A stretch of DNA of 64,000 nt from Opitutaceae bacterium (GCA_016794785.1 JAEUHC010000013.1:186001-250000); one strand, 5' to 3'; positions 1 to 64,000 are shown, counted from the stretch's first letter. Notes: a model not told the origin generated them from the sequence alone. Numbers and translations: made by a program.

Positions 1-312
1 GCTAGGAGCCGTAGCCGCCGGCACAGCCAGTTTAGTGGCGGAAGCCGCGCGCCGGGGTTTGCGCCGGCGCACCGCTTTCCGGGGAGCCGCGAAGGCCTTC
101 AGCTCGCGCAGCAGGGCCTTCACCGCTTTACGGGCGATCCGGGCATTTTTCTTCGCCTGTTTGTGCGCCTTCTTGGCCGCCTTGTAGTCGTGCTTCGCTT
201 CCTTGGCCGCTGACTCCGCGGTGGCGGCCCGGGCCCGGGCGAGTGCGAGATTCGAGCGCAGGAGGGCCGGCGCTGCCGGGCGCGGGGGAGAGGCGCGTCG
301 TTTCGTTTTCAT
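1..312 (-). CDS. Ala/Lys-rich basic protein, C-terminus outside window
   Basis: An open frame starts with ATG at 312 and runs 104 codons to the left edge without a stop, so the C-terminus is missing. The visible part is very basic and low in complexity. An Arg/Pro-rich start is followed, at about residues 25-75, by a helical Ala/Lys/Glu stretch with repeated AAK/AKK units, then an Arg/Lys/Ala-rich tail. This resembles histone-H1-like or other DNA-binding tails, and it could equally form a coiled coil. No domain is recognisable and no function is assigned. It is divergent from the phosphatase at 489, with a 176-nt intergenic region in which no clear regulatory site was seen. Confidence 0.55.
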   Translation of the reverse strand, partial: MKTKRRASPPRPAAPALLRSNLALARARAATAESAAKEAKHDYKAAKKAHKQAKKNARIARKAVKALLRELKAFAAPRKAVRRRKPRRAASATKLAVPAATAPS

Positions 313-488
313 CGGCGGCGAAGTTGCGTTCAGGTTACAGATCACCACTGCGGCTGGCGCAAACGCGGAATTGTTACAAATCGAACCAGACGGTGACGAT
401 TGAGCCCGGCTCTTCTTCAGGCTCGAACCAGGCCAGGCGCCTCCGCCACATTCCCTCGCATGCGCCGCCCGGCCCGCCTCCCTCCCGC

Positions 489-1151
489 ATGAATGGCCGC
501 ATCATCGCCGTGGGTGACATCCATGGATGCGCCGACGAGTTCGAGGCTCTGCTCGGCAAGCTCGCCCTCACCCGGCACGACCGGCTCATTCTGCTCGGTG
601 ACTTGATCAACCGGGGCCCGGACAGCGCGCGCGTCCTCGCCCTCGCGCGCCAGCACGCGCACCGCGCCCTCCTCGGCAACCACGAGCTCCGCCTGCTCAA
701 CTACCGCAGGACAGGCGACCCCACGCATCTCAAGCGCTCGGACCACGAGACGATGAAGCAACTCAACGCGAAGGACTGGGCCTACCTCGCCGCGATGCCG
801 CTGGTGCACCATGTGCCCGCGCTCGCGACGGTGATGGTGCACGGTGGCTTCCTCCCCGGCCGGCCGTGGCGAGGGCAACCCGCGCGCATCGTCACCCGCA
901 TCCAGGTCGTGGGCCCCGACGGCGAGCCGCACAAGCGCTCCGAATTTCCCGAGGCGCCGCACTGGTCCGAGCAGTGGAACGGTCCGCCGTTTGTCATCTA
1001 CGGGCACACGCCGCGCCGGGATCCCGTCGTGAGGAAATGGTCGCTCGGGATCGACACCGCCTGTGTCATGGGCGGCGCGCTGACCGCCTGCGTGCTGCCC
1101 GGGCGGACGCTGGTGCAGGTGCCCGCGCGCCAGACCTACTTCCACGGCTGA
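489..1151 (+). CDS. PPP-family metallophosphatase
   Basis: This 220-residue calcineurin-fold phosphoesterase carries the metal-ligand motifs of the PPP family in order: GDIHG (9-13), GDLINRGPDS (37-46), GNHE (63-66), then HGG and YGHTP further on. The set matches bacterial PP1-like, ApaH and PrpE-type enzymes, which hydrolyse phosphoprotein or dinucleoside polyphosphate substrates; the substrate here cannot be told. The ATG at 489 places the first motif at the usual distance from the N-terminus. The frame stays open upstream to 243, but that stretch reads as unrelated low-complexity sequence. No signal peptide, so it should be cytoplasmic. Confidence 0.85.
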   Translation: MNGRIIAVGDIHGCADEFEALLGKLALTRHDRLILLGDLINRGPDSARVLALARQHAHRALLGNHELRLLNYRRTGDPTHLKRSDHETMKQLNAKDWAYLAAMPLVHHVPALATVMVHGGFLPGRPWRGQPARIVTRIQVVGPDGEPHKRSEFPEAPHWSEQWNGPPFVIYGHTPRRDPVVRKWSLGIDTACVMGGALTACVLPGRTLVQVPARQTYFHG

Positions 1152-1380
1152 AGCCTATTTCACTCCTGATGCCAAACCCCCGTGGCCGTTTTAGACCTTG
1201 GTCAGTGCGAGGTGGGGCAACACGCCGTGGCAATCCAGCTGGTTGGCCTGGTCACTCGGCTCCTCGCCATGACAGCCCAAGCGCTATGTCCAAACTTCAC
1301 GGGCCATTTGCTCTAGCCCACTCCCGGCTCCTCTTCGGCCAGCCAGGCGGCTTTCAAGCGTCGCCTCCCGGGGTAGGGTC

Positions 1381-1806
1381 TCAACGCATGCTTTGCCGAA
1401 AAACGTTGAGCAGGCGCAGGGCGCGGCCGGGGTTTTCGCCGAGCTCAGGGCCCAGCCAATCGTCATTAAGAAATTCGCTGTAGCCCGGCGTAGTTTTCGC
1501 CGCCGCGGAGTCCAGGTTGCGGAATCCCATGGTCCAATCGGGAAAGGATCGGGTCGCGATGGGACCTTGCAGCAGGGTGATCAACCCCGTGTGGCGCGGG
1601 TCGCCGACGATGCGCCGGTGCAGCCTCCGCACGGCCTCTTCCTCGCCCTCGATCGCCTGCATGAAGTTCCCTCCGCGATAAAGCAGCATGCCCGTGATGT
1701 TCAACGCGGTGTTGTTTTGGCGGGCTTGCGCGAGGAGTTCGAGCAAATCCGCTTCGGAGAACGGCTCCGTCGCGGAACTGGCATAGGCAAGGTGAAAAAG
1801 TGGCAC
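1381..1806 (-). CDS. BLUF-domain blue-light sensor protein
   Basis: This 141-residue single-domain BLUF protein would bind FAD and sense blue light. Visible flavin-pocket residues are Tyr8, Asn32, Gln50 in FMQAIEG and Trp91 in DWTMGF. The Tyr-Asn (24) and Tyr-Gln (42) spacings agree with the AppA/BlrB family. A GTG start at 1806 is chosen because it puts the Tyr at residue 8; no ATG lies nearby and the frame further upstream looks non-coding. No output domain is fused, so it probably acts through a protein partner. It sits 193 nt downstream of phoR on the same strand. Whether the two are cotranscribed or functionally linked cannot be told. Confidence 0.85.
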   Translation of the reverse strand: MPLFHLAYASSATEPFSEADLLELLAQARQNNTALNITGMLLYRGGNFMQAIEGEEEAVRRLHRRIVGDPRHTGLITLLQGPIATRSFPDWTMGFRNLDSAAAKTTPGYSEFLNDDWLGPELGENPGRALRLLNVFRQSMR

Positions 1807-1999
1807 GATTGGGCGGTGGATTGTGCGCCAGGCGCGACTCGCATCGGCTGACCCCGGCAGACATTGCCCTATCAACGGCCGGGCAAAGTCCGGCTTGAGG
1901 AAAAAGAAACCGCGCAGGCTGGGATGCCCCCGCCGCGGCGGCTCTGCCGGAGGACTCCAGCGACCTGTTGACGGAAATTTTGTCGGTGCAGCGCCTGAC

Positions 2000-3211
2000 T
2001 CAAAGCGCCGATGCCGGCAGGGGCGCAAACCCTCGCGCCGCCGGAAGCGTGATGAAGAATTCCGTGCCCTTCTCGGGCGCGCTCTCGACGCGCACGTCGC
2101 CGCCGTGGGCCTGCACCACGTTCTTCACGATCGCGAGGCCGAGGCCCGTGCCGCCTTGCTCGCGCGAGCGCGCCTTGTCCACGCGGTAAAACCGCTCGAA
2201 GATCCGCACCCGCGCCTCGGCCGGGATGCCGGGGCCGTCGTCGCGCACCGTCAGCTCCACGCGCGCGCCCTCCAGCGCGCGGCCGCCCACGATCACGCGG
2301 CCGCCCTCGCGGCCGTATTTGATCGCGTTGTCGATCAGGTTGGCGAGCACCTGCCGCAGGCGCTCGGGATCGGCGTGCGCGGCGACGCCGGCCTCCACCC
2401 GGTTCTCCAGCGTCACGCGCCGCGACTGGGCGATCAGCGCGGCGTCGTCGATCGCCTCCTGCGCGGCGGCGGGCAGCGGCACCGCGCGCAGCTTCAGCTC
2501 GATGCGGCCCGAGTCGAGCCGCGCGAGGAGCAGCAGATCGTCGATCAGCAGCGTGAGGCGGTTGGCGTGCTTGTCGATCAGCTCGAGGAAGCGCGCGGTC
2601 ACGGCGGGGTCGTTCTTGCCCCCGTCGATCAGCGTCTCGGCGGCGCTCTTGATCAGCGAGAGCGGGGTGCGCAGCTCGTGGCTCACGTTGGCGACGAACT
2701 CCTGCCGCACGGCCTCGAGCTGGCGCAGCCGCGTGAGATCGTGGAAGACGAGCACCGCTCCGTCCGCGCCGCCATCGGGGGTGCGCAGCGCGAGGGCGTT
2801 GACCTGCAGGTGGCGCGTCTCGGCCACGCCGTCGATCCGCAGCTCGTGGCTGAGCACCGCCGGCTCGCGCTCGAGCCGAGCGACCAAGGCGGCGACCTCG
2901 TGGTGGCGCGTCGCCTCCAGCACGGTGCGCCCGACGGCCGGCGGCGCGAAGCCGAACAGCGACCCGGCCGCGCGGTTGGCGAGGCGGATGCGGCCATCGG
3001 CCCCCACGACGACGATGCCCTCGATCATGCGGTCGAAGAGCGCCGCGGTGCGCTCGGCCTGCGCGGCCAGCTCGGCCTCGCGCCGGGCGCCGACCTCGGC
3101 GAGCTCGTGCGCGTGGCGCAGCTGCTCGCGCCCGAGCTGGCCGCGAAACCACCAGACCGCCGCGCCGAGCGCGAAGGCGACCAGCAGCAGGATGATTTCG
3201 AGCACGCTCAC
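2000..3211 (-). CDS. phoR: PhoR phosphate-responsive sensor histidine kinase
   Basis: Sensor kinase of 403 residues and partner of PhoB. It has one N-terminal membrane helix (about 3-22), a PAS domain (about 55-165), a HisKA H-box with the phospho-accepting His178 in SHELRTPLS, an N-box around 290-300 (NLIDNAIKYG), G1 DDGPGIP (324-330) and G2 GGTGLGLA (353-360). This is the standard PhoR layout with no large periplasmic sensor, so the signal probably arrives from PstSCAB through PhoU. The GTG start at 3211 overlaps the phoB stop (GTGA), indicating translational coupling; a longer reading inside phoB is not supported. Confidence 0.93.
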   Translation of the reverse strand: MSVLEIILLLVAFALGAAVWWFRGQLGREQLRHAHELAEVGARREAELAAQAERTAALFDRMIEGIVVVGADGRIRLANRAAGSLFGFAPPAVGRTVLEATRHHEVAALVARLEREPAVLSHELRIDGVAETRHLQVNALALRTPDGGADGAVLVFHDLTRLRQLEAVRQEFVANVSHELRTPLSLIKSAAETLIDGGKNDPAVTARFLELIDKHANRLTLLIDDLLLLARLDSGRIELKLRAVPLPAAAQEAIDDAALIAQSRRVTLENRVEAGVAAHADPERLRQVLANLIDNAIKYGREGGRVIVGGRALEGARVELTVRDDGPGIPAEARVRIFERFYRVDKARSREQGGTGLGLAIVKNVVQAHGGDVRVESAPEKGTEFFITLPAARGFAPLPASAL

Positions 3212-3894
3212 TCGTCGGCCTTGAAACGGTAGCCCACGCCGCGGATCGTCTCGAGCTGTTCGGCGACGGGGCCGATTTTCTCGCGGAGCCGGCGCATGTG
3301 GGTGTCGACCGTGCGGCTGTCGATCGGGTTGTCGTAGCCCCACACGTCCTGCAGGAGCCGGTCGCGGGTCTGCACGCGGCCCCGGCGGCGGGCGAGGAGC
3401 TCGAGCAGCTTGAACTCGGTCGCGGTGAGGCTCACCTCTGCGCCGGCGATCTTCACGGTGTGGCGGGGGCCGTCGATTTCCAACTCGCCGAGGCGCAGCA
3501 CGGCGATCGGCTCGTCGGCAGCCTTGGCGCGGGCGAGCAGTTTCCTGATGCGAAGGACGAGCTCGCGCGGGCTGAAGGGCTTCGTCACGTAGTCGTCGGC
3601 GCCCAGTTCGAGGCCGATCACGCGGTCCATCTCGGCGGCCTTGGCCGTGAGCATGAGGATCGGGATCGCGGCGGTGCCGGGATCGCGGCGGAGGATCTTG
3701 CAGACCTCGAGGCCGTCCACCTCGGGCAGCATGAGATCGAGCACGATCAGGGATGGCCGTTCGTCCCGCGCGAGCGTGATGGCGCGGGCGCCATCCTTGG
3801 CGAACAGCGGGAGGTAGCCGGCCTCCTTCAGCTTGAAGCCGAGGATTTCCAAGGCATCGGGCTCGTCGTCAACGACCAGGATTTTCTGCTTCAT
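3208..3894 (-). CDS. phoB: PhoB response regulator
   Basis: OmpR/PhoB-type response regulator of 228 residues, the usual PhoB length. The receiver domain has the acidic pocket DDE (9-11), phospho-acceptor Asp53 in VLDLMLP and the conserved Lys in KPFSP near 105. A winged-helix DNA-binding domain with the family GYRF ending follows. It should activate promoters bearing 11-nt-spaced CNGTCAC repeats, as found at 10459-10541 in this window. The start lies inside the 3' end of phoU (26-nt overlap) and the stop overlaps the start of phoR, so the three genes are translated as one block. Confidence 0.95.
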   Translation of the reverse strand: MKQKILVVDDEPDALEILGFKLKEAGYLPLFAKDGARAITLARDERPSLIVLDLMLPEVDGLEVCKILRRDPGTAAIPILMLTAKAAEMDRVIGLELGADDYVTKPFSPRELVLRIRKLLARAKAADEPIAVLRLGELEIDGPRHTVKIAGAEVSLTATEFKLLELLARRRGRVQTRDRLLQDVWGYDNPIDSRTVDTHMRRLREKIGPVAEQLETIRGVGYRFKADE

Positions 3895-4549
3895 TGGGTT
3901 TTTGCCCGGCGTGGCGGATATCCTTCGCTTCGTAAAGATAGACGACTTCCTCGGCGATGTTGGTGGCGTGGTCGGCGATGCGCTCGATGGACTTGGAGAT
4001 GACCATGAGCTTGAGGCAGCGGGTGATGGTGGTGGGGCGCTCGACCATGAAGCTGGAAAGCTCGCGGTGGAGCTGGCGGTTGAGGTCGTCCACATCCTGG
4101 TCGCGCGGGATGACCGCGCGGGCGCGGTCGGTCTCGCGGTTGATGAAGGCGGTGATGGCCTCGCGGAGCATCTCGAGCGACATCGCGGCCATGCGCGGGA
4201 GATCGACGTAGGCCTTGAGCTGGGGCTCGGTGTTCAGATCCAGCGCGCGGCGGGCGATGGTCGTGGCCTCGTCGCCCACGCGCTCGAGGTTGTGGGAGAT
4301 CTTCATCGCGACGGTGATGAGGCGCAGCTCGGTGGCGAGCGGGGCCTTGGCGAGGAGGTGGATGGCAGTGTCGTCGATCTCGATTTCGTAGCGATCGAGG
4401 ATGTTGTCGTCCTCCTCGACCTGGCGCGCGAGGGCGTCGTCGCGCTCGACGAGCGCGCGGATGGCGCGGCTGACCGCCGACTCGGCGTGGCTGGCCATCG
4501 CGAGCAAGCTCTCCTTCAGCTTGGCGAGTTCTTCGTTGTAGTGGGTCAT
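3869..4549 (-). CDS. phoU: PhoU phosphate-signalling protein
   Basis: This 226-residue PhoU has the family's two repeated three-helix bundles. Each carries an ER-x-x-D-type metal-binding segment, NLERVGDEATTIAR in the first half and SIERIADHATNIAEE in the second. PhoU couples the PstSCAB transporter to PhoR and represses the Pho response when phosphate is plentiful. It lies 27 nt after pstB and its 3' end overlaps phoB, as expected for a pst-phoU-phoBR operon. Length and motifs are normal. Confidence 0.95.
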   Translation of the reverse strand: MTHYNEELAKLKESLLAMASHAESAVSRAIRALVERDDALARQVEEDDNILDRYEIEIDDTAIHLLAKAPLATELRLITVAMKISHNLERVGDEATTIARRALDLNTEPQLKAYVDLPRMAAMSLEMLREAITAFINRETDRARAVIPRDQDVDDLNRQLHRELSSFMVERPTTITRCLKLMVISKSIERIADHATNIAEEVVYLYEAKDIRHAGQKPNEAENPGR

Positions 4550-4576
4550 CTGAGTCAGGATCTGGGGAGAGGGGGA

Positions 4577-5458
4577 TTAGCCGAAGCGGCCGGAGACGTA
4601 GGCTTCGGTCTGGGCATGGGAGGGGTTGGTGAAGATTTCGCGGGTGTCGGCGTATTCGATGAGCCGGCCCAGGTAGAAGAACGCGGTGCGGTCCGAGCAG
4701 CGGGCCGCCTGCTGCATGTTGTGCGTGACGATGACGATGGTGTAGCGGGACCGCAGCTGCTGGATGAGCTCCTCGACCTTCGCGGTGGCGACGGGATCGA
4801 GGGCGGAGCAGGGCTCGTCCATGAGGATAATCTCGGGCTCGACGGCGATGGCGCGGGCGATGCAGAGGCGCTGCTGCTGGCCGCCGGAAAGGCCGAGGCC
4901 GCTGGCCTGGAGGCGGTCCTTGACCTCGTCCCAGAGGGCGGCGCCGCGGAGCGACCGCTCGACGATCTCGTCGAGTTTCCGGCGGTCCTTCAGGCCTTGG
5001 AGACGCAGGCCGTAGGTGATGTTCTCGTAGATCGACTTGGGAAACGGGTTCGACTTCTGGAAGACCATGCCGACGCGCTTGCGCAGCTCGATCACATCGA
5101 CGTCGGGCTGGTAGATGTCCACGCCATGGATCTTGATCGTGCCGCCGCCGAGGCGAGTGCCGTCGATCAAATCGTTCATGCGGTTGAGGCAGCGGAGGAG
5201 CGTGGACTTGCCGCAGCCGGAGGGGCCGATGAGGGCGGTGACCTTCTTCGCCTCGATGCCGAGGGTGATGTCGTGCAGGGCCTGCGTGGCGCCGTAGAAA
5301 AAATCCACGTCGTCGATGTCGACGATGACGTTCCTGCCCTCGGCGGCCGCCGCGGGGGCCGCGGCCGGAAAGCGTGAGTTGGCCTTGGCCGCCGAAGCCG
5401 GGGCGGAGGGGGGCGCGGGAGGACGGGTTTCCATGGTGGCGGGTGCGGCGTTTACCAT
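4577..5458 (-). CDS. pstB: PstB phosphate ABC transporter ATPase
   Basis: ATP-binding subunit of the high-affinity phosphate importer, 293 residues. It shows Walker [10 protein letters not shown] starting at residue 78, the ABC signature LSGGQQQR, Walker B IILMDEP and the following SALDP typical of PstB. An Ala/Pro-rich N-terminal extension of about 40 residues precedes the ATPase core. The chosen ATG at 5458 overlaps the pstA stop (ATGGTAA); a second in-frame ATG at 5434 would shorten the extension by 8 residues and cannot be excluded. It works with PstA and PstC at the inner membrane. Confidence 0.95.
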
Positions 5459-6489
5459 TTGTAGCGGTTGCGCAGGTGATTTCGCAGCAGGATCGAGCTG
5501 GTCGCAATCAGCGCGACGATGAAGAGGAAGACGAAGGCCGTGCCGTATTGCACCCGCTCGGTGTAGTCGTTCTGCGGAATCTTGGAGCTGACGACGTAGA
5601 TGTGGTAGGGCAGCGCCATCACGCCTTGGAAAAAGAAATCGCCGAGGCGGTCGACTTCCCACGGCAGCTTGTCGCGCACGACATAGGCGGCGGTGAACAT
5701 GATCGGCGCGGTCTCGCCCGCCACGCGCGCGATGCCGAGGATGGATGAGGTGAGGATGCCGGGCAGCGCGTAGGGCAGGACGTTTTTGCGAATCGTCTGC
5801 CACTTGGTCGCGCCGAGCGCGAGCGAGCCCTCGCGGAAGCCCTTGGGCACGGCCTTGAGCGATTCCTCGCTCGCGGTGATGACCACCGGCAGGACCATGA
5901 ACGCGAGCGTGAACCAGCCCGCGAGGAGCGAGACGTTCCACCCGAAGAAAATCACGAACATGCCGAAGCCGAACAGGCCGAAGACAATCGAGGGCACGCC
6001 CGCCAGATTCAGAATCGCGAGGCGCACGAAGCGGATGAACGCGCCGTCGCGCGCATACTCGTTGAGATAGATCGCGGCGCTGACGCCGAGGCAGAGGGCG
6101 ATCGTCATCGAGCCGACCACGAGGAGCACGGTGCCGACGATGCAGGGCCAGATGCCGCCGGCGGAATAGACATAGCTCTCAGTCGCGACATTCGCGGCCG
6201 CGGGATGCTGCTCCTTGAAGGCCCGGAACTCGCGGTCGCCCATCTCCCTTTTCTTCCCTTCCCACTCGAAGATGTAGAGGGACTCGGGCGCCTCGGTGAG
6301 GAAGGTGGTGTTGATGAAGGGCGCCTCGGCTTTGAAGACGGTGCGCGAACCCTTGACGAAGATGTTGAGGAAGACCGCCGCGCCGCAGAGCAGCACAAAC
6401 CACGTCGCGGCGCGAAAGAGCCAGAAAACCGCGCGCTCGCCGCGCCGTGCGCCGGCGGCGGTGCGGAAGACATGGGTCGCGGCGTTCAT
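5452..6489 (-). CDS. pstA: PstA phosphate ABC transporter permease
   Basis: Inner-membrane permease of 345 residues with the binding-protein-dependent transport domain in its C-terminal two thirds. The EAA-loop region [23 protein letters not shown] and the PstA-typical [14 protein letters not shown] are both present. The N-terminal helix (about 24-45) is followed by some 75 mostly polar residues before the next helix, more than in E. coli PstA (296 residues), so it has an enlarged periplasmic loop similar in kind to the one in PstC. The ATG overlaps the pstC stop by 4 nt. It forms the channel with PstC. Confidence 0.93.
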
Positions 6490-8102
6490 CCGATGGAGAT
6501 CTTGTAGCGGCGCACGATTTTCTGCGCGGCGTAGTTGATGAGCAGCGAGAGGACAAAGAGCACGAGGCCCACGACGAAGAGCGCCCGGTAGTGGATGCTG
6601 CCGCGCACGACCTCGCCCATCTCCTGCGCGATGATGCCCGTCATCGTGTGCACGGGCTCGGTGATGACCGCGAGGCCTTGGGTGAAATCCGGGATGGCGA
6701 TGCGGTTGCCGGCGCAGAGGAGCACGACCATCGTCTCGCCCACGACGCGCCCGAGCCCGAGGAGCACGGCCGAGATGATGCCGGAGAGGGAGGCGGGCAC
6801 GATGATGCGCGTGATCGTCTGGAGGCGCGAGGCGCCGAGCGCGAAGGAGGCCTCCTTGAAGGCGCGCGGCACGTTGTTCAGCGCATCCTCCGCCAGGGTG
6901 AAAATCGTCGGCACCGCGATGAGCGCGAGCAGGCAGCCGGCGGTGAGGATGTTCAGCCGCTCGCTGTAGGGGAAGCCGGGCATCCAGGAGAGCCAGGGCT
7001 GCTGCGAGAGCAGGCGCAGCGCCTGCCCGAGCACCGCGATGCCGAAGAAGCCGAGCACCACCGAGGGAAACGCCGAGATGAACTCGATGCACGGCTTGAT
7101 GATCCGCTGCTCGCGCGTGGAGGCGATCTGGTTGACGTAGATCGCGGCGCCGACGCCGAGCGGCACGGCCAGAGCGAGCGCGACGGCCGAGACCATGAGC
7201 GACCCGATGAGGAGCGGCAGGATGCCATACCAGTCCTGCCAAAAACTCGCGGTGAGCCACTGGCGGCCGAAGAGGAACGCCGTGAACGTCTGCCAGCCGG
7301 GCACGGGGCGCGTGTGATCCCACGCCTCCATGTCGCGCTCGATGGCGGGAAAGCCCGCGGCGTAGCTGCGGGTGAGCTGCTTGAGTTTCTCCATGCGCGG
7401 ATGGAGCTCGGGCGACGGCAGCGACGGCACGGCGTCGAGCAACGCGACCAGCTTCCGGCTGAACTCGCGGCTTGTCTCCTTGTAGAGCGGCAGCGACCCG
7501 AGGATCGGCTTCAGCTCCGTCGCGAAGTTGATCGTGTCGATCTTCACGGCGTCGGCCTCGGCCTGCTTGCCCTCGGCGAGGAGCTGGCGGCGCTCCTCCT
7601 TCCGGTCCTGCGTGACGATGAACTTGGTCTTGATCGCCGTGGCCTGCTCGGCGAGGTCCGACAGCAACGCCCGCAGCGGATCGACCGTGGCGGAGAACTG
7701 CTCGGCGAAGGCATCGAAGGGCGCGAGCGTGGCATTGACCTCTTCGAGCGGGCGGCGCTCACGCTCCGCGAGGATCATGACCTGGCGCAGACGCACATCG
7801 GAGAGGTAGCGCGTGAGCGCGGTGTGGTCGTCGGTCTGGCGCCGGATGAAATCGACATACTCGAGGCCGGCTTGGCGGTAGATCTCGAGGTTGGTGCGAT
7901 TCTGCCCAAAGAAGCCCGCGCCCTCACGGAAAAGAAACACCGTGATGAGCGCGAGGACGATGACGGCCACGAGCGCGTTGCCGCCAAAGAACGCCTTGAT
8001 CGTGTCGTCCAGCGTGAGCCCGAGGAAACGCAGGCGGCGCTTCTGCACGGCAAAGGCCGGCGGCGCTGGCGCGGGCTGAGGCGGTGGACTCGTCTCGATC
8101 AT
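6486..8102 (-). CDS. pstC: PstC phosphate permease with large periplasmic insertion
   Basis: Permease of 538 residues, against about 320 in E. coli. A cytoplasmic Pro-rich start is followed by a first membrane helix (about 43-62). About 220 polar, probably helical residues come next, before the conventional membrane domain resumes near 285 with the PstC signatures [12 protein letters not shown] and [12 protein letters not shown]. The insertion would lie in the periplasm, where PstS docks. It holds many charged residues and no domain I can name. The reading frame is continuous, so this is not an assembly fusion. It is the first of four closely packed pst/pho genes after the pstS-pstC gap. Confidence 0.92.
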
Positions 8103-8181
8103 GCGTTGCGGGTCACGACGGCGTGGCGGTCAGAAAGGGTCAAGCGAAGCGTGGTGACAAAAAGGTGGCGGGCGTGGCAGC

Positions 8182-8252
8182 AGGGTGGGCCTGAGACCCG
8201 CCCTTTGCGTGTTGAGTGTTCGCACGGAGGGCGGGTCTGAGACCCGCCCTCC
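8182..8252. repeat. REP-like palindrome doublet between pstS and pstC
   Basis: Two palindromes lie about 45 nt apart in the 169-nt pstS-pstC gap. The second (8226-8252) is a perfect inverted repeat of 13 bp arms around one central base, built on GGGCGGGTCT / AGACCCGCCC. The first (8182-8204) is the same unit with two mismatched positions. The same unit appears as a doublet at 28837-28923. In the pst mRNA the hairpins could protect the upstream pstS part of the transcript, a known role of REP sequences in other operons; that role is inference here. Confidence 0.8.
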
Positions 8253-8271
8253 CTCAAGCCGCTACGAGGAA

Positions 8272-9078
8272 TTATTCCGGCGCGACGAAGCCCACCTTCT
8301 CGGCAATTTTCTTGCCCTCGGGGCTTAGGGTGAAGGCGACAAACTTGGCCGCCTCGCCCGCGGGTTCGCCATTCGTATAATAGAAGGTCGGCCGGGCGTA
8401 GGGATAGAGTCCCTTGAGCACGCTCGGCTTCGTGGGCATCTGGCCGTCGATGGGCAGGGTCTTGAGGCCCGGGGTCGAGAGGTAGGCGAGGCCGACGTAG
8501 CCGATGCCGTTGGGATTCTTGGCCACCTCGGCCGCGATCTGCTCGTTGCCGGCCATTTTCTGCGAGGCCCGGGCGTAGTCGCGGTTGTTCATCGCGAGCT
8601 GCTTGAAATCCGAGTAGGTGCCCGAGGAGGTGTTGCGCGTGTAGATGGAGATCTTGCCGGGCTTGCCGCCGACGGCGGACCAATCGGTGATGTCGCCCGA
8701 GAAGATCTGCTCGACCTGGCGCTTGGAGAGCTTGGCGATCGGATTGGCGGAGCTGACGACGATACCGATGCCGTCATAGGCGACGATGATGGGCTTGAGG
8801 GTGACGCCCTTCGCCGAGGCGGCGGACATCTCGGTCGGCTTCGCCCGGCGCGAGCTCATGCCGATCTGCGCGGTGCCGTCGATGATCGCCGTGAGGCCGG
8901 TGGTGGAGCCCTCCGCGGCAATCTCGAAGGCGACGCCGGGGTGCTGCGCCTTGTATTCCTCGGCGAGCGTGGGGACGAGTTTGGCGCCGAGGGTGTCGGA
9001 GCCCTTGATGACGAGTTTCTGCGCGGAGGCGAGCGAGGCGGCGGAGAGCGCGGAGAGGAGGAGAATCGCTGTTTTCAT
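8272..9078 (-). CDS. pstS: PstS phosphate-binding protein
   Basis: Periplasmic phosphate-binding protein of 268 residues with a Sec signal peptide (about 1-19, cleavage after ASA). PstS-type ligand segments are visible: [10 protein letters not shown] near 25-34, [10 protein letters not shown] and SSR in the first lobe, and [12 protein letters not shown] in the second. It delivers phosphate to PstCAB. It starts 30 nt after the porin stop on the same strand, so it is probably cotranscribed from the Pho-box promoter at 10459-10541. The 169 nt before pstC hold two palindromes that may set different expression levels for pstS and pstCAB. Confidence 0.95.
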
Positions 9079-9108
9079 GGGATGATGGGAGGGAAAGGAG
9101 CGGACGGT

Positions 9109-10389
9109 TCAGAACTGAATCTGCATCTGGGAACGGACGCCCACGGTCTTGGCCTGCGCCGGGGCGCCGGTGACGGTTTCGGTGGTCTTGCCCGACAGCG
9201 CGCCAAGCTGGAACTTGAGATCGTTGCCGCGGAGATACCAGTTGGCGCCGGCATACCACTCCTCGAACTTGTTCATCGTGGGTCCGGTGGGCGCCGAGCG
9301 CACGACATCGGCGAGCTGCACGCCACGATGATCGCTGTCGAGGCGCTGGTAGCGCGCAACCAGTTCAAAGGTGTCGCTCACAAGGAAGCTCGGCTGGATG
9401 AACCAGCCCGCGGGCTTCGCATCGCGGTTGGCAAGGGCGGAGCCGCGCTCGATATCCGCCGTCAGGTATTCGGCCATCAGGCCGTAGCGGCCGATCTGGG
9501 CGTCGAAGTAGGCCGAGTAAATCGTGAGGTCGAAGCCCTTGCCGAGATTCGTGGTGCCAAAGCCACCTTGATCAGGAAGGAAACCGGCGCCGACTCCCGC
9601 GATCCAGTTGCCGCCGTTGTCCGCAAGGCGGCCCGCGATGGCGGCGTTGCCCCAGACGGCGACGTGGTTGCTGGTGCTGTCGCCGGAGGCGGAGGCCCCG
9701 GTGAAGGTCTCGTTGCGCTCCGGGTTCGTGACCGCAGCGCTGTAGACGAAATGGGTGCGGGCATTGATCTCCTTCTTGCCGTCGAGGTGCGCGCCGATGC
9801 GATAACTCGCGGCGCCGAGGCGGCGACCGTTGTTGGATTCGACAAAGTAGCGCGTGATGCCGGAGCGCTCGATGGACTTGAGGTGGCCGCTCGTGGCGCG
9901 CTCCTCATAAACGACGTTCACCTTGCGCAGGCCAAAGTTGAACGTGAGGTCCGGGGTGGGCTTCCACTCGATGATCGCATCGTCGTAGCTGCCGCCCGCG
10001 AGGTCGTAGGTCATGGTGGCGCCCCAGTTGCCGCCCACGCCGGCCTTGAGCGTGAGATACATGCGGCGGGTGAAAAAGTGATGCGTCGCGACCGGGCCGA
10101 ACGCCGCTCCGCTCACATCGGTGTCGAGACCCGCGTATTGGAGCTGCATCCGCATGCCGACGCTGAGGCGATCCGTGGACTTGCCGCCGCCGTGGGCCGG
10201 CGCGGGGACGACCGCCGCGGCCTCGCGCACGAGATCCGCGCGGATATCCTCCGCTTCCTGATTGGTGAGGATGCCCTTCCGGATGAGGGCATTCACGAGG
10301 GCAGCGCTGTCTTGAGCGGACGCGCTGGCGGCGAACACGAAGACGCCGGCCGCAAGAGCGAGGCTGCGAGAGAGGTGGCGGATGATCAT
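9109..10389 (-). CDS. Phosphate-selective porin (OprO/OprP family)
   Basis: Outer-membrane beta-barrel of 426 residues with a signal peptide (about 1-25, ending in ASA) and a C-terminal Phe, as expected for a porin. After the signal lies a short helical segment containing ALIRKGILTNQEAEDI, which commonly precedes OprP-type barrels. Alternating aromatic beta-strands then run to the end. The family forms anion or phosphate/polyphosphate channels. The context is strong: it is directly upstream of pstS and preceded by Pho-box repeats. The frame is open for another 59 codons upstream, but the ATG at 10389 starts a clean signal peptide. Confidence 0.9.
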   Translation of the reverse strand: MIIRHLSRSLALAAGVFVFAASASAQDSAALVNALIRKGILTNQEAEDIRADLVREAAAVVPAPAHGGGKSTDRLSVGMRMQLQYAGLDTDVSGAAFGPVATHHFFTRRMYLTLKAGVGGNWGATMTYDLAGGSYDDAIIEWKPTPDLTFNFGLRKVNVVYEERATSGHLKSIERSGITRYFVESNNGRRLGAASYRIGAHLDGKKEINARTHFVYSAAVTNPERNETFTGASASGDSTSNHVAVWGNAAIAGRLADNGGNWIAGVGAGFLPDQGGFGTTNLGKGFDLTIYSAYFDAQIGRYGLMAEYLTADIERGSALANRDAKPAGWFIQPSFLVSDTFELVARYQRLDSDHRGVQLADVVRSAPTGPTMNKFEEWYAGANWYLRGNDLKFQLGALSGKTTETVTGAPAQAKTVGVRSQMQIQF

Positions 10390-10458
10390 GAGCAGGGTGG
10401 TCTGAGTGGAATCGGCCGCGAAAACATCGCATCCGACGCGTCCAAGGTAGACGCCCAA

Positions 10459-10541
10459 TGTTACGAACTGATGACGGACAAGTGACGAAACCGGAACGAA
10501 CCGTCCCTTGCCGGCAAAAATCGGTGACGGAATGGTGACAG
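10459..10541 (-). promoter_or_regulatory. Pho-box arrays upstream of the porin-pst operon
   Basis: Read toward the porin there are two groups of 7-mers spaced exactly 11 nt. The first is CTGTCAC then CCGTCAC (10541-10535, 10530-10524). The second is CGTCACT, CGTCATC, CGTAACA (10487-10481, 10476-10470, 10465-10459), perhaps preceded by a weak CGTTCCG. Nine bases after the last unit lies TACCTT, a plausible -10. Repeat sequence, period and spacing fit the PhoB-box consensus, and the downstream genes are the phosphate importer. Direct PhoB binding is inferred. Confidence 0.8.
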
Positions 10542-10563
10542 CGCCTCCTTCGCTCGTTTTCGA

Positions 10564-10595
10564 CAAAAAAAGCGGCGCCCGCTGCCGGACGCCGC
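10564..10595 (-). terminator. Rho-independent terminator after the beta-helix gene
   Basis: On the minus strand a GC hairpin (GCGGCGTCCGG ... GGGCGCCGC, 10595-10572) is followed by a run of seven T (10571-10565). It lies about 30 nt past the stop of the gene ending at 10627 and separates that unit from the porin promoter. Confidence 0.85.
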
Positions 10596-10626
10596 ATGAA
10601 ACAACGATCTCAGACCGAGCGCAGGT

Positions 10627-12429
10627 TCAATCCACCTCGTAAACCTCCAGGATCACCTCGCCGGCCGCGGTGCCCTTGCCCTTGGCCTGCACGCTGTAGG
10701 CGCCCGGGGCGAGCGTCTTCACCAAGGCTGCATCGCGGCTGCCTGGGGTGAGCGCAAAGCCGCCGACCGCGGCCGTGAGCGCCGGGATCTGCGGGCCCGA
10801 CCAGTCGTCGTTGCTCGCGATCGAGGACGTGCCCGAGAAGAGCTCGAGCGTGGGATCGGCGAGGGCGTTGGTGACGCCGAAGGCCGTGAGGCCGGGCCCC
10901 ACAACGCGGATGAGCACCGTCTGTGACTGCGGGCCGCCGATGACGAAGCCGCCGAAGAGCGTGCCGCCCGCGGCCAAAGTGCCTCGGGTGGAGATGTTGA
11001 TGACCTTGCTGGTCGAGCCGAGCACCACGGGCTCCTCGGTCGCGGGGGCGTCGGCCTCGGTGAGGTAGCCGAGCTGAGAGATTGCGGTCCAGCCCTTGGC
11101 CCAGTTGCTGTCCTTGAACGCGCCGACGTAATCGGTCTGCGTGAAGAAACCGTCGGCGGGCGGGGTGCGCGCGCCGGTGCGCGCCGGGCTGCCGTTGGCC
11201 GGGCGGGGATCGAGGCCGCGGTTGCGGGTGCGGCTGAGGCCGTTGAGGAGCGGGTTGGTGTTGATGCGGTTCCCCTGCGCGGCGGCGCGAATGTGCTCCG
11301 CCGTGTAATTGGAGGCGGGCGCGGGACCGCCGGAGGTGGCGTTGGGGCTCAGGAAGAGCTGGGCGTCGGCCGTGCCCGCGCCGAAGCTGCCAAAGATATT
11401 CGCCGCCAGCAGGAGATCGCCCGCGGCGAGGCGCTTGGCGCTGTCCTCGGTCTGCGCGCTCTCGGTCTCGATGCGCACGGCGTAGCCAAAATAATCGTGG
11501 ACGATCGAGTTGATCAGGCGCCCGCCGGTATTGTCGCGGAAGATGAGGCCCTGGCTCAGGCTCTGGCCGGAAGTGGCGCCGGAGCCGATGAGCGTGGCGT
11601 TGAAGACCTCGGGGGTGGCGAACGGCGTGCCGTTCTCGGGCGTGGTGCCGCCGTCCATCTCCATCGCCTGGTTGCCCTTGTCGGCCGCGCCGATGGCGAA
11701 CCAGAACTGGCCCTTGCCGCGGAAGCCCTCGTCCCAGTCGAAGTTGTCGTCGTCGTTGAACGCGCTGATGAGATACTTCGTGTTCACGGTGCCGCCGAAC
11801 CACTCGAAGCCGTCGTCGTTGCTGGCGAAGACCTCGACATACTCGATGGTCGTGCCGCGGCCGACCGCGCCCATGGTGAGGCCGTTGAGCTCGACATTGG
11901 GCGCCACGATCGCGCCGGGGTGGCGGATCTGCACGTAGCGGAAGACGCCGGAGTTGTCGTCGTCGTCGCTGCCGCCGTAGATGCCACGCGGATCGGTGGT
12001 GGCGATGCCCTCGACGTTGCCCTGGCCGCTGGCGGTGTTGATGCGCGCGCGACCGAGGATCACGACGCCGCCCCAGAGACCGCGGTCGGACTCGGTGAGG
12101 CTGGGCGCAGCGGCGCTCAGGTTGTCGGCCTCGGCCGTAAAGATGATCGGCTGCGCGGCGGTGCCGGCGGCGTTGATGCGGGCCCCGCGGGTGATGATGA
12201 GGGCGGTGGCGTCGGCCGGATTGGCCTTGGGCCGGCCCTTGATCACGGTGCCGGGCTCGATGGTGAGCGTCGCGCCGGCCTCGACGAAGATTTTCGTGTC
12301 GAGGATGTAGGTGTTGGTGCGGACCCACGTGGTGCTGGCCGTGATGGGAGCGGTGACGACAATATCGGCCGCTTGGATTCCGGCGGGAGCCAGGACCGCG
12401 AGCAGCGCGGGGAGGAAGGAACGTTTCAT
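10627..12429 (-). CDS. Exported beta-helix-like protein with C-terminal surface domain
   Basis: Exported protein of 600 residues with a signal peptide (about 1-20). Residues about 30-330 show short repeated strands with right-handed beta-helix character (phrases such as TLTIEPGTVIKG, GVVILGRA, NVELNGLTMG). The last 130 residues form a domain beginning NISTRGTLAAGG and containing VLIRVVGPGLTAFGV, ALADPTLELF and SNDDW. The same domain occurs twice in the DUF1800 protein at 39724-42951. It lies 51 nt downstream of a TonB-dependent receptor, so the two probably work together at the outer membrane. ATG 12429 is preferred over ATG 12435 because AGAGA lies at proper ribosome-binding distance. Function unknown. 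Confidence 0.8.
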   Translation of the reverse strand: MKRSFLPALLAVLAPAGIQAADIVVTAPITASTTWVRTNTYILDTKIFVEAGATLTIEPGTVIKGRPKANPADATALIITRGARINAAGTAAQPIIFTAEADNLSAAAPSLTESDRGLWGGVVILGRARINTASGQGNVEGIATTDPRGIYGGSDDDDNSGVFRYVQIRHPGAIVAPNVELNGLTMGAVGRGTTIEYVEVFASNDDGFEWFGGTVNTKYLISAFNDDDNFDWDEGFRGKGQFWFAIGAADKGNQAMEMDGGTTPENGTPFATPEVFNATLIGSGATSGQSLSQGLIFRDNTGGRLINSIVHDYFGYAVRIETESAQTEDSAKRLAAGDLLLAANIFGSFGAGTADAQLFLSPNATSGGPAPASNYTAEHIRAAAQGNRINTNPLLNGLSRTRNRGLDPRPANGSPARTGARTPPADGFFTQTDYVGAFKDSNWAKGWTAISQLGYLTEADAPATEEPVVLGSTSKVINISTRGTLAAGGTLFGGFVIGGPQSQTVLIRVVGPGLTAFGVTNALADPTLELFSGTSSIASNDDWSGPQIPALTAAVGGFALTPGSRDAALVKTLAPGAYSVQAKGKGTAAGEVILEVYEVD

Positions 12430-12480
12430 GCGCATTCTCTGTTTTGGATTATGGGTGGACGAAAAAACGATCGGGCCGGC

Positions 12481-15345
12481 TCAGAAGCCGTAACCGAGGC
12501 TGAGCGAGAACGTGCGGCCGCGCCGGCGCTCGTAGCGCACGTAGTCGGCGCCGCGGAATTCCTGCACCGCTTTCTCGGCGGGGTTCAGGAGGTTCTTGGC
12601 GGAGAAGCCCATCTTCCAACGCTCGCCGAACTTCTGCGACAGGATGAAATCGAGTTCCGCCGCCGGCTGCTCGAAGATGTCCGGCGTGCCCGGCGGGCTC
12701 ACCAGCGCGAGCCGTTTCCCGAACAGATTGTAGTAGATGCTCGCGGCCGTGCGCGTGCGCGGGTTCGAGTAGCTGAGGTCGCCGTTGACGAGATGGTTCG
12801 ACTGCCCCGCGAGCGGTCGCGTGCCGGACGCCGCCGGGTTGAACAGCCGCGCCATCCGGAGTTCGCCTGCGGGCACCGTGACGGTCGATTCGACGAACGT
12901 GAGGTTGAGCCCGAAGGTGAAATATTTCAGCCGCTCCGCGAGTCCGCCGAGCCGCTGCCGAAACTCGAACTCCGCGCCATACACGCGGCCCTTCTCCGGA
13001 TTCTGGAACTGAATCTCGCCCTGGTTGATGATCACGCCCGTCGGCGCGAAGATCGCCTTCTCGATCGGATTCTTCAGATTCTTCCAGAAGGCGCTCACCG
13101 CCACGATGCGGCCCGGGCCGGTGAACCACTCCCAGCGCAAGTCGTAGTTGTCGATCAGTGTGCGCTTCAGATCGGGATTCCCGATGTAAACGAAGTCGCC
13201 CACGAACTCGAAGGTCTCGTAGGGCGCCATCTCGCGGAAATTCGGCCGGGCCAGCGTGCGGCCAAACGCGGCGCGCAGGTTCATGTGCGGGTGCAGTTCA
13301 TAGACGAGATTCAGCGAGGGCAGCGTGTCGCGCAGATCCAGCAGGCCCGGCCGGCGCGTGGTGTCCTCGCTCGTCACGCGCAGGTCCGTCGTCTCGATCC
13401 GCACGCCGCCGATCGCGCGCAGGCGCGCCGTCACCGGCAAATCCGCCATGAAGTAGTGGCCGTCGACGTCCATCGCGCCGGCGTAGTTGTTGCGCGGCGC
13501 CGAGGTGTCCTGGAGGAACAGGGTGTCGTTGGTGAAGCGCCCGGTGGCCGGATTCACCGCGCCAACGTTGGCGGGCTGGAAGAACGCCTGGTCGTCGCCG
13601 TCGAAACGGCGGCCGAGGGAGCGGTAGAGATACTGGCGCTCGCGAAAGCCGCGGTCGATCCGGGCGAGCGCGGAGCCGGCCTTCAGCTTCGCATCGCGGC
13701 CGCCGATCACGAGGGGCAGCGTGAGATCGAGGGCGTAGTCGCGGCGCGTCTCCTCGAGCCGGCGGTAATAGCGCGCCGGGTTGGCGAGGCCGGAGGTTTC
13801 CCACTCGTAGTAGGTCTGGCCCGCGATCTCGCGGCTGGAGTGGTTGAAGAAACGCGTGTCGGGCTCGTCCTGCGTGTTGCGCGCGCTCGACGCCGACCAT
13901 TCGGCCAGCAAAGCGCGCCAGCCGGGGAACAGGTGCCGGCCCGTGAGCTGGCCCGAACGGAGCTCGCGCTCGGTGAACTTCAGCGTGCGCGTCGTGTAGG
14001 TCTGATCGTTGTCCAGCCCGCCGCCGGCGATATAGAGGCCGCGCTGCAGGCGGGCGACATCCTCCCCCGTCGTGTTGAAGAGCCCGTTGACCGCGATCTC
14101 GTGCTCGGGGCTGAGCTGCCATGAGAGCTTGGCCGTGGCGCCCGCGCTCGTCTCCTGCGCGCCGCGTTCGTCGTCGAGGCTCACCGTGGTCGAGAGCGCG
14201 GTGCTGCCCACGCCCTGCAGCTCATGGCGTCCGACGCGACCGCCCGAGTAGCTGGAATAGCTGCGGTCATAGGTGAGCGATGCGATCACGCCGAGCCGCT
14301 GGGTGCCGAAGTCGATCCGGTCGCCGTAGCTGAGGGCGAGCTTGCGGTTCCACGGCGCCTGGCCGCGCGTCGGCGCCATCACGGGCGAGAGCAGCCGCGA
14401 GAGCCGGCCGATCTCGGCGTCGCTCGCCGTGCCGCGCGCCGGGATCGTCATCGCCTGCAATTCCGCGGGGAGCTGGCGCGAGCCGTCGTCGCGCCCGAGC
14501 CAGTCCGTGCCGCCCCCCGTGCGCAGGAGGGATTCGCCCGTGGACTGGGTGTTGAAGGTCGTGGAGGCGGAGAACGCGAGGGTGCGCGCGTCCGGCAGCG
14601 ACTTGGTGCGGATGTCCACGTTGCCCCCGGAGAAATTGCCCGGCCGATCCGGCGTGAACGTCTTGGAGGTCACGATCGCGTCGATCAGCTCCGCCGGAAA
14701 AAGATCCATCTGCACCGCGCGCCGCTCGGGATCGGCGCTGGGCACCTCGGCGCCGTTGAGCGAAGTCGAGCTGTAGCGTTCGCCGAGGCCGCGGATGTAA
14801 ACGTATTTGCCGTCGACCACGGAGGCGCCGGTGACCGCCTTCATCGCCTGCGCGGCATCGTTGAAGCCGAGCCGGCTCATCTGATCGCTGCTGATGGCGT
14901 CGCTCACGCCGGCGGCCTTCTGCCGCTGCGCGAGCAGACCCACGCCGGAATTCGCGATCACATCCGCGCTGACCGTGAGCGCCTCGAGCCGGAGGATCGG
15001 CTCCGTCGCCGGCACGAGCGCAAATTCAATCCGGGAAACTTCGCCCGCGGCGATCGTCACTCCGGCAATGGTGGCGGGCTGGAACTCGTTCCGCGTGATC
15101 AGCACGTCGTGCGTGCCCGAGGCGACCTGCTCGATGCGGAAAGCGCCGTTCAGATCCGTGCTCGCCGCCGCGTCGGTTCCACGCACGCGCACCGCGGCGC
15201 CGAAGACCCCGGCGCCGCTCGCGTTGCTCACGATGCGACCGCTGAGGGTGCCGGCGGCCGCCCGCACCTCGGCCGATCCGGCCGCCACCAAGGCAAGCGC
15301 GAGGCCCGCCCAAATCGTCCGCGTTGTCGGGAAAAATGACTTCAT
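12481..15345 (-). CDS. TonB-dependent receptor with carboxypeptidase-like N-domain
   Basis: Outer-membrane receptor of 954 residues. A signal peptide (about 1-28) is followed by a carboxypeptidase-regulatory-like beta-sandwich (about 30-110, from GTLSGRIVSNASG). Next come a plug domain (about 125-250, with YIRGLGERYSS and NVDIRTKS) and a beta-barrel to a C-terminal Phe. The ligand is unknown; such receptors take up large or scarce nutrients using TonB energy. Together with the beta-helix protein downstream it forms a two-gene unit ending at the terminator at 10564. Its location between the porin-pst promoter and other Pho-box-like repeats suggests a phosphate-related substrate, which is inference. 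ATG 15345 gives the signal peptide. Confidence 0.92.
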   Translation of the reverse strand: MKSFFPTTRTIWAGLALALVAAGSAEVRAAAGTLSGRIVSNASGAGVFGAAVRVRGTDAAASTDLNGAFRIEQVASGTHDVLITRNEFQPATIAGVTIAAGEVSRIEFALVPATEPILRLEALTVSADVIANSGVGLLAQRQKAAGVSDAISSDQMSRLGFNDAAQAMKAVTGASVVDGKYVYIRGLGERYSSTSLNGAEVPSADPERRAVQMDLFPAELIDAIVTSKTFTPDRPGNFSGGNVDIRTKSLPDARTLAFSASTTFNTQSTGESLLRTGGGTDWLGRDDGSRQLPAELQAMTIPARGTASDAEIGRLSRLLSPVMAPTRGQAPWNRKLALSYGDRIDFGTQRLGVIASLTYDRSYSSYSGGRVGRHELQGVGSTALSTTVSLDDERGAQETSAGATAKLSWQLSPEHEIAVNGLFNTTGEDVARLQRGLYIAGGGLDNDQTYTTRTLKFTERELRSGQLTGRHLFPGWRALLAEWSASSARNTQDEPDTRFFNHSSREIAGQTYYEWETSGLANPARYYRRLEETRRDYALDLTLPLVIGGRDAKLKAGSALARIDRGFRERQYLYRSLGRRFDGDDQAFFQPANVGAVNPATGRFTNDTLFLQDTSAPRNNYAGAMDVDGHYFMADLPVTARLRAIGGVRIETTDLRVTSEDTTRRPGLLDLRDTLPSLNLVYELHPHMNLRAAFGRTLARPNFREMAPYETFEFVGDFVYIGNPDLKRTLIDNYDLRWEWFTGPGRIVAVSAFWKNLKNPIEKAIFAPTGVIINQGEIQFQNPEKGRVYGAEFEFRQRLGGLAERLKYFTFGLNLTFVESTVTVPAGELRMARLFNPAASGTRPLAGQSNHLVNGDLSYSNPRTRTAASIYYNLFGKRLALVSPPGTPDIFEQPAAELDFILSQKFGERWKMGFSAKNLLNPAEKAVQEFRGADYVRYERRRGRTFSLSLGYGF

Positions 15346-15394
15346 GCCGGAAGCACTCCCGGCGCGTCTGCCTGCCCGCAACCCCAATGACCCG

Positions 15395-15434
15395 CCGTCA
15401 CCGAGCTTTCACGACACCGCCATCCCACTGTCAC
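15395..15434 (+). promoter_or_regulatory. Four-unit Pho-box-like array, reading away from the receptor
   Basis: On the plus strand CCGTCAC, CTTTCAC, CCGCCAT and CTGTCAC start at 15395, 15406, 15417 and 15428, exactly 11 nt apart. The last unit belongs to a palindrome TGTCACATACGTGACA (15429-15444). The repeats lie 50-90 nt upstream of the minus-strand receptor start at 15345 but are oriented away from it. PhoB may act on the receptor from the reverse orientation, or the array may drive a short plus-strand transcript ending at the hairpin at 15477. No good -10 is visible. Confidence 0.5.
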
Positions 15435-15476
15435 ATACGTGACAACGCCGCGACGGCCGGACCGAGGAAGAAATGA

Positions 15477-15517
15477 GGAAGGCCGCCCAAACCCCTTTAG
15501 GCGGCCTTCCATTTTAT
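15477..15517. terminator. Strong hairpin, terminator-like
   Basis: GGAAGGCCGCC (15477-15487) and GGCGGCCTTCC (15500-15510) form an 11-bp perfect stem. On the plus strand it is followed by ATTTTAT, a weak T-tract; on the minus strand the tail is TCATTTCTT. It could end the small gene at 15610 on the minus strand, or a short plus-strand RNA that starts at the 15395 array. Confidence 0.5.
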
Positions 15518-15609
15518 ACCCGACCAATACTGACCCAACACAACCTGACGCCGCGAAAGACGAGAAGGGGTTAAAAACGTTCAGTCGTTTTCCGCGCATG
15601 CGCCCGAGT

Positions 15610-15798
15610 TCACCATTCCGTGACAAGCGCGGTCTCCCGCGTCTCAAAAAACTCGTGCTCCGCGCGCAGCCAAGCGAGCCGATCGCTCCGCCGGGCGTCA
15701 TCCGCCCGCCAGCCCGGCCGCGCATCCGCGCGCCGGGCAATCTCAAGCAGCCAGCGGAGAATGCGCTCGTCCGTGGCAAAGGTCACATCGGTGTTCAT
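15610..15798 (-). CDS. Small protein of 62 residues, unknown
   Basis: ATG at 15798 opens a 62-codon frame rich in Arg, Ala and Glu with aromatic residues, reading like an amphipathic helical protein (pieces such as RILRWLLEIARRADA and LAWLRAEHEFF). It has no signal peptide and no recognisable domain. It is supported mainly by context: three 11-nt-spaced Pho-box-like repeats lie just upstream (15824-15852) and point at it, and a hairpin lies downstream. It could be a leader or small regulator for the receptor gene that follows on the same strand 264 nt later. The longer open frame to 16041 is not needed. Its reality is uncertain. Confidence 0.45.
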   Translation of the reverse strand: MNTDVTFATDERILRWLLEIARRADARPGWRADDARRSDRLAWLRAEHEFFETRETALVTEW

Positions 15799-15823
15799 GG
15801 CGCGGACACCTTCGCACTCCAAC

Positions 15824-15852
15824 GCGACAACTCCGCGACGCCGGGGTGACAA
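15824..15852 (-). promoter_or_regulatory. Pho-box-like array upstream of the 62-residue gene
   Basis: On the minus strand TTGTCAC, GCGTCGC and TTGTCGC begin at 15852, 15841 and 15830, with a strict 11-nt period. They end 25 nt before the ATG at 15798. The matches to CNGTCAC are moderate and no clear -10 follows, so the site is a candidate. Confidence 0.5.
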
Positions 15853-16031
15853 AACCGGAACAATGCGCCCTGCCCCACCCTCGGGTCCGGCGGCGTCCGC
15901 TGCGTTTTTCAACGAACTCGCGTCGCGACGGTGACGTTCGCGCGTCGGCGGCACAGGGGAGTTGACGGTGAACGCACCGAGGAATTGCCGTAAGCAGTCA
16001 GGAAATACGCACCGTGCCAACACCTCCCACC

Positions 16032-18845
16032 ATGTCTTCATCGACCTCCTCCAGGCCGCTTACTTCGCCCGGCCCGCACCTCCGCGCGCTGGCCTGCCTC
16101 GCCGCCAGTCTCTTCTCCGCCTTAGCCGCCTTCGCGCAGCCGACCGGCGCCATCGCCGGACGCGTGACCGACACACAGACCAAGCTCGCGCTCAGCGGCG
16201 TGCGGGTGAGCGTCGTCGGCACCGCGCTCTCCACCTTCGCCGATCCGGCGGGCGACTACCGGCTGTCCGACGTGCCGGCCGGCCCCGCGACCGTGGAATT
16301 CAACTACGTCGGCTACGGCGAAGTGCGCAAGACCGTGACCGTCGCCCCCGGCGCGACCGCCACGCTCAACGCCGCCTTCGGCGCCGAAGTCGTCGCCCTC
16401 GACAAATTCGTCATCACCGGCAGCGCCGTAGGCTCCGCGCGCGCGATCAACCAGCAACGCGCCGCGGACACCCTCACAAGCATCATCGCCTCCGATGAGA
16501 TCGGGCGCTTCCCCGATCAGAACGTCGCCGAGTCGATGCAGCGCATCCCCGGCCTCGCACTCTACCGCGATCAGGGCGAGGGACGTTTCATCGTCGTGCG
16601 CGGCATCCGTCCCGATCTGAACAGCGTGAAGCTCAACGGCGTCTCGATGGCCACGCCCGAGCGCGGGGACCGCGTCGTCGCCCTCGACGTGCTGCCGACC
16701 GACGCGCTCGCCGCGGTCGAGGTGACCAAGGTCCCCACGCCCGATCAGGATGCGGACGGCCTTGGCGGATCGATCAATGTCCGCACGCGCAGCGCCTTCG
16801 ACGCCGAGGAGCGCCAGCTCCAGTTCAGCGCCCAAGGCCAGTTCAACGATCTCACCGAACGTCTGGGCGGAAAACTCAACGCGACCTACGCCGATCGTTT
16901 CAACGACGGCCGGATCGGTTTCATCTTGGCCCCGACATGGCAGGCCCGCCGTTTCGGCTCGAACAACCTCGAGGAGGACGGCGGCTACACGCTGCGTCCG
17001 ATCCCCGGCTCCACCACCGGCCAGCAGGCCTATTTCCTGAACGGGATCGCCTTCCGCGAGTATGAGATCACGCGCACGCGCTACGGCGCCAGCTCGGCGC
17101 TCGAGTTCAAGCCCGACAACGAATCCTTCTACTACGTGCGCGGCACCTTCTCGCAGTTCAACGATCACGAGATCCGCTACGTTTACACGCTGCCCTTCGT
17201 CGAGGGCACGCTGAGCGCGCTCAACGACACGGGCGCCACGGTCACCGCGCTGCGCCGCGAGCGCTTCGACATGCGTTACCGGCAGAAGGATCAGCGCCTC
17301 TACTCCGTCGTTGCCGGCGGCGAGCGGACCTTTGGCCCGTGGAAATTCGACGGCCGCGCCGCGTGGTCGAAGGGCGAGGAGGAGCGGCCCGACGAGACGA
17401 CCGTCCGATTCCGCAAGAGTGGGCGCGGCAGCAACTGGACCTACTCGTTTGCCAACGGCACCTACGCGCCGAGCGTGAGTGTCACCGGCGCCAACGTCGC
17501 CGATCCCTCCCTCTACAACGAGATCAGCCGCTTCCGGATCGTGAATTCCCCGGGCGACGAGACCGAGATGAACCTCGGTTTCAACGCCCGCCGCGATCTG
17601 AAGCTCGGCGCCGCGCCCGTGTATGTGAAATTCGGCGCCCAGCTCCGCGAGAAAGAGAAAAACGCGAGCAACGAGACCACCGATTACGCGGCTCCCGCCT
17701 CGTTTACTTTTGCCGCGATGCTCGAAGGCCAGACGCCCGACGACTATCCGTTCTACTCGACCGGCGTCCGCGCCAGCGCACCGAGGATCCTCGCGGCCTT
17801 CCGCGACAATCGCGCCGCCTTCACGCCCACGCGGCTCTTCGTCGAGAGCACGCAGGACGACTGGCAGTCCACGGAGGATGTCGCCGCCTTCTATGCCCTG
17901 GGAGGCGCGACCTGGGGCCGGCTCAACGTCCTCGGCGGCCTGCGCTACGAACGCACGAAGTATGAGAACAAGGGTAACCAGATCACCGGCACGACCGCCC
18001 TGCCCGTCAGCCGCGGGCGCAGCTACGACAACTACCTGCCGGGCCTCCACCTCCGCTACAGCCTCGACCAGCAGACGATCCTGCGCGCCTCGTGGAGCAA
18101 TTCCCTCGCGCGGCCGTCCTTCGACGACAGTGCGCTCCGCCGCAGTGTCGATCTCGCCTCGAGCCGTGTGACGGAGGGCAACCCGCGGCTCAAGCCGCTC
18201 GAGTCGGCCAACTGGGACGCGTCGATCGAGCGCTACCTCCCCTCGCTCGGCCTGATTTCCGCCGCGGTCTTCCAGAAGGACATCGAGAACTTCACCTACC
18301 AGCGCACGCTGCCCGGCGGCGATCCCGCGACTGGCTTCACGCTCGTGACCTTCGTGAACGGCAACAAGGGCCGCATCCGCGGCCTCGAGCTCGCGTGGCA
18401 GCAGCAGCTGCGCGCGCTGCCCGCGCCGTTCAACGGCCTCGGTTTCATGGCCAACTACACGCGCAGCGAAAGCGAGGCCACCTACCCGACGCGCCCCGGC
18501 GAGAAGCTCGACTTCATCGGCCAGTCGAAGGAGATCGGCAACGTCGCGCTCACGTTCGAGCGCGGCGGGTTCTTCATCCGCGCCGCGCTCAATTTCCGCA
18601 CTCCGCGCCTGCGCGAGGACGAGCCGCTCGGCCCCGACGCCGCGAGCGACCGCTGGGTTGACGACTTCAAGCAGTTCGATGTGGCGGCGGCCTACCGTCT
18701 GAACCAGAACTGGGAGCTGTTCGCCGAGGGGCTCAACCTCACCAGCGAGCCGTTCCGCGTCTATTTCGGCAAAAACGGCACGCGCCTGACCCAGCTCGAG
18801 GAATACGGCTGGAGCGCGAACTTCGGCGTGCGCTGGAAGCTGTAA
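16032..18845 (+). CDS. TonB-dependent receptor (TonB-Xanth-Caul type)
   Basis: Outer-membrane receptor of 937 residues: signal peptide (about 1-35, ending FAQ), carboxypeptidase-regulatory-like domain (about 38-120, from GAIAGRVTDTQ), and a plug with the TonB-Xanth-Caul family phrases FPDQNVAESMQRIPG, IVVRGIRPDLNSVKLNG and VEVTKVPTPDQDADGLGG. A long beta-barrel with a conserved end follows. This subfamily in Xanthomonas, Caulobacter and Verrucomicrobia typically imports plant- or detritus-derived compounds. It is transcribed alone, divergent from the small gene at 15610, and ends at the terminator at 18871. The ligand is unknown; the position within Pho-related genes is only suggestive. Confidence 0.93.
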   Translation: MSSSTSSRPLTSPGPHLRALACLAASLFSALAAFAQPTGAIAGRVTDTQTKLALSGVRVSVVGTALSTFADPAGDYRLSDVPAGPATVEFNYVGYGEVRKTVTVAPGATATLNAAFGAEVVALDKFVITGSAVGSARAINQQRAADTLTSIIASDEIGRFPDQNVAESMQRIPGLALYRDQGEGRFIVVRGIRPDLNSVKLNGVSMATPERGDRVVALDVLPTDALAAVEVTKVPTPDQDADGLGGSINVRTRSAFDAEERQLQFSAQGQFNDLTERLGGKLNATYADRFNDGRIGFILAPTWQARRFGSNNLEEDGGYTLRPIPGSTTGQQAYFLNGIAFREYEITRTRYGASSALEFKPDNESFYYVRGTFSQFNDHEIRYVYTLPFVEGTLSALNDTGATVTALRRERFDMRYRQKDQRLYSVVAGGERTFGPWKFDGRAAWSKGEEERPDETTVRFRKSGRGSNWTYSFANGTYAPSVSVTGANVADPSLYNEISRFRIVNSPGDETEMNLGFNARRDLKLGAAPVYVKFGAQLREKEKNASNETTDYAAPASFTFAAMLEGQTPDDYPFYSTGVRASAPRILAAFRDNRAAFTPTRLFVESTQDDWQSTEDVAAFYALGGATWGRLNVLGGLRYERTKYENKGNQITGTTALPVSRGRSYDNYLPGLHLRYSLDQQTILRASWSNSLARPSFDDSALRRSVDLASSRVTEGNPRLKPLESANWDASIERYLPSLGLISAAVFQKDIENFTYQRTLPGGDPATGFTLVTFVNGNKGRIRGLELAWQQQLRALPAPFNGLGFMANYTRSESEATYPTRPGEKLDFIGQSKEIGNVALTFERGGFFIRAALNFRTPRLREDEPLGPDAASDRWVDDFKQFDVAAAYRLNQNWELFAEGLNLTSEPFRVYFGKNGTRLTQLEEYGWSANFGVRWKL

Positions 18846-18870
18846 TCGCCTCAGCGCATCACCCCAAACG

Positions 18871-18894
18871 GGCGGGCTTCGGCCCGCCTTTTTT
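18871..18894. terminator. Bidirectional rho-independent terminator
   Basis: GGCGGGC-TTCG-GCCCGCC (18871-18888) followed by six T on the plus strand. A tetraloop hairpin between the convergent receptor (ends 18845) and GH3-family gene (ends 18897). On the minus strand the tail is CGTTTGG, so termination is stronger for the receptor. Confidence 0.9.
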
Positions 18895-18896
18895 GT

Positions 18897-20483
18897 TCAC
18901 GTCTGCAGCCACTCCAGCTCGTCGGCGACGGCGCGATCGCTGCGGCAGCGGGGCATCTTGCTCTGGCCGCCCCACTTTCCGCGCTCGCGCAGCCAGCGCT
19001 CGAAGGTGCCCGGCGCGACGAAGCGCACGAGAGGCGACTCGAGTCCGCCGCCCTTTCGCTTGGCCTCGTAGTCGTCGTTGCTGCGCTGGAGGTGGGCATC
19101 GAGCTCCGCCGCCAGATCGAGCTGCCGGCGCGGCGCGTATTTGAGCTCGATCGACCATTCGTGCCGGCCGCGTTTCTCGCCCGCCCGCGCGTCTATGAAC
19201 CGCGGCGCGACATGGAAGTTCGCCACCGTCAGGCCGTGCGCGACGGCGACGGCCGCGAGCGCATCGGTGACTTCCTTTTCGATCACGTGCTCGCCAAACG
19301 CGCTCAGCTGCAGCCGCGTCCGGCCGGCATAAAGCAGCCGCGCGGGCGCGGTGGAGACAAACCGCACCACGTCCCCAATCACGTAGCGGCAGAGGCCGGC
19401 GGGCGTCGTCATCAGCAGCACGTAGTCGACACCCGGGCGGACGCCCTCGAGGGGCACCGCGTCGCGGCCCAGCTCGGCCAGACGCGACTCGTCGTAGGAC
19501 GCCAGCGGGAGAAACTCGTAGAAGATCCCGGCGTCCGCCATCAGCCGCAGCCCGGCGGCGGGCTCGTCGTCCTGCGCGGCGATAAAGCCCTCGGAGGCGG
19601 GATAGACCTCGTGGAAATTCACCCCGTCGCCAGCCGCCCGGCGCAACTCGGCCGCAAACGGCCCGAGCGGCACGCCGCCATGCACGAGGCACTCCAGCCG
19701 CGGCCAGATCGCGCGAAGCGGTTTCCGCCCGGTGTGCGCGGCCATCTCCTCGGCCAGCACGAGCAGCCAGCTCGGGATGCCGGCGACGAGCGTGATGTCG
19801 CGCGTCGCGGTGCGCGCGGCGATGGCGCGGAGCTTCGCCGGCCAGTCGCCGATCTGCGCGATGGCGCGGCCGGGCTCGTAGAGGTGCCGCTCGACCCAGC
19901 CCGGCAGGTTCAGCGCCGTGATGCCGCTGAGATCGCCGCCCCAGGCGCGGAAGGGCCGCGCCTCCTCGATGGGTGCCAGCGCGGTCGATCCGCCGAGGAA
20001 AAGATGCCGGCCGCGAAACACCCGCGCGCTGCCCGTGCGCCGCGCGTAGAAGCAGAGCGAGTCGAGGCCCGTGCGCCGGAAATGGCCCAGCATCTCGCGC
20101 GTGATCGGCAGGTATTTCGTGCGGCCCGCCGTCGTGCCCGAGGACACCGCGTAATGCGCGCAGCGCCCCGGCCAGAGCACATCGGCCTCGCCGCGCTTCA
20201 TGCGCTCGATCCACGGCGTGAAGGTCTCGTAGGCGCGCGGCGTGACCCGCGCCTGAAACTCCTTGTAGGCCATGGTCCGCCCGATGCCTGCGTCGCGGCC
20301 AAACGCAGTCGCGGCGAATCGCCCCATCAAGGCGCGGCGTGTTTTCTCCTGCGCTTGCCGCGCGTCGTCCGCCGCGCGGAATCGCCGCGCCACCCGCGCG
20401 GTCTGCACCGCGGCGCCGAGCGCGACCGCCCGCTGCAGCCACGGGGTGCGCGGGGTAACCGGAGCGACGGCGGCGGTGTTCAT
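18897..20483 (-). CDS. GH3-family acyl-adenylate/amide synthetase-like protein
   Basis: This 528-residue protein of the GH3 auxin-responsive family belongs to the ANL adenylate-forming superfamily. Visible landmarks are the phosphate-binding SSGTTAGRTKYLP (about 114-126), YPASEGFIAAQ (about 305) and CRYVIGDVVRF (about 375), followed by a C-terminal lid. Plant GH3 enzymes join acyl acids to amino acids; bacterial members have no settled role. Its ATG overlaps the stop of the alpha/beta hydrolase gene upstream (ATGA), so the two are translated together. An acid-activating step paired with a hydrolase is possible but unproven. No signal peptide. Confidence 0.85.
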   Translation of the reverse strand: MNTAAVAPVTPRTPWLQRAVALGAAVQTARVARRFRAADDARQAQEKTRRALMGRFAATAFGRDAGIGRTMAYKEFQARVTPRAYETFTPWIERMKRGEADVLWPGRCAHYAVSSGTTAGRTKYLPITREMLGHFRRTGLDSLCFYARRTGSARVFRGRHLFLGGSTALAPIEEARPFRAWGGDLSGITALNLPGWVERHLYEPGRAIAQIGDWPAKLRAIAARTATRDITLVAGIPSWLLVLAEEMAAHTGRKPLRAIWPRLECLVHGGVPLGPFAAELRRAAGDGVNFHEVYPASEGFIAAQDDEPAAGLRLMADAGIFYEFLPLASYDESRLAELGRDAVPLEGVRPGVDYVLLMTTPAGLCRYVIGDVVRFVSTAPARLLYAGRTRLQLSAFGEHVIEKEVTDALAAVAVAHGLTVANFHVAPRFIDARAGEKRGRHEWSIELKYAPRRQLDLAAELDAHLQRSNDDYEAKRKGGGLESPLVRFVAPGTFERWLRERGKWGGQSKMPRCRSDRAVADELEWLQT

Positions 20484-21589
20484 GCGGCGAGCGGCAGGGC
20501 CGTGCGCAGCCGCCCGTAGAATGCCTGCAACGGCGGCAGGAACTCAAAGACGTGGAAGATGAGCGAGGCGTGCTGCACCGGCGCATCGCCCGCCCGGGCC
20601 GACACCTCCCGCACGATGCCCCGCGGGAAATAGGCGCGGTGCCCGTGCTTGAGGGCGAAGATCGAGGGCGCCCGGGCATCGAGCACATCGTCCTCCCGCT
20701 CGGCGAACAGCACGAGCGCCGGCGCGGTCGTGAGGGGCAGTAGCGCGGGCAGGAAGTAGTCGGTCGGCGCCTGCATCTGCACGAGCGCCTGCACCCGCTC
20801 GCGCGCGCCGCGCGCCGTGATCGATCGGATCGCGCCGCCGACGCTGGCCCGCAGCCGCTCCAGCTCCGGCACGGTCATGAGCCGGCGGAGCGCCGCCTTG
20901 TTCTGCGCCCCGGCCTCGAACATCCGCGTGAATACCGTGCGCGACTTCTCGACCGCGGCCTCGCCGGCCGGCGCGGCGGGATTCAGGTAGGGCTTGAGCG
21001 CGCGGCCGAGCAGCGTCGCGGGCTTGGCCGCGCCGGTCGCCACCACATCCGCCACGCACGCGACCGGACTCACGATCACGACGCCGGCCAAGGCCGGGGC
21101 GGCGCCGGCCACGCGCTGGCGGCGGAGCCACTCGAGGAGAAGCCCCGCGCCGAAGCTCACGCCGAAAATCACCGGCCGCTGGCCCTGAGCGGCGAGTGCG
21201 GCCACGAGGTCGTCCAGCTGCGCGCAGAGCAGATCGAGCGAAAAGCCGTCGCGCGGATAGACCATCGCGTAAAGGTCGCCGGATTGGAGAAAAAATCGGC
21301 GCAGGAGAAAAACCTGCTCCGCCGAGTCCGGCACGAAGCCGCCGAGCACAATCGTCGGCACCCGCCCGCGGCCCGTCTCGCGCAACACCGTGGCGCGCTG
21401 CCCGGCCGAGGCCAGGCCTCGCGCGATGAGCTCGTGCTCGGCGCGCGGCCGGGCGGGCGCATAAGTCGCGGCGCACGGCGGGCGCAGGCGCTCCTGCGTG
21501 GTGCGGACCAACGTGTGCAGCGGGCGCAACGGCGTCGCGTGCAGCATGGCATACCAGGACAAGGCGGGGGCGAGGCTGAGGGCGGGCAT
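20480..21589 (-). CDS. Alpha/beta-hydrolase-fold protein
   Basis: Protein of 369 residues with a nucleophile elbow GVSFGAG (about 143-149) matching the Gly-x-Ser-x-Gly pattern. It ends with HASLIFHVFEF, where the first His could be catalytic, and has an Asp in FAEREDDVLDARAP that may complete the triad. The exact substrate is not visible. It overlaps the GH3-family gene downstream by 4 nt. A 102-nt gap separates it from the metallophosphoesterase gene upstream, so it may belong to the same lipid-related operon or have its own promoter. The ATG at 21589 is the longest sensible start; an internal ATG at codon 15 is also possible. Confidence 0.75.
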   Translation of the reverse strand: MPALSLAPALSWYAMLHATPLRPLHTLVRTTQERLRPPCAATYAPARPRAEHELIARGLASAGQRATVLRETGRGRVPTIVLGGFVPDSAEQVFLLRRFFLQSGDLYAMVYPRDGFSLDLLCAQLDDLVAALAAQGQRPVIFGVSFGAGLLLEWLRRQRVAGAAPALAGVVIVSPVACVADVVATGAAKPATLLGRALKPYLNPAAPAGEAAVEKSRTVFTRMFEAGAQNKAALRRLMTVPELERLRASVGGAIRSITARGARERVQALVQMQAPTDYFLPALLPLTTAPALVLFAEREDDVLDARAPSIFALKHGHRAYFPRGIVREVSARAGDAPVQHASLIFHVFEFLPPLQAFYGRLRTALPLAA

Positions 21590-21691
21590 CGGTCACCGAG
21601 GCCATGCGGCGGCGCGGGATTCACAATCCCCGATGGGGCGCGTCACGGAAACTTTTCCCGGGCGAAACGCGCCCGTAACATCACGCCCGAT

Positions 21692-22498
21692 TCAGGCCTC
21701 CACCAGCTCGGCCGCGGGGTCCGCCTCCACCGGTTCGCCATCCTCCATCGGATGCTCGCGTAGAAACTGCGTGAACTCGACGAGCTCGAGGCGCCCGTCC
21801 CAATGCTCCACGATCGCGGTCAGCGATTCGACCCAGTCGCCGGAGTTCAGGTAGTGGATGTCGCCAATCATCTTGTCGGCCGGGGTGTGGATGTGGCCGC
21901 ACATCACGCCCGTGCAGCCGCGCTCGCGGGCGAGCCGCGCGATGTGATCCTCGAAATTCGAGATGTGGCTGACCGCCTCCTTCACGCGCGCCTTGATCGC
22001 GCGGCTGAGCGACCAGTATTCGAGGCCGCGCCACGCGCGCCAGGCGTTGTAGGCGCGGTTGATGTTCAGGAGCGCGCGGTAGCCCCAGTCGCCGAGGTGC
22101 GAGAGGAAGACGAAGTTCTTCGTCACCGTGTCGAAGATGTCGCCGTGCAGCACGAGGTAGCGGCCGCGCGGCGTGTCGTGGACGTAGTCCTCGACGATGC
22201 GCAGGTTCTCGAAGGCGAGCGGCAGGAAGGTCGCGAGGATGTCGTCGTGGTTGCCGCGCAGGTAGATCACCTCGGTGTCGCGCTTCTCGAGTTTCTTGAG
22301 GACGATGCGGACGAAGCGCGTGTGCGCCTTGGTCCAGCTGCCGCCCCGGCGGAGCTGCCAGCCGTCGATGATGTCGCCGTTGAGGATCAGGCGTGCGCAG
22401 CGCGTCTCGCGGAGAAAATGATTCACCTCGCGGACCTTCGAGTCGGACGTGCCAAGGTGCACGTCCGAGAGGATGATCGTGCGGACGTGGAGCTTCAT
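21692..22498 (-). CDS. PlcP-like / UDP-diacylglucosamine-pyrophosphatase-family metallophosphoesterase
   Basis: Calcineurin-fold phosphoesterase of 268 residues: SDVHLG (11-16), GDIIDGW (41-47), GNHDD (82-86), HGDIFD and CGHIHTP with a closing NSGDWVES. The overall pattern resembles, from memory, the Pho-regulated phospholipase C PlcP of Sinorhizobium, which cleaves phosphatidylcholine or phosphatidylethanolamine to diacylglycerol; LpxH-like UDP-diacylglucosamine hydrolases share the fold. Its ATG overlaps the stop of the diacylglycerol-kinase-like gene, and two glycolipid-type glycosyltransferases lie further upstream. That setting favours lipid remodelling over lipid A synthesis. No signal peptide, so it should be cytoplasmic or membrane-peripheral. 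Confidence 0.8.
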   Translation of the reverse strand: MKLHVRTIILSDVHLGTSDSKVREVNHFLRETRCARLILNGDIIDGWQLRRGGSWTKAHTRFVRIVLKKLEKRDTEVIYLRGNHDDILATFLPLAFENLRIVEDYVHDTPRGRYLVLHGDIFDTVTKNFVFLSHLGDWGYRALLNINRAYNAWRAWRGLEYWSLSRAIKARVKEAVSHISNFEDHIARLARERGCTGVMCGHIHTPADKMIGDIHYLNSGDWVESLTAIVEHWDGRLELVEFTQFLREHPMEDGEPVEADPAAELVEA

Positions 22499-23439
22499 GG
22501 GAACTGGAGGGCAAACCGCCCCCGCGGGACAGCGCACGCCGGGGCGACCGCGGCCGACGCCACGGGGATCACCATGCGCAGGCTCCGGGGGCGCACGACG
22601 ACTTCGACACGCGGGCCGGCCTCATGTGTTTCGCCGTCAGTGTGGATCAGGCCGGGCGCCACCCGCTCGATCACGAAGCGCGGGCCGGTGAAGCGCGTCA
22701 CGAGCGGACTGCAGTCGAGATTGCCGAGGAAAAGCCGCGGGCCGAGCGCCGCCACGCCCGCCCATCTCCCCGCGCGGATTGCCACGAGGTCGAGGCGGCC
22801 GTCGTCGACGCGCGCCCCGGGCGCGATGCGGGCGTGGTTGCCGTATTGGTCGGAATTGGCGACGGCCACGAGGAGCACATCGATCGATTCCGTGCGCTCG
22901 CCGCTGCTGATCGTGCAGCGCTGAGGGCGTAGCGAACGCAACGCGGAGAGCGCGACCCGCGCGTAGGCGGGCAGGCCCCGGCGCACGAGCCGGTTGAAGC
23001 GCGAGCTCACCTCGGCATCGAGGCCGAGGCCCATGGCGTTGAAGAAGGGTTTTCCGTTCGCCAGGCCCGTGTCGACCGCGGCCACGCGGCCGCCCGCGCC
23101 CGTCGCGAGCTGCAGCGCCGCGAGCGGCGCGCGCGGAAACCCGAGGTGCAGCGCAAGGCCGTTGCCCGAGCCGCACGGCACCAGCGCCAGCGCGGCCGGC
23201 GTGTCGAGCAGGCCTTGCGCGACTTCGTTCATGGTGCCATCACCACCGACGGCGACGATCACCTCGCGCCCAGCGATCGCCGCCTCGCGCGCCAGCACGG
23301 TCGCGTGGCCCGGCCCCTCGGTCATCGTGAACTCGGCGTCGAGCGAGCGGGCCGCGATGAAACCGCGGATCGCCTCGGCCAGCGCCGGCCGGCGCCGATT
23401 GCGGCCGGAGCAGGGGTTGAAGATGAAACGGGTCTTCAT
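22495..23439 (-). CDS. Diacylglycerol/lipid kinase-family protein
   Basis: This 314-residue protein of the DAGK/YegS/BmrU family starts with RFIFNPCSGRNRR and carries the nucleotide-binding GGDGTMNEVAQG (about 80-91) and PCGSGNGLALHLG (about 107-119). The C-terminal beta-sandwich has the expected acidic pattern (ARVDDGRLDLV, HTDGE). Members phosphorylate diacylglycerol, sphingoid or other lipids. Both ends overlap their neighbours by 4 nt (GT28-like gene upstream, PlcP-like gene downstream). In a lipid-exchange operon it could return diacylglycerol to phosphatidic acid when phosphate is available again; that is inference. Confidence 0.88.
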   Translation of the reverse strand: MKTRFIFNPCSGRNRRRPALAEAIRGFIAARSLDAEFTMTEGPGHATVLAREAAIAGREVIVAVGGDGTMNEVAQGLLDTPAALALVPCGSGNGLALHLGFPRAPLAALQLATGAGGRVAAVDTGLANGKPFFNAMGLGLDAEVSSRFNRLVRRGLPAYARVALSALRSLRPQRCTISSGERTESIDVLLVAVANSDQYGNHARIAPGARVDDGRLDLVAIRAGRWAGVAALGPRLFLGNLDCSPLVTRFTGPRFVIERVAPGLIHTDGETHEAGPRVEVVVRPRSLRMVIPVASAAVAPACAVPRGRFALQFP

Positions 23440-24602
23440 GCGGAAGCGGCGGTCGCGCGCAGAGGCAGGGGCACGGGCTCGATGGCGATGCGGGCGGCGG
23501 CGTGGGCCGCCATGGCCCTGGAAATTTCGTGCGCCGCCTCGGAACGGGAAAGCGGATCCAGCGCGGCGCGCCACTGCGCCCAGACGCGGCCGCGATCGCG
23601 GAAGGCGCGATCCAGCTCGGCGAGCACGGCGGCGGGCGTCTCCGCCAGCGCGCCGATGCCATGCCGCCGGAGCAGCTCGTAGTTGCCCTCCTCCTGCCCT
23701 GGCACGATCTGATTCACGATCATCGGGCAGCGCGCGGCGAGCGCCTCCTGCGTCGTGGCCCCGCCGGCTTTGCTAATGACGATGTGATGCGTCATCAGCA
23801 GCCGGGGAATCTCGTTGGTCCAGCCGAGGATCGCGGTCGGGTGCGGGCGCTGCGCGGCGAGCGCCGCAAGCTCCGCGCGGAGTCTCTCGTTCCGGCCGAC
23901 GGTGCAGGTGAGATCCCACGTTGTCTCGGCGATGAGCCGTCGCGCCGTCTCGGCGGCGCCGCGCGTGCCGGAGTTGATGATGTAGAGCACGCGCGGGATG
24001 GCGCCGGCACGGAGGTCGGGCGGGGCAAGGCGGCCCGCCTGTTCGCGGAAGAACGGATTGACGGGAAATCCCGCCACATGGAGGCGCCGGCCATCGACGC
24101 CCGCGGCGCGCATCACCGCCGCGGAATCCTCGTTGGGCACGAACCACCCGTCCGCGCCGGCCCGCCACCAGAGCGAATTGATGCTGATCGAGTCGGTGAC
24201 GACGCTGAAGCACGGCACATCGACGCGCCCGTCCCGCGCAAGCTTGGCCAGCATGAAGCCGTAGGCTGGATAGGTCGCGCAGATCGCATCGGGGCGGCGC
24301 TGCGCGATGAGGCGGGCCAGCACGCGCGTCTCGGCCCGCAGCAGGCCCATGAGCCGCGGCGCGAGCGACGAGCGATCGAGCCAGGCGTAGGCCGCGCTCC
24401 AAAGGCGGGGCGCCCGGTTGATCAGGCCGAGATAACTGCGGCGCGCGAGTTCGTTGAGGCGCGGCGAGGCCAGGGCGAACACATCGGCCACCTCCGCCGC
24501 GCCCGCACCGTGCAACGCATCGTGCGCGGCGGCGAGAGAGCGCGCGGCGGCGTTGTGCCCCTCGCCATATCCGGCCGTCAGGATGAGGACACGCGGTTTC
24601 AT
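23436..24602 (-). CDS. MGDG-synthase/UgtP-like glycolipid glycosyltransferase
   Basis: This 388-residue GT28-type enzyme has the MGDG-synthase N-domain (LILTAGYGEGHNAAARSL, about 6-23) and a C-terminal nucleotide-sugar domain with GWTNEIPRLL, SKAGGATTQEALAARCP and PGQEEGNYELL. Homologues transfer galactose or glucose from a UDP-sugar to diacylglycerol, giving membrane glycolipids. It overlaps the GT4 gene upstream and the lipid-kinase-like gene downstream by 4 nt each. Together with the PlcP-like phosphoesterase it suggests a pathway from phospholipid to diacylglycerol to glycolipid. Confidence 0.88.
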   Translation of the reverse strand: MKPRVLILTAGYGEGHNAAARSLAAAHDALHGAGAAEVADVFALASPRLNELARRSYLGLINRAPRLWSAAYAWLDRSSLAPRLMGLLRAETRVLARLIAQRRPDAICATYPAYGFMLAKLARDGRVDVPCFSVVTDSISINSLWWRAGADGWFVPNEDSAAVMRAAGVDGRRLHVAGFPVNPFFREQAGRLAPPDLRAGAIPRVLYIINSGTRGAAETARRLIAETTWDLTCTVGRNERLRAELAALAAQRPHPTAILGWTNEIPRLLMTHHIVISKAGGATTQEALAARCPMIVNQIVPGQEEGNYELLRRHGIGALAETPAAVLAELDRAFRDRGRVWAQWRAALDPLSRSEAAHEISRAMAAHAAARIAIEPVPLPLRATAASA

Positions 24603-25759
24603 GCGATCGCCGGCTCGGGCCGGGGCGCGCCCTCGCCCGCCACGGCCGCGAGGTCGGCCTCGAAGCGCCCGATCACCGTCTCCCAAGACTGCGCCTCGAC
24701 CGCGGGCCGCGCCGCGCCGCGCAGCTGGGCGCGCAGCAAATCGTCGGTCGCGAGCAGCACCGCCGCCTCGACCAGCGCCTCCGGTGCCGCGCAGGGGACG
24801 GCGAGGCCGTTTTTCCCGTGGACCACAAACTGCCGCGCGGCCGCATAGTCGAAGCCCGCCACGGCGAGCCCGCTTGCCATCGCCTCGGTCAGCACGTTGC
24901 CAAAGGTCTCCGTGAGGCTGGCGTGGATGTAGATGTCCGCCGAGGCGTAATGGCGCGCGAGCTCGGCGCGCGGCACAAAGCCCGGAAAAACGAAATCGCG
25001 ATGCTCCCGCTGCAGGCGCGCGCGCAACGGGCCGTCGCCGACCAGGACGAAGCGGCAGCGGGGATTGGCCGCGTGCATCGCCGCAAAGGCGCGCCCGAGC
25101 AGCCCGTAGTTTTTCTCCGCCGCCATGCGGCCCGCGTGGATCACGACCGGGTTGTCCGGGCCGGCGCCCCACCGGGCCCGCAGCTCGGGGGAGCGACGGG
25201 CCGGGTGGAATTGCCACGTGTCCACCCCCCGCGACAGCAGGGCGGTGCCGTGAAAGCCCAGCGCCGCGAGCTCGCGGCACAGCTCGAGCGTGGGCGCAAA
25301 CGTGCGCCGCGTGCGGTTGTGCACGTGCCGCAGCCACGCGAGCACCGGCCGGTGGAAAAAGCCAAAGCCGTAGTGGCGCGTGTAGGCGTGGAAGTTGGTG
25401 TGGAAGCTCGAGGTGACCGGAATCCCGAGCGCGCGCGCCGCGGTCACGGCCGACGCGCCAAGCGGTCCCTCCGTCGCCACATGCACGAGGTCCGGCCGTT
25501 CCTCGGTCCAACTCCGCCGCAGCGCGCGGCCGGCGGGCAGGCCCATCCGCAGCATCGGGTAGCGCGGGATCGGGAATCCGGGCATCGGCACCTCCGCGAA
25601 CTCCGGGTGCGAGTCGCCTGCCGGCAGATCGTCGCGCCGCGGGCGATGGACACTCACTGCATGGCCGCGCCGCCCGAGTTCCCGCGCGATGAGCCCGAAA
25701 GTCATCGCCACGCCGTTGATTTCCGGCGGGAAGGTTTCGGTGACGAGGGCGAGTTTCAC
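24599..25759 (-). CDS. GT4 glycosyltransferase, SqdX/MgtA-like
   Basis: Glycosyltransferase of 386 residues with a GT-B fold. The N-terminus TETFPPEINGVAMT, typical of the SqdX/MgtA/Agt lipid glycosyltransferase group, is followed by TSSFHTNFHAYTRHYG. In the C-terminal domain are HAGRMAAEKN, LVGDGPLR and the E-x7-E segment SLTETFGNVLTEAMASG. Such enzymes add a sugar or sulfoquinovose to diacylglycerol, or build mannosides. It is the first gene of the overlapping lipid operon, started by GTG at 25759. A weak Pho-box-like triplet with a TTTAAT -10 lies just upstream. The sugar donor is not identifiable. Confidence 0.87.
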   Translation of the reverse strand: MKLALVTETFPPEINGVAMTFGLIARELGRRGHAVSVHRPRRDDLPAGDSHPEFAEVPMPGFPIPRYPMLRMGLPAGRALRRSWTEERPDLVHVATEGPLGASAVTAARALGIPVTSSFHTNFHAYTRHYGFGFFHRPVLAWLRHVHNRTRRTFAPTLELCRELAALGFHGTALLSRGVDTWQFHPARRSPELRARWGAGPDNPVVIHAGRMAAEKNYGLLGRAFAAMHAANPRCRFVLVGDGPLRARLQREHRDFVFPGFVPRAELARHYASADIYIHASLTETFGNVLTEAMASGLAVAGFDYAAARQFVVHGKNGLAVPCAAPEALVEAAVLLATDDLLRAQLRGAARPAVEAQSWETVIGRFEADLAAVAGEGAPRPEPAIA

Positions 25760-25798
25760 GTGGGCGCAGGACGCGCGAGGGTTGGTTCCTTTAACGCC

Positions 25799-25842
25799 AT
25801 TAAACCCGCTCGGTGTGCCGAACCCGTGGCGGCGGGGTTACG
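25799..25842 (-). promoter_or_regulatory. Weak Pho-box-like promoter of the lipid operon
   Basis: Read toward the GT4 gene, CGTAACC, CGCCACG and CGGCACA start at 25842, 25831 and 25820 (11-nt period). After 9 nt comes TTTAAT (25804-25799) as a -10. The repeat-to-(-10) spacing equals that of the porin promoter, and CGTAACC matches its third unit CGTAACA, but the other units are poor matches. On the plus strand ATGTCAC / TCGTCGC at 25881 and 25892 could serve the divergent receptor. Confidence 0.35.
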
Positions 25843-25956
25843 ATTCGGCGAAACCCCGCCCGGCCGATGGCCACGACCGGATGTCACTGCTTCGTCGCGA
25901 AACCTCCGCCGGTCCGACACACGCCGCGCGCAGGATGGTGCGCTCCCGCTCCCACC

Positions 25957-28827
25957 ATGCACCTCCTCCTCCCGTCCCCTCGCCTGCTCCTCGTCTTTCT
26001 CGCGCTGCTGCCCGCGGCGCTGTGCGCCCAAGCCACCGGCTCCATCGCCGGCCGCGTCTCCGACGCCGCCACCGGCAAGTCCCTCCAGGGCGCGATCGTC
26101 CGCGTCGTCGGCAGCAAGGTCGCCGACTACACTGACTCCGACGGCCGTTTCGCCCTCTCCGGCGTGCCCGCCGGCCCGCAGCGCGTCGAGATCGACTATG
26201 TGGGACTCGACGTGCTGGTGCGCGACGTGACCGTCACCGCCGGCGGCCTCGCGCCGCTGAACGCCGCGCTGGAGAGCAAGGCGCTCAAGCTCGAGGCCTA
26301 CACCGTTTCCGAATCAGTGCGCGGCCAGGCGCTCGCCATCAACCAGCAGAAGACCGCGAGCGGCCTCGTGAACATCGTGTCCGAGGAGACGTTCAGCACC
26401 AACCTGGGCGGCAACATCGGCTTCACGCTGCAGCAGCTCCCAGGCCTCAGCGTGAACGAGGGCGAGGACGGCGAGCCTTCGGGCGTCAACATCCGCGGCC
26501 TCGAGGCAAAGTATAATGCCGTCCAGATGGACGGCAACCGCATGCCCGCCTCCGGCAATTCGCGCGCCTTCTCCCTCGGCCAGCTCAACGCCGACAGCGT
26601 CGCCAACATCGAGGTCATCAAGGCCGCCACGCCCGACCGCGACGGCGACGCGCTCGGCGGCATTATCAACGTCATCTCGCGCTCCGCGTTTCAGCGCGAC
26701 GGCCGCACCATCGAGTTCAGCGCCGGCGGTCTCTACTACGACAAGCGCGAGAAATGGAACTACAACGCCGCGCTCAACTACCTCGACATTTTCTCCGTCG
26801 GCGGCGGCGAGAAAAACCTCGGCGTCGGCCTGAACCTCGCGTGGTCCGAGACCTCGCGCGACTACGACAACCTCGACAAGGACTACGCCGTGCTCCGCCC
26901 CGAGTTCGAGCCCGCGCTCGGCCTGACCGCCCCCCTTTATTTCCACACCAACGCCGCGCCGCAGACCAACTACCGCGAGACCACCGCCGAGAGCGTCAAC
27001 CTCTCCCTCGACTATCGGCTCAATCGCGTCACGTCCTTTTATCTCCGGCCGTTCTACCGGCATCAGGTGACCGACTCCGAGAAGCCCCGCGCCCGCTACT
27101 ATATCAACGCGAACCACAGCTTCAACGCCGCCAACGGCACGAAGAGTATCGCCGAGGCCACCTACAACACCGGCCGCAGCCTCCCGACCACCCTCACCGA
27201 GCTGCGCTACCAGAACGATCTCAGCGTCTCCGACAACGATGTCTATGGCGCCGCCTTCGGCGGCCGCCACGAGCTGGACCGCACCACGATCACCTTCGAC
27301 CTCTTTCGCTCCAACAACGACTCGAACCGCGACCGCTCCCTCGCCTACGTGATCCGCAACCAAGGCTACAGCTTCGGTTACGACCAGACCATCCGCTGGA
27401 AGCCCGTCTACACCATCCTCAACGGCAAGGATCCTCACGATGTCACCGCGATCAACCGCGGCGATCTGACGATTTCACCGCGCGACGCCGCCGAGAAGGC
27501 CTCCAGCGCGAAGGTCGATCTCGAGCGCAAATTCGCCGGCGACACGCTGAGCGGCGCCCTGAAGTTCGGCGCCAAGTTCCGCTCCAACGTCAAGGAGCAG
27601 GATCAGGCCTCGACCGTCTATCAGACCGGCAGCAACGCCGGCGGCTTCCCCTACGCCAGCCTCCTTACGCGCACCGACTACAAGACCTTCGGCGCCCTCC
27701 CGATCTACCAGTATCCGGATCTCAACCGCACCGAGGCCCTGCTCCGCACGAGCCCGCAGCTCTTCGCGCTCCAGGCCAGCAACGCCCTCCTCAACGACGT
27801 GATCAACGACTACCGCGCGCAGGAGGACACCACCGCCGCCTACGCGATGGGCACGCTCCGCTTCGGCCGCACCACGATGATCACCGGGCTGCGCATGGAG
27901 AAAAACGAGTTCGAATCCCGCACCTACCGCTACAACAGCAACGCCCCCGCCACGCCCACCACCGTCAACGCCCGGCGCGATTACACGCTGTGGCTCCCCG
28001 GCCTCCACTTCCGCCACGAGCTGAGCCGCAACCTCATCCTCCGTGAGAGCTACAACCGCAGCTACAGCCGCCCCGACGTCAACGCCCTCGTCGCCGGCCT
28101 CAACCTCGACACCAACACCGGCAACATCTCCGGCGGCAACCCCAACCTTACGGAGACCACCTCCCACAACTTCGACGTGCAGCTCGAATACTACACGCCC
28201 AGGGGCGGCCTCTACTCAGCGGGCGTCTTCTACAAAAAAATGAAGGGCTTTTACTACGAGACCACGCAGCGCTTCACCACCACCGACGCCAACGGCTACC
28301 CGATTCCTGACGCCAACGGCACGCGCATCTACACCTCGACCGCCAACGCCCTCGGCGCGACCAACTACGGCCTCGAGCTCATCGCGCGGCAGAAGCTCCT
28401 GTTCCTCCCCAAGCCCTTCAACGGCCTCGGCGTCGCGCTCTCCGCCACGCTCACCGAGAGCGACGGCAAATACCCGGGCCGCCTGAGCGAGGACCTCCCC
28501 ACTTACGGCTTCAGCGACAAGATCTACAACGCCGCGCTCGAATACGCCGGCGGCGGCTTCCGCGCGCGCCTCAGCTACACCTACCGTTCCGATTTCCTCG
28601 AGGGCCTCGATGCCAACGAATTTTTCGACGACTACTTTGGCGCCTACGAGTCGCTCAACTGGGAATCGAGCTACCAGCTCACGAAAAACACGCGCCTCTT
28701 CCTCAATGTGAACAACCTCACCGACGAGCCCCAGATCTCCTACCAAGGCCGCGGTCGCCCCGACCATCCGGAGGACTACACCACCTACTCGTGGCGCGCG
28801 ACCCTCGGCGCGACGATCCGGTTCTGA
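25957..28827 (+). CDS. TonB-dependent receptor upstream of two phosphatases
   Basis: Outer-membrane receptor of 956 residues: signal peptide (about 1-24, ending CAQ), carboxypeptidase-regulatory-like domain (about 27-105), a linker with AYTVSE, and a plug with FTLQQLPGLSVNEG, VNIRGLEAKYNAVQMDG and DRDGDALGGIINV. A beta-barrel ends in a C-terminal Phe. Two exported calcineurin-fold phosphatases follow on the same strand, so import of the product of, or an organic-phosphate ligand for, those enzymes is a reasonable guess. Hairpins at 28837-28923 separate it from the first phosphatase. ATG 25957 starts the signal peptide; upstream in-frame codons look non-coding. Confidence 0.93.
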   Translation: MHLLLPSPRLLLVFLALLPAALCAQATGSIAGRVSDAATGKSLQGAIVRVVGSKVADYTDSDGRFALSGVPAGPQRVEIDYVGLDVLVRDVTVTAGGLAPLNAALESKALKLEAYTVSESVRGQALAINQQKTASGLVNIVSEETFSTNLGGNIGFTLQQLPGLSVNEGEDGEPSGVNIRGLEAKYNAVQMDGNRMPASGNSRAFSLGQLNADSVANIEVIKAATPDRDGDALGGIINVISRSAFQRDGRTIEFSAGGLYYDKREKWNYNAALNYLDIFSVGGGEKNLGVGLNLAWSETSRDYDNLDKDYAVLRPEFEPALGLTAPLYFHTNAAPQTNYRETTAESVNLSLDYRLNRVTSFYLRPFYRHQVTDSEKPRARYYINANHSFNAANGTKSIAEATYNTGRSLPTTLTELRYQNDLSVSDNDVYGAAFGGRHELDRTTITFDLFRSNNDSNRDRSLAYVIRNQGYSFGYDQTIRWKPVYTILNGKDPHDVTAINRGDLTISPRDAAEKASSAKVDLERKFAGDTLSGALKFGAKFRSNVKEQDQASTVYQTGSNAGGFPYASLLTRTDYKTFGALPIYQYPDLNRTEALLRTSPQLFALQASNALLNDVINDYRAQEDTTAAYAMGTLRFGRTTMITGLRMEKNEFESRTYRYNSNAPATPTTVNARRDYTLWLPGLHFRHELSRNLILRESYNRSYSRPDVNALVAGLNLDTNTGNISGGNPNLTETTSHNFDVQLEYYTPRGGLYSAGVFYKKMKGFYYETTQRFTTTDANGYPIPDANGTRIYTSTANALGATNYGLELIARQKLLFLPKPFNGLGVALSATLTESDGKYPGRLSEDLPTYGFSDKIYNAALEYAGGGFRARLSYTYRSDFLEGLDANEFFDDYFGAYESLNWESSYQLTKNTRLFLNVNNLTDEPQISYQGRGRPDHPEDYTTYSWRATLGATIRF

Positions 28828-28836
28828 TTCTGAAGT

Positions 28837-28923
28837 AGGGCGGGTCTGTGACCCGCCCTTTTCGGGCTACGGTTACCGTAAAGCTAACGCTTCCCAGACA
28901 GGGCGGGTCAAAGACCCCGCCCT
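28837..28923. repeat. REP-like palindrome doublet, first unit terminator-like
   Basis: Two copies of AGGGCGGGTC...GACCCGCCCT lie in the receptor-phosphatase gap. The first (28837-28859) has a TGT loop and is followed by TTT, so it can act as a rho-independent terminator for the receptor. The second (28900-28923) has an AAA loop and a one-base bulge. The unit is the same as at 8182-8252, where it is also present twice. Confidence 0.8.
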
Positions 28924-28956
28924 ACTCCCTTTTCTACGCAACATCCGATTCCGACC

Positions 28957-30330
28957 ATGCGCCCGCACTCTCTCCGCCTCCTCGCCCTGCTCACGCTCGC
29001 GTTCCCGCTCGCCGCGCACGACCATCCTGCCCACGTCCCCGGCACACCCTACGCCGACAAGTTTGCCTTCGCCCCCCGCCCGCTCCCCGATCGCATCGTG
29101 CTCACCTGGCGCGGCGATCCGGCGACCACGCAGGCCGTGACCTGGCGCACCGACCCCACGGTCATTCGTGCCGTCGCCGAGTTTGCCCTCGCCAACGAGG
29201 CGGGCCGCTCGCTCAAGGGCGAGTCGGTCGCCGCCCGCACCCAGCCGCTCACGACCGATCTCAGCGAGGCGCACTACCACTCGGCGGAGTTCACCGGCCT
29301 CGCGCCCGACACGCTCTACGCCTACCGCGTGGGCGACGGCGTGAACTGGAGCGAGTGGTTCCACTTCCGCACGGCGAGCCGCGACGCGCGCAAGTTCACG
29401 TTCGTCTATTTCGGCGATGCGCAAAACGACGTGCGCACGCACTGGTCGCGCGTCTTCCGCGAGGCGTTTCGCGAGGCGCCGCGCGCCGCCTTCACGCTCC
29501 ACGCCGGCGACCTGATCAACAACGCGCACCGCGACGGCCAGTGGGGCGAGTGGCACGGCGCCCCTGCGTGGGTCAACGCCACCATCCCCGTGGTCCCCAC
29601 GCCCGGTAACCATGAGTTTGCCAAGCTCGACGAGAAGGACGCCGCGGCCCCGCGCGCACTGAGCGTCCAATGGCGCCCGCAGTTCGCGCTGCCGGAAAAT
29701 GGCCCCGCCGAGCTGGCTGAGACCTGCTACTGGTTCGACTACCAAGGCACGCGCATCGTCTCGCTCGATTCCAACCGGCTGCACGAGGAGCAGGTGCCAT
29801 GGCTGCGCGCCGTGCTGGAGAAAAATCCGCAGCGCTGGACCATCCTCACGTTTCACCACCCGATTTTCTCGCCGGCCAACGACCGCGACAACCCGAAGCT
29901 CCGCGCGCTGTGGAAGCCGCTCATCGACGAGTTCAAGGTCGATCTCGTGCTCACCGGCCACGACCACACCTATGCGCGCAGCGGCGACATGGCCGGCCGC
30001 GCCCGCGTCGGCTCCGTCAACGCCGCCAAGGGCTACAACCAGGTCTACGATCCCGCGATCGGCACCGTCTATGTCGTCTCGGTCGGCGGCCCCAAGATGT
30101 ATGACCTCATGTCCGACGCGTGGGCCGTGCGCACCGCCGAGGACACCCAGCTCTTCCAAATCATCACCATCGACGGCGGCGAGCTCCGTTACGAGGCGCG
30201 CACCGCGATCAACCGGCTCTACGACGCCTTCACGCTCCGCAAACGCGAGGGCCGCGCCAACGAGCTGGTCGAGACCCTCCCGCTCGAAACGCGCCGTGCT
30301 CCGAAGCCGGCCGCCGCAGCAAAAGACTGA
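28957..30330 (+). CDS. Exported purple-acid-phosphatase-like metallophosphatase
   Basis: Exported protein of 457 residues: signal peptide (about 1-20, AAH), an N-terminal fibronectin-like domain (about 45-145, containing LAPDTLYAYRVGDG), then a calcineurin-fold catalytic domain. The latter has YFGDAQND (about 150-157), HAGDLINN, PTPGNHEF, FHHPIFSP and TGHDHTYAR. The two-domain order is that of bacterial and plant purple acid phosphatases, which release phosphate from esters such as phytate. It follows a TonB-dependent receptor and precedes a second exported phosphatase. No phosphate-box repeat is visible directly upstream. Confidence 0.88.
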   Translation: MRPHSLRLLALLTLAFPLAAHDHPAHVPGTPYADKFAFAPRPLPDRIVLTWRGDPATTQAVTWRTDPTVIRAVAEFALANEAGRSLKGESVAARTQPLTTDLSEAHYHSAEFTGLAPDTLYAYRVGDGVNWSEWFHFRTASRDARKFTFVYFGDAQNDVRTHWSRVFREAFREAPRAAFTLHAGDLINNAHRDGQWGEWHGAPAWVNATIPVVPTPGNHEFAKLDEKDAAAPRALSVQWRPQFALPENGPAELAETCYWFDYQGTRIVSLDSNRLHEEQVPWLRAVLEKNPQRWTILTFHHPIFSPANDRDNPKLRALWKPLIDEFKVDLVLTGHDHTYARSGDMAGRARVGSVNAAKGYNQVYDPAIGTVYVVSVGGPKMYDLMSDAWAVRTAEDTQLFQIITIDGGELRYEARTAINRLYDAFTLRKREGRANELVETLPLETRRAPKPAAAAKD

Positions 30331-30341
30331 TGCCGATGTAG

Positions 30342-30447
30342 CCCTGCTCGGAAGAGCAGGGACCTCCCGGAGTTTTGCCAGCAGCCCGTCCCGCCTCTCC
30401 CTGCTTCGCCAAGGCTACGCAGGGCACGCGCGAGGCGGGCTGCCGCG
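30342..30447. repeat. Tandem hairpins between the two phosphatase genes
   Basis: A perfect 8-bp hairpin CCCTGCTC-GGAA-GAGCAGGG (30342-30361) has no T-run. It is followed by a larger nested stem formed by GCAGCCCG (30381-30388) and the complementary part ending at 30443, with an inner CCCTGC/GCAGGG pair. It looks like an intergenic repeat element. Whether other copies exist in the genome cannot be seen here. Confidence 0.6.
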
Positions 30448-30488
30448 CTTGCGGCGGGCGATCGTTTGCCCGAGCCTCACGCACCCTC

Positions 30489-31514
30489 ATGAACCCGCGC
30501 CCCGCCCTGCCCCGCCTCGCCGCCTTTATCCTGCTTGCGCTCGCAGTCGCGCCGCTGCGCTCGGCACAGCCTACACCTCCGCCACCAGCGCCCTTCACCT
30601 TCGCCGCGCTGGGCTGCATGCCTTACGCGCGCATCCCGGAGGTCGACGCGGCTTTCGCTCGCGTCATCGCCGAGATCAACCGCCACGCGCCCGCGTTTAC
30701 CGTTCATCTCGGCGACACCATGGCGAGCGACGAGAAGGCCACCGATGCACTGCTCATGAAGCGCCGTGCTGACTTCGACACCTTCACCACCGCCCTCGTC
30801 TACACGCCGGGCGACAACGAGTGGACCGACACGCACACCGAGAAGGCCGGCCGCTACGTCCCCACCGAGCGCCTCGCCCGCATCCGTCTGATGTATTTTG
30901 CGGAAGAGCGCAGCCTCGGGCAAAAACCCATCCCCCTCATCACTCAACGCCGTGACCCGGCCTTCTCCGACTATGTGGAAAACGCACGCTGGACCCACGG
31001 CGGCGTGGTCTTCGCCACCGTGCATGTCGTCGGCAGCGCGAACAACCACAGCGCCGCCATTCCCGGCGCGATGGACGAGTGGCGCGCGCGTGACGCCGCC
31101 AACGCCGCGTGGGTGCGCGCCACCTTCGCCGCCGCCCGCGAGACGGCCGCGCCCGGCGTCGCGCTGTTTTTCCAGGCTCAGCCGTTCCAAACAGATCGCA
31201 ACGCCGCGGGCTACCGCGCGGGGTTCGAGCTGTTCCTGAAAACCGTGGAGGCCGAGTCCCGCGCCTTCGCCAAGCCTGTGCTGCTCGTGCATGCCGACGA
31301 GCATCGCTTCCGCCACGAAGCCGGGATGCGTTTCGAGAAAAACTCCGCACCCCTCGCCAACGTCACGCGCCTCGAGACCTTCGGCGCGGCCGATTTCCAC
31401 GCCGTGCTCGTGACCGTCGATCCGGGATCGGCCCAGGTCTTTCTCGCCGCCCCTTTGATCGTGCCGGGCAACCCGCTCCCTCTCCTGCCGCGTCCCCGCG
31501 CCGCGAAGCAGTGA
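30489..31514 (+). CDS. Exported metallophosphoesterase, GDNE variant
   Basis: Exported protein of 341 residues with a signal peptide (about 1-26). It resembles a calcineurin-fold phosphoesterase: FAALGCMPY at the first strand, HLGDTMAS for the second metal motif, and YTPGDNEWTD where most members have GNHE. A late VHADEHRFRH may provide the remaining His ligands. The GDNE form with a following Trp is a known variant of exported metallophosphoesterases. It stands downstream of the purple-acid-phosphatase-like gene with hairpins between. Substrate unknown; a role in releasing phosphate outside the cytoplasm fits the context. Confidence 0.72.
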   Translation: MNPRPALPRLAAFILLALAVAPLRSAQPTPPPPAPFTFAALGCMPYARIPEVDAAFARVIAEINRHAPAFTVHLGDTMASDEKATDALLMKRRADFDTFTTALVYTPGDNEWTDTHTEKAGRYVPTERLARIRLMYFAEERSLGQKPIPLITQRRDPAFSDYVENARWTHGGVVFATVHVVGSANNHSAAIPGAMDEWRARDAANAAWVRATFAAARETAAPGVALFFQAQPFQTDRNAAGYRAGFELFLKTVEAESRAFAKPVLLVHADEHRFRHEAGMRFEKNSAPLANVTRLETFGAADFHAVLVTVDPGSAQVFLAAPLIVPGNPLPLLPRPRAAKQ

Positions 31515-31542
31515 CGAGCGCCGCGCCACTCCGGGCGCGCAC

Positions 31543-31618
31543 TGGTGGGCCCACTGGGATTTGAACCCAGAACCAAAGGATTATGAGTCCTCTGCTCTAA
31601 CCGTTGAGCTATAGGCCC
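31543..31618 (-). tRNA. tRNA-Ile2 (CAU anticodon)
   Basis: A 76-nt cloverleaf on the minus strand with encoded CCA. Acceptor GGGCCTA pairs with TGGGCCC, D arm GCTC...GAGC, anticodon stem GAGGA/TCCTT around loop CTCATAA, T arm CTGGG-TTCAAAT-CCCAG. The CAU anticodon could be Met or Ile2. The acceptor, the D-loop and the GGACTCATAATCC context resemble bacterial Ile2, whose C34 is changed to lysidine by TilS. It lies between the phosphatase gene and the end of the TRAP operon. Confidence 0.85.
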
Positions 31619-31686
31619 GAGTGGCCCGGGAGTGTTGCGCGCCAGCGGGTCCGGTCGAGCCAATTGCTCAACCCCTGCTCCCCTCT

Positions 31687-33075
31687 TCACTCGCCCCGCA
31701 GATCGTAGCACAGCAGGCGCGGCGCGTGGCCGCCCCGCGCATCGCGTTCGTTTTGCACGACGTAAAGCAGGCCGCGATGCAGCGCGGGCAGCGTCCACGT
31801 CGAAGTGGCGTTGAACAGCCGCACGCGCTGCCGCACCGCCGCGCCTTGCGGCGACAGCTCGAACTCCGCCAGCAAGCCATCCTCGCCCAGCGCAAACACC
31901 CGCCCGCCGGCGCTCAGGATCGAACCGCGGAAGAAGCTCTGCACGCGGCCGCCCTCCTCGAAACGTGTGTCGTCCCGCCACTTAATCTCGCCGGTAGCGA
32001 GATCGACGCAGCGCAGCTCGGCATCGGGCGGATTGCGCCCGGCAAAGGCGTAGAGGTGCCCGCCGATTTTCGCCGGCGCCATCCAGTGCAGGCCAAAGTC
32101 GCGCTGCGTCCACACCGGGCGCGCCTTCATCTGCTCGTCAAACTCAAGCAGCACGCCGCCTTTTTCGTAGCACTCCGAAATGAACACCCGCCGCTCATCC
32201 ACCGCGAACGCCGAGCCCGCGATCACCGATTCGAAAGTCCGCGCCCGCCACGCAAAGCGATCCAAGACCCGCCCGTCCGCCGGATCGAGCGTGAGCAGGC
32301 CGCCGGTGGCGGGGCGGCTCTCGCCGCCGAGCACCGCCAGCACCACCTCGCGCCCCCGCACCCGCGCGACAATCGGCGAGGCGTAGTCGGCGCCCCACGC
32401 ATCCTCGGCGGTCCAGAGCGTCTTTCCTGTCTTCTTGTCGAGGGCCGCGACGCTCACGCCCGGCCCGCCCTCCTCCTTCTTCCCGCCGACGGTCACGATG
32501 AGCTTCTCCCGCCACACGCACGGCGTCGGGCCGTAGCCGAAGAATCCCTGCGGCACGCCGTAATCCGCGCGCAAATCGCACCGCCAAATCACCGCGCCCG
32601 TTTTCAGGTCGAGGGCATGCAGCACGGCGGTCACGCCCGCGATGAACACGCGCCCGTCATCGATCACCGCGCTGGCCCGCGGCCCAGGGCTGAAGCCGTA
32701 GCGATCCTCGTAGGCGACCGGATAGTCGAAGCGCCAGAAGCGCCGGCCTGTCTCCGGGTCGAGGCAATCGACCGTCTCGCGATCACCGACGCGGTGAAAG
32801 TAAACCAGCCGCCCCTCCGCGATCACCGGACACGCGTAACCTTCGCCGCGCGTCATCTCCCAGACGAGCTTCGGGCCGGCCGCCGGCCAGCGGTCGAGGA
32901 GCTTGGTCTCGCGGGTCGTCGCATCGCGATGCGGCCCGAGAAAGTGCGGCCACCCCTCCGTCGTCGCACCGGCTGGCAGCGCGCGCGGCGGCGCGTGGAG
33001 CTTCAGTTCGGGAAAGGGCTGCTGCGCGCTCACGGCCGTGGCCAGCAACAGCAGGGAGGCGACGCGCGTTTTCAT
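31687..33075 (-). CDS. Exported PQQ-type beta-propeller protein
   Basis: Exported protein of 462 residues: signal peptide (about 1-18, VSAQ) followed by repeated blades of the PQQ/BamB-like propeller (phrases such as LDPETGRRFWRFDYP, LDLKTGAVIWRCDL, LDKKTGKTLWTAED, VDLATGEIKWRDD). Such proteins in Verrucomicrobia and Planctomycetes are common and of unknown function; no PQQ-dehydrogenase catalytic residues were recognised. Its ATG overlaps the epimerase stop (ATGA), making it the last gene of the TRAP operon. Confidence 0.85.
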   Translation of the reverse strand: MKTRVASLLLLATAVSAQQPFPELKLHAPPRALPAGATTEGWPHFLGPHRDATTRETKLLDRWPAAGPKLVWEMTRGEGYACPVIAEGRLVYFHRVGDRETVDCLDPETGRRFWRFDYPVAYEDRYGFSPGPRASAVIDDGRVFIAGVTAVLHALDLKTGAVIWRCDLRADYGVPQGFFGYGPTPCVWREKLIVTVGGKKEEGGPGVSVAALDKKTGKTLWTAEDAWGADYASPIVARVRGREVVLAVLGGESRPATGGLLTLDPADGRVLDRFAWRARTFESVIAGSAFAVDERRVFISECYEKGGVLLEFDEQMKARPVWTQRDFGLHWMAPAKIGGHLYAFAGRNPPDAELRCVDLATGEIKWRDDTRFEEGGRVQSFFRGSILSAGGRVFALGEDGLLAEFELSPQGAAVRQRVRLFNATSTWTLPALHRGLLYVVQNERDARGGHAPRLLCYDLRGE

Positions 33076-34097
33076 TTCTTCAGCGCCCCGATGCCGGACC
33101 GCTCGGGCAACGTGATCTTCCCCTCGACGATCGTCGCGCCGTCGAAGCAGTCGTTCTTGATCAGCACCGCGCCGTCGAGGTCGGCCCAGTCCACGAGCGG
33201 CGAGAGCTGCGCCGCCGCGGAGATCGCGCACGAGGTCTCGGTCATGCAGCCGAGCATCACCTTCAGCCCAAGGGCGCGCGCGAGGACGATCATCTGGTGC
33301 GCCTCGCGGAGGCCGGTGCATTTCATGAGCTTGATGTTGATGCCGTGAAACGCGTCCACGCAGCGCGTCATGTCGCCGAGGCGCTGGCAGCTCTCGTCGG
33401 CGATCAGCGGCAGCGGGCTGCGGCTGCGGAGCCACGCCGTGTCGGCCTGCTGCTCCTTCGGCATCGGCTGCTCGATGAAGACCACCCCGCGCCCCGCCAG
33501 CCACTCGATCATGCGCAGCGCCTCCTCGCGATTCTTCCAGCCTTGGTTCGCATCGACGGTGATCGGCGCGGCCGTGACCGAGCGGATCGCCTCGATCATC
33601 TCGCGGTCGCTCTCGGGGCTGCGGCCGAGCTTCACCTTGATGATTTTGTAGATCGCGGCCTCGCGGGTTTTCTCGCGCACGACCTCCGGCGCATCGATGC
33701 CGATGGTGAACGACGTCACGGGGGTCTTCGCCGCATCAAGGCCCCAGAGGCGGAACCACGGCGCGCCGAGTTTTTTCCCGATCCAATCGTGCAGCGCGAT
33801 GTCGAGCGCGGCCTTGGCGGCGGTGTTGCCCGGCGCGAGCGCGTCGAGGGCCGGCAGGATTTCCTCCCGTTGAAAGGGATCCCGCACGCCGGCGAGCAGC
33901 GGCCGGGCCCGCTCGCAGAACGCCGCGGCGCTCGCCTGCGATTCGCCGAGATACGGCGGCATCGCGGCCTCGCCGTGGCCGGTGATCCCCTCGTGCTCGA
34001 TCTCGACGAGCGTGGCGGGCGTGCTCCTGCGCGTGCCGGCAGCGATGCCGAAAGCGTGGCGCAGCTCGAGCGTGTAGGGCTGGTGGCGGAGGATCAT
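33072..34097 (-). CDS. Dipeptide (L-Ala-D/L-Glu-type) epimerase, enolase superfamily
   Basis: This 341-residue muconate-lactonizing-subgroup enolase-family protein has the catalytic K-x-K at Lys154/Lys156 (KIIKVKLG), metal ligands Asp182 (VDANQGW), Glu209 (FIEQPMP) and Asp234 (IADESC), and a second catalytic Lys near 256 (INIKLMKCTG). This arrangement is that of dipeptide epimerases, which interconvert L-Ala-D-Glu and L-Ala-L-Glu during murein recycling or act on other dipeptides. It lies 14 nt after the TRAP large permease and overlaps the propeller gene, so the imported compound may be its substrate. The exact dipeptide is not predictable. Confidence 0.85.
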   Translation of the reverse strand: MILRHQPYTLELRHAFGIAAGTRRSTPATLVEIEHEGITGHGEAAMPPYLGESQASAAAFCERARPLLAGVRDPFQREEILPALDALAPGNTAAKAALDIALHDWIGKKLGAPWFRLWGLDAAKTPVTSFTIGIDAPEVVREKTREAAIYKIIKVKLGRSPESDREMIEAIRSVTAAPITVDANQGWKNREEALRMIEWLAGRGVVFIEQPMPKEQQADTAWLRSRSPLPLIADESCQRLGDMTRCVDAFHGINIKLMKCTGLREAHQMIVLARALGLKVMLGCMTETSCAISAAAQLSPLVDWADLDGAVLIKNDCFDGATIVEGKITLPERSGIGALKK

Positions 34098-34111
34098 GCG
34101 GCGGCGCGCGG

Positions 34112-35401
34112 TTATTTCAGAAAGGTATTCGGAATCCAGGTCGCGAGGCCCGGAATCAGGAACACGGCGATGAGCGCGAGGAGCAACGCGCCGACAAACG
34201 GCCAGCACCGGCGGATCGTCTCGTCGTAGCGGCAGCCCGCGATGCTCGTGCCGACAAAGAGGCACACCGCCACCGGCGGCGTGGTGCCGCCGACCTGCGT
34301 GGTGATGACGACGAGCATCCCGAGATAAATCGGATCGAGGCCGAAGGTCGCGCCGATCTTCACAATGAGCGGCGTCAGGATGATCAGCACGGCGAGCGAC
34401 TCGATGAACATCGTGAGCACCAGCATGATTCCCAGCAGCACCAGCAGCACGACCCAGCCCCGGTCCGAGACGCCGAGCAGCCAGCTCCCGACGATCTCGG
34501 TGAAATTGAGGTAGGTGAGCAGCCAGCCGAGCGCGCCCGCAACCGCGATGATGCCGAGCACGACCGTCGTCATGACCGCGGCGTTGAGCAAAATGCGCGG
34601 GAGATCGCGGAGCGTCACCGAGCGATAGACAAACATCGCCACGATCAGCGCGTAGAAACACGCCACCACGCCCGCTTCCGTCGCGGTGAAGACGCCCGCC
34701 ATGATCCCGCCGAGGATGATCACCGGCGCGAGCACCGCGACCCACACGCGCGGCAGCGTCGCCAGCACGCTGCGGAAGCTAAACCTGCCCGTCGTCGCGC
34801 GAATCTCCGGGAAACTCGGATGATAGCCGTGCAGGTGCACCGCGAGCATGAGCAGCCCCGTGATCAGCAGGCCCGGCAAGAATCCACCGAGGAAGAGCCC
34901 GCCGATCGAGACCCCCGCCATCGCGCCATAGACGACCATCACCATGCTCGGCGGGATGATCGCGCCGATCACGCCGGAGGTCGCGGCGAGCGAGGCGATG
35001 AAGCCGCCCTTGTAGCCGCGCGCCTTCATCTCCGGCGCCATCAGCGAGCCGATGGCGGAGGTCGAGGCCGCGGAGGAACCGGTCACGTTGGCAAAAATCA
35101 TGTTGGCGAGCACCGTCGCGTGCCCGAGGCCGCCGCGCAGGTGGCCGACGAGGGTCTCGGCAAACTCCACGAGCCGCCGGCTCATGCCGCCGCGCACCAT
35201 CAGCTCGCCCGCGAGGATGAAATACGGCAGGGCGAGCAGGCTGAACGAATCCACCGCCGCGAACATTTTCCGGGGAAACTCCACCGGCGCCAGCTCCGGC
35301 AGGGACAGGATGCCGCCGAGAGCCACCGCGCCGATCGCCACGATCACCGGCACGCCCAGAAAAATCAGCGCCAGCAGCGCGATGAAGAGACCGATCAGCA
35401 T
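34112..35401 (-). CDS. TRAP transporter large permease (DctM type)
   Basis: Inner-membrane protein of 429 residues with about 12 hydrophobic helices and DctM signatures: GSSAASTSAIGSLMAPEM, IPPSMVMVVYGAMAGVSIGGLFLGG, and TQVGGTTPPVAVCLFVG near the end. It is the ion-coupled channel of a TRAP importer. It overlaps the small permease gene by 7 nt and precedes the dipeptide epimerase. TRAP systems mostly move organic acids such as C4-dicarboxylates or sialic acid; a dipeptide or other carboxylated ligand is suggested only by the neighbour. Confidence 0.95.
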   Translation of the reverse strand: MLIGLFIALLALIFLGVPVIVAIGAVALGGILSLPELAPVEFPRKMFAAVDSFSLLALPYFILAGELMVRGGMSRRLVEFAETLVGHLRGGLGHATVLANMIFANVTGSSAASTSAIGSLMAPEMKARGYKGGFIASLAATSGVIGAIIPPSMVMVVYGAMAGVSIGGLFLGGFLPGLLITGLLMLAVHLHGYHPSFPEIRATTGRFSFRSVLATLPRVWVAVLAPVIILGGIMAGVFTATEAGVVACFYALIVAMFVYRSVTLRDLPRILLNAAVMTTVVLGIIAVAGALGWLLTYLNFTEIVGSWLLGVSDRGWVVLLVLLGIMLVLTMFIESLAVLIILTPLIVKIGATFGLDPIYLGMLVVITTQVGGTTPPVAVCLFVGTSIAGCRYDETIRRCWPFVGALLLALIAVFLIPGLATWIPNTFLK

Positions 35402-35937
35402 GGCGGCTCCTCCGCGATGATCACCGGCGCCTCGCCCGCGGCGCGGCGCAGCAGATTGTGCAACGCGGCGAGCACCAGGTAGGCGCCGCCGATCACGATG
35501 CAGGCGTAGATGACATCCATGCGCACGCCCATCCCGGCGCTGCTCTGGCGCGCCACGCTGCGCCAGAACGTGAGGCCCGAGGCCGAGGCGTAGGCGGCGG
35601 TGAAGACCACCATCGCGGCCCCGAGCGCGAGCCACAGGAGGTCGATGAACACGCCCATCGGCCGCTGCACGGCGCGCGGCATTTTCTCCAGAAAGAGGCC
35701 CATGCCGATGTGCGCGCCGCGCCGGTAGCCGACGACAATCGCGAGAAACACGATCCAGATCAGGCCGTAGCGCTGGAGCTCCTCGCTCCAGCTCAGCGAG
35801 GCGTTGAAGACATAACGGCAGAGCACCTGCAGTCCGCCCACGAGCACGATCACGGCAAAGAGCGCGATGATCAGAATCTCGGCCGCGCGGTCCGCGAGGG
35901 CCACGATGCGGCCGACGGCGTTGGCTAGGGCCTTCAT
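35395..35937 (-). CDS. TRAP transporter small permease (DctQ type)
   Basis: Protein of 180 residues with four predicted membrane helices (about 20-40, 52-72, 93-115, 140-160) and the DctQ-typical RYVFNASLSWSEELQRYGLIW with the conserved Trp-Ser-Glu-Glu. It forms the membrane complex with the large permease. It overlaps both neighbours (4 nt with the binding protein, 7 nt with the large permease). Confidence 0.93.
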   Translation of the reverse strand: MKALANAVGRIVALADRAAEILIIALFAVIVLVGGLQVLCRYVFNASLSWSEELQRYGLIWIVFLAIVVGYRRGAHIGMGLFLEKMPRAVQRPMGVFIDLLWLALGAAMVVFTAAYASASGLTFWRSVARQSSAGMGVRMDVIYACIVIGGAYLVLAALHNLLRRAAGEAPVIIAEEPPC

Positions 35938-36959
35938 TTTTTCGCCGCCCGGATTTTCGCGAGTAGATCGGTCGCGCCGCGCTCGGCGGCGAGCTGGTCC
36001 TGGAGCTTGATGGCGGCTTGCTGCCACGCGGTCGTGTCGATCTCGTGCATCGCCATGCCGCGCTCGCGGAGGAGCTTCAGGCTCTCGGCGTCGCGCACCG
36101 GCGCCAATGCGCGGCCGCGATCACGCGCGACGCCCGCCGCCTGGCGGACCTTGGCCTGATCCTCGGCGCCCAGGCGATCCCACTGGGCCTTGGAATAGCA
36201 GACGACGATCACGGGAAAGAGATGGGCCGTGAGCGTCATGTGCTTCGTCACTTCGTAGAACTTTTCCGCGACGACGATGGCGGGCGCCTGCTCGAAACCG
36301 TCGATCACACCGGTCTGGAGGCCGGTGTAGATTTCGCCGTAGGCCATGGGCGTGGGGTTGGTGCCCATGAGGCGGAGCGCGGCGAGATAGACCGGCGTGG
36401 GGATGGTGCGAATCTTCAGGCCGCGCGCATCCTCGACCGTCTTCACGGCTTTCTGCGTGGTGATCAGGTTGCGGTAGCCCCAGCCGTCGATCCACGCGAG
36501 GAGGATGAGGCCCTGCTTCTCCAGTCCCGCGGCGAGATCGCGGCCGACTTCGCCATCAAGCACGCGATGCACGTGATCGTAGTCCTGCCAGAGGTAGGGC
36601 AGGTCCAGCACGCCGATGCGTTGATCAAAATTATTCAGGATCGCCGTCCCGGTGACGGTGCAGGCCGCGCCGGAGCCGAGCTGCATGCCCTCATAGACCT
36701 CGCGCTCGCTGCCGAGCGTGCCCTGCGGAAAAATCCGCACGTGCAGCCGTTCCGAGTGCGGCGCGAGCGCCTCGGCGAAGGCCGTGGCGGTGAAATGCAG
36801 CTCGGCGTTGGCATCGGGCGCGTGAGCGTGGGCGAAGCGAATCTCCGTGCGGCCAAGCTTGGCGGCATCGGCGGGCGCGGGGGACTTGCCGCAGCCGGCG
36901 ACGAGGATGAGGAGCGCCGCGAGCACGCCGGACCGGAGCGGAAGCGAAGGAGTGGCCAT
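35934..36959 (-). CDS. TRAP substrate-binding lipoprotein (DctP type)
   Basis: Protein of 341 residues with a lipoprotein signal (LVAGC, lipidated Cys23). The DctP/SiaP fold is marked by IRFAHAHAPD, FPQGTLGSEREVYEGMQLG, GWGYRNLI, KIRTIPTPVYLAALRLMGTNPTPMAYGEIYTGLQTGVIDGFE. The Arg in KIRTIP normally binds the ligand carboxylate. A membrane-anchored binding protein is less usual than a free one but occurs. It is the first gene of the operon, divergent from the SGNH-like gene with a 141-nt intergenic region. Confidence 0.93.
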   Translation of the reverse strand: MATPSLPLRSGVLAALLILVAGCGKSPAPADAAKLGRTEIRFAHAHAPDANAELHFTATAFAEALAPHSERLHVRIFPQGTLGSEREVYEGMQLGSGAACTVTGTAILNNFDQRIGVLDLPYLWQDYDHVHRVLDGEVGRDLAAGLEKQGLILLAWIDGWGYRNLITTQKAVKTVEDARGLKIRTIPTPVYLAALRLMGTNPTPMAYGEIYTGLQTGVIDGFEQAPAIVVAEKFYEVTKHMTLTAHLFPVIVVCYSKAQWDRLGAEDQAKVRQAAGVARDRGRALAPVRDAESLKLLRERGMAMHEIDTTAWQQAAIKLQDQLAAERGATDLLAKIRAAKK

Positions 36960-37100
36960 GGGAGAAGCGAAAGCGCGCGAACGCTCGCGAGCCACGCCGG
37001 GTGGGTCAATCGCGATCCAGGGGGCGCGCCCGCGACGCGCTTGCCTATCGCGGCGAGGTGGGTCGGAATCACCGTGCCGCCCGCCCCGGGCGGATTCCCC

Positions 37101-38216
37101 ATGCATCGCATCGCTGGCCTCATTGTCTGCTCTCTCATCGCCATCGTCGCGCGGGCGCAGGAGGCGCCGGTGGACTTTGAAAAAGCCCGCCGGATCTTCG
37201 AGCGCGCGCGCAATGGCGAGACGCTCTCCGCCGAGGACCGCGCCTACGTGGAGCGCGCGAAACAGGCGAAGCAGAAGCAACCCGCCGCGAAACAATCACC
37301 CGGCGCGCCGCCACCGAAATGGACGCAGCACCTCACCCCGCTGCCCGAGCTCGGCCCCGCGACCTACAAAGGCGAGGATGGCGGGCTTTACGGCGCAGGC
37401 CGCAACACCCCGCCCGAGACGCACCTCACCGCGGCGCTCCGCGAGGCGGAAAAAATCCGCCCGCTCGACGCCGCCGGCCGTCCCGCCGCCGACGGCAAGA
37501 TCGGCCTGCTCTCCGTGGGCATGTCCAACACCACGCAGGAATTTTCCCGCTTCATGCAGGAGGCGGCGCGCGAACCGCGCAAGTCGCCGCGCGTCGTCCT
37601 CGTCGATGGCGCGCAGGGCGGGCAGACCGGCGCCCGCTGGGCGGACGCGAACGCGCCCCTGTGGGCGCAGGTTGATGAACGCATCACCCGCGCCGGCTTG
37701 AGCGCCGCGCAAATCCAGGTCGCATGGATAAAGCAGGCCGAGTCCGGGCCCGCGCGGCTCGGCGATTTTCCCAAGCATACCGACGTCCTGCGCGAGCATC
37801 TCGTCCTCGTGCTCGGCCACTTGAAAAAGCGCTTTCCCAACCTGCGCGTCGTCTATCTCTCAAGTCGCATCTACGCCGGCTACGCGACCACGGCGCTCAA
37901 CCCCGAGCCCTACGCCTACGAATCAGCCTTCGCCGTCCGCCGGCTGATTCAGGATCAGATCGCGGGGCGCGCGGAGCTGAATTTCGACGCCACGCGCGGC
38001 GCCGTGCGATCGCCGCTGCTGCTGTGGGGGCCGTATCTCTGGGCCGACGGGGCGACGCCGCGCGCCGCCGACAAGCTCACCTATGAGCCAAGGGACTTCG
38101 CAGCCGACGGCACGCACCCCGGCGACAGCGGCCGCGCCAAAGTCGCCCGCCTGCTGCTCGAGTTTTTCAAAACCGATCCCACGGCGAAGCCGTGGTTCCT
38201 GACCGCGGCGAGATAA
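37101..38216 (+). CDS. Exported SGNH-hydrolase-like protein
   Basis: Exported protein of 371 residues with a signal peptide (about 1-19, ARAQ). After a Lys/Gln/Pro-rich linker (about 50-75) comes a domain with a first block LLSVGMSNTTQEF, a middle part LVDGAQGGQTGARW and a final block DGTHPGDSGRAKV. This is consistent with the Ser/Gly/Asn/His plan of SGNH esterases, the last block giving the Asp-x-x-His pair. The first block has the order GMSN rather than GDS, so the catalytic Ser is probable but not certain. Function unknown; the TRAP operon is divergent and the neighbour downstream is convergent. Confidence 0.65.
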   Translation: MHRIAGLIVCSLIAIVARAQEAPVDFEKARRIFERARNGETLSAEDRAYVERAKQAKQKQPAAKQSPGAPPPKWTQHLTPLPELGPATYKGEDGGLYGAGRNTPPETHLTAALREAEKIRPLDAAGRPAADGKIGLLSVGMSNTTQEFSRFMQEAAREPRKSPRVVLVDGAQGGQTGARWADANAPLWAQVDERITRAGLSAAQIQVAWIKQAESGPARLGDFPKHTDVLREHLVLVLGHLKKRFPNLRVVYLSSRIYAGYATTALNPEPYAYESAFAVRRLIQDQIAGRAELNFDATRGAVRSPLLLWGPYLWADGATPRAADKLTYEPRDFAADGTHPGDSGRAKVARLLLEFFKTDPTAKPWFLTAAR

Positions 38217-38256
38217 CCGCGCGGCGCGGCCTACCTCACCGCGGGTTGAGTCCGTC

Positions 38257-39690
38257 TCAGAGGAAGCCGAGGTTCGGTTTCTGGAACCGGCCGAGGTTGG
38301 GAAAGGCGATGCTCAGATTCGTGTCGCTCACGCCGAACCACTTCGCGATCGTGGCGCCGTATTCGTCCACGCTCGTCGTGGGAATCCACCGGCCGCGGCC
38401 GGTGTCGTCGGGGCCGTTGACCGTGAGATCGGGCATCTTGCCGTAGATGTCGCCGCCCTTCACCGCGCCGCCCACGATGATCTGGTGGCTGCCCCAGCCG
38501 TGGTCGGAGCCGTCGCCGTTGGAGCTGTAGGTGCGGCCAAAGTCGGAGGCGGTGAACGCAGTCACGCGGTCGGCGCAGCCGAGCTCGAGGGTGGCGTTGT
38601 AGAAGGCGTTCATCGCCGCGCTGACCTGGCCGAGCAGCGAGGCGTGTGCGCCCATCGCGCGGTTCACGTCGTCGACCTGGTCGGCATGGAGATCCCAGCC
38701 GCCGAGGCGGGCAAAGAAGATCTGGCGCTTGAGCCCGAGACTGCCCGAGACCGAGATGAGCCGCGCAATCATCTTGAGCTGATCCGCGAGGCGGTTGGGG
38801 GATTGCGCGGTGTTGGCGGGAAACACGGTCGAGAGCGTGGGCGCGGCGGCGAGCGTGGCACTGAGCAACTCGCTGCTGCCGATCGCGTCGGCCGAGAGGC
38901 TGCCGAAGGCGGCGGCGAAGAGGTTGGGGTTCGACGCGGCGTAGAGATCCTTCTGGGCGTTGTAGCGGGCGGCGTCGGCCGAGCCCGCGCGGCCGGCGCT
39001 GCCGTTGAAGGCGATCACGCCGCCAGGGCTGATGGAATACTGCACGACATTCCGGCCGACCTCGAAGTTGTTGAAGTTATCCAGCGAGATGGACATCGAG
39101 ATCTTCGGGTCGTTGTTGAGCGCGTCGAGGAGGTCGGCGGTGCGGCCGCCCCAGCCGGTGCGGAAGGGCTGGTCGGGCACGCTGCTCTGCCACTGGACCT
39201 GCTGGTCGTTGTGCGAGAAGAGCTGCGGCGGGAGCTTCACGGTGCCGGCGGTGTAGGCGGACTTGTTGGTGGGCTCGACGAGCGTGCCGACGTTGGCGAG
39301 GAAGGCGCATTTGCCGGCATTGAACAGCGTGCCCAGATTCGCGACGCTGGGATGGAGCGCCCACGAACGGCCGTCGCTGGTCCGGGGCGCGATGGGCAGG
39401 AGCCCGGCGCTCGGCACGGCGATGACGCTGCGCTGCGCGGCGTAGGCGTTGTAGGCGGAGCCGGTGGGGATGATGAGGTTGTTGGCGTCGTTGCCGCCAG
39501 CGAGGAAGATGCAGACGATGGCCTTGTAGTCGGAGGGCACGGCGCCGGCGGCCACGGGAGCCGAGCTGGCTGTGCCGGAGGCGTTGGCCACGGCGCCGAT
39601 CGCGCGGAGCTGGGCGAGCGTGGAGAGCAGGCCGGTCGTGCCGACGGCGGCGCAGGACTGGCCGATGAAGTGGCGGCGGGAAGAGTTCAT
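38257..39690 (-). CDS. DUF1501 family protein with Tat-like signal
   Basis: DUF1501 protein of 477 residues. The N-terminus SSRRHFIGQS is a twin-arginine-type signal, followed by a hydrophobic segment ending near residue 35. The core carries CIFLAGGNDANNLIIP, a metal-sulfatase-like beginning, and AFTASDFGRTYSSNGDGSDHGWGSHQIIVGG, characteristic of the family. DUF1501 proteins are alkaline-phosphatase-fold relatives (sulfatase/arylsulfatase-like) of unknown reaction, exported to the periplasm or cell surface. It lies 33 nt downstream of the DUF1800 gene, the usual partner in Planctomycetes and Verrucomicrobia. Confidence 0.92.
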   Translation of the reverse strand: MNSSRRHFIGQSCAAVGTTGLLSTLAQLRAIGAVANASGTASSAPVAAGAVPSDYKAIVCIFLAGGNDANNLIIPTGSAYNAYAAQRSVIAVPSAGLLPIAPRTSDGRSWALHPSVANLGTLFNAGKCAFLANVGTLVEPTNKSAYTAGTVKLPPQLFSHNDQQVQWQSSVPDQPFRTGWGGRTADLLDALNNDPKISMSISLDNFNNFEVGRNVVQYSISPGGVIAFNGSAGRAGSADAARYNAQKDLYAASNPNLFAAAFGSLSADAIGSSELLSATLAAAPTLSTVFPANTAQSPNRLADQLKMIARLISVSGSLGLKRQIFFARLGGWDLHADQVDDVNRAMGAHASLLGQVSAAMNAFYNATLELGCADRVTAFTASDFGRTYSSNGDGSDHGWGSHQIIVGGAVKGGDIYGKMPDLTVNGPDDTGRGRWIPTTSVDEYGATIAKWFGVSDTNLSIAFPNLGRFQKPNLGFL

Positions 39691-39723
39691 GGGAGCAACG
39701 CGGGCGGGTTGAGGTGGCGGGGT

Positions 39724-42700
39724 TTATTTCTGCGTCGAGCCGTCGAGCGAAGTGGCCACCAGGAGCACGGCGGTCTGGGCGCGCTCGAGGGTGGAGGTGG
39801 CGGCGGGCAACGCCGCCAGCGCCGTCGTGATGCGCGTGCGCGTGGCGGCGCTCAACTGCCCGCCCGCGAGGATGAGCCCCAGATGATCGAGGAGCGCGGG
39901 CACGTTGCCGAGGAGCGCCTGCTCGGCGGACAGGTTGAGGACGAGGTTCGTGCCGAGGAAATTGTTGGCCCTGAAAATCGTGTCGCGCAGGTAGTTTGGC
40001 ACCGTGATCGCGGTGGTGTCGTTGGTGATTTGGAACTCGGGGGCGACGAGGCCGGCGGCGGCCAGCGGGCCAGGATAGACATAGCCGGGCTCGAAGAAGT
40101 TGAACACCGTGGGGGACTCGAGCGGGCCCTGGTTGAGGGCGGCATAGACCTCGAGGGTGTTGCGGCCGCTGGTGCTCACGGCGTTGAAGCCGCGGAGGAG
40201 CGCGGTGAGGCGCAGGAGCGGTTCCTTGAGCTTGCCGTAGCCTGGATCGTCGAACACGGCGGGCGAGCGGGCCTCGTAATCGGTGAGGATCGCGCGCACG
40301 ACGGCGGCGAGATCGCCGCGGACGCCGGCGCCGTTGTTGCGGAATTTTTCGGCGACGCGCCAGACGTAGGCGGGGCTCGGGTTGTCGGTCACGAGGCGCT
40401 GGATGAGCTGACGCGAGATGAAGGCGGGGGTGTTGGCGTGGTTGAAAAGCGCGTCGAGCGCACGCTTGAGGTCCTCCGTGCCGCCGAGGTTGGCGGGGAT
40501 GATGGTGCTCAGGACGGGCGAGAGATCCTTGGCGCCGGGCTCATGCGCGACCGCGTAGAGCATCATGGGGTTGATGTAGTCGGGCCGGGTGCCGCGAAAG
40601 AGCGCGGCGCTGTTGGTCGCGTTGGCCGTGGCGTTGAAGAAGCCCCAGCCCGTGAAGATGCGCGCCATCTGCGTGATCGTGGTCTGGTTGTAGGTCGGGA
40701 TCGGCAGGCCCTGCTCATCGAGGCGGAGCGTGCCGTCGGGCTGGAGCTGCACGAGACCGATGGTGAAGAGCTGCATGACCTCGCGGGCGTAGTTCTCGTC
40801 GGGGAACGTGCCGGTCACGGGGTCCGCCTTGCCGTTGCGCAGCGAGGAGAGGTAGGCGCCCATGATCGGGTTGAGGGTGACCTGCTCGAGCAGGGCGCGG
40901 AAGTTGCCAAACGCGCCGTTGACCAGCACGTCGTAGTAGTTCGCCAAACCCTCCGTCTGCCCGACGCCAAACGGATCATCGCTCACGACCAGAATCTGGC
41001 TGAGGGCAAAGGCCATGCGCTGCCGGAGCTGATCGGGCGCGGCGAGGGTGACCTGGTGCCAGGCGCGGCGGCGGAACGCGAGGCCGTTGAGCACTTCGGA
41101 CGGATCGCGGCCGAGCGCGGCGGCGTCGGCCTTGGCGGCGTTCCACTCGGCGAGCTCGGCGGGCCGGTGCAGCGAGGCAGGCATCGTGAGCTGCGCATCG
41201 ATCCAGGCGCTGATCGAACCGCCGGTGAGCGAGTCGATCTCGGATTTCCGCGGGCCGAAGGTCGCCTGCATCAGGAAGCGCGCGGCGTCGCTGGGGGTGA
41301 CGTTGGTGAGCGCGACGGCCGGCGGTGCCGCGGGCGCGACAAAGTTCTGCGAGCCCACCGCCGTGAGAAACGCCCCGCGCAGCTCGCCCGCAGGATGGTT
41401 CACTGTGTCGACGCCCACAAAGATCCGGCCGGTGCGCAGCGCCTCGAGGATCTGCGCGCTGTCGTAGGTGCCGGTCGCGGTGATCGTCCAGGGCGCGCCG
41501 GAGACCTGGCCAAGCGGAAGGTTGAGCACGTAGTCGCCCGCGGAGGTGCTGTTGCCGAGGAAAAGATGCGCGCCCACCTCGGCGGAGCTGAGGTTGGAAA
41601 ACGAGAGCGTGACCGTCGCGACCTGGCCGTTGGCGCTGAGCACGATGGTGGCGAGTCCGCTGGCCGCGGAGGAGGTTGCTCCGCTCGCGGGGCGCAACGT
41701 GGCCACATAGAGCGTGCCGGGGCTGTCAGCCACCGAGACCGTGGCGGACGTGGTGGAACCGAGGGCGTAGCCCGGGCCGGGCCCGAGGGTGAGCGTGACC
41801 GTCTCCGTGGGCTCGACCACCGTGTCGGCCAGCGGCACCAGCGGGATCGTGACGCTCGCAGCGCCCGCCGGAATGACGACCGTGCCGAGGAGCGGCGGGT
41901 AATCGATGGCGTTGGTCGCGGAGCCGCCCACGCCGTAGTTGACGGTGAGCGCGGAGAACGTGTCGCCCGCGCGTGTGATCGTGAACTCGCCGGTCTGGGT
42001 GCCATTCTCGCTGGCCGCGGCGCGGGTGGCCGCGATGGACACCACCGTTTCCCCGACCGGCGTGACATCGTAAACTTCGACCAGCGCCACGCCGGTCGTG
42101 CCGCCGACCCCGCTCACTTGGATGGAGTAGCTGCCGGCGGAGAAATCCGCGAGGATCGCCGAGTCGCGGCTGCCGGCGTTGAAGTTGAAGGCTCCCGCCG
42201 CCGGAAAAGCCGCGCCGAGCACCGCCGCGCTCGCGGCGCCGCTGCCAACGGGCGTGCCCCAGTCGTTGTTGGACGCGACGGTCGCCCCCGTGCGATCGAG
42301 GACGAGCAGCGTGGGATCGGCCAGGACACCAGGCACCCCCAAGGCACCGAGGGAGGGACCGGCCGCGCGGATGAGGAGGCGGCGGGGTGTGGCGCCGGGG
42401 GAGATCACCAGGCCCGGGATCAGCATGTTGGCGCCGGTGCCGACCTGCGCGCGCGTCGAGATATTGGTGAGGCGGGCGCCGCCGGCACCGACTTCATAGA
42501 CCTCGATGAGCGAGACGCCCGTGCCCCCGCCCACGCCCGAAACCTGCGCCGTGTAGGGACCCGGCGCCAGGGTAACGAGGAGCGCGGCGTCGCGCGAACC
42601 GGCCGGGAACGCAAACGCCCCCACCGCCGTGAAGTTCGCCGCGGTCACCGGAGTCGCGCCGCCGATGGGCGTGTTCCAGTTGTCGTTTCGCGCCGTGGAG

Positions 42701-42951
42701 GTCTGGCCGGAGAAAAGCTCGAGCTGCGGATCGGCGAGCGCACCGCCGACCCCAAAGGCCGCGAGGGCCGGGCCACTGGCACGGATGAGCACCTGCTTGC
42801 CCCCGCCGGGGCCGATGTTGAAGCCGGAGATCAGGATGTCGCCGGCGGTGCCCACCTGGGCTCGCGTCGAGAGATTCGAGACGCTGGGCGTCTGGGCCGC
42901 GAGCGGCGCGGCGAAGGCCAGGGCGAGGGGGACAAGACGCGAGGTTTTCAT
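39724..42951 (-). CDS. Multidomain DUF1800 exported protein
   Basis: Exported protein of 1075 residues: signal peptide (about 1-19); two tandem 130-residue domains (about 22-155 and 158-290) containing VLIRASGPALAAFGV / LLIRAAGPSLGALGV; a Calx-beta-like domain (about 300-405); a CHRD-like domain (about 410-530, with GAHLFLGN and HPAGELRGAFL); and the DUF1800 region to the end (DAARFLMQATFGP, FALSQILVVSD, YAREVMQLFTIGLVQL). DUF1800 is unexplained but almost always sits beside DUF1501, as here. The many surface modules suggest a cell-surface or secreted role. The first module type also forms the C-terminus of the 10627 protein. Confidence 0.9.
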   Translation of the reverse strand: MKTSRLVPLALAFAAPLAAQTPSVSNLSTRAQVGTAGDILISGFNIGPGGGKQVLIRASGPALAAFGVGGALADPQLELFSGQTSTARNDNWNTPIGGATPVTAANFTAVGAFAFPAGSRDAALLVTLAPGPYTAQVSGVGGGTGVSLIEVYEVGAGGARLTNISTRAQVGTGANMLIPGLVISPGATPRRLLIRAAGPSLGALGVPGVLADPTLLVLDRTGATVASNNDWGTPVGSGAASAAVLGAAFPAAGAFNFNAGSRDSAILADFSAGSYSIQVSGVGGTTGVALVEVYDVTPVGETVVSIAATRAAASENGTQTGEFTITRAGDTFSALTVNYGVGGSATNAIDYPPLLGTVVIPAGAASVTIPLVPLADTVVEPTETVTLTLGPGPGYALGSTTSATVSVADSPGTLYVATLRPASGATSSAASGLATIVLSANGQVATVTLSFSNLSSAEVGAHLFLGNSTSAGDYVLNLPLGQVSGAPWTITATGTYDSAQILEALRTGRIFVGVDTVNHPAGELRGAFLTAVGSQNFVAPAAPPAVALTNVTPSDAARFLMQATFGPRKSEIDSLTGGSISAWIDAQLTMPASLHRPAELAEWNAAKADAAALGRDPSEVLNGLAFRRRAWHQVTLAAPDQLRQRMAFALSQILVVSDDPFGVGQTEGLANYYDVLVNGAFGNFRALLEQVTLNPIMGAYLSSLRNGKADPVTGTFPDENYAREVMQLFTIGLVQLQPDGTLRLDEQGLPIPTYNQTTITQMARIFTGWGFFNATANATNSAALFRGTRPDYINPMMLYAVAHEPGAKDLSPVLSTIIPANLGGTEDLKRALDALFNHANTPAFISRQLIQRLVTDNPSPAYVWRVAEKFRNNGAGVRGDLAAVVRAILTDYEARSPAVFDDPGYGKLKEPLLRLTALLRGFNAVSTSGRNTLEVYAALNQGPLESPTVFNFFEPGYVYPGPLAAAGLVAPEFQITNDTTAITVPNYLRDTIFRANNFLGTNLVLNLSAEQALLGNVPALLDHLGLILAGGQLSAATRTRITTALAALPAATSTLERAQTAVLLVATSLDGSTQK

Positions 42952-43066
42952 GCGGCGCGGGAGTTGCGGTTGCGGGGCGCGGACAACGGGGTGCTGCGAC
43001 CTGAGACGCCCCCGCCCCGCGCGGGTAACAGAAGGAAGGAAACTACGCAGCCTGAGCCCGCCCGGT

Positions 43067-44509
43067 CTACTGGATGGTCCGCAGCTGCACGCTGTCCACC
43101 AGCCGGTCCTGCGCGAGGATATCGGTCGCGATCACGACCTTGTCGCCCGCGGCGAGGCGGCCGGTGCGGCGCAGGAGGGCGATGGCGTTTTCGATGGTGG
43201 CGTCGGGCACCGCGGCGAGCGGCATCAGGATCGGCTCGACGGACCGCAGCAGACGCAGCTGGCGGAAGAGCTGGAGCGACGGCGTGAACGCGTAGATCGG
43301 TGCATGCACCGGCCGCAGGGCGGCGAGGCCGTGCGCCATGAAGCCGTGGCGGGTGAACGTGATCAGTTTCGACCGGGGGATCTGGTTCGCGAGCACGACG
43401 GCGGAGTGCAGCACCTTCATGCGCTCGCCGGTGAAAACCGCGGGCGGGCGCCCGCTGCCGTCCTCGGCCGATTCGATGCGGCGCGCGATCTTGTCGAGCA
43501 TCTCCACGCACTCGAGCGGGTATTTGCCGATCGTGGTCTCGCCGGAGAGCATCACGCAGTCGGCGGACTCGAAGACGGCGTTGGCCACGTCCGTGATCTC
43601 GGCGCGCGTGGGCACGGGCTGGGAGATCATGGACTCGAGCATGTGCGTGGCGACGATCACGGGGCGGCCCTGCGCGAGGCAGGCCTGCACGGCGCGGCGC
43701 TGGATGAGGGGCAGCTCCTCAAACGCGCACTCGATGCCAAGGTCCCCGCGCGCGACCATCAAGCCGTCGCACGCCGCGACGATCTCGCCGAGGTTGGCGA
43801 TGGCGGACTGATCCTCGATTTTGGCGATGATGCGGACCTTGGATTTCTTTTCCTCCAGGAAGACGCGGAGCAGCGCGATGTCCTTGGCTTCGCGGACGAA
43901 CGACAGGGCAAGAAAGTCGATGCCCTCCTCCAAGCCCACGGTGGAATCGGCGCGGTCCTTTTCCGTGAACGAGGGCAGGTTCACCTTCACGCCGGGAAGG
44001 TTGATGTGGCGGCGGGACTTGAGCTCGCCCGGGATGAGCACACGGCAGCGGATGCGGGCCTCGTCCTTGGCCAGGACCTCGAGCCGGAGCAGGCCGTTGT
44101 CCACGAGCACGGTGTCGCCGACGTGGATGTCCTTGGCGAGATCCTGGTAATTGACGCCGACGGAGCGCACCTCCTCCGCGCCGCCGCCGCTGCCGCCGTC
44201 CATGCCCGGGCGCACGGTGAAATCAAAAATCTCCCCGGCCTTCAGCTCAATCGGCGCCTCGAGATCGCCGGTGCGGATCTCCGGGCCCTTGATGTCCATC
44301 ATGATCGCGACCTCGCGACCCACGCGTTCGCTGACGGCGCGGATGCGGCGGACCACGGTGCGGGTCCAGTCGTGCTTTGCGTGGGCCATGTTGAGCCGCA
44401 CGATGTCGGCGCCGGCGCGGATGAGCAGCTCGAGCATCGCCTCGCTCTCGGTGGCGGGCCCGAGGGTGAAGATGATCTTGGTGCGGCGCAGCGTTTCGGC
44501 AGTGCTCAT
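43067..44509 (-). CDS. pyk: Pyruvate kinase
   Basis: Pyruvate kinase of 480 residues, converting phosphoenolpyruvate and ADP to pyruvate and ATP. Landmarks: TKIIFTLGPATES near the start, MMDIKGPEIRTG (about 70-81), the active-site block IIAKIEDQSAIANLGEI with the general-acid Lys, MVARGDLGIE, and ATHMLESMI. The usual RLNFSHG is RLNMAHA here, a mild departure also seen in some other pyruvate kinases. A C-terminal regulatory domain is present. It is transcribed with no obvious partner. Confidence 0.93.
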   Translation of the reverse strand: MSTAETLRRTKIIFTLGPATESEAMLELLIRAGADIVRLNMAHAKHDWTRTVVRRIRAVSERVGREVAIMMDIKGPEIRTGDLEAPIELKAGEIFDFTVRPGMDGGSGGGAEEVRSVGVNYQDLAKDIHVGDTVLVDNGLLRLEVLAKDEARIRCRVLIPGELKSRRHINLPGVKVNLPSFTEKDRADSTVGLEEGIDFLALSFVREAKDIALLRVFLEEKKSKVRIIAKIEDQSAIANLGEIVAACDGLMVARGDLGIECAFEELPLIQRRAVQACLAQGRPVIVATHMLESMISQPVPTRAEITDVANAVFESADCVMLSGETTIGKYPLECVEMLDKIARRIESAEDGSGRPPAVFTGERMKVLHSAVVLANQIPRSKLITFTRHGFMAHGLAALRPVHAPIYAFTPSLQLFRQLRLLRSVEPILMPLAAVPDATIENAIALLRRTGRLAAGDKVVIATDILAQDRLVDSVQLRTIQ

Positions 44510-44567
44510 GGCCGAGGTGGTGCCGCAAACGCCATGCCGGCGCGAGGGAGAATTTCCGCGCCGCGCG

Positions 44568-45371
44568 CTACCTCAAATCGTAGAACGGCGTGCCCTCGCC
44601 CGGGCCGACCACGGCAAACTCGCACGCGCCCAGCGCGCCGCGCACCCCGGCCAGCGCCAGCTCGACCGCCGCGGGTGAATTGCAGTCGCGCGACAGGTGC
44701 GTGAGGTAGATGCGCCGCCACCGCGGGCTGGCCACCGAGGCGAGCAGCTCGCCGGCCGCGGCGTTGGAGAGGTGGCCGTGGCGGCCGGCGATGCGCTGCT
44801 TGGTGGACCACGGGCGCTTGGTGTCGGCCTGCAGCATCTCCGAGCAATGGTTGGACTCCACGACGACGACCTCGCACTCGCGGATGGACTCGCGGACATT
44901 CTGCGGCGCGTGCCCCAGGTCGGTCAGCCACGCGATCGAACGGAGCGGCGCAAAGAGATCGCCCTCGTGACCGCTCGTGAAACGAAAGCCCACCGGCTCC
45001 TGCGCGTCATGCGGAACGGCGAAGCTCTCGACCTGCAAGTCGCGGAACGCGAAACGCGCGCCCGTCTGGAAAATCTGCCAGTCGGGCCGGTGGCCGAGGC
45101 CGGACTGCACGGCACGCGCGGTGGCGTCGTTGGCGAAGACTCGGATGTGCGGGAATTTTTTCAGCCCGTCGATGCCCGCCGCGTGGTCGCCGTGCTCGTG
45201 CGTGAGAAAAATCGCGTCGATGCGCTCGAGCGACTCCCCGAGCGGCGCGAGCAAGGCGCCCAGCCGCCGCGCGGAGAAGCCGGCGTCCACAAGCACGCGC
45301 GCGCCCTCGGTCACGAGCAACGCCGCGTTGCCCGCGCTGCCACTGCCGAGAATGCTGAAGCGCATCGCCAT
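44568..45371 (-). CDS. WalJ/YycJ-like metallo-beta-lactamase-fold hydrolase
   Basis: Protein of 267 residues starting RFSILGSGSAGN, the hallmark of the WalJ/YycJ exonuclease-type group, with the metal site THEHGDH (about 56-62) and later His ligands in AVPHDAQEPVGF and YLTHLSRDCNS. WalJ proteins are implicated in DNA repair or cell-wall control in Gram-positives; in this phylum the role is untested. ATG 45371 and ATG 45365 (two codons later) are both possible. It is divergent from the pigment cluster starting at 45464 with 92 nt between. Confidence 0.85.
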   Translation of the reverse strand: MAMRFSILGSGSAGNAALLVTEGARVLVDAGFSARRLGALLAPLGESLERIDAIFLTHEHGDHAAGIDGLKKFPHIRVFANDATARAVQSGLGHRPDWQIFQTGARFAFRDLQVESFAVPHDAQEPVGFRFTSGHEGDLFAPLRSIAWLTDLGHAPQNVRESIRECEVVVVESNHCSEMLQADTKRPWSTKQRIAGRHGHLSNAAAGELLASVASPRWRRIYLTHLSRDCNSPAAVELALAGVRGALGACEFAVVGPGEGTPFYDLR

Positions 45372-45463
45372 GGGAGGATCGGGTTGAAGCGCCGCGGGCC
45401 GCCCGCGCCAACCAGAAAAGATTTTCGCTCGCGGTCCGTTTTTCCGCGGCCTTCACTGGCGCC

Positions 45464-46189
45464 ATGCTCCCGCACCCGCCGCTGAAGGCGCATTACACGC
45501 ACGCCGAGGACAAACCCGTCTTCGTGAACCAGCTTTTCGACGCGGCGGCGAAGCACTACGACGGCGTCACCGGCTGGGGCTTCCTCGGCAGCGGGAGCGC
45601 CTACCGCCGCTGGGTGCAGCAACGCCACGGGCTCAAGCCCGGGATGCACCTGCTCGATGTCGCCTGCGGCACGGGCCTGATGGCCGTCGAGGGCGCCCGC
45701 ATCCTCGGCACGGCCGAAAACATCACCTGCCTCGATCCCAGCGCGGGCATGATGGCGGAGGCGAAGAAAAAGTTGCCGGCGAAATTCGTGCAGGGTTATG
45801 CGGACGCGCTGCCGTTTCCGGACGGCTCGTTCGATTTCCTCACCATGGGCTACGCCCTGCGCCATGTCGCCGATCTCACCGTGACGATGCGCGAATACCA
45901 CCGCGTGCTGCGGCCCGGCGGTCGCGCGCTGATCCTCGAGGTGACAAAGCCGGCGGGCCGCGTGGGGAATTTTTTCTTCCGGCTCTACTTCGGCAAAATC
46001 TACCCGGGGCTCACGCGGCTCTTCACGCGCAGCCAGGCGGCGCGCGACATGATGCGCTACTATTGGGAGACGATGGACGCCAGCGTGCCGCCCGCGACCG
46101 TCGTCGAGGCGATGCGGGCCGCCGGATTCAGCGAGGTGAAATGCCACCGCATCATGGGGCTCTTCAGCGAATATGTCGCGGTGAAGTGA
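45464..46189 (+). CDS. UbiE-like SAM methyltransferase, first pigment-cluster gene
   Basis: Class I methyltransferase of 241 residues with SAM motif I LLDVACGTG (63-71), an acidic post-I residue in CLDPSAGMM, and LPFPDGSFDFLTMGYALRHV as in UbiE/COQ5 enzymes. In aryl-polyene pathways a methyltransferase alters the aryl head group. Its stop TGA (46187-46189) shares the A with the next ATG, so it is translationally coupled to the first flavoprotein. This supports pigment biosynthesis over quinone synthesis, though a quinone role is not excluded. Confidence 0.8.
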   Translation: MLPHPPLKAHYTHAEDKPVFVNQLFDAAAKHYDGVTGWGFLGSGSAYRRWVQQRHGLKPGMHLLDVACGTGLMAVEGARILGTAENITCLDPSAGMMAEAKKKLPAKFVQGYADALPFPDGSFDFLTMGYALRHVADLTVTMREYHRVLRPGGRALILEVTKPAGRVGNFFFRLYFGKIYPGLTRLFTRSQAARDMMRYYWETMDASVPPATVVEAMRAAGFSEVKCHRIMGLFSEYVAVK

Positions 46190-47487
46190 TGAGCCCGGCC
46201 GAATCCAGTCACGACGTCCTCGTGATCGGCGGCGGGCCGGCGGGGAGCTGCGCGGCCGCGCGACTGCGGCAACACGGCCTGCGCGTGCTCGTCGCGGAGA
46301 AATGCGCGTTCCCGCGCTTCCACATCGGCGAATCGCTCCTGCCCGCCGGCAACCGCGTGCTCGCGGAGATCGGCGCGCTGGAAAAAGTCGCGGCCGGCGG
46401 CTTCATCCCGAAATTCGGCGCCGAGTTCCACCGCGCCGACGGCAGCCAAGCCAAGAAAGTCGTCTTCCGCGAAGGGCTGGTTCCCGGGCTCGACCGTGCG
46501 TTCCAAGTGGAGCGCGCGCGCTTCGATGCGCTGCTGCTCGACCACGCGCGCGCGCTCGGCGCGGAGGTGCGCATGGAGACCACGGTGCGCAGCCTCGAAC
46601 GCGAAGGTGCCGGCTACCGCGCCGTGCTGGCCGACGGCGGCGGCGAACAGGCCGTGACTGTGCCGTGGGTGATCGACGCCACGGGCCGCGAGACCTGCTT
46701 GATGTCGGAGCAGAAGCGCGCGCTGGAGCCCTCGCCGTTTCCCAAGCGCATGGCGGTTTTCAGCCACTTCCACGGCGTCGCGCGCGCCGCCGGGCCCGCG
46801 GGCGGCAACATCGTGGTCGTGCGCCTCGACGGCGGCTGGTTCTGGAGCATCCCGATTGACGCGGAGCGGACCTCGGTCGGCGTCGTCACGACGGTCGCGG
46901 GCTTCCGCGCGGCCGGCCTCTCCCCGGAGGCGTTCTTCCAGCGGGCCGTCGCCGCCGCGCCCAAGCTGCGCGAGCTCCTGGGCCGCGCGACGCCGACGAT
47001 GGGCTTCCACGTCACGAGCGACTACAGCTACTTCCGCCGCGAACTCGCGCAGGAGCGCCTCCTGCTGGCGGGCGACGCCGCGGGCTTCTTTGATCCCATT
47101 TTCTCCTCGGGCGTCTATCTGGCGACGTGGTCCGGCAAGGCCGCCGCCGACCTCGTGGCCCGGGCGCACGCAGGCGGGCGCGACCTCACCCCGCGCGAGC
47201 GCCGCGCCTACACGCGCACCGTCAAGGGCCACGCCCGGGTCTTCCAAGGATTGATCGAGGCCTTCTACGACGAGGATGCCTTCGACGTTTTCATGACCGA
47301 TCCCGTGCCGTGCGACATCTCGCGGGGATTGATCTCGATCGTCGCCGGGCACGCGCGGCTCACCTGGCCGCTCTGGTGGCGCTTCCGGGCTTTCCTGCTG
47401 ATCTGCCGGCTGCAACGGCACTGGAAAATCGTGCGCCGGCCCGCCGCGCCCGCCACCGCGGCCGTCGGCGAGCCCGTCGCCGGTTGA
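46189..47487 (+). CDS. FAD-dependent halogenase-like oxidoreductase 1
   Basis: Flavoprotein of 432 residues with the FAD-binding VLVIGGGPAGSCAAARL (about 11-27), HIGESLLPAGN and the second FAD contact GDAAGFFDPIFSSG. The flavin-dependent halogenase signature WxWxIP is present at W217/W219/I221/P222 (WFWSIP). The family includes halogenases but also related hydroxylases and dehydrogenases. Cluster context (xanthomonadin- or flexirubin-like pigments carry halogen or hydroxyl groups) favours modification of the aryl ring. It overlaps the methyltransferase gene by one base and lies 57 nt before a second such gene. Confidence 0.85.
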   Translation: MSPAESSHDVLVIGGGPAGSCAAARLRQHGLRVLVAEKCAFPRFHIGESLLPAGNRVLAEIGALEKVAAGGFIPKFGAEFHRADGSQAKKVVFREGLVPGLDRAFQVERARFDALLLDHARALGAEVRMETTVRSLEREGAGYRAVLADGGGEQAVTVPWVIDATGRETCLMSEQKRALEPSPFPKRMAVFSHFHGVARAAGPAGGNIVVVRLDGGWFWSIPIDAERTSVGVVTTVAGFRAAGLSPEAFFQRAVAAAPKLRELLGRATPTMGFHVTSDYSYFRRELAQERLLLAGDAAGFFDPIFSSGVYLATWSGKAAADLVARAHAGGRDLTPRERRAYTRTVKGHARVFQGLIEAFYDEDAFDVFMTDPVPCDISRGLISIVAGHARLTWPLWWRFRAFLLICRLQRHWKIVRRPAAPATAAVGEPVAG

Positions 47488-47544
47488 TCACCCCGCAAGG
47501 ATTGCGGTTGCCGCGCGCCCGCCGCGAATTTTGCCTCCCTGCCA

Positions 47545-49113
47545 ATGGATCAACCGCCGCGCACCGACTGGGACGTGATCGTGATGGGCGGCGCCCTCGC
47601 GGGGGCGGCCACGGTGTGCCTGTTGCGCCGCAAGAACCCGGCGCTGCGCGTGCTGATTCTGGAGCGATCGGAGCGCTTCAAGCGTCGCGTCGGCGAATCC
47701 ACCGTCGAGATCAGCGCGCATTTCCTCGGCCGGGTCCTCGGCTTCACCGAACATCTCCTCGACCGGCACGTGCCCAAGCAGGGCATGCGCTTCTGGTTCG
47801 CCAACGAACGCACCCGCGCCCTCGACCAGTGCAGCGAGACCGGCCCGCGCTACAATGTCCGCCTCCCCGGCTATCAAGTCGATCGCGCCGTGCTGGACGA
47901 GCAGGTGCTGGCCACAGCCGTGACCGAGGGCGCCAGCGTGCAACGCTCCGCGCGCATCCGCCGCGTGCAGCTCGCCGACGGCGGCGCGCAGACCATCGAG
48001 TGGGACGACGCGGGCGGCGCTCCGCACACATCCACGGCGCGCTGGATCATCGACGCCTCGGGCTTCGCCGCGATCCTCGCGCGGCAGGAGGGCTGGTTCA
48101 CGCCTAACACCGCCCACCCCACCGCCACTTGCTGGAGCCGCTGGACCGGGGTGCGCTCGCTCGACAGCCGCGAATTCAACGCGAAATACCCCGCCTGGTC
48201 CGCCCGGGTGAAGGGTCTGCGCAACCCGGCCACGAATCATCTCACGGGCCGCGGCTGGTGGGCGTGGTTCATCCCGCTCAAGGGCGGCGATGTGAGCATC
48301 GGTGTCGTTTACGACCAGCGGATCACCGAGCTGCCGCCGGGGCCCAATCTCGGCGAACGCCTGCGCAAGATGCTCATCTCGCACCCGGTCGGCCGCGAGC
48401 TGCTCGCCGACGCCCGGTGGCAGGAAGGCGACGTGCATTTCCGCCGCGATCTGGCGTATTCCACGACGACTTTCGCGACGGACGGCGCAGTGCTCGTCGG
48501 CGACGCCGCCGGCTTCATCGATCCGTTCTACTCGCCGGGCATGGATTGGATCGCGTTCACCGCGAGCGCGGCGGCGACGCTGATCGCCGACAGCTTCCGC
48601 GGCAAACCCGTCGCGCCGCGCGTCGCCCGCCACAACACGCAATTCGCCCGCAGCTACGACCGCTGGTTCCGCGCGCTCTACCGCGACAAATACTACTACA
48701 TGGCGGACTACGACCTGATGACCCTGGCGTTTCGCCTCGACCTCGGGCTCTACTATCTCGGCGTGGTCGCGCTGCCCTTCCGCCATGGCAACCACCTGCT
48801 GGAAACCCCGCCCTTCGCCTCCCGCGAATCCGGGTGGGCGTTTCGCCTGATGCAGTTCTACAACCGCCGCTTCGCCGCGATCGCCGAGTCGCGCCACCGC
48901 CGGGGAGTCTTCGGCCGCCACAACGACCGGCGCTTCTTCGCCTTCACCAGCTACGAGTTCAACCGCCGCCTGCCGGTGCGCGTGGCTGGGCTGGTTTTTC
49001 TCTGGCTTGGCGTCGAACTACGCGAAGGCTGGCGCACCTGGTTCGCGCCGGCGCGACGCCCCGACCTGACCGCCGCCGCGATCGCCGCCACCCCCATCCC
49101 GCACCAAACGTGA
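47545..49113 (+). CDS. FAD-dependent halogenase-like oxidoreductase 2
   Basis: Flavoprotein of 522 residues, longer than and different from its neighbour, with an N-terminal nucleotide-binding [14 protein letters not shown] (about 11-24; the usual GxGxxG is GGALAG here), [16 protein letters not shown] and [17 protein letters not shown]. The WxWxIP signature occurs at W239/W241/I243/P244 (WAWFIP). The C-terminal 110 residues extend beyond the first homologue. It probably acts on the aryl head or polyene; the reaction (halogenation, hydroxylation or oxidation) cannot be decided. Its stop overlaps the acyl-carrier start (GTGA). Confidence 0.83.
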
Positions 49114-49487
49114 ACACCCGCGCCCCCTCGCCCCCCGCCGCTCCCGTCGCGCTGCCCGAGGCCGCGGACACGCTGCTGCGGCACTTCCCCGCTGCGGTCC
49201 GCGAGGCCTACGCGCGCGTGGCCGCCAGCCGCGACGCCGCCGCGGCCGACACGCTCGTGCTCGCCATCGTCGCCGACCACATGCCCCGCCGCGAAGCCCC
49301 GATCACTGACGACGCCACCCTGACCGGCGACCTGGGCTTCGACTCGGTGGCGATCGCGGAGATGGTCTTTTTCCTCGAAGACCTGCTGAAGGTGAACGTC
49401 TCCAACGCCGAGATCCTGCGCGTGAGCACCGTGGCGGATCTGCGGGCCTTTGTGCGGCAGAAGCTTGCCAGCCTGCCCGGCGCATGA
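49110..49487 (+). CDS. Acyl carrier protein with N-terminal extension
   Basis: A protein of 125 residues whose last 85 form an acyl carrier domain; Ser79 in [10 protein letters not shown] would take the phosphopantetheine arm. The first 40 residues are Ala/Pro-rich and not part of the fold. GTG start at 49110 overlaps the preceding stop and the stop overlaps the ketosynthase start, so it is tightly coupled to both. It would carry the growing polyene chain or the aryl starter. Confidence 0.88.
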
Positions 49488-50764
49488 GCCGCACCGCCGT
49501 CGTCACCGGCCTAGGCTTCATCACGCCCATCGGGCACGACCGCGCCGCCGTCACGGCGAGCCTGCGCGCGCTGCGCCCGGGGATCGAGCCGATCGAGTTC
49601 TTTGGCAATCCCGCCGTGAGCGTGAAGGTGGCCGGCACGGTGAAGGAGTTCGACGTGGCGTCGCCAAGCTGGCGCGACTGGCGCTGGCCCGCGCGCTATG
49701 ACTTTCCGCGAGAGACGCTGCGCAGCCTCGCGCCCCACGGCCTCTACGCGCTCTGCGCTGTCGAGCAGGCCCTCGCCGATGCGCAGCTCGCGCGCGACGC
49801 GATCACCGATGGCGCGACCGGCCTCTACTGCGCCTCGGCCGGCTCCGCGTTTTTGCTGCATCATCACGTCGCGCAGATGACCGCCGCGCGCGGCGAACGC
49901 TGCAATCCCCTCGGGGTCGTCTCCTCGATCGCCGGCACGCTCAACTTCAATCTCGCCGCGCACTACGGCATCCGCGGCGCGGTCGGGGGTTTCGCCGCCG
50001 CCTGCGCCTCCTCCAGCCATGCGCTCGGCTGCGCGCTGGACGATATTCGGCTCGGCCGGCAAACACGCATGCTGATCGTCGGCGCGGAGGAAGTGAATGC
50101 GGAGACCATTTTGCCCTTCGCCGCGATGCGCGCGCTCTCGACGAGCGCCGATCCGGCGACGGCCTCGCGGCCCTTCGACCGGGCGCGCGATGGTTTCGTG
50201 GGAGCGGGCGGCGCCGTGTGCCTCGTGCTGGAGGAGACGGAAACCGCGCGCCACCGCGGAGCGCCCATCTACGCCGAACTCGCCGGCTGGGGCGCGGCGG
50301 CCGACGGCCACAACATCGCCGTCTCCCATCCCGAGGGCGCAGGCCTCGCCAGCGCGATGCACCGCACGCTCACCGACGCCGGCGTGGCTCCGTGTGACAT
50401 CGACTACGTCAACGCCCACGCCACGTCCACTCCGACAGGCGACCGCTCGGAGGCGCTGGCGCTGCGCACGGTGTTCACCGCGGCCGGGGCGCACCCGCGC
50501 GTCAGCAGCACCAAGGGCCTGACCGGCCATCCGCTCTCGATGAGCGGCGTGATGGAGGCAGCCTTCTGCGCCCTCGCGATCCGCGACGGCTTCATCCCCG
50601 GCAACGCCAACCTCACCGCACCCGACGAAGCCTGTGCGGGCCTGGACCTCCCGCGCACCACGCTCGACACCGCGCCCCGCCTCGTCCTCAACAACAGCAG
50701 CGGTTTCGGCGGCAGTAACGTCTGCCACGTGCTGCGAAGCTGGCCACCCATTTCCCCTCAATGA
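49484..50764 (+). CDS. Beta-ketoacyl-ACP synthase (FabF-like)
   Basis: Condensing enzyme of 426 residues with the complete Cys-His-His triad: Cys174 ([10 protein letters not shown]), His312 ([12 protein letters not shown]) and His349 (TGHPLSMSG). Length and motifs are those of FabF/KAS II, so it should elongate acyl chains on the carrier protein, here most likely the polyene. The start overlaps the upstream carrier-protein gene; the stop overlaps the low-GC lipoprotein gene that interrupts the cluster. Confidence 0.93.
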
Positions 50765-51192
50765 AACATCCACGCTTACTCCTAATCCTCGTGTGTGCCG
50801 TAGTCTTCTTATCCGGCTGCGCCACTCAATTGACGTCTAACGTGACAGCCGGAACGAATCTCGCCGACATCAAAAAACTCCATGTCGTTCGCTTGCCGAA
50901 GGACGAACGCAATGTAGACCGAATTATCGCTGAACGACTGATCGCGATGGGCAAGCAAGCCACTTCGGGCGAATCGACTGCAGCACCTGCCGACGTGGAC
51001 GCGATTGTCACTTATCAGGACAAATGGATGTGGGATATCACCATGTATATGATCGAGCTCAATCTCCAGCTCCGCCAGCCAAAGACGGAGATCGCGATTG
51101 CGACGGGGCATTCGCTTCGCACTTCCCTCGTGCGCAAATCTCCGCCCGAAATGGTCGACGAAGTTCTCGCTGACATTTTCAAGAAACGCTAA
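50761..51192 (+). CDS. Small lipoprotein 1 (low-GC insert)
   Basis: Lipoprotein of 143 residues with a lipobox LSGC (Cys20) and a mixed alpha/beta mature part containing KKLHVVRLPKDERNVDRI and VDAIVTYQDKWMWDI. No named domain recognised. Its base composition is clearly more AT-rich than its neighbours (roughly 50 versus 70 percent GC by eye), suggesting recent acquisition. The start overlaps the ketosynthase stop. With the next gene it forms a two-gene insert in the pigment cluster. Confidence 0.85.
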   Translation: MKHPRLLLILVCAVVFLSGCATQLTSNVTAGTNLADIKKLHVVRLPKDERNVDRIIAERLIAMGKQATSGESTAAPADVDAIVTYQDKWMWDITMYMIELNLQLRQPKTEIAIATGHSLRTSLVRKSPPEMVDEVLADIFKKR

Positions 51193-51205
51193 ATTCCTTT
51201 TCACG

Positions 51206-51757
51206 ATGAAGCGCATCTCAACCAAGTTATTTGCACAATTGTTGGCTATCGGATTAGCGGCCTCAGCGTTCTTTCTCGGCGGTTGCGCCACTGCGTCGAA
51301 TTCAACCGCCATGATCGCAACGTCTGCTGCACCGGCAAATAAGCATACCGGCTCAGTGAGCGTGAACGTGACAGGCGGCGCAGAAACTTCGGCCATGGGT
51401 GCGTCCAACATCTCGAACACCGACTTCGCGTCCGCCATCCAAGCGTCGATCACTCAGTCGCAGCTCTTCGCTAAGATCCTCGCAGAGCAATCCGACTATC
51501 GACTTGACGTCCAAATCGTGCGCTTGGATCGGCCCATGTTCGGCACGTCATTCACGGTAAATCTTGAGGCTACTTGGCGCCTTTTCCGTCGAGGTGAACC
51601 AAAGCCTGTTTGGGAAAAAGCTGTGGCTAGTAGTTTCACCGCGACCATGGGTGATGCCTTTGCAGGCGTGACTCGCCTCAGGCTTGCGAATGAAGGAGCC
51701 GCTCGTGCGAATATCAAAGACGCGATTGCGCAAATGGGAACACTGACTTTGCCTTAA
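51206..51757 (+). CDS. Small lipoprotein 2 (low-GC insert)
   Basis: Lipoprotein of 183 residues with lipobox LGGC (Cys27). The mature part begins with a Ser/Ala/Thr-rich linker, then strand-rich sequence (SVSVNVTGG, YRLDVQIVRLDRPMFGTSFTVNLEATWRLF) resembling a small outer-membrane-associated beta domain. No named family recognised. The atypically AT-rich composition matches the preceding gene; the pair is probably of one origin. It ends 8 nt before the next acyl carrier gene, so it is within the transcription unit. Confidence 0.85.
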   Translation: MKRISTKLFAQLLAIGLAASAFFLGGCATASNSTAMIATSAAPANKHTGSVSVNVTGGAETSAMGASNISNTDFASAIQASITQSQLFAKILAEQSDYRLDVQIVRLDRPMFGTSFTVNLEATWRLFRRGEPKPVWEKAVASSFTATMGDAFAGVTRLRLANEGAARANIKDAIAQMGTLTLP

Positions 51758-51764
51758 TGGCCTC

Positions 51765-52040
51765 ATGCCCGATCCGCTCATCGCCCGGCTCAAAACCCTC
51801 ATCGTCACGACGCTCAAGCTCGAGGACGTCACGCCCGCTCAGATGGCGGACGACGAACCGTTGATCGGCTCCGGCCTCAACCTCGACTCCATCGACGCGC
51901 TCGAGCTGGTCGTGACGCTCGAAAAGGAATTCGGCATCAAGATCAGCAGCAGCGAGGAATCGCGCACGGCCCTGGCCAGCATCGCGCACCTCGCCGAGTT
52001 CATCCGCGCCCGCGCCGATCCCGCGCGGCTGCCGCGCTGA
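51765..52040 (+). CDS. Acyl carrier protein 2
   Basis: Acyl carrier protein of 91 residues with the phosphopantetheine site Ser42 in NLDSIDALEL, a typical DSL-like helix start, and the acidic helix LEKEFGIKISSSEE. A second carrier protein is usual in aryl-polyene clusters, which contain two. It begins 8 nt after the lipoprotein insert and precedes the second ketosynthase by 27 nt. Confidence 0.93.
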   Translation: MPDPLIARLKTLIVTTLKLEDVTPAQMADDEPLIGSGLNLDSIDALELVVTLEKEFGIKISSSEESRTALASIAHLAEFIRARADPARLPR

Positions 52041-52067
52041 TTCCACCGCGGCCGATCCCCGCCGCGC

Positions 52068-53177
52068 ATGGCTTCATCCCCACCCGCCATCCGTCTGGAG
52101 AGCGCCGGCTGCCTCACCGCCCTAGGTGACGCACCCACGACCCATGCCGCCCTGCTCCGCGGCGAGATCGCGCTGCGCGCGCACCCGGTGCTGGGAGCCG
52201 ATGGCGGCGAGAGCGTGCCGCTTGCCCTCGCGCCGGGCCGGGGTTTCGACGAGACGGCGCCGCCCAACTGGCTCGAGGGCGTGCGCGCCCTGGCGGCGAC
52301 CATCCCGGGCGACGGCTGGGGCACGGCGCGGCGGCCGGTGTTTGTCACGAGCAGCAACTTCGGCGTCGGCAGCCTCTACGCCTTCCGTCGCCACGGCGAA
52401 GCCGCGCACCTCGCCTACGGCACGCCGCACCGCAGTGTCGAACAGCTCGCGAGCGCGCTCGGTTGGGCAGCCAACGTTGCCACCGTCTCGCACGCCTGCG
52501 TGTCGGCCCACCTCGGCCTCTTGCTCGCCACCCGCACATTGGAAGCCGGCCTCGCCGAGCGTGCGCTGGTTTTCTCCTTCGACTTCATCAGTCCGTTTGT
52601 CGCGGGCGGCTTCCACGCGCTGAAGATTCTCAACGCCGGCTTCCCCGCGCCCTACGCCGCGCGCGCCACCGGCTCGATCGGGCTTGGGGACGGCGCGGCC
52701 TTCGCCGTGCTCGCGCGTGACCGCGGTGATTTCACGATCGAGGCGCAGAGCCTGAACAACGAGATGCATCATTTCACCGCCAACCGCGCCGACGGCGCGG
52801 GCTTCGCCGCCTGCCTCGCGCCCGTGGCCGCCGCGATCACTGGTCGGCGCGTGTGGCTCAAGGGGCACGGCACCGGCACGCTCGAGGCCGGCCGGCTCGA
52901 ATGCGAGGCCCTCGCCGCGGCCTTTCCCGGCGCGCCGCTCGTCGGCTGGAAAGGCAGCCTCGGCCATACGCTCGGGAGCTGCGGCCTCGTCGAGCTTGCC
53001 CTCGCCTGCGAGTCGATCCGCGCCGGACGCGCCCCCGGCACGGTAGGCAGCGATGGGCCCGGGTTTCGCGACCATGTCGCCTTCGCCCCGCTCGACCTGA
53101 GCGGCACCGATGGAGTCGTCTGCACCAGCAACGCCTTTGGCGGCGCCCACGCCGCGTTTTTCCTCGGCCATGCTTGA
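52068..53177 (+). CDS. Beta-ketoacyl synthase 2 (shortened)
   Basis: Condensing-enzyme homologue of 369 residues, about 45 shorter than FabF, but with all three catalytic residues: Cys144 (SHACVSAH), His267 (KGHGTGT) and His300 (GSLGHTLGS). In aryl-polyene systems a second ketosynthase pairs with the first, often as a chain-length-factor-like partner; the intact triad here means it may be active itself. It overlaps the next gene by 8 nt. Confidence 0.87.
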   Translation: MASSPPAIRLESAGCLTALGDAPTTHAALLRGEIALRAHPVLGADGGESVPLALAPGRGFDETAPPNWLEGVRALAATIPGDGWGTARRPVFVTSSNFGVGSLYAFRRHGEAAHLAYGTPHRSVEQLASALGWAANVATVSHACVSAHLGLLLATRTLEAGLAERALVFSFDFISPFVAGGFHALKILNAGFPAPYAARATGSIGLGDGAAFAVLARDRGDFTIEAQSLNNEMHHFTANRADGAGFAACLAPVAAAITGRRVWLKGHGTGTLEAGRLECEALAAAFPGAPLVGWKGSLGHTLGSCGLVELALACESIRAGRAPGTVGSDGPGFRDHVAFAPLDLSGTDGVVCTSNAFGGAHAAFFLGHA

Positions 53178-53826
53178 GCGTCATCTCCACGCCCTCAGCC
53201 TCGCCGACGCCGGCACCGAGGACCACGCGGCCACGCGTGAGCGCTTGAAGGACCGGTTCCCGCGCGGCGCCACGCGGCGCATGACGCAGCTCGGCCTGCT
53301 CGTCGGCGCCGCGCTCGACGAGGTCGCGCCACGCCCCGACGACACCATCGTCTACGCGTCGGGTTTTGCGGAAACGTGCGCGCTTGAGGGTTACCTCGAC
53401 AGTTTCCCGACGGCGAGTCCGACGCTCTTCCAAACCTCCATTCATCCCAGCGCGGTGCAACAGGCGCTCATCGCGCGGCAGCACGCGGTCCGCGAATTCT
53501 TTCCTCTCACCGGCCGCGCCCATCTCGTCGCGCACGCCGTGCAGGCCGCGCTGCTCGCCCCGGCGCCGCGGGTGCTGCTGTGCGGCGGCGAGGAGCGCGG
53601 GACCTGGCTGCTCGCCCACCGCGCCGCGAGCGCACGCACCTTTGCCTTCGCGCTGGCGCTCTCGCGCGAACCCGCCGGGGCGATCGCCCGCGTGACGCTC
53701 ACGCCCGCCGCCGACTCCTCGGCGCCGGAATTCACGCTGCCGGAGTTTTTCGACGCGCTCCTCGCGCGCCGCTCAATCGATCAAATCGCCGCCCCCGGCC
53801 TGCGGCTTGGCCTCGCGTGGCACTGA
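53170..53826 (+). CDS. Ketosynthase-N-domain-like protein
   Basis: Protein of 218 residues similar in pattern to stand-alone beta-ketoacyl-synthase N-terminal-like proteins found in aryl-polyene loci (segments IVYASGFAETCALEGYLDSFPT, TLFQTSIHPSAVQQALI, VLLCGGEERG). The Cys-His-His triad is absent, so it is not a condensing enzyme by itself. It starts 8 nt before the stop of the shortened ketosynthase and could form a heteromer with it. ATG 53170 is chosen; the longer frame overlaps the ketosynthase extensively. Confidence 0.72.
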   Translation: MLERHLHALSLADAGTEDHAATRERLKDRFPRGATRRMTQLGLLVGAALDEVAPRPDDTIVYASGFAETCALEGYLDSFPTASPTLFQTSIHPSAVQQALIARQHAVREFFPLTGRAHLVAHAVQAALLAPAPRVLLCGGEERGTWLLAHRAASARTFAFALALSREPAGAIARVTLTPAADSSAPEFTLPEFFDALLARRSIDQIAAPGLRLGLAWH

Positions 53827-53828
53827 CC

Positions 53829-54728
53829 ATGAGCACGCCCTCGCCGGCCCAGCCCGTCCGAAACCCCGGCCCGGGCTGGGGCCTTCGCTTCCTCTGCGCA
53901 TGCGACGCGGTGTTGCCGGAGTGGCTGTTCCGGCCGCTGCGCCGGCTGGGGACGGCGGTCGCGATCGCCAGGATGCGCGGGCAGCGCGCAAATTCCCGGG
54001 CCTATCTCGCCACGTTGCTCGGGCGCGAGCCTTCCTTGCGCGAGGTCTTCCGGCATTTTTTCGCGTTCGAGGAGTTCATGATGCTGCGCCTGCGCGTCGC
54101 CCGCGGCCAGGCCCACCGCGGCGAGCTCGCGCCGGATGCGGCCGGGTTTCGTGAGCTGCTGGCGAGCGGCGAGCCCGCGCTGCTCGGCACGTTTCACTTC
54201 GGGCACTCGGATCTCACGGGATTCCTCATCGGCCCGCAGGAGCGGCGCCGTGTGGCCATGGTGCGGGAGCACCGGGAAAATTCCCACGACACGGAGATTC
54301 TCGGCGCGCACTTCGCCCAGTGGGTGAACTTCATCTGGGTCAACGAGCCCGCCAACCTCCTCTTCGCCCTCAAGGAAGCGGTCGCAAGCGGCGGCTCGGT
54401 CGCGATGAAATGCGACCGGCTCGGCTTCAGCTCGAAGACGGAGGCGTTTCACTTCCTCGGCACGCGCCGGATTTTTCCGTTCACGATTTACCACCTCGCG
54501 CTGATCTTTCGCCTCCCGGTCGTGCTCAGCGTCGGGCTGCCGGCCGGGCCGGGGCGCTCGACCATCCACAGCTCGCCGCTCTTCCGCCCCGACGACGCCG
54601 GCAAGGCCGCCAACCTCCGGCGCGCGCACGCGCACTTCCAGGATTTCCTCACGCGCCTCGAGGCGTGGCTGCGCGCCGATCCCACGCTCTGGTTCAACTT
54701 CACGCCGCTCAATCCGCCCGCGCCATGA
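53829..54728 (+). CDS. LPLAT/HtrB-like acyltransferase
   Basis: Membrane-associated acyltransferase of 299 residues similar to the HtrB/LpxL lysophospholipid-acyltransferase group, with the H-x4-D motif HFGHSD (His123/Asp128) and later FPFTIYHLALIFRLPVV. In aryl-polyene clusters an acyltransferase of this type attaches the finished chain to a lipid or glycerol backbone. Two base pairs separate it from the previous stop, and its stop overlaps the PlsC-like gene. Confidence 0.82.
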   Translation: MSTPSPAQPVRNPGPGWGLRFLCACDAVLPEWLFRPLRRLGTAVAIARMRGQRANSRAYLATLLGREPSLREVFRHFFAFEEFMMLRLRVARGQAHRGELAPDAAGFRELLASGEPALLGTFHFGHSDLTGFLIGPQERRRVAMVREHRENSHDTEILGAHFAQWVNFIWVNEPANLLFALKEAVASGGSVAMKCDRLGFSSKTEAFHFLGTRRIFPFTIYHLALIFRLPVVLSVGLPAGPGRSTIHSSPLFRPDDAGKAANLRRAHAHFQDFLTRLEAWLRADPTLWFNFTPLNPPAP

Positions 54729-55477
54729 CGTTCTCGCGCCGGCTGCTGCGGCTCTATCACTATCCGGCGAACATTGTCTCGTGGACGCTGTTCGCCGCCG
54801 TCGGCGTGACCCTCAACATCGTGTGCATGCCGCTGCTCCTGGCCCGCGATCGGGCGCGGCGCGGCCACGCGGTGCGCGGCGTGATCCGGCGGCTCTTCGC
54901 CGCGTGGTGCGCGTGGCTCCACGCGACGCGCCTCATCTACGTGCGTTTCCACGGCTTCACGCCCGAGGCGATGGCGGGCCCCGCCATCTACATCGCCAAC
55001 CACCCCGGGCTGCTCGACGCGACGTTCATCCTCTCGCGGCTGCCGGACACCATCTGCATTTTCAAGCCCGCCCTCATGCGCAACCCTGTCCTCGGCCCCG
55101 CCGCGCTCATGGCCGGCTACGCCGCTGGCGACACCGGCGTCGATCTCATCCGCGATGTCGCGCAGCGCCTGGCCGACGGCCGCTCGCTGCTGGTGTTTCC
55201 CGAGGGCACGCGCACCGCGCCCGGCGTCGCGCTCAACCCGTTGCGCCCGGGCTTTGCGCTCATCGCCGCGCGCGCTCGCGCGCCGATCCGGATCATCGTG
55301 GTCCGGGCGCCGCGCGATCTGGTCCCGAAGGGCTGGCCGTGGTGGCGCGCGCCGGCCTTCCCCTCCTTGGTGGACATCACGCTGCTCGCCGAAATCGAGC
55401 CCGAGGCGGGCGAGACTGCGGCGCAGTTGACCGCCCGCGCCGCGCGCAAACTCTCGTCCGCCCTCGCCGTGCCATGA
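54725..55477 (+). CDS. PlsC-like 1-acylglycerol-3-phosphate-type acyltransferase
   Basis: Acyltransferase of 250 residues with one N-terminal hydrophobic helix (about 18-40). The conserved motifs are NHPGLLD (H93, D98) and FPEGTRT (about 158-164), plus IIVVRAPRDL as the third block. PlsC enzymes acylate lysophosphatidic acid; in this setting it may transfer the polyene acyl chain to a glycerolipid. It overlaps both neighbours (4 nt each). Confidence 0.88.
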   Translation: MTFSRRLLRLYHYPANIVSWTLFAAVGVTLNIVCMPLLLARDRARRGHAVRGVIRRLFAAWCAWLHATRLIYVRFHGFTPEAMAGPAIYIANHPGLLDATFILSRLPDTICIFKPALMRNPVLGPAALMAGYAAGDTGVDLIRDVAQRLADGRSLLVFPEGTRTAPGVALNPLRPGFALIAARARAPIRIIVVRAPRDLVPKGWPWWRAPAFPSLVDITLLAEIEPEAGETAAQLTARAARKLSSALAVP

Positions 55478-56238
55478 CGCCGTCCGCCACGCACCTCGTC
55501 CTCATCCCGAGCTACAACCCCGGCCCGCGCCTCGCCGGCACCGTGGCCGCCGCGCTCGCGCACTGGGCGCCCGTCTGGATCGTGGACGACGGCAGCACCG
55601 ACGGCAGCGCCACGGACGTCGCAAAAAACCATGCCGCCGACCCGCGGGTGCGCGTGATTACGCGGGCAGAAAACGGCGGCAAGGGCGCCGCCGTCGCCAC
55701 CGGGGTCGAGGCCGCGCTCGCCGCCGGCTTCACCCACGTGCTCACGCTCGACGCGGATGGCCAGCACCCGGTCGATCACATCGCGCCGTTCATGGCGGCT
55801 TCGCAGGCGGAACCGGCCGCGCTCGTGCTCGGCCGCCCGGTCTTCGGCCCCGAGGTGCCGCTCGAGCGCCTGCACGGGCGCAAGCTCAGCGTGGGCCTCG
55901 CGCGTTTCGAGATCCTCGGTTCCGGCATCGACGATCCGCTGTTCGGCTTCCGCGTCTATCCCGCCGCGGCGCTCCGCGACGCGCTCGCCTCCACGCGCCG
56001 CGCGCGGGGCTTCGACTTTGATCCCGAGGTGGCGGTGCGGATGTTCTGGGCCGGCGTGCCGACCGTAAACCTGCCCGCGCCCTGCCGCTACTTCGCCAAG
56101 GCCGAGGGCGGCGTGTCGCATTTCAATTATCTCCGCGACAACCTGAAGCTCGTCTGGCTGCACACGCGCCTCATCGTGCAACTTCTCCTCTGGCGCTGGG
56201 TCTCCATCCGACGCGTGCGAGCCCATCGCGCCCGCTGA
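55474..56238 (+). CDS. GT2 glycosyltransferase
   Basis: Inverting GT-A-fold enzyme of 254 residues with VDDGSTDGS (about 37-45) and LTLDADGQHPV (metal-binding DxD region, about 90-100), plus a C-terminal aromatic stretch suited to membrane contact. It probably glycosylates the aryl-polyene lipid or its glycerol head, as cluster GT2 genes do. It overlaps the acyltransferase by 4 nt and ends 6 nt before the LolA-like gene. Confidence 0.88.
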   Translation: MTPSATHLVLIPSYNPGPRLAGTVAAALAHWAPVWIVDDGSTDGSATDVAKNHAADPRVRVITRAENGGKGAAVATGVEAALAAGFTHVLTLDADGQHPVDHIAPFMAASQAEPAALVLGRPVFGPEVPLERLHGRKLSVGLARFEILGSGIDDPLFGFRVYPAAALRDALASTRRARGFDFDPEVAVRMFWAGVPTVNLPAPCRYFAKAEGGVSHFNYLRDNLKLVWLHTRLIVQLLLWRWVSIRRVRAHRAR

Positions 56239-56244
56239 ATCGCC

Positions 56245-56883
56245 ATGCGCCTGCTGTTTCTATTCCTCCCGCTTCTCGTCTGCGCCGCCGAGCCGCTGCC
56301 GCTCACGCCGCAGACCCTCCTCGCCGATCCCGCCAATGATCCTGCGTGGCGCGATCTCTTTGCCCAGCTGACGCCCAACAAGACCCGCCAGTCGAAATTC
56401 GAGGAGCGCCGGTTCTTTCCGTTTCGGAAGGAGCCCGTCGTGCTCACCGGCGAGGTCCGCATCGTGCCCGAACTGGGCCTGAGCCTGCGCTACCTGACGC
56501 CCGAGAAAAACACGCTCATCGCCGACGCCCAGGGCCTGCTCCTCCGCGACGACCAGGGCCGCGAGCGAACTCCGCCCAACGACAGCCGCGCCCAGGCCGC
56601 GACCTCCGCGCTCGTGCGCGTGCTGCGCTTCGATCTCGCGGCGCTGCAAAAGGACTTCGCCGTGCACGGCCGGCGCGAGGGCGCGGCGTGGACCCTTGCG
56701 TTCGTCGCCCGCGATCCGGCGTTCACCGCCCTGCTCGGCACGCTCACGATCCGCGGGGAAAACCACGAGCTGCGGGCCATCGAGCTGGTGAAATCACCCA
56801 CGCAGCGCATCGAGATCGCGATCCGCGACAGCGTGGAGGACGTGCTTTTCACCGGTGACACGCTGCGGCGTTTCTTCCGATGA
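56245..56883 (+). CDS. LolA-like outer-membrane carrier protein
   Basis: Exported protein of 212 residues: signal peptide (about 1-15, CAAE) followed by a LolA-like half-barrel pattern with FEERRFFPFRKEPVVLTGEVRI. In aryl-polyene clusters this protein escorts the lipid-linked polyene to the outer membrane, in partnership with the MMPL exporter encoded next. Nothing contradicts this here; sequence similarity to classical LolA is low. Confidence 0.8.
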   Translation: MRLLFLFLPLLVCAAEPLPLTPQTLLADPANDPAWRDLFAQLTPNKTRQSKFEERRFFPFRKEPVVLTGEVRIVPELGLSLRYLTPEKNTLIADAQGLLLRDDQGRERTPPNDSRAQAATSALVRVLRFDLAALQKDFAVHGRREGAAWTLAFVARDPAFTALLGTLTIRGENHELRAIELVKSPTQRIEIAIRDSVEDVLFTGDTLRRFFR

Positions 56884-56892
56884 TGGCCGGCT

Positions 56893-59217
56893 GTGGATAA
56901 CGCCGCATCCCGCCCCAAGTGGATCGCCCGCCTCGCGCTGCTGGCCTTTGCCGCCGGCTGCGCCGCGTGGCTGCTGCGGCTCGATCACGCGGCCAAGATC
57001 TCGACCAACGTCCTCGATCTCATGCCCGCGGCCGAGCAGTCGCCGGAACTCGGGATCGTGCGCGGTTTCTCGCAGGGCGCGCAGGCGCGCGTGGTGCTTC
57101 TCGCGCTGCGCGATTCGCGGACACCTGATGCGCCGCCCACGGCGGCGGCACTGGCCCTGGCCACGGCGCTCCGCGGCTCGCCGGACTTTGCCGAGGCCGT
57201 GGTGATGGGCGAGCCATCGGCGGACACGGAGCTGGGAAGGAAAATCTTTGCGCATCGTTTCGAATGGCTGCTGCCCGCGTGGCTCGGTGAACGGGAGCGG
57301 GAGTTTGCCGCCTCCGGAGCGAGGCCGGACGAGTTTCCCCGCTGGCTTGCGGCGCGCGCGGCGGACGATCTGGAAAAATTTCTCACCCGGCCCGAGGCCG
57401 CGGCGATGCAGGAGATCCTGCCGCGCGATCCCCTGCTCCTCGTGCCTTCGCTGGCGGAGAAAACCCGGTTGCTCGCGACGCCCGCCGCCAACGCCGGCGG
57501 CCACGCGCTCGTGTGGGCGCTAGCGCGCGCGTCGCCGTTCGCCGAGGAGGGCCAGGGACCGGTCTTCGCCACGATCGAGGCCGCGCTGGCGCAGGTTCGC
57601 GCGGATCATCCCGGCGTCGGCCTGCGCTGGACGGGCGTGAGCCGCTTCGCGGCCGCAAGCCGCGCCCGCATCGAATCCGAGATCGGCCTGCTCAACACCT
57701 TCTCGGTCCTCGCGGTGCTCGGGGTGAGCGGTCTGCTCGTGCGCCGGATCTGGCGGTTGCTGCACCTCGTCCCGATCATCCTGCTGTCCATCGCCGGCGC
57801 GTGGACGATCTCGACGCTGCTTTTCGAGCGGCTGCACATCCTCGTCTTCGTGATCGGCTCGCTGCTCAGCGGCGTGGCGATCGACTATGGTTTCTACCTC
57901 TACATGCAGCCGTCGCTGCGGCCGGACGAGCCCTATGGCGAGAAACTGCGCCGTCTGCTGAAACCTCTGCTCGCAAGCTGCCTCACGACCGTGATCGGAT
58001 TTTCGCTGCTGCTGTTCTCCGATCTGCCGCTCATCCGCCAGATCGGGGTCTTTGTGTCAGCGGGTCTGCTCTGCGCGTTGGGTGCGGCGATGCTCTACTT
58101 CGCGCAACTCGAGCGACCGCTGCTCGAAGGCCGCGTGCTCGGCGGGTTCGCCCGCCGCGGCGGGTGGCGGCGCACCCTCGTGCGGGGGCTGGCGCTCGCG
58201 GCGATCGCGATCGCGGTGCTGGGGCCGCTGCGGCTTACGTGGCGGGACGACGTGCGGGAGCTCGACCTGCCCTCGCCGGAGCTGCACGCCAACGACGCCG
58301 CGCTGCGCGCGCTCTTCGGCGAATCGGCGCGGCGTTCGCTCTGGCTCACGCATGGCGCGACGCTCGCGGAGGCGCGGGCGCGGCTCGACGTCTTTCTCGT
58401 GAGTCGCGGCGGCACCGCGGCGGGCAGCGTGGGCCAACTGCTGCCGACCGAGACGGATTGGAAAGCCTGGCAGACCCGGCGGACGGCGCTGGCTGGGTTT
58501 GCCGGGGAATTTCGGACGGCGCTCGCGGCGCGCGGGTTCACCCCGGAATCGTTCGAACCTTTCTTCACCGCGTGGGACGAGGCGCGCACCCGGCCCGCGC
58601 CGGCCGCCTACGAATCCCTCGCCGCCGATCTGCGCGCGGCGCTGACCGGGCCGCTGGCCCTGCTGAGCAACTCGGCGAGCGCACCGTTCTGGTTTCTCAC
58701 GGTCGTGGAGCAGCCCGTCGTAGAAGTGACACCGGCGCCGCACACGATCGCGCTCAATCAGCTGGCGTCGCTCAACGACCTCTTCACGCGCTACCGCTGG
58801 TCGGCGCTGCGGCTGAGCCTGCTCGGCCTCGGCCTCGTGATCGCGAGTGTCTTCGTAATCTATCCGCCGCGGCGCGGGCTGCGCATCGCGGTGATTCCGG
58901 CGGGCGCGTGCTTTTTTGTCTTCGGCGCGCTCGGCCTCGCGGGACAGACGCTTAATCTGTTTCACCTGCTGGGGGCGTTTCTCGGCGTCTGCCTCTCGCA
59001 CAACTACGCGATCTTCTCCTCGGACCACGCAACCGCGGGGACGCCGCCGCCCATCGCCGTCCGCCTCTCCGCACTTTCCACCGCGGCGTCGTTTGGCGTG
59101 CTGGCGTGCAGCCGCATCCCGGTGATTCATGCGCTCGGGCTCACCGTGGCGCTCATCGTCGTCACGACGCTGCTGGTCGTCGAACTTGAGCCGCTCGCGC
59201 GGCGCGCCCACGCATGA
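56893..59217 (+). CDS. MMPL-family lipid exporter
   Basis: Inner-membrane RND/MMPL protein of 774 residues: one N-terminal helix (about 12-30), a periplasmic domain, a helix bundle around 255-400 with FVIGSLLSGVAIDYGFYLY, a second periplasmic domain, and a second bundle from about 635 to the end. This two-half plan suits export of a lipid. The start is GTG at 56893; an ATG just upstream meets a stop at once. It pairs with the LolA-like protein to move the polyene product outward, and it overlaps the ligase gene by 4 nt. Confidence 0.9.
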   Translation: MDNAASRPKWIARLALLAFAAGCAAWLLRLDHAAKISTNVLDLMPAAEQSPELGIVRGFSQGAQARVVLLALRDSRTPDAPPTAAALALATALRGSPDFAEAVVMGEPSADTELGRKIFAHRFEWLLPAWLGEREREFAASGARPDEFPRWLAARAADDLEKFLTRPEAAAMQEILPRDPLLLVPSLAEKTRLLATPAANAGGHALVWALARASPFAEEGQGPVFATIEAALAQVRADHPGVGLRWTGVSRFAAASRARIESEIGLLNTFSVLAVLGVSGLLVRRIWRLLHLVPIILLSIAGAWTISTLLFERLHILVFVIGSLLSGVAIDYGFYLYMQPSLRPDEPYGEKLRRLLKPLLASCLTTVIGFSLLLFSDLPLIRQIGVFVSAGLLCALGAAMLYFAQLERPLLEGRVLGGFARRGGWRRTLVRGLALAAIAIAVLGPLRLTWRDDVRELDLPSPELHANDAALRALFGESARRSLWLTHGATLAEARARLDVFLVSRGGTAAGSVGQLLPTETDWKAWQTRRTALAGFAGEFRTALAARGFTPESFEPFFTAWDEARTRPAPAAYESLAADLRAALTGPLALLSNSASAPFWFLTVVEQPVVEVTPAPHTIALNQLASLNDLFTRYRWSALRLSLLGLGLVIASVFVIYPPRRGLRIAVIPAGACFFVFGALGLAGQTLNLFHLLGAFLGVCLSHNYAIFSSDHATAGTPPPIAVRLSALSTAASFGVLACSRIPVIHALGLTVALIVVTTLLVVELEPLARRAHA

Positions 59218-60542
59218 GCGCCACCTTGCTCTCGGCCTGGGAAAATACCGTCAGCGCCGCGCCGGACGCGGTCGCCTTGATCGACGCGACGACCGGCCGC
59301 ACGTGGACCCGGGGAGAACTCGATGCGAACGGGCGCGCGTGGCGCGATGCCCACGGCGCCGGGTTGGCGCGACAGACGGTCGTGCTCCCCGCCCCGAACG
59401 GCGCGGAGTGGTGGCGCGTTTTCCTCGGCCTCCTCCACGCCGACGCCGTGATTGCGCCGCTCGATCCCGGAGAACCCCTGGCGGCGCAGCGCGCGACCGC
59501 CGCGGCCATCCGAGCGGCATGGCTCTGGCGGGACGACGGCTTGGAACAAGTCGCCCCGCGCCCGACGCGCGCGCGGGATGAACGGCGGCTGCTCAAGCTC
59601 ACCTCGGGCTCCACGGGCACGCCGCGCGCGCTGGCCTTCACCGATGCGCAGATGCTGGCCGACGGGCGACAGATTTGCGCGGGCATGGGCATCCGGGGTG
59701 ATGACATCAACCTCGGCCTCATCCCCCTCGGCCATTCCTACGGGCTCGGCAATCTCGTCGTGCCTCTCCTCGCGCAAGGCACGGCGATGGTGGCGGGGGT
59801 CGCGGCCCTGCCGCAGGCGATCGCAGACGCGGCGATCCGCTGGCGGCCGACCGTGTTTCCCGCCGTGCCGGCGTTGCTCCGGGCCCTCACTCTCGCGGAG
59901 ATCGCGGCGAGTCAGCTCGCGTCGTTGCGGACGGTGATATCGGCTGGGGCCCCCTTGGCGCCCGAGATCGCGGCGGCGTATCACGACCGCTTCGGGGGAA
60001 GAATCCACAGCTTCTACGGTTCGAGCGAAACCGGCGGGATCACTTACGACCGCAGCGGTGAAGCGGCGCTCACGGGCCGCAGCGTCGGCACACCCCTTCC
60101 GGGTGTCCAGCTGACTCCGGGCCACGCCGGCTCGATCGTGATCGCGAGCGCCGCCGTCTTCACGATCGGCAACCGCACGCCCGGCGCGCACCGGCCCAAG
60201 GATCGCGTGGCCTTCACGCCCGAGGGCGAGGTGGTGCTGCTCGGACGTGCCGGACGCACCGTGAAAATCGCGGGCCGCCGGCTCGATCTCGCGGAAGTGG
60301 AGCGCGCATTGCGGGCGCTGCCCGGCGTGCGGGATGCATGGGTGGCACCCCACGCGGGCCGTGCGGAGTCGCTCGCAGCCGTGGTGGCCAGCGATGAAGT
60401 CGGCGAGACTTTGCGAGCCGCGCTGCGCGAGCGGATCGCCGCATGGAAAATCCCGAAGCGCATCGTGACGCTCGCGGCTTTGCCCCTGACCGCGCGCGGC
60501 AAGACCGACACAGCCCGGCTGCGCGTGCTCCTGGACAGGTGA
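59214..60542 (+). CDS. AMP-dependent acyl-activating ligase
   Basis: ANL-superfamily ligase of 442 residues: phosphate-binding LTSGSTGTPRAL (about 125-136), FYGSSETGGI (about 265), the hinge region VVLLGRAGRTVKIAGRRLDLAEVE and a C-terminal Lys in TARGKTD. It is somewhat short for the family yet has all main blocks. In aryl-polyene pathways this enzyme activates the hydroxybenzoyl or hydroxycinnamoyl starter and loads it onto a carrier protein. Here the starter may be the product of the chorismatase encoded at 60565-61500. Confidence 0.9.
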   Translation: MSATLLSAWENTVSAAPDAVALIDATTGRTWTRGELDANGRAWRDAHGAGLARQTVVLPAPNGAEWWRVFLGLLHADAVIAPLDPGEPLAAQRATAAAIRAAWLWRDDGLEQVAPRPTRARDERRLLKLTSGSTGTPRALAFTDAQMLADGRQICAGMGIRGDDINLGLIPLGHSYGLGNLVVPLLAQGTAMVAGVAALPQAIADAAIRWRPTVFPAVPALLRALTLAEIAASQLASLRTVISAGAPLAPEIAAAYHDRFGGRIHSFYGSSETGGITYDRSGEAALTGRSVGTPLPGVQLTPGHAGSIVIASAAVFTIGNRTPGAHRPKDRVAFTPEGEVVLLGRAGRTVKIAGRRLDLAEVERALRALPGVRDAWVAPHAGRAESLAAVVASDEVGETLRAALRERIAAWKIPKRIVTLAALPLTARGKTDTARLRVLLDR

Positions 60543-60564
60543 GCACCGCGGCCTAGGAAGCGCG

Positions 60565-61500
60565 TCAGGCGCCGGTGCAGATCGTGGCCTCGATCTCCAC
60601 GGCGAGGGCGGCGCGGCAGATCGCGGCGTGCAGGTAGGTCACGCGGTCGCCGGGCGCGAACAATTCGCGGCCCAGATACGCCTGCGCCGCGGCGAGATCG
60701 GTGGCGTGGCGGAGATAAACCTTGAAGTGCCGGCGGGCGACGCGCCCGGCGCCCAAGGCGTTGCCCAGGCCGACGGCGCGGCCAATCAGCCGCAGGTTGT
60801 CCACCGTGCAGTCGAGCTGCGGCGCGAATTCGCCGGGCGCGACGGTCTGATGGCCCTTGATGGCGGCGGTGCCGGAGAGAAACACCCACGCCGCGCCGCC
60901 CTCGCGGACCGCGGTGGCGCGGGCGAAGCTCGGCGAGCGCGGGCCGTGCTCCGGCGGATAATGATAGGCCGGCACCTGCGCGGGATTCTCGAAATGCCGC
61001 GGCGCCGCGTCGCTGGCCGCGAAGACAGCCTCGATATGATCGCCACCTGCGCCGACGGCGGAGGCGGCCGGCAGCCGGGGCTGATACCCGTCGCCATGCG
61101 CCCGTTCGAAGGCGAGTGATCGGCCCGTGCAGAAAGTGCGGTAGTGCTCGATGCCGTCCGTGTGGTCGTTGATCCGCGGCACGTAGTTCCAGATGCGGCA
61201 GAGATGCAGGCCGCCCGTCGCGGCAAGGATGCGGCGGTAGAGCGCCTCCGTGCGCCCGGCCAAATCCGCGGGGACAAACGCCTCGCGCGCGTGCCCGAGC
61301 AGGAAGCCGCCGGAGCGAAACAGCCGCACGCCGTCGCGCTCGCCGGCCGGCGTCGCGGCGGGGAAGATTTCCTCCGCCCCTTCGCCGGCGAGCCACGGCG
61401 CTTGGATAAGCAGTGCATCGTGCGCCACGCCCGGGCCGCCGGCAAAAGCCACGCGCCACGGGAGGGAGGGAGGGAGGGGCACTGCGAGGGAAGCCGGCAT
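60565..61500 (-). CDS. Chorismatase, XanB2/Hyg5/FkbO-like
   Basis: Protein of 311 residues related to chorismate-hydrolysing/lyase enzymes of the FkbO/Hyg5/XanB2 group, which have a RidA-like trimeric fold. Recognisable parts are CRIWNYVPRIND, FLSGTAAIKGHQTV, LDCTVDNLRLIG and a C-terminal AVEIEATI with the catalytic Glu. In Xanthomonas the homologue XanB2 makes 3- and 4-hydroxybenzoate, the former used as xanthomonadin starter. It lies convergent to the cluster's ligase, 22 nt away. The ATG at 61500 is preferred; the frame stays open upstream without a recognisable domain part. The assignment rests on remembered family patterns, so moderate certainty. Confidence 0.72.
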   Translation of the reverse strand: MPASLAVPLPPSLPWRVAFAGGPGVAHDALLIQAPWLAGEGAEEIFPAATPAGERDGVRLFRSGGFLLGHAREAFVPADLAGRTEALYRRILAATGGLHLCRIWNYVPRINDHTDGIEHYRTFCTGRSLAFERAHGDGYQPRLPAASAVGAGGDHIEAVFAASDAAPRHFENPAQVPAYHYPPEHGPRSPSFARATAVREGGAAWVFLSGTAAIKGHQTVAPGEFAPQLDCTVDNLRLIGRAVGLGNALGAGRVARRHFKVYLRHATDLAAAQAYLGRELFAPGDRVTYLHAAICRAALAVEIEATICTGA

Positions 61501-61572
61501 CGGAAATCGAGGCGGAAGACAGCCGCGGCACCGGGCGGGGTCAACCCGCAACACCGCCGGCAGCGGGCGCGC

Positions 61573-62541
61573 TCAAAACCACTTTTTCTTCCGCAGATAG
61601 ATCACCATGAGGATCGTGGTGAGAATCGTGAAGCCCAGCGCCCAGGGATAGCCTTTTTTCAGCTCGGGCATGCTCTCGAAATTCATGCCGAACCACGTGC
61701 CGACGACCATCACCGGGATGGTGACCGCGGTGATGGCGGTGAGGAACTTGATGCCGTCGTTGGCCTCGAAGGCGGCCTTGTTGAGAAAGATGTCGAAGGC
61801 CATCAGGAGCCGCTCGTGGTAGCTGGCGACGGTGCCCTCCAGACGGGCGAGGTTGTCGCGCAGGTCGCGGAAGTAGGGGAGCAGCTTCGCGCGGATGAGC
61901 TTGGATTCTCCTCGCGCCATGCGCTCGATCACATCGCGCTGCGGGCGCACGATGGTGCGGAGCTTGGTGAAGTCGTTGCGGACGTGGAGCAGCTCGTTGA
62001 CCAGGCGTTTGTGGCCGGACTCCTTCGCGAGCACGAGCTCCTCGATTTCCTCCAGCTCGGCGCGCAGCTCGTCGACGACCGGGGCGTAATGATCGACGAG
62101 GAGATCGATCAGGGTGTGCGCGATGCGGTCGGGCCCGCGCGGGCCCGGTCCGGCGGCCTTGCCATAGCGCTCGATGAGCGTGCTGACGGAGCGCAGCGGC
62201 GCGGTGTGAAAGGTGACGACGTAGTCCCGGCCGAGGAAGAGATCGAGTTCGGTGGTGTTGAACTTCTCGGTGCGGGTGAAATCGACGGCGTGGGTGACGA
62301 TGAAAAGATATTCCTCGTAATCCTCGACCTTCGGCAGGGAATTGGGCTGCACGCAGTCCTCAATGGCCAGCGGGTGAAATTGGAAGACGCCCTCAAGCAC
62401 GGTCTTGGTTTCCTCGGGCGTGGGGTTGTCCAAGTCGACCCAGAGGAGCAGGCCTTTGTCGGCCCGCACGAGCCGCAGCGCCTCGATCTCGAGGTCCTGC
62501 CCGACGAGTTTGCCGTCGCTGAAGATGAAGGAGCGGATCAT
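61573..62541 (-). CDS. corA: CorA-family divalent-metal transporter
   Basis: Transporter of 322 residues with the cytoplasmic N-domain, a long helix and two C-terminal membrane helices. The signature Gly-Met-Asn is at 285-287 (WFGMNFESMPEL) at the pore mouth, and the positively charged C-terminus KKKWF is typical. CorA moves Mg2+, Co2+ or Ni2+. No Mg-sensor leader is visible upstream. It is oriented opposite to the pigment cluster and probably independent. Confidence 0.93.
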   Translation of the reverse strand: MIRSFIFSDGKLVGQDLEIEALRLVRADKGLLLWVDLDNPTPEETKTVLEGVFQFHPLAIEDCVQPNSLPKVEDYEEYLFIVTHAVDFTRTEKFNTTELDLFLGRDYVVTFHTAPLRSVSTLIERYGKAAGPGPRGPDRIAHTLIDLLVDHYAPVVDELRAELEEIEELVLAKESGHKRLVNELLHVRNDFTKLRTIVRPQRDVIERMARGESKLIRAKLLPYFRDLRDNLARLEGTVASYHERLLMAFDIFLNKAAFEANDGIKFLTAITAVTIPVMVVGTWFGMNFESMPELKKGYPWALGFTILTTILMVIYLRKKKWF

Positions 62542-62630
62542 GGGGTGCGGAAACGTGGCCGCGCAGCCTGCAGGCGTCGAGCCGGGAGAGTCCGGGGTTG
62601 GATGACGGCCCGCCCGCGATCAGGGAGCTG

Positions 62631-63101
62631 CTATAAACCCAGCTTGGCCTCGGCCGCGGCGATGGCGGCGATGAAGGCCTCGGGCGTGGGGGCGTTGAGG
62701 AAGGTCGCGCGGTCGGCGGGGTCCTTGAGGATTTTGCAGAGCGCGCTCACGACGGCGAGGTAGTCGCCGGGCTTGGTCTTGGGCGTGCCGAGCACGAAGA
62801 AGAGCCGCACGATCTCGCCGTTGGCATCGAAGGCGATGCCGGTATCGGAGCGGCCCACCGCGAGCACGATCTGCTTCACGTGCTCGGTGCGCGCGTGCGG
62901 GAGGGCGACGGCGTTGCCGAGGCACGTGGTGTCGAGGCGATCACGCGCGAGCAGCTCGTCGTAGAAGCCGGGGAAATTGGCGACGTCGGGATGGCCCTCG
63001 AGGAGGCGCGCAATCTCATTGAGCGCGGCGGTGCGCTTGACGCCTTGCAGGCGCAGGTTGATGCGCGACGGATCGAGAAGCGAAGTGATGCGGCCGGCCA
63101 T
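62631..63101 (-). CDS. PTS EIIA (PtsN-like) domain protein
   Basis: Single EIIA-fructose/nitrogen-type domain of 156 residues with the phospho-accepting His69 in NAVALPHART. Such stand-alone proteins (PtsN and relatives) regulate nitrogen, potassium or sugar metabolism through phosphorylation rather than transport. No other PTS component is in the window. The ATG at 63101 is chosen; the longer open frame upstream is low-complexity. Confidence 0.87.
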   Translation of the reverse strand: MAGRITSLLDPSRINLRLQGVKRTAALNEIARLLEGHPDVANFPGFYDELLARDRLDTTCLGNAVALPHARTEHVKQIVLAVGRSDTGIAFDANGEIVRLFFVLGTPKTKPGDYLAVVSALCKILKDPADRATFLNAPTPEAFIAAIAAAEAKLGL

Positions 63102-63229
63102 GGGAGGCAGAGCGAATGCCGAAGGCCGAAAGAGGAAAGGAGAAAACGCCGGCCCCGCGGCCGAAAACGCATTGCGCGCGCGCCGCGACCCGCCGACCGT
63201 CGGCGCATGAAACGAACGGGGCGCGGGCG

Positions 63230-64000
63230 ATGCCAAACGATTTCCTGAACGCACGGCCTGTGATTTCCGATGCGGTGCAGTCTGCGAATCCCGAGCGTGC
63301 CGACATGAATTGGCGCGGCGGTGTTTTTTCAGGCGCGATGTGGCTGGTGGTGGTGGCCGCGTGGAGTCTCGTCATTTTCCAGCCGGCGGTTGGCCGGGCG
63401 CTTGGATTCGGCCGGGAAGGCGCATTTTTCGATCTGCGCGGCAGCCTCGCGGCGGGCGAAGCCTCCGTCGCAGGGCGCGATCCGTATGCGATCAATCCCT
63501 TGGATCCCTACGGCCGCCCCCACTTTTATTCTTCGTGGTGGCTCGTCACGGGAAAGATCGGCCTCACCCAAGCAGACCTGCCGTGGATTGGTCCGGTCCT
63601 GCTGGGAATTTTTCTGGCCGCGGTGGCCTGGGCCTGGCGGCCGCGCGGTCTCCGCGAAATCGGAGTGGGTCTGGCGGTGCTCCTTTCACCTGCCTGGCTG
63701 CTGGCGGTCTATCGGGCGAACAACGACCTGGTTGTTTTCATCGGGATCGCCGTGGTTATTTTTTGCCTGCAGCGCACGACGCCCGCGGCCCGATTGGGCG
63801 GCGCGGCGCTGGTGGGCGCGCTCGCCGTCTTGAAGTATTTTCCCGCCGGTGCCCTCATCGGCATCCTCCACGCACGGCATCGTCGGGAGTTGCTGCTCCT
63901 TCTGGCCGGGGCGGCCGCCGTCGTTCTGCTAGGCTGGGCCAGCGTGGAGCCGGCGCTGGCCGCTGTGGCCCAATATGCCCCGCGTCCCACCGGGCTGACT
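63230..64000 (+). CDS. Polytopic membrane protein, DUF2029/GT87-like, truncated by window
   Basis: The frame starts at ATG 63230 (or ATG 63305, 25 codons later) and stays open to the right edge, giving 257 visible residues. Several hydrophobic helices occur (about 36-54, 110-130, 138-155, 163-180, 215-235). An extracellular loop with RDPYAINPLDPYG and a YRANNDLVVF segment resemble GT87/DUF2029 polyprenyl-phosphate-mannose-type transferases. The second start is at least as likely, since the first 25 residues are polar and not conserved in pattern. It is not part of the pigment cluster by position. Confidence 0.7.
   Translation, partial: MPNDFLNARPVISDAVQSANPERADMNWRGGVFSGAMWLVVVAAWSLVIFQPAVGRALGFGREGAFFDLRGSLAAGEASVAGRDPYAINPLDPYGRPHFYSSWWLVTGKIGLTQADLPWIGPVLLGIFLAAVAWAWRPRGLREIGVGLAVLLSPAWLLAVYRANNDLVVFIGIAVVIFCLQRTTPAARLGGAALVGALAVLKYFPAGALIGILHARHRRELLLLLAGAAAVVLLGWASVEPALAAVAQYAPRPTGLT

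Follow-up and report, generated by a model that had tools for sequence, protein, structure and literature searches.

Lipid remodelling under phosphate limitation has been studied best in proteobacteria. The closest described systems are those of PlcP-Agt type, known from Phaeobacter MED193, Pelagibacter HTCC7211 and the PA3219-PA3218 pair of Pseudomonas aeruginosa (PMC4796936, PMC8528852). The plcP loci of types 3 and 5 carry several glycosyltransferases, and di- and tri-glycosyl-diacylglycerols are the products of one of these (PMC4796936); the premise of an earlier note on the DNA considered here, that known systems pair PlcP with a single transferase, was therefore incomplete. Verrucomicrobia are already listed as carriers of PlcP (PMC4796936), and no PlcP was found in verrucomicrobial methanotrophs (PMC9239053).

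A route to aminolipids was published in 2025 for planctomycetes, where olsH and olsI lie in one operon: in Singulisphaera acidiphila, free fatty acid and ATP are used by OlsH to form N-acyl-ornithine, which receives its second acyl chain from the alpha/beta-hydrolase OlsI (PMC12493201). Both kinds of replacement lipid occur in Methylosinus trichosporium OB3b, which when limited for phosphate produces glycolipid as well as ornithine lipid, with OlsA/OlsB as candidate genes for the latter (PMC9239053).

A run of six genes near pho and pst

The window, by which we mean the whole 64,000-nucleotide stretch of Opitutaceae DNA analysed, belongs to a genome of 6.1 Mb whose nearest named relative is the Opitutaceae MAG C18_metabat.bin.8 (98% PlcP identity). 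Four minus-strand genes had been described at 21692-25759, encoding a GT4 and a GT28-like glycosyltransferase, a lipid kinase and a PlcP-like phosphoesterase and joined by 4-nt overlaps. The reading frames are as described, the overlaps are three ATGA sequences (24599-24602, 23436-23439 and 22495-22498), and Pfam and NCBIfam bear out the four families far above chance. The span was, however, too short, since two further genes on the same strand had been omitted. The genes considered here are:

24599-25759, minus strand: GT4 glycosyltransferase, first gene, GTG start (Pfam Glyco_transf_4/Glycos_transf_1)
23436-24602, minus strand: GT28/MGDG-synthase-like glycosyltransferase, UgtP/MGD1 type (Pfam MGDG_synth, 59.9 bits)
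22495-23439, minus strand: YegS/BmrU-family lipid kinase (Pfam DAGK_cat and YegS_C)
21692-22498, minus strand: predicted PlcP-type phospholipase C, a calcineurin-like phosphoesterase (identity, tree, motifs)
20480-21589, minus strand: olsI-like alpha/beta-hydrolase, candidate O-acyltransferase of aminolipid synthesis (AlphaFold fold, GVSFG, GH3 adjacency)
18897-20483, minus strand: olsH-like GH3 acyl-amino-acid synthetase (Pfam GH3 N, M and C domains)
2000-10566, minus strand: phoR, phoB, phoU, pstB, pst permease, pstS and an OprP-type porin (Pfam)
28957-30330, plus strand: purple acid phosphatase, a member of the same phosphate island (Pfam Pur_ac_phosph_N and Metallophos)

From GT4 to the olsH-like gene there is a run of six neighbouring genes on one strand. 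The olsI-like gene follows plcP after 102 nt, a gap with no terminator-like site on the minus strand, and is itself joined to the olsH-like gene by an ATGA overlap; a scan for sigma-70 promoters gave no match. Given this gap and a Pho-box-like site of its own before olsI, the run may comprise two transcription units. The phoRB-phoU-pst-oprP genes lie about 8-17 kb from it, so that the placement beside pho genes, in which we include the purple acid phosphatase, is right in a loose sense.

The phosphoesterase groups with PlcP

The window phosphoesterase shares 48% identity with P. aeruginosa PlcP and 42% with S. meliloti PlcP, as against 22-24% with LpxH proteins. The S. meliloti plcP adjoins a LuxI/LuxR pair, as SMc00171 does. 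These two tested PlcPs are 46.6% identical to each other in the present comparison, in agreement with the 46% published for PA3219 (PMC8528852). The calcineurin-like metal-ligand motifs of the window protein (SDVHLG, GDIID, GNHD, HGD and GHIH) keep their key residues invariant in 17/17 aligned proteins; a PDB sequence search with it gave no match.

Automated annotation names relatives of the phosphoesterase 'UDP-2,3-diacylglucosamine diphosphatase', and the window protein does match the LpxH HMM weakly, which together are what could be said for an LpxH whose cluster serves lipid A/LPS assembly. The match amounts to 37.1 bits against the NCBIfam profile and 36.4 bits in the genome search, where the cut-off is 134, and the profile search found no LpxH above cut-off in the genome, which encodes LpxI (142 bits, well above cut-off). 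The family tree that the earlier note had proposed as a check, built by maximum likelihood from 38 proteins with six LpxH and LpxH-like sequences included, places the window protein with the tested PlcPs, a branch with support of 100/99 parting these three from all six. A grouping with true LpxH enzymes, which the note had named as refuting its reading, thus did not appear. An LpxH-like protein and PlcP also coexist in P. protegens, Pelomonas, Algoriphagus, Belliella and Bacteroides nordii. On the strength of the tree split, the low LpxH score and the presence of LpxI, we reject the LpxH identity, which is extremely improbable, and assign the phosphoesterase by its sequence to PlcP.

Two glycosyltransferases and a divergent kinase

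The GT4 protein, whose GTG start is kept in relatives, is 32% identical to the Agt1-type neighbour of P. aeruginosa PlcP and scores 90 bits against the NCBIfam alpha-monoglucosyl-DAG synthase profile (cut-off 400). The GT28 protein reaches 144.3 bits against the diglucosyl-DAG synthase profile (UgtP/YpfP), under the cut-off of 500, and is thus homologous to that family and not assigned to it; its PDB matches include a processive DAG beta-glucosyltransferase (9wde, E 9e-22) and MGD1 (4wyi, E 6e-19). Both transferases score under all equivalog cut-offs. We propose an Agt-like function for GT4, by which diacylglycerol and a UDP-sugar would yield monoglycosyl-diacylglycerol.

The kinase scores 117.4 bits against TIGR00147, where the cut-off is 118.65. 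In the position at which YegS/BmrU-type lipid kinases have PxGTxND(F), it has PCGSGNGL and lacks the ND motif; PxGSGNGL is invariant in 18 kinase orthologues, those of Bacteroidota included. This substitution, together with a second DAGK-family gene elsewhere in the genome, away from the plcP operon, would suit an enzyme that phosphorylates another lipid, such as a long-chain base, a ceramide-like lipid or a polyprenol, with no recycling of diacylglycerol, and we treat this as a serious if minority possibility. It is countered by retention of the GGDGT and DGE motifs of DgkB/YegS-type diacylglycerol kinases and by the repeated linkage of the kinase to plcP-transferase loci, which suits a role in diacylglycerol balance; since in Bacteroidota L110 and L124 the plcP-transferase pair is likewise followed by a DAGK-family gene, that linkage is recurrent. 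In our model the kinase would probably remove surplus diacylglycerol or another lipid alcohol, and its substrate is the weakest point of that model. The suggestion that remodelling here is reversible had the kinase as its sole basis. It is unsupported, because the kinase is dispensable, being absent from several otherwise intact operons, because its motif is divergent, and because a kinase alongside PlcP would merely cycle.

An adjoining OlsI/OlsH-like pair

The hydrolase encoded next to PlcP has no match in Pfam or NCBIfam and none in a PDB sequence search. Its AlphaFold model (pLDDT 84) has an alpha/beta-hydrolase fold and alpha/beta-hydrolases as structural neighbours in the PDB, and Ser145 of the GVSFG motif and His340 are invariant in 18 orthologues. 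A GH3 gene is its neighbour in all genomes in which the hydrolase was found. It occurs in 10 of 195 genomes of the phylum, all of them Opitutaceae, and a search of plasmids did not find it.

The best and only NCBIfam match of the GH3 protein is OlsH, a lyso-ornithine lipid synthetase (NF052613), at 393.8 bits against a cut-off of 620. Its motif 1, SSGTTAGRTK at 114, keeps the serine that is essential in S. acidiphila OlsH (PMC12493201). GLCRYVIGD at 363 was found by pattern and YPASE by eye in the translation, the strict motif-2 pattern being unmatched. No N-acyltransferase domain of OlsB/OlsF type (PF13444) was found in the genome. The GH3/hydrolase pair thus resembles OlsH-OlsI, more tentatively so for OlsI, where the likeness consists of the fold, the GxSxG serine and adjacency to olsH.

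Because the GH3 score falls so far below the OlsH cut-off, ornithine is not assured as the substrate. The score is close to that of a Bacteroidota GH3 (393 bits) and well under that of an alphaproteobacterial one from Indioceanicola (610 bits), whose gene has directly upstream a penicillin-amidase-like gene that by eye is not OlsI-like. The possibility that OlsH homologues from outside planctomycetes accept a different amino acid has been raised (PMC12493201), and we see a serious if minority chance that the pair makes an N-acyl amino acid or an aminolipid other than ornithine lipid. Set against this are the two-gene logic of a GH3 protein with an alpha/beta-hydrolase, the same as in olsH-olsI, and the scores of olsI-linked GH3s for OlsH, which at 372-394 bits exceed those of paralogues without olsI (276-308). 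With the OlsH/OlsI-like reading retained, the claim of a 'fuller version' of lipid remodelling is better backed by this pair, missed earlier, than by the kinase on which it had partly relied.

Conservation of the gene order

PlcP is encoded in 36 of 57 relatives. The order GT4-GT28-kinase-plcP is stable within the genus and kept down to 60-80% protein identity, which argues that it is not a chance reading. GT4-GT28-plcP is found without the kinase in G027, G029, L080 and Geminisphaera L086, and the order GT4-plcP-GT28 in L088 and L091; most other Verrucomicrobiota have GT4-plcP only, Bacteroidota have plcP with a different transferase, and Pseudomonas has plcP-Agt. A glycosyltransferase therefore adjoins plcP across all three groups, and since the pieces separate outside the genus, we take plcP and a transferase to be the core, which is known, and GT28 and the kinase to be additions.

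The olsI-like gene is present in 18/26 Opitutaceae genomes with plcP and in 0/11 without (Fisher 1.3e-4, kinship uncorrected). Its distance from plcP is below 3 kb in 5/18 and below 25 kb in 9/18; often the pair is on another contig or distant (1.3 Mb in G030). Phosphorus genes recur as neighbours in relatives, among them pst, oprP, ppk1, phytase and phosphatase genes: in G024 plcP and olsI are separated by ppk1, a ppk1-like gene precedes olsI in G025 and a phytase gene does so in G015, while the olsIH pair of G023 is transcribed divergently from the GT4 operon, beside pst-oprP. In L082 and L084 plcP is near olsIH with a methyltransferase gene on the opposite strand between them; as a counterpart of OlsG this was rejected, the matches being to general methyltransferase families only.

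Pho-box-like sites

PhoB half-sites were scored at 11-bp spacing with a matrix that was based on the consensus of E. coli type and not fitted to the present promoters; the upstream sequences had been inspected before the matrix was written. The following arrays are considered:

25815-25843, minus strand: Pho-box-like array TCGTAAC n4 CCGCCAC n4 TCGGCAC upstream of GT4 (p 0.005 in the 200-nt upstream region)
21640-21679, plus strand: reversed degenerate Pho-box-like array upstream of olsI (GCGTCAC, ACTTTTC, GCGAAAC, CCGTAAC)
15395-15434, plus strand: strongest Pho-box-like array of the window, beside the pst-side TonB receptor gene (top three- and four-repeat scores)

A further site among the top scores of the window is at 10460, near the porin gene, and plcP of Pseudomonas, taken as a positive control, gave p 0.005. 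In 10/10 relatives the best three-repeat site before GT4 has p 0.005-0.04 and is always oriented with the gene. A PhoB box upstream of the operon, as in PlcP-Agt systems, is thus present as a sequence match in all ten.

The array before olsI in the window ranks 12th of 127,922 window places as a four-repeat; scored as a three-repeat, it has p of about 0.2. In 11/18 olsI upstream regions (some from close kin, one locus counted twice) a reversed array some 60-95 nt ahead of the start has p 0.005-0.01, and their alignment shows the repeat period; a site with p<=0.01 precedes 0/10 GH3 paralogues without olsI.

That the glycolipid and aminolipid genes are constitutive or serve another stress, their proximity to pho genes being incidental, would fit the lack of a box at several GT4-plcP loci outside Opitutaceae and the frequent unlinking of olsIH. 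We think this improbable in view of the box-like sites in 10/10 upstream regions of Opitutaceae type, the recurring phosphorus-gene neighbours and the fact that PlcP frees phosphate head groups. Phosphate control of a PlcP-type phospholipase and lipid glycosyltransferases, as the earlier note had envisaged, is supported by the PlcP tree, the conserved order and these sites.

A model for phospholipid replacement

We consider it probable that the locus is a PhoB-controlled island for the replacement of phospholipids by glycolipids and, more tentatively, by an aminolipid, with enzymatic steps taken from those of relatives. When phosphate is exhausted, PhoB would activate transcription from 25815-25843 through GT4, GT28, the kinase and plcP, and transcription would probably continue into olsI-olsH, aided by their own box. 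PlcP would split phosphoglycerolipids into a phospho-alcohol and diacylglycerol, to which GT4 would add the first sugar, and GT28 would make a second glycolipid or extend the first. OlsH would spend ATP to link ornithine, or an amino acid related to it, with a free fatty acid, and OlsI would attach the second acyl chain to give a phosphorus-free aminolipid.

If the prediction is right, lipid remodelling would extend to another phylum through a compact set of genes, with Pho-box-like sites, in a verrucomicrobial family, and the OlsH/OlsI aminolipid pathway would gain a testable physiological role in phosphate sparing. The locus also suggests that replacement by glycolipids and replacement by aminolipids can be wired together and need not have arisen separately.

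Comparison with known systems

Already published are the pairing of PlcP with transferases, the Pho boxes, loci with several transferases and the occurrence of PlcP in Verrucomicrobia (PMC4796936, PMC8528852, PMC9239053). The parts are known singly but not, in the literature covered, together. A search of literature that included few subscription journals found no paper joining plcP with OlsH/OlsI, and none in which Opitutaceae and plcP both occur. Nibricoccus belongs to the Opitutaceae. The published OlsH tree includes a Nibricoccus GH3 protein, with no plcP term or link to phosphate regulation (PMC12493201). The locus may, at somewhat under even odds in our estimate, be the first bacterial block to couple PlcP phospholipid breakdown to the synthesis of both glycolipids and a GH3-type (OlsH/OlsI) aminolipid under PhoB. 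On that reading the Opitutaceae would have invented the coupling by drawing OlsH/OlsI into the Pho regulon, and the head group of the aminolipid might be a new one.

Like the PlcP-Agt systems, the Opitutaceae locus has a PlcP of the same clade beside a GT4 with a Pho box upstream, and plcP is joined to the lipid glycosyltransferases by 4-nt overlaps in a conserved order, as expected of an operon; unlike them, it adds GT28, a lipid kinase and the olsI-olsH-like pair. With types 3 and 5 it has in common that plcP is accompanied by more than one transferase, but there one transferase makes di- and tri-glycosyl-diacylglycerols, whereas the second transferase in Opitutaceae is a GT28 of UgtP/MGD-like type, and aminolipid genes such as those adjoining Opitutaceae plcP are not described for these types (PMC4796936). 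As with OlsH-OlsI of S. acidiphila, a GH3 synthetase and an alpha/beta-hydrolase are encoded in one operon, with no N-acyltransferase of OlsB/OlsF type; the Opitutaceae pair differs in having no olsG methyltransferase gene in between, in a GH3 score under the OlsH equivalog cut-off, and in its tie to plcP and Pho-box-like sites, which is unreported for the planctomycete pathway (PMC12493201). The predicted outcome resembles that in M. trichosporium OB3b, where glycolipid and ornithine lipid are made under low phosphate; the Opitutaceae side of this likeness is predicted from genes, and its pair is OlsH/OlsI-like in contrast to the OlsA/OlsB candidates of that methanotroph (PMC9239053).

Genes around the phosphate and lipid loci

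The pst and lipid genes of the window are flanked by three genes of the TonB-dependent-receptor type, and the gene for a 602-aa protein has the porin gene on one side and a TonB receptor gene on the other.

10627-12435, 602-aa protein
12481-15387, TonB-dependent-receptor-type gene
16014-18845, TonB-dependent-receptor-type gene
25813-28827, TonB-dependent-receptor-type gene

Related receptor-type genes lie at equivalent places in relatives' loci L179, L180, L190 and L191, and those of the window perhaps serve in the uptake of organic phosphate. The 602-aa protein, which has no match in Pfam, finds partial matches close to olsI or plcP loci in the genomes G015, G009 and G018.

The stretch 15395-15530 begins with a Pho-box-like array of four repeats, in part palindromic (CTGTCACATACGTGACA), with a hairpin (GGAAGGCCGCC...GGCGGCCTTCC) and then a short T run 3' of it on the plus strand. 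No plus-strand gene is obvious between array and hairpin, which together perhaps specify a short Pho-controlled RNA or leader.

Elsewhere in the window, the genes at 46063-60542 (ketoacyl synthase, acyl carrier, MMPL exporter, AMP-binding, FAD/halogenase-like) suggest, by this composition, an aryl-polyene-type pigment cluster.

Variation in relatives and other bacteria

Two further kinds of gene accompany plcP or olsI in relatives' loci.

L082:9924-10886, class I methyltransferase
L084:6010-6906, class I methyltransferase
L186:10796-11566, class I methyltransferase
L187:5554-7944, polyphosphate kinase or similar
L185:3421-5622, polyphosphate kinase or similar

In several Opitutaceae this methyltransferase gene, whose product could modify an aminolipid, sits either in the interval from plcP to olsI, divergent from the latter, or close to olsIH.

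In genome G018 (L035 / L192) an in-frame stop interrupts plcP, and no kinase gene was detected beside it; other genomes have intact copies. In many Opitutaceae (L059-L068) there is another GH3 gene, at about 50% identity to the first, with neither an olsI neighbour nor a Pho-box-like site.

The record CP090106.1 (L071), labelled S. meliloti pSymB, measures 3.72 Mb, far above pSymB size, and is probably the wrongly labelled S. meliloti chromosome; in it, a LuxI/LuxR pair adjoins plcP.

A polyphosphate kinase gene separates plcP from olsI in G024, in G025 olsI is directly preceded by a similar gene (a reading by eye), and on a Mitsuaria plasmid (L073) ppk1 adjoins plcP.
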